Positions 1-33,234 of a stretch of DNA of 33,234 nucleotides are shown in pieces. Position 1 is the first letter of the stretch, and every line of letters starts with the position of its first letter. Made by a program: the position numbers and the translations under genes. Under the pieces are notes generated by a model that saw only the letters and a program-made list of their open reading frames with translations, ran no database searches and had not been told where the DNA came from. Source of the stretch: an uncultured Lachnospiraceae bacterium (lineage in GTDB: Bacteria > Bacillota > Clostridia > Lachnospirales > Lachnospiraceae); contig CAMBLS010000006.1 in the NCBI GenBank assembly GCA_945868485.1, positions 1 to 33,234 of the forward strand, read 5' to 3'.

Positions 1-17
1 CTCTCTTAGATAACGCA

Positions 18-70
18 AAATCCCTTGGAATTCCAAGGGATTTCGTATTTGTCGTGATTATTCCCACTCG
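18..70. repeat. attL: left copy of 53-bp terminal direct repeat
   Basis: This 53-bp segment is identical to 33115-33167. It opens with a 26-bp perfect palindrome (18-43), which is the guaA terminator stem, and ends with the reverse complement of the last guaA codons. Bases 1-17 would be the chromosome downstream of guaA and the element begins to the right. Duplication of a gene 3' end is the usual signature of tyrosine-integrase insertion. The exact crossover inside the 53 bp cannot be placed by eye. Confidence 0.93.
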
Positions 71-166
71 TTGAGCTGATTTTGGCTTCTCCTACATATC
101 GTGGTTTCAAAAAGCATCATATACCTCATCTGCTCAAATTATCTGTATTATTTACTTTTTTGAAGT

Positions 167-188
167 AAAAGTTGGTCAAAAGTTGGTC
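167..188 (+). repeat. Tandem 11-bp arm-type integrase repeats, left end
   Basis: Two back-to-back copies of AAAAGTTGGTC (167-177, 178-188). The same doublet, in the same orientation with one mismatch, occurs at 33072-33093 inside the other end. Paired direct repeats near both ends are typical of sites bound by the N-terminal arm-binding domain of lambda/Tn916-type integrases. Their use by the 7113-8183 integrase is inferred from its N-terminal domain. Confidence 0.72.
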
Positions 189-241
189 ACCGTTCTATTG
201 CTCAATGCTAGTCATATTTTGTACTTCTTTTTGACACAATT

Positions 242-270
242 ATTATACCACTTGAAGAAATACCGAGCAA
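242..270 (-). promoter_or_regulatory. Outward-facing promoter near attL
   Basis: On the minus strand, TTGCTC (265-270) is followed after 17 bases by TATAAT (242-247). It points away from the element genes toward attL. In the integrated state it would read into the chromosome; in an excised circle it would cross the joined att site toward the right end. Prediction from consensus only. Confidence 0.45.
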
Positions 271-697
271 GTTTAATTGCTTGAAATATCAAGGTTTCAG
301 GGTTCCGCTTGCATTTATTTTACGTTAATGCATGTTTATCAAAAAAGTCTGTAAATGTGATATTATAGCCATATTGTAATTTCTATTTTGGGTGATACAA
401 GATTGAAGCTCTAATATTGTTTAATGTTGTGTTTTCTTTAACCTGCAAGTTATCATTTGTCTGTGCATCAGTCTGTTCCAAAATAATCCTAAAGGCTGCT
501 TTTTATAGTACATATGCATTTTCACAATTGCTATAATTCTCTGTTCTTTCAATATAACTACAATTTTCTATTTTTATGTACAATAAAAAACCTTTCTACC
601 GTTATATAGTTGATTTTCTATTACAGCTTTTTTGACTTTTTAACGCAATGTTCTACGTTATTTTTTACAGCTTTTCCTCCAAGGGCTTCTTAAATTT

Positions 698-2290
698 CTA
701 TTCTAATTTCTTGTCGTTCAAAACTACGTCTACATATCCTTTCACTCCATGTGGACATTTGATCGTTATTTCTTCTCCCGGTGCTAAAGATAATGTACCC
801 GTTATTCCTACAAACTCTCTTGTTCGCTTTGGTGCGTATGTAAGCACAATTCTATCATTGCCCTCCTTCAACTCTTTAGGTTGCTTTATCGCTCGATCCT
901 CTTGTAATATCTTCAGGATGTAATAAAGTCTATACTCAGCTTCAGGCGACGTGAAAGCCGTGTAAGAACTACTAGTTGTGTCAAGTCCAAATGATTTTCC
1001 TAAAAGGAAGTTGGCGGTTCCCGGATCCTCTCTCAGCCTGCAATTGTCCAAAATATGACGGCAATATGTATTGTATAGTATCTTCCTGGCTGCTGCAAAG
1101 CTCCTGTCTTCGTTTCGCATTGCATCAAGGGTTCGAAAGCTTATTCCTGCAAGGTTTATTAAACGCGTAGCCTCCTGCACTAAATATTGGGCTCTATAGG
1201 GAGATTGTTTACTCCTCATGTTCCTTATCACATAGCAATCTTTTATTTTATCATCTCCAACCTCCTCTAAAACATTAAGATAATGTTTCCGCAGCATAAC
1301 AGCAACACGAGGGACTGCGGGTCTGCTATAGTTTTTTGTGGCATTTGCACCAATATCTTTAAATAATCGAACCACGGCGAAGTCTTCCTCCTTGTGAAAA
1401 ACGATGTCACTCCATTTTAAGGTAACGATGTGCTTCGGTTCAAATCCACTGAGCATCAGCCCAACACCAACATTTACATCAGTAAGAGGCGTATTTAGCA
1501 ATTTATACAATTTCTCAACCATGTATGCCTCTAGTTCCACAACCCTCATAGCTTTAGCCTTGTTGGCAGCACCTGTAGCGCGCCTTTTTACCGGTGCTTC
1601 CACTGGGTTTTTCCCTGCGCACACTCCATGTTCTATGCAATATTGCCAAAACACTCTCAACTCTTTTTTTTCATTGTCTCCAATGTTTAGTTCTGTACAC
1701 CATCTGTTTATTTCGCCTTTCGAATAATCACTCATCGGTTTTGCAGGAAGTTTTGCACAGCAATTCCTAATTCGTTTAACATACTTTTCCCGTTCTTTTT
1801 CTGATGCCCTATTATGCTTCAGCGAAACGCATGCTGTAGCTTTAAGCTGCGCCGCTGTGTTCGGCGATATAGTATCAGGTCTGGCACATTGAGCTACCTG
1901 CGTCTGAATTAACTCTGCATTTTCTAAATACAGTCTCTCCGCAGCCTTTGCAACACATCTTTTTATTTCCGCTTCTGTTTCCAGTGTGCAATAAAAATCT
2001 GTCTCAACATTAAGTCGTCTGCTTGAATCGCTTCTTTGGCTTTCTGGGAGTTTATTTAATATTTCTTTTTTCACAATTCCTCTCTTTTTTAGTGTTGACC
2101 CTGTTCCTGAAATTGCACGTACTTTGCCTCGAATAGGATACCTACCGCTTTTTTGTCTATTTGCACTAAACTCAAAAATTGCTGACTGCAAGACATAACG
2201 CCCGGTTACTTTAGCTAGTGTTCCATCTTTTGTTTCGACTTTAAATACGCTTCCTGGATTATCCCAACCATTTTCTTCAGTCTTCTTCAT
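698..2290 (-). CDS. Diverged tyrosine-recombinase-like protein, second of a pair
   Basis: A 530-residue protein whose C-terminal half follows the tyrosine recombinase layout: an SGFEPKHIVTLKW segment at 281-293 where TGxRxxEhxxLxW is expected, a K/R-rich strand at 319-328, and LLGKSFGLDTTSSSYTAF at 429-446 matching LGHxxxxTTxxYxx. The pocket is eroded: box I Arg is absent near 284-285, the HxxR of box II appears as KILY (403-406), and the LGH histidine is Lys432, while a nucleophile-like Tyr443 is kept. About 85 further residues follow and look beta-rich. The start overlaps the end of the upstream recombinase gene by 14 bases, so the two are co-translated. It may be a non-catalytic or trans-acting partner; no specific family name is certain. 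Confidence 0.68.
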   Translation of the reverse strand: MKKTEENGWDNPGSVFKVETKDGTLAKVTGRYVLQSAIFEFSANRQKSGRYPIRGKVRAISGTGSTLKKRGIVKKEILNKLPESQRSDSSRRLNVETDFYCTLETEAEIKRCVAKAAERLYLENAELIQTQVAQCARPDTISPNTAAQLKATACVSLKHNRASEKEREKYVKRIRNCCAKLPAKPMSDYSKGEINRWCTELNIGDNEKKELRVFWQYCIEHGVCAGKNPVEAPVKRRATGAANKAKAMRVVELEAYMVEKLYKLLNTPLTDVNVGVGLMLSGFEPKHIVTLKWSDIVFHKEEDFAVVRLFKDIGANATKNYSRPAVPRVAVMLRKHYLNVLEEVGDDKIKDCYVIRNMRSKQSPYRAQYLVQEATRLINLAGISFRTLDAMRNEDRSFAAARKILYNTYCRHILDNCRLREDPGTANFLLGKSFGLDTTSSSYTAFTSPEAEYRLYYILKILQEDRAIKQPKELKEGNDRIVLTYAPKRTREFVGITGTLSLAPGEEITIKCPHGVKGYVDVVLNDKKLE

Positions 2291-3902
2291 ATTCGCCCTC
2301 CAAATCTTTATCTTTTTCGTCTTGCAATTTTCCTACTATGTACGCGTACATTCTTCTGCCTCCATTTGTAATACTCCTGTCCACAAATTTAGGGGCCCCA
2401 TCTCTAGGTATGTCCAGCATTATCACTTCACCAGCCTCCGTTGCAAGAGCATCGATCTTTACAAGAATACATTGTTCCGAAGTATTGCAAAGTCTCACTT
2501 CATCAAAAGGCACAATTTCTATGCTTTTCCCCTGCGACAGCGATATGGGTCTATGTTTAGGGCTTATACTGCTTTCTGGATACATATCATAGCGAGAGTT
2601 TTTTTGCGCAAGCATTTTAAAACTCTCCTCTGCAAGCGGGTTGTCCTTTTCAAATCTTTTCTTCAAATTTCTATGTCCTAGACAATAATCCAGTTCATCT
2701 TGGGTATAGCCACAGTAATTACGCCATATTGATGCTCTGTTTCTCCTACATATATGTGCCGCTATATCTCTAATAGGTTTACCGTCTGCGTTGTATTCAG
2801 GGTTAGTCTCCATATCAGCATAAGCCTCACGAAGATAGTCATCAGTACATCCTGCCTCCCTCAACTTTGTTCTTATCCAAGCAGACAGATCTGTATCGAT
2901 TAGCGGAGTATCTTCCGTTAACTTTTCATGCCCTATTACATCGTTACACTTGCGTACCATAACTGTTCCCCATTCATCCAAAACAACACATCTGTACGAA
3001 TCTTTTGATTTTAGTCGATCTATCCTCTTTCCTTTCTCTTCTTGAGATAGTATCTTTACTACCATGTATTCTCCATAATCAATATGCCATCCCGACCATG
3101 TTGCTGCCGCCTCTCCCGACCGTGCTCCTGCAGAGTCCATTAATATTGCTGCCCTTGCCATGTATGGCTCTTCGGCAATGGCCGCTTCTACAAGTTCTCT
3201 AAATTTTTTATGTATTATGAAAGGAAGTCTTTTAAGCTGCTCTGTTTTCTTTCTCCGCCTCTGTACATCACATCTCAGATCAATGGGAGGTAGGCTAGGT
3301 TCGTGGTATCTCATCTCTGAGTAAATTCGATCAGCATCATTCATGTGACTCACCGCAATAACTCGAGCTTCATCAATATCATCTTTCCTTTCCATCCTTT
3401 TCAAGGCAATTTGGGCTAATTCCTTTATGAGATCCTCTTTTTCTACTACGGTAAAGTCAGACTCAACTTCGCATTCCTGTATCTTAGGCAAAATATTACG
3501 ATAAAAATAAACCACATAAGCTTTTTGCGTAGATCGAGCCCACGGGTAGATATTATGAGCATTATCTCTTCTTTTATCATCGATATCTGGCCCAAAAAGT
3601 TCAAGAAAAACCTTGACCATCAAGCTTTCAAATGAAAGCGTGTTTTTCCCGTTAGAAGACATGGCTTTATTTCTCTGAGAAAATTCAATTTTTTCCGTAA
3701 TTTTGTTTACGACCACATTTTGTGCAAATTCAATATCCTCTTTGGTTTTTGCATTGTGGCGAATTGGTTGTATTCCATCAACACGTATTCCATCAATGGC
3801 ATGGATAGCTGTACCTATTACAGTGATATTGTTATCTTTATTAGGCCAAGTAAGATGCACTCTTATACCTTCCAACCGCGTATCAACATCTTTTTTAGGC
3901 AT
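2277..3902 (-). CDS. Diverged tyrosine-recombinase-like protein, first of a pair
   Basis: A 541-residue protein with a recognisable tyrosine recombinase catalytic domain: AGARSGEAAATW at 258-269 (box I Arg261), LKSKDSYRCVVL at 297-308 (strand lysine), HICR at 383-386 (box II) and LGHR at 408-411. Where the nucleophilic Tyr should lie, 7-9 residues after His410, the sequence reads RFEKD with Phe417; the next tyrosines are Tyr438 and Tyr441. An all-helical core-binding-like region precedes the domain and roughly 90 residues follow it. The ATG is preceded by CGGAGG at good spacing. It is the first gene of a two-gene unit beside attL. Either it acts with its partner, or a downstream Tyr serves. 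Confidence 0.75.
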   Translation of the reverse strand: MPKKDVDTRLEGIRVHLTWPNKDNNITVIGTAIHAIDGIRVDGIQPIRHNAKTKEDIEFAQNVVVNKITEKIEFSQRNKAMSSNGKNTLSFESLMVKVFLELFGPDIDDKRRDNAHNIYPWARSTQKAYVVYFYRNILPKIQECEVESDFTVVEKEDLIKELAQIALKRMERKDDIDEARVIAVSHMNDADRIYSEMRYHEPSLPPIDLRCDVQRRRKKTEQLKRLPFIIHKKFRELVEAAIAEEPYMARAAILMDSAGARSGEAAATWSGWHIDYGEYMVVKILSQEEKGKRIDRLKSKDSYRCVVLDEWGTVMVRKCNDVIGHEKLTEDTPLIDTDLSAWIRTKLREAGCTDDYLREAYADMETNPEYNADGKPIRDIAAHICRRNRASIWRNYCGYTQDELDYCLGHRNLKKRFEKDNPLAEESFKMLAQKNSRYDMYPESSISPKHRPISLSQGKSIEIVPFDEVRLCNTSEQCILVKIDALATEAGEVIMLDIPRDGAPKFVDRSITNGGRRMYAYIVGKLQDEKDKDLEGEYEED

Positions 3903-4109
3903 ATTGTTACCTCCGTTTTCTTTTCATTTTGTCAAGTTAAGTGCATCGCGATTGCATCTAAACTGTAAACTTACTGGATCCGGTTATATTGTTGAACGCA
4001 TAATATCATTTTTAGCCTTGCAAGTCATCCGAAAATATGATTTGAAATTTATGATTTTGTGAAATGTCAATATCATAAATTGGATTATCTTTCGCTTCAT
4101 CCTTTTTCA

Positions 4110-4138
4110 TTGGTTTTCTTATAATTATGTGATATAAT
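4110..4138 (+). promoter_or_regulatory. Promoter of the DUF6076-like gene
   Basis: TTGGTT (4110-4115), a 17-base spacer and TATAAT (4133-4138) lie 27 bases before the plus-strand start codon. They occupy the divergent intergenic region that also serves the recombinase pair. Confidence 0.65.
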
Positions 4139-4165
4139 ATATTTACGATACGAAAGGAAACAAAA

Positions 4166-5446
4166 ATGAATGGAATTACAAATCTAGAGTTTTTATGCAA
4201 ATCAGAAAACGAATATATCAACTATGGCGATTTCCAACTACCCATACCCGTTGGATGCATAACTCAAAGTATAGCATTACTTCCCGAACATGTATTAACA
4301 CATATCAAGGGAAATATGCTTCTTATGAAATGTTCAATTATGGAAGCTCCCAAATTGAACCTAGAAACTCAGCATTTTTATAAAAAATACAACCAATGCC
4401 TTGGCATCGTGGATCAATTTTTTGAATCAATTTCTCTAGAAATTAAATCATTGGACAATACAGTTTATGCAAATTTGCTGTTTATTTTCCCTCTTGCTAG
4501 ATCCATGATGGAACTTCACACTCATTATCATTTCCCGTTTTCCTTTGAAAGACTTCCTAAGTGGCGGCGCCAAGAATATTCAAATTATAAAGATTTACTA
4601 AAAGCCTCATTTAAATATTCTATTGAGGAAATTAAGTCGGACCCTTTTGGTACATTAAAAGACTGCTTTTTTACATCTGAAAAGAAGTTATCCCGCAACG
4701 AAGAAATCTTTCAAAACTTAGAGCTCTTTTACAATAGAATAGTCTGCCCACAAGCTTATGCTCTTGTTAGCTATAATAAAATGGAAGGATGTTTTAACGC
4801 AATCATACAATACATAGATCATATAGTCGAAACATGTGATGAAATACTTTTTTTGCAGAAAGCTGCTGCCATGTATATCCATACGAATGCAGATATATTA
4901 GAGCTATCAAAAGAATATAACTGGGACCAAGGTGAAATATTACTCTCCCAAAACTATAATGTTCCTTCAGTTAAATACCTTTTTCTATCTGAAATTAAGC
5001 ACCTTAAAGAGAACAACTACTCTTTCAAAAAATGCGATCTTTGCGGAAAAACTTTTGTAACAAATCTAGCAAATGCAAAATACTGTACGTCTCCAAACCG
5101 TGATCACAATTATAAAACATGTGCGGAGGTTGCTGAAGTATTAAGTAAAAAGGCAGTTGACCCTATTTATAAACATTTCGATAAAAAACGTCGAGAATAT
5201 AGAAATTGGATGAACAACCAACGAAAGCAATATCCAGATCTATTTAACTCAAATTATGCAAATGCTATTTTTGATGAAATGGACCATATCTATCAAAAGT
5301 GGGCAACAGCGATAAGTTCTGTCGTTTTTGACTATCAATTTGAAAAAATAGACTATGATTCTGCACTTGAACAAATAAAACTTCCTGGCATCGAGGACCG
5401 TTCTCCTCTTCTTGCCAAACTCAAGTACGATTTTAAACATCAATAA
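4166..5446 (+). CDS. Zinc-finger-ended hypothetical protein, DUF6076-like
   Basis: A 426-residue soluble protein of unknown function. Residues 1-280 are mostly helical with no motif I recognise. The C-terminal part has a probable zinc site: CDLCGKTF near residue 290, then AKYC about 15 residues later and a further Cys in the KTCAEVAE segment, followed by a basic helical tail. This arrangement matches what I recall of DUF6076, found in Clostridia, often on mobile elements. The start has an AAGGAAAC ribosome binding site and a consensus promoter. It is the only plus-strand gene in the left 8 kb and ends at a bidirectional terminator, so it is a single-gene unit. Family assignment is from memory. 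Confidence 0.6.
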   Translation: MNGITNLEFLCKSENEYINYGDFQLPIPVGCITQSIALLPEHVLTHIKGNMLLMKCSIMEAPKLNLETQHFYKKYNQCLGIVDQFFESISLEIKSLDNTVYANLLFIFPLARSMMELHTHYHFPFSFERLPKWRRQEYSNYKDLLKASFKYSIEEIKSDPFGTLKDCFFTSEKKLSRNEEIFQNLELFYNRIVCPQAYALVSYNKMEGCFNAIIQYIDHIVETCDEILFLQKAAAMYIHTNADILELSKEYNWDQGEILLSQNYNVPSVKYLFLSEIKHLKENNYSFKKCDLCGKTFVTNLANAKYCTSPNRDHNYKTCAEVAEVLSKKAVDPIYKHFDKKRREYRNWMNNQRKQYPDLFNSNYANAIFDEMDHIYQKWATAISSVVFDYQFEKIDYDSALEQIKLPGIEDRSPLLAKLKYDFKHQ

Positions 5447-5460
5447 AGACCTCTCCCTAC

Positions 5461-5497
5461 ATAACAAAAAAGCTCTTCCCAGAGCCTTTTTTGTTAT
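5461..5497. terminator. Bidirectional terminator between convergent genes
   Basis: An inverted repeat with GCTCT/AGAGC at its core and A-rich/T-rich flanks (ATAACAAAAAA ... TTTTTTGTTAT) gives a hairpin with a U-run on both strands. It separates the plus-strand gene ending at 5446 from the minus-strand gene ending at 5508. Confidence 0.88.
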
Positions 5498-5507
5498 CAG
5501 CATATCG

Positions 5508-6509
5508 TCAACATGCCTGTTCCGCTTTGACAATGTCATATGGTTTATATACCGTTTTCCCGTTTAGAGCATAAATATTATCTGACAAAGAGCCTTCTTG
5601 CATTTTTTTATACGCTTCATCAAATATGTACAGTTTGCTATCCACCATATCAATAGCATGGAGAACCAGAGCCTCCGGAATTGCCGGCTGGGTTATTGCT
5701 CCATATTCCGGCAGACCATGGTGTGATGCTATCATATGCTCAAGCATTCTAATTCTTTCCATGTTAAAGCCATCTTTGGCTTTCTCCTCTATCATCATTA
5801 TCCCGATAACTGCATGTCCAAGCAGTCTTCCATCCATAGTATACTCAGCACATCCTATAGCCGAAGTTTTCATTTCTTTTATCTTGCCTATATCGTGTAG
5901 TGCTGCTCCACAAATCAGCAGTTCCATATCGAGTTCAGGATATATATCTGCGAATTTTTGCGCCTGTTTAACCATAGTTAATGTATGATACAATAATCCG
6001 CCAATAACGTTATGATGTATCGTCTTAGCTGCAGAAGCCCTGATAAATGAATCTTTATTTTCTTTAAGCAGCGTTAGAGTTAATTCAGTAATCGATTTGT
6101 AAAGGTAATTTATTAAGCATTCGGTATTACTGCTTTCTACTATTTTTAATAGTTCGGAAAATGCTTCTTCCAAGTCTATCGGAGCCTTCATGGCAAAATC
6201 ATCCACAGCTAATAACGAGCCTAAATATTTAACAGCATAGTTAACATTGTAGCTTTTACTGCCATTGTACATTGATATACTGATGCGCAGCCTGACGACC
6301 TTTTCAGGTTCAATGCCATTTCTTTTGAGTTCAGCAATGCTGCAGTTAAACTGTCTTGCTATTATTGTTGATTCACCATCACATATTGTCATTTCAACAT
6401 AATTGGATGCATTCTTGGCGACCCTTTCATTCATCCCAAGCAAAAGTACATATGTCTCATACGTATGGCCTGATTCCATATCCTTAAATTTCATTATTTT
6501 GTCGTACAT
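5508..6509 (-). CDS. yhaM: YhaM-like 3'-5' exoribonuclease (OB + HD domains)
   Basis: A 333-residue protein of the length and layout of YhaM (about 314 aa in Bacillus): an N-terminal OB-fold nucleic-acid-binding region (about 1-95), then an HD phosphohydrolase domain. Metal-site residues are visible: His175 in GGLLYHT, the doublet His205-Asp206 in AALHDIGKI, His232 in LLGHAV, and the HMIASHHG cluster at 258-265. YhaM is a cytoplasmic 3'-5' exonuclease of RNA and DNA. The gene is last in the xis-int-RHH-RHH operon and its start overlaps the previous gene by 26 bases, which ties it to the mobility functions. A chromosomal-type nuclease in this position is unusual; its role here is unknown. Confidence 0.85.
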   Translation of the reverse strand: MYDKIMKFKDMESGHTYETYVLLLGMNERVAKNASNYVEMTICDGESTIIARQFNCSIAELKRNGIEPEKVVRLRISISMYNGSKSYNVNYAVKYLGSLLAVDDFAMKAPIDLEEAFSELLKIVESSNTECLINYLYKSITELTLTLLKENKDSFIRASAAKTIHHNVIGGLLYHTLTMVKQAQKFADIYPELDMELLICGAALHDIGKIKEMKTSAIGCAEYTMDGRLLGHAVIGIMMIEEKAKDGFNMERIRMLEHMIASHHGLPEYGAITQPAIPEALVLHAIDMVDSKLYIFDEAYKKMQEGSLSDNIYALNGKTVYKPYDIVKAEQAC

Positions 6510-6831
6510 CTTCGCCCTCTCCTTTCATATCATTCATCATCAGGGATATTACCGAAATAATTTCCTTCGTCTCCATTGTCGGTTCATTCCCGAGCTCCAA
6601 TTGTTCAATGAGCTGGCAGTTTACTTTCTTGAGCATTTCACGAATATGTTTTTGAACTTTTATATTTGGAATTGCTACTACTTCCTCATCTAGCAATCTC
6701 CTGATAATATAATCCTGTTTACTCATACCGGATAAATAAACAAGACTATTTATGCGTTCTTTTTCCACATTAGATTGCGTGAAAACGAGAGTTTTGCAGC
6801 GGTACCGATTATAGTTTTCTTTCTTGGTCAT
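6484..6831 (-). CDS. Small RHH/MobC-like protein
   Basis: A 115-residue protein with an RHH-type start: a basic strand (RYRCKTLVFTQSNVEKERINSL), then the turn-and-helix pattern SGMSKQDYIIRRLLDEE. A helical C-terminal half follows. The pattern resembles MobC-type relaxosome accessory proteins, which are common downstream of integrases on mobilizable elements. The start lies one base after the stop of the preceding gene and the end overlaps yhaM, so it is tightly operonic. No relaxase is present, so a mobilization role would need help in trans; autoregulation is the alternative. Confidence 0.6.
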   Translation of the reverse strand: MTKKENYNRYRCKTLVFTQSNVEKERINSLVYLSGMSKQDYIIRRLLDEEVVAIPNIKVQKHIREMLKKVNCQLIEQLELGNEPTMETKEIISVISLMMNDMKGEGEDVRQNNEI

Positions 6832-6832
6832 T

Positions 6833-7111
6833 TTAGTCTATCTCTTCTCCCCTACCCTTTTCTGTTAAAAGCAACAGATTGTTCATAACTTCATCATAAT
6901 ATGGTTTCAATGTCAAATATGCTTTCCTATTTTTCATGCAGCGAATTTGAGAATTATCTAATTTATTACGAATAAATTCTCTCTTGTTCTTCCCCTCCAT
7001 ATTTATGAGTTCCATAACCTTGTTGTATTGACATTCTGAAACCCTGACTCCAATAATAATATCTCGCCAGTTGCCGTGAATGTCTTTTGATTTCTCTGTC
7101 ATGCTTGTCAT
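6833..7111 (-). CDS. Small RHH-like protein downstream of integrase
   Basis: A 92-residue protein with an RHH-like pattern, IIIGVRVSECQYNKVMELINMEGKNKREFIRNKL, related in plan to the next gene. It starts one base after the integrase stop and uses the GAGG within the integrase terminus as its ribosome binding site; an ATG three codons further in is possible. Tandem small RHH-like genes after int suggest a relaxosome accessory or a regulator of the excision operon. Confidence 0.55.
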   Translation of the reverse strand: MTSMTEKSKDIHGNWRDIIIGVRVSECQYNKVMELINMEGKNKREFIRNKLDNSQIRCMKNRKAYLTLKPYYDEVMNNLLLLTEKGRGEEID

Positions 7112-7112
7112 C

Positions 7113-8183
7113 CTACCTCAATTCATTAAGTTTCTCAGACATCTGTTTTTGAACATCGGGAAACAAATGTGCATATCGATATGTTATTTCGATGCTTTCA
7201 TGGCCTAAACGATTTGCTATGGCAACCGCACTATATCCCATATCAATTAAAAGCGAAACATGGCTATGGCGTAGATCATGAACCCTTATATGTTTAAGTC
7301 CCACTCGTTCTGCTCCTTTTGTCAAATGTTTTGAAAGATACCCCTTATTTACTGGGAAAAGGCGTTCCTTTTCTTTTGGAGAATATATCATCTTGCAGTA
7401 TTCCTTTAACTCATCCCTCAAAAACTCCGGAATGGAAATTACTCTGTTGCTTTTATATGTCTTCGGGCTGGTAATAACATCTTTTCCTTTAATTCTGTGG
7501 AAAGTTTTCGAAATACTGATTGTCATTTTTTCAAAATCAATATCCGAAAGATTAAGCGCCAATAATTCTCCTTCTCTCATTCCGGTCCAGTAAAGGGTTT
7601 CAAAGCAGTAATAGGCAATAGGCTCGTCCATTATCTCCTCGGCAAAGGAAAGATACTCTTCCTTCGTCCAAAAGTTTAGTTCGATTTCCTTTTCCGACCC
7701 CATATTTCCAACCTTGGCTGCAGGATTCTCTTTAAATCCGAAGAATCTCACACCATAATTCATAATAGCACTTAACTGATTATGCAACGTCTTAAGGTAT
7801 GATTTAGAAAAATGCTTTCCTGTCTTTGGGTCAACAAACCTGAGCATCTCGTTTTGCCATCTTATCACATCCGTTGTAGTAATCTCGGTTACTATTTTCT
7901 TTGCAAAATACGGCATAATTCTATTGTTTATAATATTATCCTTCGTAATTGTAGTACTCTGCTTAATCCGAGGATACATATCCTCTTTGTATCGGTTTAC
8001 AAAATCCTCAAAAGTAACATTGACATCATCAGCTTTTTCAAGTTTAAAATTGTTTTCCCATTCAACTGCTTCACGTTTGGTCGGAAAACCTCTTTTACAT
8101 ATGTATTTTGTTTCACCCATCCAGTTCTTGTATTTAAATTTCACTGTCCAGGTTTTCTTATTTTCATCCTTATATGCAGGCAT
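7113..8183 (-). CDS. int: Tyrosine integrase, Tn916/lambda type
   Basis: A 356-residue integrase that should catalyse integration and excision at the guaA site. It has an N-terminal AP2-like arm-binding domain (about 8-50, TWTVKFKYKNWMGETK), a core-binding domain (about 55-150) and a complete catalytic domain: Arg203 in TGMREGE, a lysine around 241-244, His302 and Arg305 in HDLRHSH, His328 in LGHES, and the nucleophile Tyr337 in TYRYAH. Length and motifs are standard, so it should be active. It follows xis by 13 bases. It lies 7 kb from attL, whereas most such int genes abut an att site, which suggests later acquisition or rearrangement of the 0.7-5.4 kb segment. Confidence 0.95.
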   Translation of the reverse strand: MPAYKDENKKTWTVKFKYKNWMGETKYICKRGFPTKREAVEWENNFKLEKADDVNVTFEDFVNRYKEDMYPRIKQSTTITKDNIINNRIMPYFAKKIVTEITTTDVIRWQNEMLRFVDPKTGKHFSKSYLKTLHNQLSAIMNYGVRFFGFKENPAAKVGNMGSEKEIELNFWTKEEYLSFAEEIMDEPIAYYCFETLYWTGMREGELLALNLSDIDFEKMTISISKTFHRIKGKDVITSPKTYKSNRVISIPEFLRDELKEYCKMIYSPKEKERLFPVNKGYLSKHLTKGAERVGLKHIRVHDLRHSHVSLLIDMGYSAVAIANRLGHESIEITYRYAHLFPDVQKQMSEKLNELR

Positions 8184-8196
8184 TTCATCACCCCCC

Positions 8197-8382
8197 CTAC
8201 GATAAACTGCAGCCGTATACTTTTTCCTCGAAGTATGCTCTGCTTACCTTGCCGTGAATAATGATATAACCTCTTGATGATAGTTCATCGTTAAGGCCTC
8301 TGATAATTTTGTAGGCCTTAGAAATTGAGATATTCATATACGCTGCTACATCACTTGCATCTAAGAATCTTTTGTTTTCCAT
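8197..8382 (-). CDS. xis: Excisionase-like HTH protein
   Basis: A 61-residue winged-helix/HTH protein: LDASDVAAYMNISISKAYKIIRGL followed by a basic wing, ending before int. Size, fold and position directly upstream of int fit an excisionase that bends att DNA and steers Int toward excision. A GAGAGGGA ribosome binding site precedes the ATG. Upstream lies a terminator-bearing leader, so its expression probably depends on read-through. Confidence 0.82.
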   Translation of the reverse strand: MENKRFLDASDVAAYMNISISKAYKIIRGLNDELSSRGYIIIHGKVSRAYFEEKVYGCSLS

Positions 8383-8407
8383 TTCAATCCCTCTCTTTCT
8401 TTTTTAG

Positions 8408-8443
8408 AAAACAAAAACCGTGCAGGTGTTGTCCCTACACGGT
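8408..8443 (-). terminator. Leader terminator (attenuator) before xis-int
   Basis: On the minus strand ACCGTGTAGG pairs with CCTGCACGGT (10 bp with one T-G wobble, 7-base loop), followed by TTTTTGTTTT. It lies in the leader between the 8626-8655 promoter and xis, only about 25 bases before the xis start. It would end transcripts before the operon unless prevented. The same stem sequence recurs at 32552-32592. Confidence 0.85.
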
Positions 8444-8484
8444 GAGATTCAAATTCTGCAAATGAATTCTATAGTAAGATATCC

Positions 8485-8513
8485 TTGAAATTGCATTTCA
8501 AAGATGATATACT
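8485..8513 (+). promoter_or_regulatory. Promoter of small counter-transcribed RNA, copy 1
   Basis: TTGAAA (8485-8490), a 17-base spacer and TATACT (8508-8513) on the plus strand. No coding start follows; the transcript runs directly into a structured region ending in a terminator. Confidence 0.75.
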
Positions 8514-8519
8514 TTTCTC

Positions 8520-8606
8520 GCGGCAATGTGAGGGTGCTTGTACCACCTGATATCATTCACAGTTGGAGGTGGCAGCCTCCTTCTGTGAGAGCCGTATTTT
8601 TATTTT
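8520..8606 (+). ncRNA. Predicted antisense (counter-transcribed) RNA, copy 1
   Basis: About 87 nt from the predicted start to a terminator: CACAG-TT-GGAGG pairs with CCTCC-TT-CTGTG (8558-8587), then GCCGTATTTTTATTTT. A 5' hairpin (8531-8548) carries a seven-base loop beginning CUUG, which fits the YUNR U-turn motif of fast-pairing antisense RNAs. The RNA is complementary to the 5' part of the minus-strand leader of xis-int, so the likely role is promoting termination at 8408-8443. A homologue with the same layout lies at 32686-32774. No Rfam family is claimed. Confidence 0.7.
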
Positions 8607-8625
8607 CTTTTCTTAAGTTACTCTT

Positions 8626-8655
8626 ATTATACACTATATGGTACCATATAGTCAA
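8626..8655 (-). promoter_or_regulatory. xis-int operon promoter with RHH operator in spacer
   Basis: On the minus strand TTGACT (8650-8655), an 18-base spacer and TATAAT (8626-8631). A perfect 20-bp palindrome, ACTATATGGTACCATATAGT (8633-8652), fills the spacer and overlaps the -35 box. Its ATATGGTACCATAT core recurs in the 34-bp palindrome upstream of the RHH gene. The expected start near 8619 gives a leader of about 235 nt. Confidence 0.8.
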
Positions 8656-8671
8656 GCGTTTTTATTCAAAA

Positions 8672-8715
8672 AAATTAAAAAATATGGTACCATATTTTTT
8701 AATTTGTGTTATAAT
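8672..8715 (+). promoter_or_regulatory. 34-bp perfect palindrome and RHH gene promoter
   Basis: Bases 8672-8705 form a perfect 34-bp palindrome centred on GGTACC. The -10 box TATAAT (8710-8715) follows directly and the -35 position falls inside the palindrome, so a bound protein would block the promoter. The core matches the operator at 8633-8652, implying that one regulator, probably the RHH protein at 8746, controls both divergent promoters. Confidence 0.75.
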
Positions 8716-8745
8716 ATTTGAAAAAGAAGTTAGGAGACACCACAG

Positions 8746-8934
8746 ATGACCACCCAGGCGCAAAAGAATGCAAACCAAAAATATGAAACAGAAAAGGTGG
8801 AAAGTATCCGTTTCCGTGTCCCAAAGGGGAAACGTGCCAAGATACAAGAATGCGCAGCAAAAAACGGTGAATCTGTCAATGAAATGCTCAACAGATTAAC
8901 CGATGAAGAAATTGAAAGGGTTGGACTTGAATAA
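8746..8934 (+). CDS. Arc/CopG-type RHH repressor, copy 1
   Basis: A 62-residue protein with a basic N-terminal arm, the RHH strand SIRFRVPKGKRAKI and the helix-turn-helix NGESVNEMLNRL. AGGAG lies 9 bases before the ATG. It shares the plan KANxKYxEK...R...GESVN with the protein at 32846-33031, so the two are paralogues. RHH dimers bind short palindromes in the major groove, and two strong palindromes lie just upstream. The likely job is repressing its own promoter and the divergent xis-int promoter, like CopG of pMV158. Confidence 0.82.
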   Translation: MTTQAQKNANQKYETEKVESIRFRVPKGKRAKIQECAAKNGESVNEMLNRLTDEEIERVGLE

Positions 8935-9012
8935 AGACACTATTGCTCGATTATTCATTTACCAGCCTAAACTCATTGTTACTAATGATACATTCCAAAG
9001 AATCTCCGCAGC

Positions 9013-9306
9013 CTAATTGTTTGCATATAGAAGTTTCTCCTCTCTGCTAATAGCAGATAAGAAGTCTTCACTCAAGCTACCTGTCGTTACTAGATCAACT
9101 TGTACACCGAGTTCCCCCTCAATATCAAGCAAAAGTCCGGCGAGTGCAATACCACCAATAATGCTACCCTTATCAATTCTTAAATTCACATTACTATGTT
9201 CGTTTGCATCGCCTCGTGCATAAGATCCAAAAAGATAAATATTTTGGGCTCCATATTCTTTTCCATATTTGGCAACTGTCCTTTGGATGTCTTCTAATTT
9301 TAACAT
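9013..9306 (-). CDS. MNT-type nucleotidyltransferase-like protein with altered active site
   Basis: A 97-residue protein of the minimal nucleotidyltransferase fold. FGSYARGDANEHSNVNLRID is the family signature GSxARGxxxxxSDxDL, but both catalytic aspartates read as asparagine (codons AAT GTG AAT). The third acidic position, in VQVDLV, is retained. MNT proteins transfer AMP to HEPN toxin partners in MntA/HepT-type modules; loss of two metal ligands would be expected to abolish or change catalysis. It follows the HicB-like gene by 14 bases. No HepT-type gene is adjacent; a HEPN-like protein lies about 400 bases upstream. Confidence 0.78.
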   Translation of the reverse strand: MLKLEDIQRTVAKYGKEYGAQNIYLFGSYARGDANEHSNVNLRIDKGSIIGGIALAGLLLDIEGELGVQVDLVTTGSLSEDFLSAISREEKLLYANN

Positions 9307-9320
9307 AGCCTGTCACTTCC

Positions 9321-9590
9321 TTATTTGATGTTTTTACTGTCACTTATCATCATAGGTGATTTTTTGCAATCCGCACAAATTCTTTCTTTCTTCATAAATC
9401 CATCCTCAAGTGCTGCTTCTAGCCATACTCTTTTCGCATCTAATGCATTCTGGGCTACTTCATCTAGCGTCTCACCGCAAGTTATGCAGCCTGGGAGCTC
9501 TGGGTAAAAAGCCACAAAGCCTCCTTCATCAGGATCCTCCACAATCTTCAATTCATAATCCTTATTCATATATTCATCTATCATTTTCAT
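9321..9590 (-). CDS. HicB-like antitoxin-fold protein
   Basis: An 89-residue protein with the HicB core: YELKIVEDPDEGGFVAFYPE, then LPGCITCGETLDEVAQNALDAKRVWLEAALE. HicB proteins carry a degenerate RNase-H-like fold and neutralise HicA mRNA interferases. I chose the ATG at 9590 because GGGGGCGAAG precedes it; a longer frame to 9656 lacks a site. No HicA gene is adjacent, and the short C-terminal extension shows no clear DNA-binding helix. The ATG overlaps the end of an open, startless coding fragment, which suggests that the natural upstream partner was lost. Confidence 0.8.
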   Translation of the reverse strand: MKMIDEYMNKDYELKIVEDPDEGGFVAFYPELPGCITCGETLDEVAQNALDAKRVWLEAALEDGFMKKERICADCKKSPMMISDSKNIK

Positions 9591-9669
9591 CTTCGCCCCC
9601 ATTTGCAACCTTCTTGAAATGACGCAGGTCTTTTTCAGACAACTCGGAATATTCATTATCCTGCGTATC
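9574..9669 (-). pseudogene. C-terminal remnant of an unidentified gene
   Basis: An open stretch of about 31 codons with no start (LSEKDLRHFKKVANGGEDEND near its end) terminates in a TGA that overlaps the HicB-like ATG region. This is the spacing of translationally coupled genes. It looks like the tail of a deleted upstream partner. I do not recognise the family; it does not resemble the HicA C-terminus. Confidence 0.35.
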
Positions 9670-9724
9670 TTAAGACCTTCTTTGCTTCTCTTATTTTCTA
9701 GACATGATAAGCAGTTCAGAATAT

Positions 9725-10471
9725 TTAATAAAATACTTCATCCGGAATATCAGGGAGATGAAACATTACCCATTCTAATAAATAGCAAAAAAAACGCACA
9801 CTATACCGTAAGTCAAACCATGTTCCAATATCTCTACTCTGGAATGAATGAATTCCATTTCTATTCGATTTTATCTGTTTCAAATATTCCAATTCATCCT
9901 CTTTGAATAGTTCCAGCTCAGTGAATAACTGAACCAGTTCATCAAACATGATTTTTTGAACTTTGTGTTCATGAGTATGCTCTTTTATTGTGTCTTTAAT
10001 GGCATTTTTTAACGAGCGCCCATGAGCCGCTTCAAGCATCCCATCTTCAACTAATTTCTGAATACATTCAACAATTGGCTCTTGTACTTGCTTCGCCTTG
10101 AAATCCTCCCATTGTTGCCATTTTGAGTTTTTATAATCATCCAAATAAAACGCTAAAAACATCTGCAATGTTGTTTCAGTCAAAGAACCTAAAAGAATCC
10201 AACTGTTGAGTTTTATAGCACTTTGAGGTTCTTTCGTTAAATCTTCATACTGATAATAAGCCCCTTCTTTTATTTGATTGGCTAATATTCCGGTAATACT
10301 TTTAAAACGTTCCATACATTCCGAAGTGATAAGTGTCTTGCTTTCTTCAATAGGTGAGAATTCAGTTGTCTCCAGCATAACTTTTGTAAATTTATTGCAT
10401 GTTTTTACCAACAACCGCGAAAGTTCTTCCCATCCGCAATCCATTTTACCGTCCCATATACACTCATTCAT
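9725..10471 (-). CDS. Hypothetical protein with HEPN-like C-terminus
   Basis: A 248-residue, mainly helical soluble protein. Near the C-terminus it has SNRNGIHSFQSRDIGTWFD followed by a hydrophobic helix. RN-x-x-H followed by a helix resembles the RNxxxH-type motif of HEPN RNases, one residue short of the usual spacing. The ATG at 10471 has AAAGGA upstream; a TTG at 10492 is an alternative. It begins 56 bases after the PHP-ATPase gene stop and reads in the same direction, so the two probably form a pair. A toxin or effector role is inferred; the rest of the protein is unrecognised. Confidence 0.55.
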   Translation of the reverse strand: MNECIWDGKMDCGWEELSRLLVKTCNKFTKVMLETTEFSPIEESKTLITSECMERFKSITGILANQIKEGAYYQYEDLTKEPQSAIKLNSWILLGSLTETTLQMFLAFYLDDYKNSKWQQWEDFKAKQVQEPIVECIQKLVEDGMLEAAHGRSLKNAIKDTIKEHTHEHKVQKIMFDELVQLFTELELFKEDELEYLKQIKSNRNGIHSFQSRDIGTWFDLRYSVRFFCYLLEWVMFHLPDIPDEVFY

Positions 10472-10527
10472 ACTTGATAATTCCTTTTTCAATAAGTTAT
10501 TTTTTGTTAGTTCAAAAACATATAATC

Positions 10528-13017
10528 TTAGTCCTCCTGCAACGCTTCTTTATAAATACTCATTTTATGTAGAAATGATTCTTTGCCACCTTCTAAATAA
10601 TTGATGATATGTTTTTTTATTCGCTTTTCACCCGGATATCCAGTAGTTTCAATCCAACCATGTTTATCATTAGATTTCAACACACAAATCTGATCCGCTT
10701 TAGCATTTGTCACAATTGTTGCGTTATGTGTAGCAATTATAATCTGCCGTTTTTCTTTTATGTTCCTCAGCTGTTTCACCAAATTTTTATAAATATACTG
10801 ATTATCGAGATTGTCTTCTGGTTGATCAATTATCAGTGGTCGATAATCACCAGAGAAATCGCTATACCCAAGAATAAAGGCAAGCATTGCAACAACCTTC
10901 TGACCAAGAGATAATTCCCCTACTGGCTTAAAATGAGCAGGCAAGTTCTCTCCTTCTTTATTGTTTATGTTAAATTCGAGCGTAAATTGTTCCGAGTTAG
11001 AAATAAATTTTGACACATATTCAAGTATTTGTTCAACATTATTTGGGGTAATTAAGCTCGAAAAAATATCTTTTATAATATTGTCACACTCATTCTCATC
11101 CAATTTTGTAATATTATCTTCAATCATTGCTTGCGACATTGGTGTGCAATATTCGAGGATATTCTCATATTTTCCAGCGATATCACTATCTAAATTTACG
11201 ACCATTCTTAGAAAATCCCATAAGCCTATTTTGAAATATAAAGCCAATAGATAATCTTCTATTTTTTTCATTTCAAGATTTTTATAGTTAAACCATTTCT
11301 TTTTATGCTGCGAATCTGCAAGCCATTCCAACACCGGGGGCTCTATATAGGCTTTGTTCTGGGAGTAATTAATCCGCAACACACCACTTTGATGATTGTT
11401 GAACGATTGAATTATGCCAAATACTTCTTGCTTTCTCTTTTCCATAATATCTGTTATGTCTTTTACCATTCTCTTTAACCCTGAAACGGTTCTTGCTTTA
11501 ACCGCATTACGTGGATCAGATATGGTTTCATTGCAAAACATGATATCATAAATAAATTTGGTAATATCTTCACTTCCCGCCGTATTTACAAGCTCATTTA
11601 TCGAATAACGTGTATCATAAAGTTTTTTCAGTCGTTCACCCTTTTTTGTGATGAGCTCTATTCTCCAAGCGTTATCAATATGCACTACTTTATAGACATT
11701 AACATTACGCTGTAAGGTAATCCAACGAATTTCCTCGGGATTATAATAATATCTATATCCATATTTGTTCTCTGGATTTTGACCAAAATGAGTTAATATG
11801 TCTTCTGTATCCGTTTCCGGCGTACGAAGTTCGACTAGATATTCGTCACCGCTATGTTGATAAAGAATCCAAACATTCCCATGTTTACAGATAAACTCCA
11901 ATTTTTTCTTGGATGTGCATCTCTGGCTTAACACATATTCCATTACTTCTAGTATTGTGCTCTTCCCTGTTCCTCTTCCCCCTATAAGACAATTTAGAGC
12001 GGGAGAAAACCTCATCACAAAAGCCTCTTGGCTTTGTCCAAACAAAAAACCTTCTTCTCTGTTTTCAATGTAGATCCCTTCGATATATGTTGTTGGCTCC
12101 GGTATATAGCTTAAACTGATTGCAATGTCGTAATCTGCCAAAGCTTCTTGGATTGCCTTAAAAGTACATTTTCTTCCTTTAATCCAAAAATTTTTTTCTT
12201 TGACTTCATCAATTGTATGTGCATCATTGTCCAAGATAAACTTCACATCTCTGTTAAAAGGTGAAATGCGGCTTAGAGTTGCATCCATAGATTCCAAACT
12301 TGAAATGCCAACAATATTCTGTTTTGTTAATAGCTTTTGCTTATATGCTCCACTTAGATAGTTCTTAGTGAATATGTAGGAAGAATTGATATGTGCAACA
12401 TAAGCAACTCCACCAATTTCATTAATAAAATCCAAAACTTCCAAAGAGCTTTTAAATGTTCCTTCCTCTATGTGTATCAGATTTTCATCTATCCAACTTT
12501 CAATCTTTCTCCTTGTTTGCTCATCGTCTTCAAATAACCCAACTACGTGATTTTTATCAGCACAGGAAATTTCTATTCCCATAATTACTTCTGGATAAAC
12601 TCCTACCTTGTATTGTTTTATTGATTGGATAGCACTCTTTAATTTATCAACTCCGCAAATCGTATTATGATCTGTTACTGTTACTATTTTAATCTCATTT
12701 TCAATAAGTGCATTTGCAAGAAGCAAATACGATAGCCATTCCTTGCAACTTTCATATTTTTCTGGATACTCTAAACTCTCAAGTTCAATTTCTCTGGGAA
12801 AGACTCTGTTTTCAAGGCATAAATTATATACCTCATTGTCAGACGCACATTTGTATTGTTCTTTACTCCAATTTGATACTAATTTGTAATCATATGATGC
12901 AGGGGTATGAACATGGAAACAAGTCTTCTGATATGTTCCATATTTTATCTTTGCGTTCTTTATCGTCTCATATGCTTTTTTAATATCAGCTTCTGGTTTT
13001 TTCAGTTTTTTTCCCAT
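10528..13017 (-). CDS. PHP-domain ATPase, TrlF-like
   Basis: An 829-residue two-module protein. Residues 30-300 form a PHP phosphoesterase domain with metal-ligand motifs FHVHTPAS (34-41), [10 protein letters not shown] (113-122), VAYVAHIN (204-211) and LDNDAH (262-267). From about 325 an SMC/ABC-type ATPase follows: Walker [10 protein letters not shown] (346-354), a signature-like GELSLGQK before Walker B, Walker [12 protein letters not shown] (728-738) and the His switch IATHNA (762-767). This fusion matches the TrlF-type AAA-like ATPases, which are associated with accessory regions. Ribosome site AGGAG precedes the ATG. A nuclease or tRNA/nucleotide-processing defence ATPase is plausible, with the HEPN-like gene as partner. 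Confidence 0.85.
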
Positions 13018-13105
13018 AGTATCTCCTGTTTGTTGTTCACTTGTATACCTTTCTCACCGTCTTTTGAGTTGAGATACTCTCCACTCTCCTGATAGTTCTC
13101 ATGTT

Positions 13106-13780
13106 CTAAGGCCCTTGTTCTATAAGCTTCCTGACTTTTTCAACCTCTTTCCTAAGCCAGTGCTGATTGTACTCGTTTTCCATCGAATAAATTTTCCCGA
13201 GCATCTCGGTGTCTTCTTCATCGCGTGGCTGTGGTTCTATGCCTAAGTCTGCAAAAAGCTTTTCTGCAGGAATGGTTTTTCCTTCTTCAGCTTCTTTTGC
13301 CGCCTCTTCTAATTCCAAGCGTTCCTTTTCGATGTCCTCTTGGGAGTATCCGAAAAAAGTCATTTCGTAAATTATCTGCGCCAAAACATCATTGATATTC
13401 TTCATTGTCGACTCCGTTTCGGCGATGCAATATCCCATTATCTCGTCAAAATCCGTCAATACCCAGCTGTAAGTCTGCGTATTGTCGCATTTCAAAATAT
13501 CTGATTCAAAACAGAGGACTGTTTCCGGATTTTTCATATCTCTGCCATATGCCTTATGGCAAAAGAAGATTCCCTGTTCATCACCACCAAGAGACTTTGG
13601 TTCTATTGATTTAAGCTGTTCTATGAATTCATAAAACCGTTTATGGAAAGCATCTTTTATCGCTGAAACCGTTTTTTCAGAGTTAATATATCTTTCGTAT
13701 TCGATTGGATACTCGTAAAAATATGTATCCGCCAGTTTTTCAATATCTGTTTCTATTATCCATTCCTGAACTGTTTTCAT
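13106..13780 (-). CDS. Unrecognised acidic protein (possibly DUF6557-like)
   Basis: A 224-residue acidic, cytoplasmic protein. A conserved-looking core reads YSWVLTDFDEIMGYCIAE, then LAQIIYEMTFFGYSQEDIEKE, with a Glu/Lys-rich helical end. The EMTFFGY segment resembles what I recall of DUF6557, but I cannot confirm this. GGGGGACGAG precedes the ATG at 13780; a start at 13792 is possible. It ends 88 bases before the PHP-ATPase gene, same strand, so co-transcription is possible. Confidence 0.5.
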   Translation of the reverse strand: MKTVQEWIIETDIEKLADTYFYEYPIEYERYINSEKTVSAIKDAFHKRFYEFIEQLKSIEPKSLGGDEQGIFFCHKAYGRDMKNPETVLCFESDILKCDNTQTYSWVLTDFDEIMGYCIAETESTMKNINDVLAQIIYEMTFFGYSQEDIEKERLELEEAAKEAEEGKTIPAEKLFADLGIEPQPRDEEDTEMLGKIYSMENEYNQHWLRKEVEKVRKLIEQGP

Positions 13781-13798
13781 CTCGTCCCCCATTTTGAC

Positions 13799-14388
13799 TT
13801 ATAGCATATAAGGATAGCCTTGAACATGAACATTAACATTATAGTTTAAATTATACAACAGGTTAGTGTTTCTAACAAGTATCATGAGAAAGACCCGGAA
13901 AGTACTCCGGGTCCATCTTGCCTCAATATACATATCAATATCATTAACAATAATCTCGAATATCTGACGGGAGTATCTGTCCAGACTGAACCCCTTCAGT
14001 TTCTCGACAGCTTTCTCATCAACCATTTCAAGGTGGCAGATACGCTCCGCTCTGAATGTAGATACATTATCATGCTTGTCGGAATATCCTACAACATAGT
14101 TGAAGTCATCATTCCAGAATATAGCATATGGACTTAATGTATATATCTCTACACCGTTTCGCAGTTTTTTCTTTTCTGGTGTATAGTCGTAGTACTGAAA
14201 AAAACTTTCCTCTTACTGGTTATTGCCTTGTTAAGGGCATCAACCGTATAAAGAAGACTTTCATTCCTAGATTTGATTCTGTTCGTAGCACATATGTTAC
14301 GCTTAAGATCATCTCTGTCATGAACACTCACAGGTTTCATCATTTTCTTTGAAATGACCTGGCTCATCTTCTGAGTAATGAACCTTTC
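13799..14388 (-). pseudogene. Broken WYL-domain transcriptional regulator
   Basis: Reading across frames gives RFITQKMSQVISKKM, then CATNRIKSRNESLLYTVDAL, then (after a shift in a run of seven T near 14200) QYYDYTPEKKKLRNGVEIY, SPYAIFWNDDFNYVVGYSD, VSTFRAERICHLEMVDEKA and FSLDRYSRQIFEI. This is the central and WYL part of a regulator that is normally about 320 residues. The N-terminal HTH is missing, a stop precedes the first fragment, and the C-terminal end is unlike the family after about 13960. Intact WYL proteins such as BrxR and CapW control defence islands. The T-run shift alone could be a sequencing error; the missing HTH could not. Confidence 0.85.
13892..13913 (-). terminator. Possible terminator hairpin
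   Basis: GACCCGGA (13892-13899) pairs perfectly with TCCGGGTC (13906-13913) around a 6-base loop; on the minus strand TTTCTC follows. It is GC-rich for the neighbourhood. No better terminator is visible after drmC, so it may end the defence operon, although it lies inside the WYL remnant. Confidence 0.5.
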
Positions 14389-14466
14389 CTATCGATTTAC
14401 TCCGTATTTATTCGGTAGATATTTCTTTATCCGCAAAATTCATCATGGAAAAAATCTTTTAAATAC

Positions 14467-15126
14467 TCAAACCAGTTCCTCAAACACCTTTGAAAAGAGC
14501 AATTGTGTGAAAATTTGTTCAACTTGTTTCGCTATATTTTTAGAGATGATATGCGTTCCCAACTCAATATTGCCTTGCTGACCATGGTATGAAAGATTAG
14601 CTGACGTGATTAGAGTTTCTTCTTGGTCCACTGATATTACCTTTGCATGTAAGGCCGACATTGAATCAGACCGCTTTGGATAATTATATATCTTCAAGAA
14701 TTTGCCCCTATATGAGTACAATCTTTCAAAGCATTTCTGACTTTCAATATCATTTACATAGAACTTTATCAGCACGCCTTGCTGACTTTTCCGAATAATA
14801 CAGTCAACCATATCGCTAAAATAATCCGACACTGAATATCCTGTAATCAGGATGCTCTTGTTTGCCTTGCTTAACATTTCATCCACTACCACTTTTGTTA
14901 CTTCGCTACGTATTGCAAATGAAGGTGGCGCTGTTACAACAACAGCTACTGAATCTTGTTTTTGGTTAAAAGCTGCACAAACTAGTTTATGGATTTCTCT
15001 CGCTTCTTCTCGCGACAAAGAAGGGTATCTTCGCTGTATTTTAGATACCGCATCCTCTGTATTTGACAGTGCATCATTTGATATTTGATTAAGCAAAATA
15101 TCTAAGCTTATGTTTCCAGTTGACAT
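14467..15126 (-). CDS. drmC: DISARM PLD-family protein DrmC
   Basis: A 219-residue phospholipase-D-superfamily protein with one HKD-type motif: ALHAKVISVDQEETLITSANLS, with His160, Lys162, Asn177, and Glu188 further on. A second HKD half-motif is not obvious, so the active form is probably a dimer. Known DrmC proteins carry a PLD domain and are dispensable for some DISARM activity. The ATG lies within drmB (19-base overlap), so the two are translationally coupled. It is the last gene of the defence operon. Confidence 0.9.
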   Translation of the reverse strand: MSTGNISLDILLNQISNDALSNTEDAVSKIQRRYPSLSREEAREIHKLVCAAFNQKQDSVAVVVTAPPSFAIRSEVTKVVVDEMLSKANKSILITGYSVSDYFSDMVDCIIRKSQQGVLIKFYVNDIESQKCFERLYSYRGKFLKIYNYPKRSDSMSALHAKVISVDQEETLITSANLSYHGQQGNIELGTHIISKNIAKQVEQIFTQLLFSKVFEELV

Positions 15127-16853
15127 AGTTCTTCCACCAAAGTCTTGAAATACGATTGCTTTTCTCTACCATCAATTGGCACAATTAGTCCTCGATCAAG
15201 CATACGGTTCCCATTTTCGCATGCAGTTTCCGAAATCATACAACAAGAATGACATGCTGCACCATTTGAATTGTTCCCAGCCGGAATGGTATTTAAGCAT
15301 TCTGGATCATTTGTACACACTAATGCTTCTTGAAATGCATCTCTCATTAAAACAATTAGCTGATCAATATTTCCCAATTCCACAAGCCCGCCAAGAGATC
15401 CCTCTTTATCAGCGCTACCGGTATACAGTAGGATACCCGACATATCATCACCGAAGTAAATCCTTTCGCGAATTGCAGAAGAAGAGTATCCAGAAGCCAT
15501 TGACATTTGCTTAATCAACAAATGTGCAAAAGTGTGCATCAATACATAGCGAGCGTCCCTGAAAACTGTGATTGTCCATCCTTTAGATTCACAAAATTCC
15601 TTATAACACTGAGCATACTTCCGTGATAAAGCAGAAAGATCCGAGTCTCGCAGCCAAGAGTCAATGTTTTTTTTGTTAAATTCAATGAAAACGCCTTCGC
15701 CATGTACCTCTGCAGCAGGAAGCCATTTTTCACTTTTTCCTTTGTTGAGATAAACAATATTGGTTTGTTCATCTGCATCAGGGTCCGGTGCATCCACACG
15801 TGTAAATCCGAGTAACACGCGTACTTCTCGCAAACGAGTAATTCGAATAACTCGTTTGAAATACGGTAACAAATAATCCGGAAGCGGATCTTCTTCCGCC
15901 TTGAAATGTCTTTTGTTTGAAGCATACAAAGGATCTGCATGGTGCGTAATTGCGTTGTACTCCATTTGCTTAATCTCAGTGAATTCTTTAATATTTTGCC
16001 GTCTTCTTAAGAGAGCCGCATCAAATTCTTCTCTGGAAAAAGCACTGAAATATTTCTGATAAACCTTATCCAACCCTAATTCGCCAAAGTCTTCTTCATA
16101 ACTGTCAATCAAGCGCAGATGCTCATCAATAAGATTGTAGAGCGGATTGATCCAAGGCGGAATCGATATCGCACTTCTCATGACAGGAAAATAAACATTA
16201 GAAGCACCTCGCTGTGAAGGAATCATTTCCCTTTTGCATTTTTCATTCTTATGATTCGGCCTGAATGGATGGTGACCTGTACACATCATTCCTTCAAAGT
16301 TTTCTCTTTGAGTCGCACCACTCATGCTACGCTTTGCTCCACAAGAGCACTCCACCCACATATCAGCAAGGGTTGATGTATTGCCGGTCGAATACATCCT
16401 CAAGGTACCGTTGCAAGTTGTCTGACCATTATGTACCCACCAATGCCACGGAAAATCATTCATATGGCCATCTTCACATATAGTAATGAAACGAGAAGGA
16501 TAGGCTTGTTTATGGCAAGAAGGACAAGTTACCCCAAATCTTAAATATCTGTCCAAATCAAATTGATCGCGGACATCGAAAATTCTTCCGCACTTTACAT
16601 TTGAACAGACATGCGTATATGGGAAAGAAATCACAGGGACGTCTCCACTGTACGATGTTCTAGGCATGTAAAAGCAATCAACATTTAGATAAGATGCCAA
16701 TCGTCCATCAATGATTCTTTTGCCTTTTTCTTTCCAATAGTTCAAATCAAGGACCGTTACAGAATCTTTTACTGCATCAACAATTGCACCGGGTCCGAAT
16801 GTCGTAATCAACTGATTAGGACGAATTTCACCTAATTTATTATTATCAAACAT
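15108..16853 (-). CDS. drmB: DISARM protein DrmB (DUF1998)
   Basis: A 581-residue protein beginning IRPNQLITTFGPGAIVD, the typical DrmB opening. Several Cys pairs suggest zinc sites: CSNVKCG, CPSCHK, ICEDGH, ECSCGAK and MCTGHH. The C-terminal DUF1998 part reads HTFAHLLIKQMSMASGYSSSAIRERIYF, then SLGGLVELG, and ends with a Cys cluster ACHSCCMISETACENGNR. DrmA and DrmB form a DNA-loaded complex that recognises unmethylated phage DNA. It begins 6 bases after drmA ends and overlaps drmC. Confidence 0.94.
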   Translation of the reverse strand: MFDNNKLGEIRPNQLITTFGPGAIVDAVKDSVTVLDLNYWKEKGKRIIDGRLASYLNVDCFYMPRTSYSGDVPVISFPYTHVCSNVKCGRIFDVRDQFDLDRYLRFGVTCPSCHKQAYPSRFITICEDGHMNDFPWHWWVHNGQTTCNGTLRMYSTGNTSTLADMWVECSCGAKRSMSGATQRENFEGMMCTGHHPFRPNHKNEKCKREMIPSQRGASNVYFPVMRSAISIPPWINPLYNLIDEHLRLIDSYEEDFGELGLDKVYQKYFSAFSREEFDAALLRRRQNIKEFTEIKQMEYNAITHHADPLYASNKRHFKAEEDPLPDYLLPYFKRVIRITRLREVRVLLGFTRVDAPDPDADEQTNIVYLNKGKSEKWLPAAEVHGEGVFIEFNKKNIDSWLRDSDLSALSRKYAQCYKEFCESKGWTITVFRDARYVLMHTFAHLLIKQMSMASGYSSSAIRERIYFGDDMSGILLYTGSADKEGSLGGLVELGNIDQLIVLMRDAFQEALVCTNDPECLNTIPAGNNSNGAACHSCCMISETACENGNRMLDRGLIVPIDGREKQSYFKTLVEELCQLET

Positions 16854-16859
16854 TGGCGT

Positions 16860-19800
16860 TTAATCCTCCGTATAGTAATACATATTCGCTGCACTTTCTA
16901 CCTCTCTCATCGAGCGCAGAGTCGCTTTTTCAGTGTCAGTGCAAACTTCACCGTAGCTGTTCATCAAACGATTGTACTTTTCGGTGTTAAATACATAGTA
17001 CTTTAGATCTTTGGGTTGAGATGCTAACAGCTTCCAACTACCAACAAATTCATCAATTTCATGTTCTACATCATACTTCGCTGCAGGTTTCACAATCTTT
17101 AACCTTTCCATAATAAGGCTCTTGATTTCAACAAGTTGCTGATCTGTTAATTGATCAATTGCTGCTGCCCCATCATTATTTGCCATATTGGGATATCGCA
17201 AACGAATGGCTGAAATAATCAAGGCATGCAAAACACGATCTCTTGCTCTGGCAGAGAAAGGAGTTGCAGTTGTACCTTCTACGAAACGATAAAGCTGTGA
17301 ATGATAACCAGTAAAGTTTTCATAGTGAGACAAATCTCGAGGTCTGTACGGGTTATATAATGTTACCACTAAGCCAGGGAAAGAACGACCAATACGGCTA
17401 GTAGCTTGGATATATTCAGAATTCTGTTTCGGTTGACCTGTGACAACCATTAAACCCAATCTGTCTACGTCCATACCAACTGCAATCATATTTGTCGCTA
17501 CTGCAGTATCCAAACAATCCCTCGAAGTGTATGGTAATTCGAGCTGGTTCAGTTTCTTTGGAATATCATAAGATGACATTCTTGAAGTTATTTCTTCTTT
17601 TCTATTAAGGAAACGCTGCTTTACCATACCATATTTTTTCTTGATACGCTGAATTCTGTCAGGAATGTCGTCTTGGAGCAGACGTACTGCACCACCAAGT
17701 TCTCGAATACTATTGTAGTAGCCAACGAGAGTATAGTATGGGTCAATGAATTCTTGATATGTCTCTTCTTGAGAGAGTGAATATGAGCTCTGTAAAAGGA
17801 TTGCATATACGCGAAGCAAAGCTGTCTTCACAGATTGTCCAGGAGCACATACACCTACATATCTTCTGAACGGCTCAGCATCTACGGGTACTTCTCTTAT
17901 GAAAAAGCTATCGCCTATTTCAAAGCCGTTAGGCGGAAATTGAGCTGTCACTTTTCTTCCATATAGACACTTGGTTTGTTCTGCGGCATTCTTAATTGTT
18001 GCTGTCGATACTACATATTTAGGTTTGATTTTCTTATCTCCAACCGAATATGTGCAAAGGTCTTCAATTATTGTTTCATAAGCGCCATATATAGTGCCCA
18101 AAGGACCTGTGATAAGATGAAGCTCGTCTTGAATTATTAACTCTGGTGGAAGAAACGGTCTTATTTGTGTCAGTGAAGAGGCAGGTAATTCGTCGGTTTT
18201 ATTATGCCTACTATGATCTACGCCAATTGCAACATATCCATCACGGCTGCAAAGTCTATCAACACGACCAAACAGAGCATTTGTATTAACGTCCCATGGA
18301 AGACGTGCAAATTTATCTACTGTAGATAGAATAATTGTGGGACACTTCGCATATATTTCTTCATCAACCAGATATACCGGAATTTTCATCTTTTTCCTAG
18401 GATTGTACTTATAGAACATGCATGTCGGATCTGAGCAATAGATGCTAACAGACTTTGTTGGGATATCAATGTAAAAGTTTTCTTCCTTAAGAGGTTTTCC
18501 GCAAAACGGACAAATTAGAAGTTGCTTGTAAATCAAATTTTTTTTACTTCTAGCATTCCGCGTTTTTTGAGGGTCTTCTGGATTTTCCTTCAACTCTTCA
18601 AAAGTATTTGGCGTAACACCGCCGCCAACCCAGAAACCAATACTGATAGGTTCTTTTCCGTACCTTGGATATTCCTTGTCGCGTATCATTTCAGCAGCGA
18701 TAACCATCTTGGTGATACGGTCTCTCTGTTGTGTGGTAAGCAAACGCAATGTATATCGCAAAATAGCAGTTACTCCACCGTCTCTATTGAAATCATCGTC
18801 TTCTTTTGCCCGTAGTCTTCTGTTAGCTATTACGAACGCCATGAGACCAAGATACGCTTCCGTTTTACCGCCACCAGTTGGGAAGTATAACAAATCCACG
18901 ATCTCTCGCTCATTATCGTCAGGTTCCACCATTGCTTTTAGATTCAAAAGAATAAAAGCAATCTGGAACGGTCTCCATCCAAAGTCGTTTTCAGGTTTTC
19001 TTGGATCTACAAAATCCTTGAAATTACATTCGATTCCTGCCCCATGCCTTTTGGAATAATTCATAATATTCCTTTGCAAAATCATTGCGCGGTTCATAAA
19101 ACAGAATGCATCAAAAGCTATATCATCATCAATCAAGAGCCGAATGCCTGATCGTATTCTGCTTAAAGCGCCTTCACATTTTTCAACAACAGCATCACCA
19201 ATTTCGTTTTTGAATTGAATATTGGACATTTTGGCATCATGAATCAGAGTATCCTTAATCCATGTTTCATAAGAATCAGCTAACACATTCAATCGTTCTA
19301 TAATTTCTTCCTTTTTCTTCGAAACAGATAGAGTGCGCATTGAAAAATAAAATGGATCAAAACCTTCCAATGCGGCGCTGACGCTAGGAAATTCATATTC
19401 AGGAATAAAAGAAGATAATATTTCAGAGGCACGTCCTCTTTCATTTGCATTCCAAGTTGCAGCACAACCACGTCCACGCCCCAAAATGGGGCGCTGAGCA
19501 AAATAAAATTCATCAACTGCAAGTATCTTTCTACAAATATGTTCTGCGACGAAAATATCTGAGTTATCTGGTGAATAAGCGCGCAAATTAACCTGAAACA
19601 TCATCCCCACAATATCATTCTCAGAGTTTTGGCGTCGATTGATAATATATGCAGTAACTAAATTATACCCTTGCTTCAATCCTATTTTTGAAATATGTAG
19701 AACTACATTCGAATCACAAGCCAAAGAATATTCTTTACTTTTACTAAATGATTGAAGATCAACTGTGATTGTTTCTTTCTGTGGATATCGAGTATATGTG

Positions 19801-20201
19801 TTAGCACTTATTTCTTTCCCATCTTTGTTTTTCGTTTTTTCCGTCGATTTGGTATAGTCGCCCCATTTCACATCAACACAAAAACTACTCGTTATATTTT
19901 CTAGATAGAAGCTTATTCCAATAGATGACGGAGTCTTGAAACGATTTGCGGTAACAGGCTCGTTATCATCATCTTCGCCTGCAGTGTAATCTGCAACTCC
20001 TTCAAAAGATGTATCTCCATCTACCTCAATCTCATTTGATCCAGCTTCGTCGTTTGTTTGAGGTGCAAGCATACCAACAATATACTCAAATCGAGGATTT
20101 TGATTCAGTATTTCATTTTCACAACTTGGACCCAATAAATCAGTTTTCAGCATTTCTATAATATGTTGGCGAACCTCAGCATATTTGAATCTATCTGCCA
20201 T
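16860..20201 (-). CDS. drmA: DISARM helicase DrmA
   Basis: A 1113-residue superfamily 2 helicase. The N-terminal 400 residues are specific to the family. Walker A is FPTGGGKTEA (440-449), motif II is IIQDELHL (690-696), and a zinc-finger-like insert lies between them (CPFCGK at 564-569; Cys589 and Cys594). The C-terminal RecA lobe has TNMIAVGMDVDRLG and QATSRIGRSFPG. In known systems DrmA pairs with DrmB on 5'-overhang DNA and translocates, with methylation status separating self from phage. It sits 13 bases after drmD and 6 bases before drmB. No truncation is seen. Confidence 0.94.
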   Translation of the reverse strand: MADRFKYAEVRQHIIEMLKTDLLGPSCENEILNQNPRFEYIVGMLAPQTNDEAGSNEIEVDGDTSFEGVADYTAGEDDDNEPVTANRFKTPSSIGISFYLENITSSFCVDVKWGDYTKSTEKTKNKDGKEISANTYTRYPQKETITVDLQSFSKSKEYSLACDSNVVLHISKIGLKQGYNLVTAYIINRRQNSENDIVGMMFQVNLRAYSPDNSDIFVAEHICRKILAVDEFYFAQRPILGRGRGCAATWNANERGRASEILSSFIPEYEFPSVSAALEGFDPFYFSMRTLSVSKKKEEIIERLNVLADSYETWIKDTLIHDAKMSNIQFKNEIGDAVVEKCEGALSRIRSGIRLLIDDDIAFDAFCFMNRAMILQRNIMNYSKRHGAGIECNFKDFVDPRKPENDFGWRPFQIAFILLNLKAMVEPDDNEREIVDLLYFPTGGGKTEAYLGLMAFVIANRRLRAKEDDDFNRDGGVTAILRYTLRLLTTQQRDRITKMVIAAEMIRDKEYPRYGKEPISIGFWVGGGVTPNTFEELKENPEDPQKTRNARSKKNLIYKQLLICPFCGKPLKEENFYIDIPTKSVSIYCSDPTCMFYKYNPRKKMKIPVYLVDEEIYAKCPTIILSTVDKFARLPWDVNTNALFGRVDRLCSRDGYVAIGVDHSRHNKTDELPASSLTQIRPFLPPELIIQDELHLITGPLGTIYGAYETIIEDLCTYSVGDKKIKPKYVVSTATIKNAAEQTKCLYGRKVTAQFPPNGFEIGDSFFIREVPVDAEPFRRYVGVCAPGQSVKTALLRVYAILLQSSYSLSQEETYQEFIDPYYTLVGYYNSIRELGGAVRLLQDDIPDRIQRIKKKYGMVKQRFLNRKEEITSRMSSYDIPKKLNQLELPYTSRDCLDTAVATNMIAVGMDVDRLGLMVVTGQPKQNSEYIQATSRIGRSFPGLVVTLYNPYRPRDLSHYENFTGYHSQLYRFVEGTTATPFSARARDRVLHALIISAIRLRYPNMANNDGAAAIDQLTDQQLVEIKSLIMERLKIVKPAAKYDVEHEIDEFVGSWKLLASQPKDLKYYVFNTEKYNRLMNSYGEVCTDTEKATLRSMREVESAANMYYYTED

Positions 20202-20214
20202 TTGGTACCTCCCA

Positions 20215-22833
20215 TCAAAATTTCAATACTATATTGATTAGAAGAATAGGCCTTATTTCTTGAGACGTATTAAATCTCTCGATTTCAGCCTTTGCGTCAT
20301 CTTCAATCTCTTTTATCCGTTTAGGCAATTCTCTTTGAAGCTTATCCATTTTTTTCTTTGCATCGGCAGTCTTTTTTCGAATATCTTTCTTTTCTAAGTA
20401 ATCTGTTGCAATTAGCTCTGCAGATATCAAATCTTCAACTTCCTTTTTTGCTTCTGCAAGCTCGACTTGAAGCTGTTCTTTCTGCACATCAACCCAGTTT
20501 TCAATCTTCTTCTGGTTATATGCGATGATTGGTGCAACCGTTTTATCGTGTTGGCTCTTTACTTCAGCTGTCAGTCGATTATAAATCCGTATATAATTAG
20601 CCTGTTCGGTTTCAGTGGGCTTGAAGAAACGAATATCATCGTCATTAGCCTCTTCCAATGCAGAAACAATATCACCTTCCGAAAAATCTATGTATTCACC
20701 ATCTTCATCACAAAGTAGCAACACAGGAAATAGTAATTTAGTGTTATCCATAAAAGCACCCAAAAATAAGGTGCCATGTGATCCAAATACTCTTTCTCCC
20801 CAGTTATCAATTCGCCAGTAATACAACTGACGATCCATTTCCGGTTCGTCAAACTGATTCCAGTACTCAACATCTCGAAAGTACTTATCAATGTCTGCTT
20901 TTGTCTTGTCTAAAGCTTCTTCCTTAGCTTCGCTACTTTCTGAAAGAAGAATGGAACGAAGTTCCGCGGCTTTGGCATTGATTCTTGTATCGAGTTGTCT
21001 ATTCAATTTATCAAAAGCATTTTTGATTTCGTTTACAGTTCCGCAACTTTGGTATATTGAAAGAATTCGTTTCTCAAAACTTATTCCAGACTCCAATGCG
21101 CCAAGTGCCATATCAGAAGCTCCAAAAACACCATCAAACAATTCAAACTTATGTGAAAGGATCTCATATACCCTTCGATCTGCCTCATTGTCAGTATTCA
21201 AAAGATTGATAGCAACTACATCATGCGTTTGTCCATAACGGTGGCAACGACCAATTCGCTGCTCTATTTTTTGAGGATTCCAAGGCAGATCATAATTGAT
21301 TATAGTATTGCAAAACTGCAAGTTAAGACCTTCTGAACCTGCATCCGTTACAATAAGAATCTTTGCGTGGTTCTTAAAGAAATCAACTATCGCGTGCTTA
21401 TACTCTACATTTCGGCCATAATTCGTTTTTCCATAGTTTTTGACCTGCCAAATGCGAAATATTTCTTTAGTCATTTCATCGTCAAAATCCCCGTTAAAAA
21501 GAAGAATATCATCCTCGCTGTATCCGGATTTTCTCAACTCAGAGGCGATATACTTTTGAGTCCGTTTTGACTCAGTAAAGATAACTGCCTTTTCTTGTAG
21601 CCCCTCCTCAATCTGATGAGAAAACGCCGATGATAAAGCTTCTTTAAGGGCTGCAATCTTTGCATTAAGTTGGATGCCTCTAGCAATTTCAAGGATTTCG
21701 AGTACAAGATCAAGCTCATCTTGGATCTCCTGCTTTTGAATAATTGTATCTTCGTCATCGATTTCTTCAAATCCAGATTCATCAATTTCGTCTTCAACAA
21801 AATCCCAGAATAAATCAAAACCATCCTGAGCATTTGCCGATTTGGTTCCTTCGTAAAGCTTTTCCAATCGTTTTTGCAATACTTCAAATGTTTCGATTAG
21901 AGCAAAACTGGATGAAGCCAGCAATTTGCGCACAACGAGAATAATCAAACTTCTGTTTGCAGTTGGAATTGAATACAGATTGTCTCTTTTGAGAAAAGTA
22001 TTCACAGCATCATATAAATTCTGTTCTTCTTGGCTAAGATGGAAGTCAACTGTGATGCATGTTCTTTTGCTAAAAGCCATATACTTTCCCACATCTTTAC
22101 GTAGTGTACGGTAAAGTACTGGAAGAAGTTCATGCTTTAGTTCCTCGTAATCGCCACCTTCAACAAACCGTCTGATAAAACTTTTTTCGGATCCAAAAAT
22201 ACGTGGATCGATAAAAGATACTAATCCATGAATGTCGGTAAGGGAGTTCTGTAATGGAGTCGCTGTTAGAAGAATCTTCGGAATACCTTTTGTGAGTTCG
22301 TAAAGATTCTTGGCTCGTTTAGTACCATGAAACACATTTCTAAGATTATGTGCTTCATCAATGATTATGAAATCCCACTTTACCCGCGGAAATCGCTTTA
22401 TCAACTTTGAAGAATAATCATAAGAGCATATTACAATACTAACCTCCTCACGATTTTCAAGACGCCTCTGGATGTATTCGCGATTATGTTCAACTGTATA
22501 TCGTTCTAAAATCATTGATTGGCGTCCAAATTTGTCCATAAGCTCGACTTCCCACTGTTTCCTCAATGTAGCTGGAAGGGATATCAGAACTTTCTTTGCT
22601 CCGGAGTCTAAAACATAATTCAGAACTAATCCAGCCTCGATTGTTTTACCCAAACCTACTTCATCGGCAAGAATAATACCCCCGGTCTTTAAAGCTTGAA
22701 TGGCAGCACAAAACGCATTAATCTGATGCGGGTTCGGCTCAATATTTGCGTTTAGCAAACACTTGTATGGAACATCAGCCAACTGTTGCTTTTTGTACCA
22801 GCTATACTGCTCTAGCAAGAGATTACTTTCCAT
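20215..22833 (-). CDS. drmD: DISARM SNF2-family helicase DrmD
   Basis: An SNF2-like ATPase of about 872 residues. Walker A is ILADEVGLGKT near residue 60, motif II is IIDEAHNLR near 162, motif III is LLTATPLQNS, and the second lobe has GSEGLNLQFCNTIINYDLPW followed by IEQRIGRCHRYGQ. A Lys/Glu-rich coiled-coil tail fills the last 120 residues. DrmD marks class 1 DISARM. I chose the ATG at 22833 because GGGAGG lies 6 bases before it; one at 22839 is possible. It overlaps the methyltransferase gene by about 11 bases, unusual because class 1 systems normally carry an adenine methylase at this place. Confidence 0.9.
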   Translation of the reverse strand: MESNLLLEQYSWYKKQQLADVPYKCLLNANIEPNPHQINAFCAAIQALKTGGIILADEVGLGKTIEAGLVLNYVLDSGAKKVLISLPATLRKQWEVELMDKFGRQSMILERYTVEHNREYIQRRLENREEVSIVICSYDYSSKLIKRFPRVKWDFIIIDEAHNLRNVFHGTKRAKNLYELTKGIPKILLTATPLQNSLTDIHGLVSFIDPRIFGSEKSFIRRFVEGGDYEELKHELLPVLYRTLRKDVGKYMAFSKRTCITVDFHLSQEEQNLYDAVNTFLKRDNLYSIPTANRSLIILVVRKLLASSSFALIETFEVLQKRLEKLYEGTKSANAQDGFDLFWDFVEDEIDESGFEEIDDEDTIIQKQEIQDELDLVLEILEIARGIQLNAKIAALKEALSSAFSHQIEEGLQEKAVIFTESKRTQKYIASELRKSGYSEDDILLFNGDFDDEMTKEIFRIWQVKNYGKTNYGRNVEYKHAIVDFFKNHAKILIVTDAGSEGLNLQFCNTIINYDLPWNPQKIEQRIGRCHRYGQTHDVVAINLLNTDNEADRRVYEILSHKFELFDGVFGASDMALGALESGISFEKRILSIYQSCGTVNEIKNAFDKLNRQLDTRINAKAAELRSILLSESSEAKEEALDKTKADIDKYFRDVEYWNQFDEPEMDRQLYYWRIDNWGERVFGSHGTLFLGAFMDNTKLLFPVLLLCDEDGEYIDFSEGDIVSALEEANDDDIRFFKPTETEQANYIRIYNRLTAEVKSQHDKTVAPIIAYNQKKIENWVDVQKEQLQVELAEAKKEVEDLISAELIATDYLEKKDIRKKTADAKKKMDKLQRELPKRIKEIEDDAKAEIERFNTSQEIRPILLINIVLKF

Positions 22834-24112
22834 CTGCATCCTCCCGACTCAGTTCTTTAGCTATACCTTCCGCTATTCCCTTTGCCATAAGTATAGGAAC
22901 AGCATTACCAATCTGAACAAACTGGGCAGTTCTCGGTCCTTCAAAATAATAATCATCAGGAAATGATTGTATGCGTGCGGCTTCTCGAACGGTTATCGAA
23001 CGATGCTGTTTGATATCTGGATGAATAAAGTAATGCCCATCCTTTGAAATGTGAGCGAGCATTGTATGGCAATAAGCCTCATCACCTTCAATAACCTTGA
23101 ATCGATCTAAAAAAGACTTTCTGTTTTTGTGAGTCTTCAATTCCTCCGGAAGATCGTTGTAATTCAATCGCTTATGGCCATCACTCCACAATTCAATGGC
23201 TCGTTTATAAATTTCGATATCGCGTGGCTGGTTAGGTCTTGCACAATGATGCGTTAACACATCCGTTTCTTTGCGAATACCAGTTTCCCTCAAGTAATTA
23301 CTGAATCTTATTGTACTGTACTCGGCAGATTGTTCTCCAGGGTGAAGAGGGGCTAAATCACTAAGGATATCATTTACGATTGCATTTGCTTCTTTCCTCT
23401 CAAATTCAGGATATGAAAAACAGCTATTCCGAAGCCATCCAACGATAATCATTCGTCTTCGATTCTGCAAAACACCGAAATCCTTGGAATTTTGCTCGTG
23501 ACATTCTATTTCATATCCTACTGAGCGCAATGCCTCTTGGACTTTCATCCATGTTGAACCACTATTTGCCGAAAGAATTCCCATTACGTTCTCGAACACA
23601 AACATCTTTGGCTTATACTTTTCTAGGAATCGTGCATAGAGCTTGTAAAGATCATTCCTGGGATCTTCGGCCATTGGTTTCTCCATATGACTACTCTGTG
23701 CCCTTCCTACCAAGGAATATGCCTGACATGGAGGACCGCCAATAATAACATCCACTTTGTCGATTCCTCTTTGCTCAAGAAGTTCATCGATGGTATTAAA
23801 CAAGCTCGGAAGCGTACCGTCGGACATTGTTTCGCAGCATACAGACTTAAGAAGTTCCTCTGGAATATGCTTTAGAAACTCATCGCGAGGTAGTTTCCCC
23901 CGTATATAATCGTTATAGATGTTAAGTTTTCCGTGCTCCTTAAGATAGTAATATCCTGTTCTGGTCTCTAAGGTTTGTGCGGCAAATTGATTCATTTCCA
24001 CATGCGCTACTGGTGAAAATCCCGCTTGTATGAATCCCTCAGATAATCCTCCGGCTCCTGCAAATAGGTCTATAAAATTGTAAGAAGCCTTCGTAGCACG
24101 TATATGTTCCAT
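22823..24112 (-). CDS. drmMII: DNA cytosine C5 methyltransferase (DrmMII-type)
   Basis: A protein of about 429 residues with the ordered motifs of C5 methyltransferases: FIDLFAGAGGLSEGF (I), GGPPCQAYSLVGR (IV, catalytic Cys129), FENVMGIL (VI), LQNRRRMIIVG (VIII), ITVREAARIQSFPDDYYF (IX) and QIGNAVP (X). A target-recognition region lies between VIII and IX. It would modify host cytosines and mark self DNA. ATG 24112 has AGGT spaced about 8 bases; TTG 24118 is the alternative. It lies between res and drmD, overlapping drmD. C5 methylases (DrmMII) are known from class 2 DISARM, whereas DrmD is class 1, so the combination is mixed. Confidence 0.92.
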   Translation of the reverse strand: MEHIRATKASYNFIDLFAGAGGLSEGFIQAGFSPVAHVEMNQFAAQTLETRTGYYYLKEHGKLNIYNDYIRGKLPRDEFLKHIPEELLKSVCCETMSDGTLPSLFNTIDELLEQRGIDKVDVIIGGPPCQAYSLVGRAQSSHMEKPMAEDPRNDLYKLYARFLEKYKPKMFVFENVMGILSANSGSTWMKVQEALRSVGYEIECHEQNSKDFGVLQNRRRMIIVGWLRNSCFSYPEFERKEANAIVNDILSDLAPLHPGEQSAEYSTIRFSNYLRETGIRKETDVLTHHCARPNQPRDIEIYKRAIELWSDGHKRLNYNDLPEELKTHKNRKSFLDRFKVIEGDEAYCHTMLAHISKDGHYFIHPDIKQHRSITVREAARIQSFPDDYYFEGPRTAQFVQIGNAVPILMAKGIAEGIAKELSREDADGK

Positions 24113-24137
24113 TGTCAATTACCTACCTAACTGCTGT

Positions 24138-27050
24138 TTAATTAAATGTGCCATCTGTTTCGAATATATGATCAAGCTCATCTGTATTGATTGCCGCAAG
24201 CACCTTATTCCTAATCAATCCCTTTGCCAAATCAAGACGTCTGAAGCAATTGTTTCCTGCAGCATCTTTTCCCATTCGAATTAATTGTATTCTGCCAATT
24301 CGTGTTTCCTGAGATGCATAGTGTGCAAGTCCTTTTGCTTTTCCAAGATTATCCTTAAAATCAGGATTGTGAGGCTCCAAAATATCTACAATATATCCCA
24401 ACTGATCATCCTTGCGGATGATAAGGAAGTCAGGGTACATTTCTTTGCATTTGCCTTCCATTTCGTATGGAATACGCAGAGACCAAGATTGGCGAGAAGA
24501 ATTACGTAGCCAGCATACATAATCCAGCCGTTTCTGTTCTTCTTTAAGAACACCCATCTCCCAGCTATTTAGCTTAATCTTTGCAATACCTTCTGCATTT
24601 GCAAAAAGATGATCATGGAACTCAGTGCCCCCGGATTCAATTTTCGCACTTATGGTCGCAGGAAGTGTAAAGTTATGCTTACTGATTTCATCACCATCGG
24701 CAACAATATCGCTGTACTGTTTTTTACATTTTTCAGGCTTTGCCGCAATGTACATACGGTATTGATCATTTAATTCATGGAATTTCTTTTCTGCATACTG
24801 GTTCAAATCCGCAATACATTCACTATCAAAAGCAAAGAGAATACAGTCAATCTTAAATGCATTCGGATTATTAAAGTCAATGTACTTCCGACCGTAAGCC
24901 AAGTGGAAGCCACATCCGCCCATCTTGGCATCGGCAGCACGAAGCTGACGATCCAAGTCTGTTTCTGATGTTGCAAACAAATCAATTAAGTCCTCAGTTT
25001 GAATTGCTTCGCCGAACACATCAAAGATTTGAACAGAAAGCTTCATTTCCATGACCTGCTTCATCAACTCATCGTATTTACCTTCTTTATGAAGGCGATT
25101 AACATATTTATGAATGAGTTCAGCAACATCATTCTTTACATCATCAATAGCAGTGATGCAAATGTTATATTGCGTAAGCAAACCGGCTAAACTCATCAAA
25201 GACTTAATGTAGCTATTAATTCGAATTGCACGAACCAAATATGTCAAGTAACCTTGTTCATTAATGAACTTAGTAATTCCTTCTCGATCAATAGTAGGAA
25301 GCAAGGACATCTGAGGAACCACAGGTATCAGTTCAGGCTTAGTATTCTGAGAAGGTGATGAACCATTTGAGGTAGAAACGGCATCTTCTTGTTTAACAAC
25401 CGCTGCCTCGCTTGATGGATTTTCGCTGCTTGCTTCCTGCGCTTTTGTCACAGAGGACGATACTTGTGCAGTTGTTGCTGTATTTGCAGAATCAGATGCG
25501 GTTACTGCACCTTGCATCGGCATTGTAACTAGAGACGGATTGACATTAGCTGTTGAAGCTGAAACCGTTGCAGGTTTCATTGTATGATCTATTTGAAAGC
25601 CGTTCTGATATTCAAAAATACTTATCTGTCCAGGCGTCTGATGAACAGTTCTCTTTCTGCTTGTATGTACCGTCCATATGTCATAGGTCTGTTCTTCCAT
25701 GGATTCGCCTTCCACAACAGTAGGGATTTCCCCACCTTCAGTAGCCTGAAGTTCGTCTATAACTTTCTGAACCGTATCTCTATTGAAATAAGGTAAGAAT
25801 AAACGTACGTCGTTCAAGAAATCGTCAACCATAACATGACACTGCAGGGGAGTACGAACCATTCGCCCAAGCAACTGGGCAATATATGTTGCATCTTCAG
25901 CTCGCCGGAAGGACATCATTGTTTCTGCACGAGGGCAATCCCAACCGGTGGAAAGATTTTCTTTGAACAGGACCACACGAATTCGTCTGTCATCTGCAAT
26001 TTCAGAAGGCTCTACATGGGGAACATTGAGCCCGTGGATTATCAAAGAACCGGTCGATCCAAAGGTATGAACCACTTCGTGCTCTTTGAATGTACCACCC
26101 ATTCGCTCTTCTATTTTAGCAATAACATCATCTAAATCAGTGTCAGAAACCTTTTTGCCAGAACCGGCACAAACTTGAATCACGAACACAGGATTTACAT
26201 TGGTGTAATGCTGCTCATAGGTATATTGATACCAGTGTTTGCACTTTTCCACCCATTCATCAGTCGCTGCTTGAAGCACGGCCATATCGCTATGCTTGGT
26301 CGGATCTTCAGGATAAGTGATGACAATACGATCTTTAAGCAAACCAGACTGACGAACCTGAGCGGGAGAAATTATTACTTTATGCAAAGTGGAGTTTGTC
26401 CCCTTACCAACGAGAGCATCAAAACGCTCTGCGGTTGCACTCATACCGATAACAACCGGAACCGGAGAAAGGTTATGCTCTGGGCTTCCTTTAATAAACC
26501 TCTGCATAATAGTGGTAGCAGTTCCGGCTTGGCGTCCCTGCATACCACGATGCGCTTCATCGATAATGAAATACAGGCGGTCCGATTTTAATCTCGCAGT
26601 ATTCTCAATAGTCTCCCAGATAGTGTATTGACGTGTATCGGAATGACGGCCCAAGTTACCGGCTTTGCCGAGTTTCTGTGTATTCAAAAAGTAAATGTGT
26701 CCATCTTCCAAGACTTCCATATCAAAGGACTCATCTGAAATCACGACACACTGATCCAATCGAATCTTGTCAGCTTTCAACTCTATTTTTTGCTTTGATT
26801 GCTCGTTCAACTGAGGTGAATCAGAAAGCCAAACAAAGATTGCGTCCTGTTGCTCTGTAAACTGCTCAGATCCGAAAAAGATATCTTCAATCAAAGCAGA
26901 CATAATAATTGTTTTGCCTGAACCCGTTGGTGCCTGTAAAGAAACCACCTGAGGAATTCTCAGCATACGATAATTATTAAGTGCCATTGCTATGCGAAAA
27001 CGCAGATCATTGACAGCTTGTTTTTGGAAAGAAAATAATTCACATATCAT
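24138..27050 (-). CDS. res: Type III restriction subunit (Res), helicase-nuclease
   Basis: A 970-residue SF2 helicase: Walker A LQAPTGSGKTIIM (38-50), FIIDEAHRG (161-169), and FKENLSTGWDCPRAETMMSF plus QLLGRMVRTP in the second lobe. Near the C-terminus YPDFLIIRKDDQLGYIVDILEPH is the nuclease region, with PD followed by VDILEPH rather than a plain (D/E)xK. Between helicase and C-terminal part lies a Ser/Thr/Ala-rich linker of roughly 100 residues (about 495-595), which is unusual. Res cuts unmodified DNA after ATP-driven translocation together with Mod. It starts two bases after mod, with GGGAGGA inside the mod end. It is followed by a cytosine methylase rather than ending the operon. Confidence 0.9.
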   Translation of the reverse strand: MICELFSFQKQAVNDLRFRIAMALNNYRMLRIPQVVSLQAPTGSGKTIIMSALIEDIFFGSEQFTEQQDAIFVWLSDSPQLNEQSKQKIELKADKIRLDQCVVISDESFDMEVLEDGHIYFLNTQKLGKAGNLGRHSDTRQYTIWETIENTARLKSDRLYFIIDEAHRGMQGRQAGTATTIMQRFIKGSPEHNLSPVPVVIGMSATAERFDALVGKGTNSTLHKVIISPAQVRQSGLLKDRIVITYPEDPTKHSDMAVLQAATDEWVEKCKHWYQYTYEQHYTNVNPVFVIQVCAGSGKKVSDTDLDDVIAKIEERMGGTFKEHEVVHTFGSTGSLIIHGLNVPHVEPSEIADDRRIRVVLFKENLSTGWDCPRAETMMSFRRAEDATYIAQLLGRMVRTPLQCHVMVDDFLNDVRLFLPYFNRDTVQKVIDELQATEGGEIPTVVEGESMEEQTYDIWTVHTSRKRTVHQTPGQISIFEYQNGFQIDHTMKPATVSASTANVNPSLVTMPMQGAVTASDSANTATTAQVSSSVTKAQEASSENPSSEAAVVKQEDAVSTSNGSSPSQNTKPELIPVVPQMSLLPTIDREGITKFINEQGYLTYLVRAIRINSYIKSLMSLAGLLTQYNICITAIDDVKNDVAELIHKYVNRLHKEGKYDELMKQVMEMKLSVQIFDVFGEAIQTEDLIDLFATSETDLDRQLRAADAKMGGCGFHLAYGRKYIDFNNPNAFKIDCILFAFDSECIADLNQYAEKKFHELNDQYRMYIAAKPEKCKKQYSDIVADGDEISKHNFTLPATISAKIESGGTEFHDHLFANAEGIAKIKLNSWEMGVLKEEQKRLDYVCWLRNSSRQSWSLRIPYEMEGKCKEMYPDFLIIRKDDQLGYIVDILEPHNPDFKDNLGKAKGLAHYASQETRIGRIQLIRMGKDAAGNNCFRRLDLAKGLIRNKVLAAINTDELDHIFETDGTFN

Positions 27051-27052
27051 AA

Positions 27053-29152
27053 TTAGTTCCTCCCTCTATTCAGTCGGAAGTGATCCAAGTAGTCCCTATA
27101 GAGTTGATAGGAATTATCTACATTGAGGTTATTTGCCATAGAGCGGTAATTTACTTCGTAGTCTGTTGTTAAGAAAATGGTTCTAATTTCAGGATAACTT
27201 ATAAGTTCTTCTGAAAAAAGTGTAAAAGACTGCTCGTTATTCAAAACGGCGAAACCGTTTTTGGGGAAAAACACCATATCTGGGATTTGAGTATTTTCAA
27301 TATCGGGACATTTTCCTTTCGCCCCCGCCTTAAGCCAAAGAACTGGCAATAATTCCCGAAAGCACATTCCTAATGCAACCTTCGTGTTGTCAAGGAACCC
27401 TAACTTGAAGAAAGCTGCATTAGCCTTAAAACCTTCTGAAAGAGACAAAGCGCTATTATCATAACTACCTTTCAGTGTTTTACCGTTAATGTCCTTACCA
27501 ATTATGCTACATACAGTTCTTGGCCATGTAATATAGTGAGCAATTCCAAACTTTTCCCACTCACTGTCTCCTGGTTTGTATCCTTTTGCAAAGAGTGCAT
27601 TAGCCTCTCTTTCAGAAACTTCATTATTTGTAACACAAATGCATCGTCTCTTCCCATTATCTCTGCTATTCAACAAATTCGCTGCGTGAAGAGTAGTACC
27701 GGAACCAGCAAAGAAATCAACAATCAGAGCATTAGGTTTTTCTTTTACAAAGAAACTTAAAACATCCGCAACGGAATATAATGATTTCGGATATGAAAAA
27801 TGATGATCAGGAATCAATTGTTTTAATAAACTAGCTCCATAATCTGTAGCATTGTGGTTTTTTTTGTTCCAAACACTTCTCGGTGAAACCAACTCCAGTG
27901 ATGGATCAATATGTTCCAGCTCCAGTGAACCATCGTCTCTCTTTCCGGAAATACTTATCTCACCTGATTCAATTCTTTCTTGAAGACCAGATGGGATATA
28001 TGCAAATGTCCACCTATCATTTTTCTTGTCGTAGTTGCTTACTCTTACGTATCCTTTGTCAACCCATTCTCTGATTGTACTTGGAATACCTCTCCATGAT
28101 GCCTCTTGCCCATTTGCGTTGATTGGAAAAACAGATACTAATCCTTCTTTTTGAGGGAATTCCGACTGAGAACATGTCAAATCAGCTGACTCTCCAACTT
28201 CAACAATACGTCTTGTTTTCGTATCAATGTAGATAGGAAAAAATTGTCGATTATGATTGTGCCTCAAATTATTGCCTCTGCAAAAAGAATACCAAACTCT
28301 GCTCTTATTAACTTCATCGGTGTTGCCCAACATATTATCGTTATGCTTTATTACTGCAGAATCACCGAATCTGCACACAAAGATGTATTCCTCGACCCTA
28401 GAGAACTCTTTCTCTCGATTTGTTCCCCCCGGGTTTATAACATCTGTCAGCATTTGAATTGAAGCTTCCGGAAATAGTTCCTCTAATAAACACCCCAAAT
28501 GTAAGTACTCTTTTTCATCAATGGTTACAATTAGAACGGAGTCATTAGGATTCAGTAATCGCTTGGCGAGTCTCAACCTTTTTTCTATGAAAGAAAGCCA
28601 CTTACTATGTTTGTAGGTATCATTTTTATCTACATAATCGTTGTTATACTTCCAGTCTTTTGCTCCAGTATTGTACGGAGGATCGATGTAGATACAATCA
28701 ACTTTTCCAACATACAAGTATTCAAGAAGTTGAAGTGCATGGTAATTGTCTGCCTCAATTAGTATGTGCCACAGCTCACTATCAGGAGCATTGCAAACAG
28801 AATCCAACGGCTTCAAGTATGGATAGATAGGCTCTCCAAATTCTGCAGCCCGTACAATATCAGAAATTGAGAAAGTAAATAATTCTCCTTGTTTATCTCG
28901 CTTCGTACAGATAGCTTTATCTTCTTCAATCTTCATAACAACATAGATCGATTTATCCTCTTTATTGTCACGGAGCATAACATTACAGCCCCTCTTGATG
29001 GGCATGTCAAAGAGAGGTGTACATTCAGGCAAATGTTCTTCGAAAACCAAGCCGAATTTCTTCTGCTTGGACAACTTATTTACTTCTTTCTGAATTCGAT
29101 CTCTTAGATCAGCGTCTTGAATCTGACTGATCAAATCATCAATTGCTGCCAT
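27053..29152 (-). CDS. mod: Type III DNA methyltransferase (Mod)
   Basis: A 699-residue adenine/N4-cytosine-type amino methyltransferase of the beta class: catalytic DCIYIDPPYNTGAKDW (DPPY at 157-160) comes before the AdoMet motif VDFFAGSGTTLHA (about 485-497), with a large target-recognition region between them. Order and length fit type III Mod. It would methylate one strand of a 5-6 bp site and guide Res. GAGGAG lies 9 bases before the ATG. It is preceded by a small HTH gene and followed at two bases by res. No simple-sequence repeat is visible, so there is no sign of the phase variation seen in some mod genes. Confidence 0.93.
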   Translation of the reverse strand: MAAIDDLISQIQDADLRDRIQKEVNKLSKQKKFGLVFEEHLPECTPLFDMPIKRGCNVMLRDNKEDKSIYVVMKIEEDKAICTKRDKQGELFTFSISDIVRAAEFGEPIYPYLKPLDSVCNAPDSELWHILIEADNYHALQLLEYLYVGKVDCIYIDPPYNTGAKDWKYNNDYVDKNDTYKHSKWLSFIEKRLRLAKRLLNPNDSVLIVTIDEKEYLHLGCLLEELFPEASIQMLTDVINPGGTNREKEFSRVEEYIFVCRFGDSAVIKHNDNMLGNTDEVNKSRVWYSFCRGNNLRHNHNRQFFPIYIDTKTRRIVEVGESADLTCSQSEFPQKEGLVSVFPINANGQEASWRGIPSTIREWVDKGYVRVSNYDKKNDRWTFAYIPSGLQERIESGEISISGKRDDGSLELEHIDPSLELVSPRSVWNKKNHNATDYGASLLKQLIPDHHFSYPKSLYSVADVLSFFVKEKPNALIVDFFAGSGTTLHAANLLNSRDNGKRRCICVTNNEVSEREANALFAKGYKPGDSEWEKFGIAHYITWPRTVCSIIGKDINGKTLKGSYDNSALSLSEGFKANAAFFKLGFLDNTKVALGMCFRELLPVLWLKAGAKGKCPDIENTQIPDMVFFPKNGFAVLNNEQSFTLFSEELISYPEIRTIFLTTDYEVNYRSMANNLNVDNSYQLYRDYLDHFRLNRGRN

Positions 29153-29172
29153 ACCTATATCTCCTCGCTATT

Positions 29173-29373
29173 CTACAAATTAACGCGGGTTTCTTTTACA
29201 TACTTGCCGCTTCTAATTCTTTCATCTTTCTGTTTTTCTGCGTTTGCAGGGATAGCCCAATACGAGCCGACTCTCATTGCACCGGGGATACGCCCTTTCG
29301 TACACAAAGTCTGAACCCTACGTCTCGAAATATCCCAGTTCTTTGCCACCTGTCTGACTGATAAGTATTCCAT
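29173..29373 (-). CDS. Small HTH (MerR/excisionase-like) regulator, first gene of defence operon
   Basis: A 66-residue protein with a MerR/HTH_17-type fold: MEYLSVRQVAKNWDISRRRVQTLCTKGRI followed by a basic wing ending in YWAIPANAEK. AGGAG lies 6 bases before the ATG and a consensus promoter lies about 50 bases upstream. It is 20 bases ahead of mod. Its position as first gene suggests a controller of the restriction-DISARM operon, comparable in role, not in family, to C proteins of R-M systems. Confidence 0.75.
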   Translation of the reverse strand: MEYLSVRQVAKNWDISRRRVQTLCTKGRIPGAMRVGSYWAIPANAEKQKDERIRSGKYVKETRVNL

Positions 29374-29421
29374 ATTTTTCTCCTATACATGTCAGAAAAA
29401 CTTTACAATAATACATGATAT

Positions 29422-29450
29422 ATTATACTCACAACTGCGAACAAAATCAA
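29422..29450 (-). promoter_or_regulatory. Promoter of the HTH-mod-res-DISARM operon
   Basis: On the minus strand TTGATT (29445-29450), a 17-base spacer and TATAAT (29422-29427). The interval to the HTH start holds AT-rich imperfect repeats (ATACATG / CATGTAT) that could be an operator. Gene spacing over the next 15 kb leaves no room for another strong promoter. Confidence 0.7.
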
Positions 29451-29485
29451 TATTGAAGTGATGGCTTAAGGCGGTGCCTATATTT

Positions 29486-29910
29486 TTAGTCATATTTGAA
29501 TATCACAGTCTGCATTTCTTCCTTTGCTTTGATCTTCTGTTTTTTCTTTGCGGCTAAGCCTGATTACGGCACAGTATTTTCTTCAGAATTGAGGCCTGCC
29601 GGTGCAGAATACATCTGTTTTCTGTTTTTCTCTCTTATTGCCGCTGTCCCATTGCTTTATGAGTGGTTTTTACAAATACAGTGCCGGTTTTAGTCGCTGC
29701 CCTTTCTGCAGCAAACCTGCCTCTCTGTATTCCTTCCTGTAATTTTTCTGCAACATACTCATTAATACTATCCCCGCAGTTTTGCTCACCTGCTTTTCAA
29801 GCCTGTTTTATTTCCGATGAAGCATCCCTGATTCTATGAGATGCTGCGATGGAACGGTCGTTCTTCTTTATACTTGTCCTGTCCACCTTTCGAGGCTTTA
29901 TATCTGCCAT
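29486..29910 (-). pseudogene. Decayed small protein gene of Clostridial conjugative elements
   Basis: AGGAGG precedes an ATG (29908-29910) opening MADIKPRKVDRTSIKK and continuing HRIRDASSEIKQ to a stop at 29797. Coding sense then continues in shifted frames (INEYVAEKLQEGIQRGRF, MYSAPAGLNSEENTVP, AAKKKQKIKAKEEMQ) to 29486, with at least two shifts and an internal stop. The opening resembles a short family with the pattern MxxIKxRDxxKxxIKxLDKS found on Clostridial integrative elements; I know no function for it. It abuts the promoter side of the defence operon. Confidence 0.6.
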
Positions 29911-30136
29911 CAGATTCCTCCTTTACTTCGACTTAACTTCTAATAACTGCTATCTACATAGATTTGATCTGAAAATCTGCAAACAAGGTATAATATTTTT
30001 TATGAAATCACAGGCTATTTTCTTGAGTTTCCGGAAGTCCTACACCTATTGCAAACACTGCATTAGAGGTGCTTACGCAGTGACTGCGTAGAACGAAAAA
30101 AATTAAACACAGCACATCTTGCAAACAATACCTCTG
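29911..30136. other. Non-coding stretch with one hairpin
   Basis: No gene is seen. A TATAAT at 29988-29993 on the plus strand has a TTGATC 19 bases upstream, so any promoter is weak. A 7-bp hairpin (TACGCAG at 30074-30080, CTGCGTA at 30084-30090) lacks a T-run on either strand and is not a clear terminator. Confidence 0.4.
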
Positions 30137-30180
30137 TATAAAAAAGAGACTATGCTCATTACAACTCGAACATAGCCTCT
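30137..30180 (-). terminator. Terminator of the recD-NYN operon
   Basis: On the minus strand AGAGGCTATG (30171-30180) pairs with CATAGTCTCT (30145-30154), with one G-T wobble, and TTTTTT follows. It lies 18 bases after the NYN-like gene stop. Confidence 0.85.
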
Positions 30181-30197
30181 AATATAATATTCTATTT

Positions 30198-30983
30198 TCA
30201 GGCCTTAACCCTGTCGCAGTCCTTCACTCCCATCAGGTAGGCACCACGGCAAATAAGACCGCTTTCTTCCTGCATTTTAGCGACCAAATTATCAAGCTTT
30301 ATAAAATGATCGCTTCCCATTCCACCAATCCCATCCGTCAACTCCGTAAGAAGTTTCACAAGCTCTCCATGGGTTTTTTCATATCTGCAGTTATTCTTAA
30401 TTACCTCTCCGACCGGGTCTTCATAGTAAGAATCATAGTATTCCCCCATAAAAGTCTGTCTTGACTCTTTCTCGCTTTCTTCAGAAAGCTTGAATTCATT
30501 AAAGAACAGCTCTTTCATCTTCTTGTAAAACGCTTCTCCGTCAGATTCACCGAACTGCAGTTTTATAAGGTCCGATGCCATGGAAAGGCTGTTTGCATTC
30601 TTAACATCGGAAAGTATCGCATCCTTTATTGTTTCTGCTCGCTTTATGCTTTTTCCCGGCTGAAGCTGCCTTCTGATTATTTTAGCAACGATGTCAAAAT
30701 GCTTGTCCCCGCTTATCAGGAAAATGAAATTATGTCCCGCCTTTGCCGCTGCTCCCGCCTTAACAGCGATATCAAAATCAACTGCATTTTTCCCTTCGGG
30801 AACAGGTATAAATGAAAGTATGGCTTTGGTCTTTTCTCGAAGTGATTTCTGCACTTTGTCAGAACAATAATATAAGTTTGAAGTCGCATAACAGATTACA
30901 ACCTCTTCGTCGTCTGTGAGGTTCTCAATTCCTATAGTTCTTGCTCCCGGGGAATTATCTCCGTCGATATAATATATTGCCAT
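30198..30983 (-). CDS. NYN/PIN-like nuclease domain protein
   Basis: A protein of about 261 residues. The N-terminal 100 residues look like a NYN/PIN-type RNase: YYIDGDNSPGA (Asp8 region), an Asn/Asp-containing NAVDFDIAVKAG, and FLISGDKHFD (Asp93) where the acidic metal ligands are expected. The C-terminal 150 residues are helical and unrecognised. I chose the ATG at 30983 because AAGGGGTG precedes it; a longer frame starting in the recD end lacks a site. It lies 16 bases after the RecD-like gene and just before a terminator. Confidence 0.65.
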   Translation of the reverse strand: MAIYYIDGDNSPGARTIGIENLTDDEEVVICYATSNLYYCSDKVQKSLREKTKAILSFIPVPEGKNAVDFDIAVKAGAAAKAGHNFIFLISGDKHFDIVAKIIRRQLQPGKSIKRAETIKDAILSDVKNANSLSMASDLIKLQFGESDGEAFYKKMKELFFNEFKLSEESEKESRQTFMGEYYDSYYEDPVGEVIKNNCRYEKTHGELVKLLTELTDGIGGMGSDHFIKLDNLVAKMQEESGLICRGAYLMGVKDCDRVKA

Positions 30984-30999
30984 GTTTCTCACCCCTTCT

Positions 31000-32526
31000 C
31001 TATACCACTTCCGGCTCTGCAATTTGCGCATAAGATTTCACTCTCTGGGGCAGATTGCTTAATCTTCTTCGCATCGGTTTCCCCATTGCCTCACCTAGCG
31101 GAGCATCACTTCCGTAAAACACGACCTGCTTCCTCGCTCTCGAAATAGCTGTATAAACAAGGTTTCTGTTCATCATGCAGGCGAATTCTTCTGTTACCGG
31201 CATGAGAACTCTGTCATATTCGCTTCCCTGGCTCTTATGCACCGTCAGTGCATATGCATGAATCAGTTCTATGGGTGTCTCATTTCTTCCCCACTGCGGT
31301 CTTCTGCCGTCAGCAAGCTCGATGTAGAACTCCACTTCCGAAGATTTATCTGGCAATCTTAGAATTCCTATATCTCCATTGGTGCAGTCATGCTCTGCAC
31401 TGTTTTGAGTAATCATAACTCTGTCTCCATCATGAAAATCCATTCCGTAAAGGTGCAGCACTCTCTCACCGACTCTATACGGATTTACCATAGCCTTAAT
31501 GCCGGCATTCAGACTTTTGGCAGAAAACTTTGTCTTTTCTTTAAAAGGCGTGATTACCTGTATGTTTTCTCCGTTGTAATATGCTCGGGATGCTTCTTGA
31601 ACTAGAGCGTCATATGCATCCTCCTTTTCGTACAAATTAATCTGCAAGCTTTCATCCCCATTAATATCTCTTAATTTTGACAGCTTGGAGAAATTAGTTA
31701 TGTTCTCAAGAAGTGCTGCTGCACCTTCATCCTGCCTGTGATTAAGGTCAAGATGAACATGAGGAATCCCAAGGAGCAGCAAGTCATTCATTACGTTTCC
31801 ACATCCAACTGACTGAAGCTGATTAGGATCTCCTATCAGCACAATGCAGCAGTTTTTTCTCGCGCGCTGCAGAATTCCGGTCAACATTTCAAGTGTCAAC
31901 ATGCTCGCTTCATCGACAACAATTAAACTGACATCACTCCATTTTACAGGTGTGAAGAAGTCTTCATCCGGTCTGAGTCCCAGTGCACTATGTACGGTTC
32001 TTGCTCTGAAACCTGTTTTGGCAGTGAGATTCCTTGCTGCTTTCCCTGTGGGTGCACACAGCACCGTACTGCTCGTTCTGCCCCAACAGCCTATTATAGC
32101 CTTAATCAGTGTAGTTTTGCCTGTGCCAGCGCCTCCGGTTATTAATGACAGCTTATGAGAAAGTGCCATCCTTACTGCCTCTTTTTGTTCCTCACACAAA
32201 TCTGATAAATAGTAGTCAGGGAAAGGAAATGCCCACTTTCCGGTATTAACATTTCTCTCCAAAATGTCTCTCAGGGAGAGTGCTGCTGCGATTTCATACT
32301 GGTATGTCTTCGCTGAATAGATGTTTGAGTTTTCGATGCAAATTTCTTTTTCTTCAACCATTTTCTCAATTCCCAGAGCGAATGTTTCCCACGTAATTGA
32401 TTTTTCCATGCTGCAGCATTTGCTGATAAGATCCTGCATCGGAATGAATGAGTCACCGTCCATTTCATTCTTCTTGATTGCCTCATGGATGTGTTCTTTT
32501 ACTGCGCACATTGCTTTTGTGTTCAT
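31000..32526 (-). CDS. RecD-like SF1B helicase, short form
   Basis: A 508-residue 5'-3' helicase of the RecD/TraA type: Walker A ITGGAGTGKTTL (129-140), LIVVDEASML near 205, GDPNQLQSV, and the UvrD-C-terminal motifs HAYALTVHKSQGSEYDRV and NLVYTAISRARKQV. RecD2 proteins are usually 700-800 residues with an N-terminal helix-hairpin-helix part; here about 110 unrelated residues precede the helicase. There is no relaxase domain. AGGAGG precedes the ATG. It is the first gene of a two-gene operon governed by a leader like that of xis-int, so it may serve replication or processing of the excised element. Confidence 0.88.
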   Translation of the reverse strand: MNTKAMCAVKEHIHEAIKKNEMDGDSFIPMQDLISKCCSMEKSITWETFALGIEKMVEEKEICIENSNIYSAKTYQYEIAAALSLRDILERNVNTGKWAFPFPDYYLSDLCEEQKEAVRMALSHKLSLITGGAGTGKTTLIKAIIGCWGRTSSTVLCAPTGKAARNLTAKTGFRARTVHSALGLRPDEDFFTPVKWSDVSLIVVDEASMLTLEMLTGILQRARKNCCIVLIGDPNQLQSVGCGNVMNDLLLLGIPHVHLDLNHRQDEGAAALLENITNFSKLSKLRDINGDESLQINLYEKEDAYDALVQEASRAYYNGENIQVITPFKEKTKFSAKSLNAGIKAMVNPYRVGERVLHLYGMDFHDGDRVMITQNSAEHDCTNGDIGILRLPDKSSEVEFYIELADGRRPQWGRNETPIELIHAYALTVHKSQGSEYDRVLMPVTEEFACMMNRNLVYTAISRARKQVVFYGSDAPLGEAMGKPMRRRLSNLPQRVKSYAQIAEPEVV

Positions 32527-32551
32527 AATATATTCCTCCTACGTTTTGATT

Positions 32552-32592
32552 AAAAACAAAACACCGCGCAGGATACAACCACTACACGGTGT
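32552..32592 (-). terminator. Leader terminator (attenuator) before the RecD-like gene
   Basis: On the minus strand ACACCGTGTAG pairs with CTGCGCGGTGT (11 bp with two wobbles), followed by TTTTGTTTTT. It lies about 25 bases before the gene. The stem shares ACCGTGTAG and CCTGCnCGGT with the 8408-8443 terminator. Confidence 0.85.
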
Positions 32593-32650
32593 TCATTACA
32601 TCAAAACATCGGCGGATGACAGACCGCACCTTGATATTATAAATACTGCC

Positions 32651-32679
32651 TTGAAAATCAGCCCAGCCCAATGTATAAT
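32651..32679 (+). promoter_or_regulatory. Promoter of counter-transcribed RNA, copy 2
   Basis: TTGAAA (32651-32656), a 17-base spacer and TATAAT (32674-32679). The same -35 box and spacing are used for copy 1 at 8485-8513. Confidence 0.8.
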
Positions 32680-32685
32680 ATCATT

Positions 32686-32774
32686 ACGGTGCGGAGTACT
32701 CCGTTGTGTGGGTGCTTACTCACCTGCATAGGTGTAAGGGAGCTGCAACTCCTTTACACTGCCGTTTTTGTTTT
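32686..32774 (+). ncRNA. Predicted antisense RNA, copy 2
   Basis: About 89 nt ending in a strong terminator: GTGTAAGGGAG (32732-32742) pairs with CTCCTTTACAC (32749-32759), then TGCCGTTTTTGTTTTC. A 5' hairpin GGTG-CUUACU-CACC (32711-32724) has a loop fitting YUNR. The core GGGTGCTT...CACCTG and the final GCCGT plus T-run are shared with copy 1. Its 3' end meets the start of the RecD-like leader, as in plasmid countertranscripts. Confidence 0.75.
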
Positions 32775-32782
32775 CTGCGAGG

Positions 32783-32811
32783 ATTATATCATATCTGCTA
32801 GCAGATAGCAA
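32783..32811 (-). promoter_or_regulatory. RecD-like operon promoter with palindromic operator
   Basis: On the minus strand TTGCTA (32806-32811), a 17-base spacer and TATAAT (32783-32788). A perfect 16-bp palindrome TATCTGCTAGCAGATA (32792-32807) fills the spacer. Layout is that of the xis-int promoter but the operator sequence differs, implying a different cognate regulator. Confidence 0.75.
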
Positions 32812-32845
32812 CAATTTTTTTATTACTTTTTTTTGGAGGGTTGAT

Positions 32846-33031
32846 ATGCCAAAAACTGAGGCCGAAAAAAAAGCAAATAAGAAATATCTTGAAAAGCTGG
32901 ATGTTATTTATTTGAGATTAACTCCCGAAGAAAAAGAACATATTTCTTCCTATGCAAAGTCAAAGGGGGAATCGGTTAACTCTTTTGTTATTAGAGCTGT
33001 CAAAGAAGTAATGGGTAAGGATGAGAAATAG
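32846..33031 (+). CDS. Arc/CopG-type RHH repressor, copy 2
   Basis: A 61-residue protein: basic arm AEKKANKKYLEK, strand VIYLRLTPEEKEHI and helix region KGESVNSFVIRAVKE. The start at 32846 has TTTTGGAGGG 7 bases before it; an upstream in-frame ATG at 32768 has no site. It is a paralogue of the 8746-8934 protein and lies beside an operator-containing promoter in the same relative place. The likely target is the palindrome at 32792-32807. Its own promoter is unclear and may be read-through of the small RNA. Confidence 0.82.
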   Translation: MPKTEAEKKANKKYLEKLDVIYLRLTPEEKEHISSYAKSKGESVNSFVIRAVKEVMGKDEK

Positions 33032-33071
33032 CATAGCAAGAATCCTTACCTTTTTTATATCCTGAACCCGA

Positions 33072-33093
33072 AAAAGTGGGTCAAAAGTTGGTC
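33072..33093 (+). repeat. Tandem 11-bp arm-type integrase repeats, right end
   Basis: AAAAGTGGGTC followed directly by AAAAGTTGGTC, matching the doublet at 167-188 with one change and in the same orientation. It ends 21 bases before the right direct repeat, against about 97 bases inside the left one, an asymmetry typical of attL and attR arms. Confidence 0.72.
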
Positions 33094-33114
33094 AAATCAC
33101 TTTCAAAAAGCGTG

Positions 33115-33140
33115 AAATCCCTTGGAATTCCAAGGGATTT
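33115..33140 (-). terminator. guaA terminator hairpin
   Basis: A perfect 26-bp palindrome with CCCTTGG/CCAAGGG arms lies 14 bases after the guaA stop. It is duplicated at 18-43 as part of the terminal repeat. Confidence 0.8.
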
Positions 33141-33167
33141 CGTATTTGTCGTGATTATTCCCACTCG
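33115..33167. repeat. attR: right copy of 53-bp terminal direct repeat
   Basis: Identical to 18-70. It includes the guaA terminator and its last four codons plus stop, so insertion leaves the protein intact. Confidence 0.93.
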
Positions 33168-33234
33168 ATCGTTCCCACAGGCTTTGGTGTCAGGTCGAAC
33201 AGCACTCTGTTCACGCCTTCAACCTCGTGGGTGA
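33155..33234 (-). CDS. guaA: GMP synthase, C-terminal end (partial)
   Basis: The reverse strand reads THEVEGVNRVLFDLTPKP followed by VGTIEWE and TAA. This is the conserved C-terminus of glutamine-hydrolysing GMP synthase, which aminates XMP to GMP. Only the last 25 residues are in the window. guaA 3' ends are known integration sites for several mobile elements, which fits the duplicated end. Confidence 0.95.
   Translation of the reverse strand, partial: THEVEGVNRVLFDLTPKPVGTIEWE

Follow-up and report, generated by a model that had tools for sequence, protein, structure and literature searches.

The excision genes xis and int of the window (the whole stretch of 33,234 nucleotides of DNA analysed here) appear to be held by a two-layer brake, in which an RHH repressor and antisense-driven attenuation act together on the excision genes of an integrative element. 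From the arrangement of the sequence in this and related loci, we place the probability of this reading at roughly three in four. The most probable course is that termination before xis is forced by the antisense RNA, with the RHH protein repressing the leader promoter. The first layer would consist of an RHH dimer that binds both of two related palindromes and thereby represses its own promoter and that of the xis-int leader. The second layer, whose structure comes from comparison and whose action is predicted, would consist of a plus-strand antisense RNA, ~85 nt in length, opposite the 5' half of the leader.

In the free leader, a segment termed b would pair with the 5' arm of the leader terminator, termed T, so that RNA polymerase reads into xis-int. 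The antisense RNA would capture the leader, probably through its loops; with b thus engaged, T would fold and end transcription ahead of xis. T would have the form of the leader hairpin read by the antisense RNA, but inverted, and conserved G-U pairs would keep the antisense hairpin folded, whereas its leader counterpart, carrying A-C mismatches, would be more open. Excision and copying of the element would yield more of the RNA and of the RHH protein, and xis-int would then be shut down.

Excision genes, leader and candidate operators

The product of xis matched the ICEBs1 excisionase model (NCBIfam NF047858) with 58.7 bits (E 3.5e-16), which is below the curated cut-off of 100 bits and thus marks a related protein, not an equivalog. 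Counted from the start that its promoter predicts, the xis-int leader is ~235 nt long and carries an intrinsic terminator between the antisense target and the first gene, with 34 nt between the end of the T stem and the xis ATG and ~24 nt between the run of T residues and the ATG (Table 1). The original prediction had placed a palindrome in the spacer of the leader promoter and a terminator directly before xis, and both were found there, together with the divergent RHH gene that it had described, whose promoter overlaps a related palindrome covering the -35 region. The RHH domain matched Pfam Arc with 21.4 bits against a cut-off of 20.4 and aligns with its relatives.

Table 1. Positions of the features of the xis-int module and of the second module in the window
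Feature	Position	Strand	Sequence or remark
int	7113..8183	-	tyrosine recombinase, 356 aa
xis	8197..8382	-	61 aa; adjoins int
Leader terminator T	stem 8443-8417	-	ACCGTGTAGG-loop-CCTGCACGGT, then TTTTTGTTTTC
Promoter of antisense RNA	8485-8513	+	TTGAAA-17-TATACT
Antisense small RNA	8520..8604	+	three-hairpin fold; ends inferred
Leader segment b	8524..8537	-	GCACCCTCACATTG; complement of the P2 5' arm of the small RNA; proposed anti-terminator
xis-int leader promoter	8655-8626	-	TTGACT-18-TATAAT; 11/12 consensus matches
20-bp perfect palindrome over leader promoter spacer	8633-8652		ACTATATGGTACCATATAGT; proposed RHH operator
34-bp perfect palindrome over RHH -35 region	8672-8705		proposed RHH operator
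Extended -10 of RHH gene	8707-8715	+	TGTTATAAT; read by eye
RHH (Arc-type) repressor gene	8746..8934	+	62 aa; divergent from xis-int
RecD-like helicase gene behind second module	31000..32526	-	
Second leader terminator, before helicase gene	32560..32593	-	
Promoter of second antisense RNA	32651-32679	+	TTGAAA-17-TATAAT
Second antisense RNA copy	32686..32773	+	from covariance model
Second leader promoter	32811-32783	-	TTGCTA-17-TATAAT; read by eye
16-bp palindrome in second leader promoter spacer	32792..32807		TATCTGCTAGCAGATA
Second RHH gene	32846..33031	+	best Pfam match TacA1, 22.8 bits (cut-off 21)

The 20-bp and 34-bp palindromes have the core ATATGGTACCATAT in common, and their positions at the regulated promoters are those expected of candidate RHH operators. 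None of 300 simple shuffles of the intergenic stretch produced a palindrome as long as 34 bp. The longest palindromes are less striking in two of the related loci described below (L013 and L015, with 8 and 9 of 300 shuffles as long), and a third (L079) has no perfect palindrome of at least 10 bp.

Scans for single sites between 6500 and 10500 gave 10 promoter-like sites against 14.2 expected and three terminators against 1.8 expected, neither of which exceeds chance. As single-site scans did no better than chance, the comparison of homologues had to decide, and the homologues retain the RNA structure, the promoter, the terminator and the gene order, which answers the question of chance where single sites do not. 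At the DNA level, the leader region had no match in plasmids, and a search of 98 relatives matched 10 genomes, the matches other than the window itself being pieces of only ~24-61 bases. A 48-base match to a microvirus record in the phage search was taken as chance. With the RHH protein as query, one relative was found in genome contigs and none in plasmids.

Several other genes of the window are of note. Behind int on the minus strand (6484-7111 and 5508-6509) are two small NikA-like genes, one of them below the Pfam cut-off, and an HD-domain gene, which possibly provide mobilization functions. Two open reading frames of 530 and 541 aa at 698-3902 (minus strand) had no Pfam match at E 0.01 and look by eye like divergent tyrosine recombinases. 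Just beyond the RHH gene, a minimal nucleotidyltransferase gene and an open reading frame that by eye looks like HicB (9013-9656, minus strand) are perhaps toxin-antitoxin-like. A DISARM-type defence cluster occupies 14467-24118 on the minus strand, with strong PADLOC matches to DrmC, DrmB, DrmA, DrmD and DrmMII, and is adjoined by a helicase-like gene with a weak REase_III match (24138-27050) and a type III methyltransferase (27053-29152).

A family of antisense RNAs and the genes behind it

The plus-strand RNA that had been proposed, with a TTGAAA-17-TATACT promoter of its own and a terminator, has all of these parts in the sequence and lies opposite the 5' half of the xis-int leader. Its hairpins are a closing stem (P1), a recognition hairpin (P2) and a terminator hairpin (P3); the covariance match spans 8520-8603, and the fold of 8518-8612 on the plus strand has a z of -3.2. 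Three copies, two from the window and one from locus L013, gave a common fold of P1, a short hairpin, P2 and P3, and a search with the model built on them added five RNAs from as many other genomes (6 of 244 genomes including the window's own; E 4.8e-8 to 1.5e-6). The two RNA copies to which the original prediction had referred are real, the second belonging to a further module at 32560-33031.

Together, the three model copies and the five newly found RNAs form an alignment of eight sequences with 29 pairs, 16 of which changed on both sides. Paired cells made up 94.2% of this alignment, against 37-54% for slid control structures, and its pairing, both-side changes and covariation score were each reached in 0 of 500 shuffles; further pair types, one measure of covariation, were not exceptional (62 of 500 shuffles). 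As the alignment was fitted to the three-sequence model, it is the five new rows that carry the weight of the covariation. Of 47 loci, 42 have a promoter with at least 9 of 12 matches within the 60 nt that precede the model start, and its spacer is 17 bp in 37 of those 42; the 47 loci are not independent, several being copies within one genus, and they include four weaker covariance hits without such a promoter (L029, L030, L044 and L047) that are probably false. Against Rfam release 15, neither the window nor L013 nor any of 20 other loci reached a gathering score, and a search of eight loci to E 1 returned two sub-threshold hits, to one snoRNA and one miRNA family.

The two strands of this region differ in their capacity to fold. 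Across 37 aligned RNAs (row L019:1648-1705 being dropped from the count), 178 cells are G-U on the small-RNA strand, compared with 11 that are A-C and so would be G-U on the leader strand, and of 1029 cells 94.8% pair on the small-RNA strand versus 78.6% on the leader strand. On this comparison of aligned sequences, the G-U bias and the higher pairing identify the plus strand as the folded strand and the one under selection for its fold. The same counts bear on a different account, in which the leader is a cis-acting sensor, riboswitch-like or a leader-peptide attenuator, and the plus-strand RNA is a mere mirror image. The leader strand does fold well by itself (z -6.3), and it holds a 35-codon open reading frame with its ATG at leader position 65 that ends shortly before T. 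We consider this account very improbable, given that the G-U bias reflects a plus-strand fold and that the plus strand has its own recurring promoter. A leader peptide was set aside, as the 35-codon frame has no Shine-Dalgarno-like sequence upstream and no similarly placed frame was seen by eye in the open reading frame lists of L013, L015, L016 and L079.

The module before xis-int is present in four further genomes, namely L013 (an Erysipelotrichaceae MAG), L015 and L016 (two genomes of other genera) and L079 (Aristaeella lactis plasmid NZ_CP069422.1). Alignment identified divergent RHH genes in the first three. The RHH gene and the palindromes of the proposed repressor layer are present in the sequence; the protein itself is replaceable, since in A. 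lactis a Cro/CI-type HTH gene takes its place, and the RNA and terminator are thus the constant part while the protein is exchanged. The stretch L035 was rejected as a sixth xis locus because the 267 bases beyond the RNA start hold no xis-like frame; at 1124-1854 it has the RNA and a terminator, with a divergent HTH gene, next to a recombinase-like open reading frame. By eye, an open reading frame in L035 resembles the first of the 530- and 541-aa frames of the window.

Relatives of the RNA are not specific to integrases and also precede a RecD-like helicase gene and other genes. At the other end of the window, the second module (32560-33031) has the same layout as the xis module, and a PIN/NYN-domain gene also lies downstream of it with the helicase gene. 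The viral contig L125 carries the RNA (70.8 bits) and a terminator ahead of a helicase gene whose product is 39% identical to the window's RecD-like helicase over 489 residues; an RHH gene was not noted on this contig. T is conserved across the aligned xis and helicase leaders. Other relatives precede proteins that by eye look exported (L017-L019 and L036-L038) or small proteins with no known family. Four genomes of one genus hold one to three RNA copies each (L039, L043, L045, L048-L051, L053 and L054), several of which precede a small protein of unknown kind. Further relatives lie upstream of, and antisense to, genes of the SymE_toxin family in L028 and L052, and by eye in L046, a placement that tentatively suggests that this RNA fold may also serve in type I toxin-antitoxin systems. 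SymE/SymR is such a type I toxin-antitoxin system, and the likeness is confined to these relatives, as the xis module has no SymE-like gene.

A second model extended the search, with matches in 8 of 392 genomes at the level of the order, 14 of 391 for the class (E up to 1e-3) and, for the phylum, 6 of 398 (E up to 1e-4), each figure including the window's genome; some of its weak hits are probably false. One stretch (L084) has, besides its full RNA match, a truncated one at its very start (1-56), ~1.3 kb away. A survey for Xis of this wider type gave a match in 53 of 236 genomes, and 28 of 30 Xis loci scanned out of a longer list had no RNA, the two that did being among the modules found otherwise. 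RNA matches were likewise absent beside the Xis/Int relatives of Subdoligranulum (L080), Selenomonas (L083) and Ilyobacter (L129), in three phage records (L081, L082 and L128) and at the viral Xis loci L055-L061. The 17 viral RHH loci (L062-L078) gave no accepted match; the only hit, of 13.5 bits (E 0.35) at L066 100-172, precedes an RHH gene on a viral contig, from which it is separated by inverted repeats, and was unconvincing as the same RNA.

Proposed pairing of the leader with its terminator

The proposed switch depends on the resemblance between T and the antisense RNA. An accepted T lies opposite the RNA at 26 of the 38 loci, and GTGTAG occurs in its 5' arm in 21 of these 26. The sequence of this arm recurs in P2 of the antisense RNA, whose 5' arm reads TGTGTAGGTG or a variant, and in L040 the RNA arm and the terminator arm both read TGTGTATGGT. 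Because the T 5' arm resembles the antisense recognition arm, leader segment b could pair T away. In the window's leader, none of 131 other leader stretches of the kind pairs with the T 5' arm as well as b does, and b is the best partner of T among all such stretches in 15 of the 26 loci, the window's own included; nine of these 15 come from one genus, b ranking first in six of the other 17 loci, and the ranking covered only loci with an accepted T, the other 12 being set aside. Pairs of b with its own T average -12.46 kcal/mol as opposed to -11.24 kcal/mol for swapped pairs, and 20 of 5000 permutations were as low (18 distinct pairs), with the T arms having been hand-picked from candidates (that of L013 by eye, those of L039 and L043 as the second listed) in a manner that may favour resemblance. 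The pairing is weak in the window's second copy (27 of 151 leader stretches as good) and in L016 (33 of 156), and also in L046 and L052.

Structure predictions for P2 are in keeping with a strand-specific hairpin. The window's P2 engages the whole arm in a fold of -6.2 kcal/mol, while its leader counterpart, on which the G-U pairs of P2 become A-C mismatches, forms only a four-pair hairpin (-4.8 kcal/mol) that leaves CTCACATT of b open.

Folding of the full leader gave a less clear picture. In 22 of 25 loci, among them that of the window, T was at 0.84 or above irrespective of whether the antisense region was blocked. Only L013, L035 and L037 shifted, all in the predicted direction; in L035 and L037, T stood at 0.02 and rose on blocking to 0.70 and 0.89, respectively. 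Prefix folds clearly beat shuffles (at most 1 of 30) in only three of 25 loci, and in the prefix fold of the window's leader T pairs with AUACGG at the 5' end and not with b, a result matched by 14 of 30 shuffles. Since T is favoured irrespective of blocking, the switch model needs kinetic control. The folding simulations are equivocal on the switch, and it is the ranking by complementarity that carries the argument for an anti-terminator. The two-layer anatomy of the original prediction is supported in that the module recurs with the same parts in the same order and b is the best partner of T here; the simulations do not show the switch in the window's leader.

The constancy of T in these folds would also suit an antisense RNA that acts after transcription, through cutting of the duplex or hindrance of xis translation, with T as a constitutive terminator that lowers basal expression; the SymE-like genes behind some relatives, which belong to a type I toxin family, point the same way. 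We regard this alternative as unlikely, because the T arms track the antisense P2 arm, as seen in the permutations and in L040, and because the RNA covers the leader from ~138 nt upstream of the xis start and not the ribosome-binding site. Antisense-driven attenuation remains the preferred reading.

Comparison of copies bears on the specificity of such pairing. In nine copies of one genus, the stems and flanking sequences hardly vary, but the loops of P2 and P3 are different in each copy, the pattern to be anticipated where pairing is initiated at the loops and cross-talk between copies has to be avoided. For the window it could be supposed that its two RNAs act in trans and that the xis-int and helicase operons are cross-regulated as one regulon, given that the apical parts of P2 share GGGTGCTT in both RNAs and that apical cross pairing reaches -19.1 kcal/mol compared with -31.9 kcal/mol for the xis RNA's own. 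Over the whole RNA, cross pairing amounts to -63 and -72 kcal/mol against -184 and -188 kcal/mol with the RNAs' own leaders, and loops diversify between copies elsewhere; such cross-regulation is accordingly improbable.

We lean slightly towards a broader proposal. They may constitute a large, uncatalogued family of plug-in antisense attenuators for mobile elements and other loci in Bacillota (the phylum of two named hosts), in which T would be the inverted form of the leader's own antisense target, the G-U pairs would allow the antisense strand alone to fold, hypervariable loops would render paralogs orthogonal, and wiring to xis-int would produce a copy-dependent brake on excision.

Relation to known systems and implications

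By analogy, the proposed mechanism belongs with the antisense-driven attenuators of Gram-positive plasmids such as pT181, pIP501 and pCF10. Of the plasmid comparisons, pIP501, which was offered originally, and pCF10 fit better than pMV158. The copG/RNAII/repB region of pMV158 likewise pairs an RHH repressor with an antisense RNA, but RNAII blocks repB translation and copG is co-transcribed with repB, whereas the RHH gene of the window module is divergent. Part of PMC6540685 mentions this RNAII. The copR/RNAIII/repR system of pIP501, as presented in portions of PMC4981023, shares a small repressor combined with an antisense RNA, early termination in a long leader and convergent promoters; in this comparison of anatomy alone, it differs in that the target here is xis-int and not a replication initiator, and the repressor is RHH or Cro/CI-type and divergent. 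In prgX/Anti-Q/prgQ of pCF10, according to sections of PMC6540685, an antisense RNA drives the leader terminator of a mobility operon alongside a promoter repressor. That system serves conjugation genes, is pheromone-responsive and produces Anti-Q from the PX promoter, in contrast to the present RNA with its own promoter beside the first stem.

Small RNAs that influence transfer are also known from integrative elements, and portions of PMC9299015 describe RteR of CTnDOT, which represses the tra operon, and sgm-sRNA of SGI1, which serves mobilization; attenuation of xis-int is not mentioned in those portions. PMC8040213 mentions 28 candidate RNAs in the vicinity of integrase, sortase or phage domains, with which the present RNA may overlap. 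In a mostly open-access literature, we recognised no description of an antisense attenuator controlling xis-int. The new part would be the application of antisense attenuation to excision, the type of mechanism being already known.

Accounts of how integrated elements control their excision usually centre on protein repressors. For ICEBs1, excerpts of PMC6540685 give the repressor as ImmR. If our reading is true, an antisense attenuator before xis-int would provide control of excision at the level of the leader that senses copy number, as plasmids do for replication. Studies of RNA-RNA specificity would in addition gain from the RNA family a set of sense/antisense pairs diversified in nature, and its model would allow readers of transcriptomes to recognise such loci.
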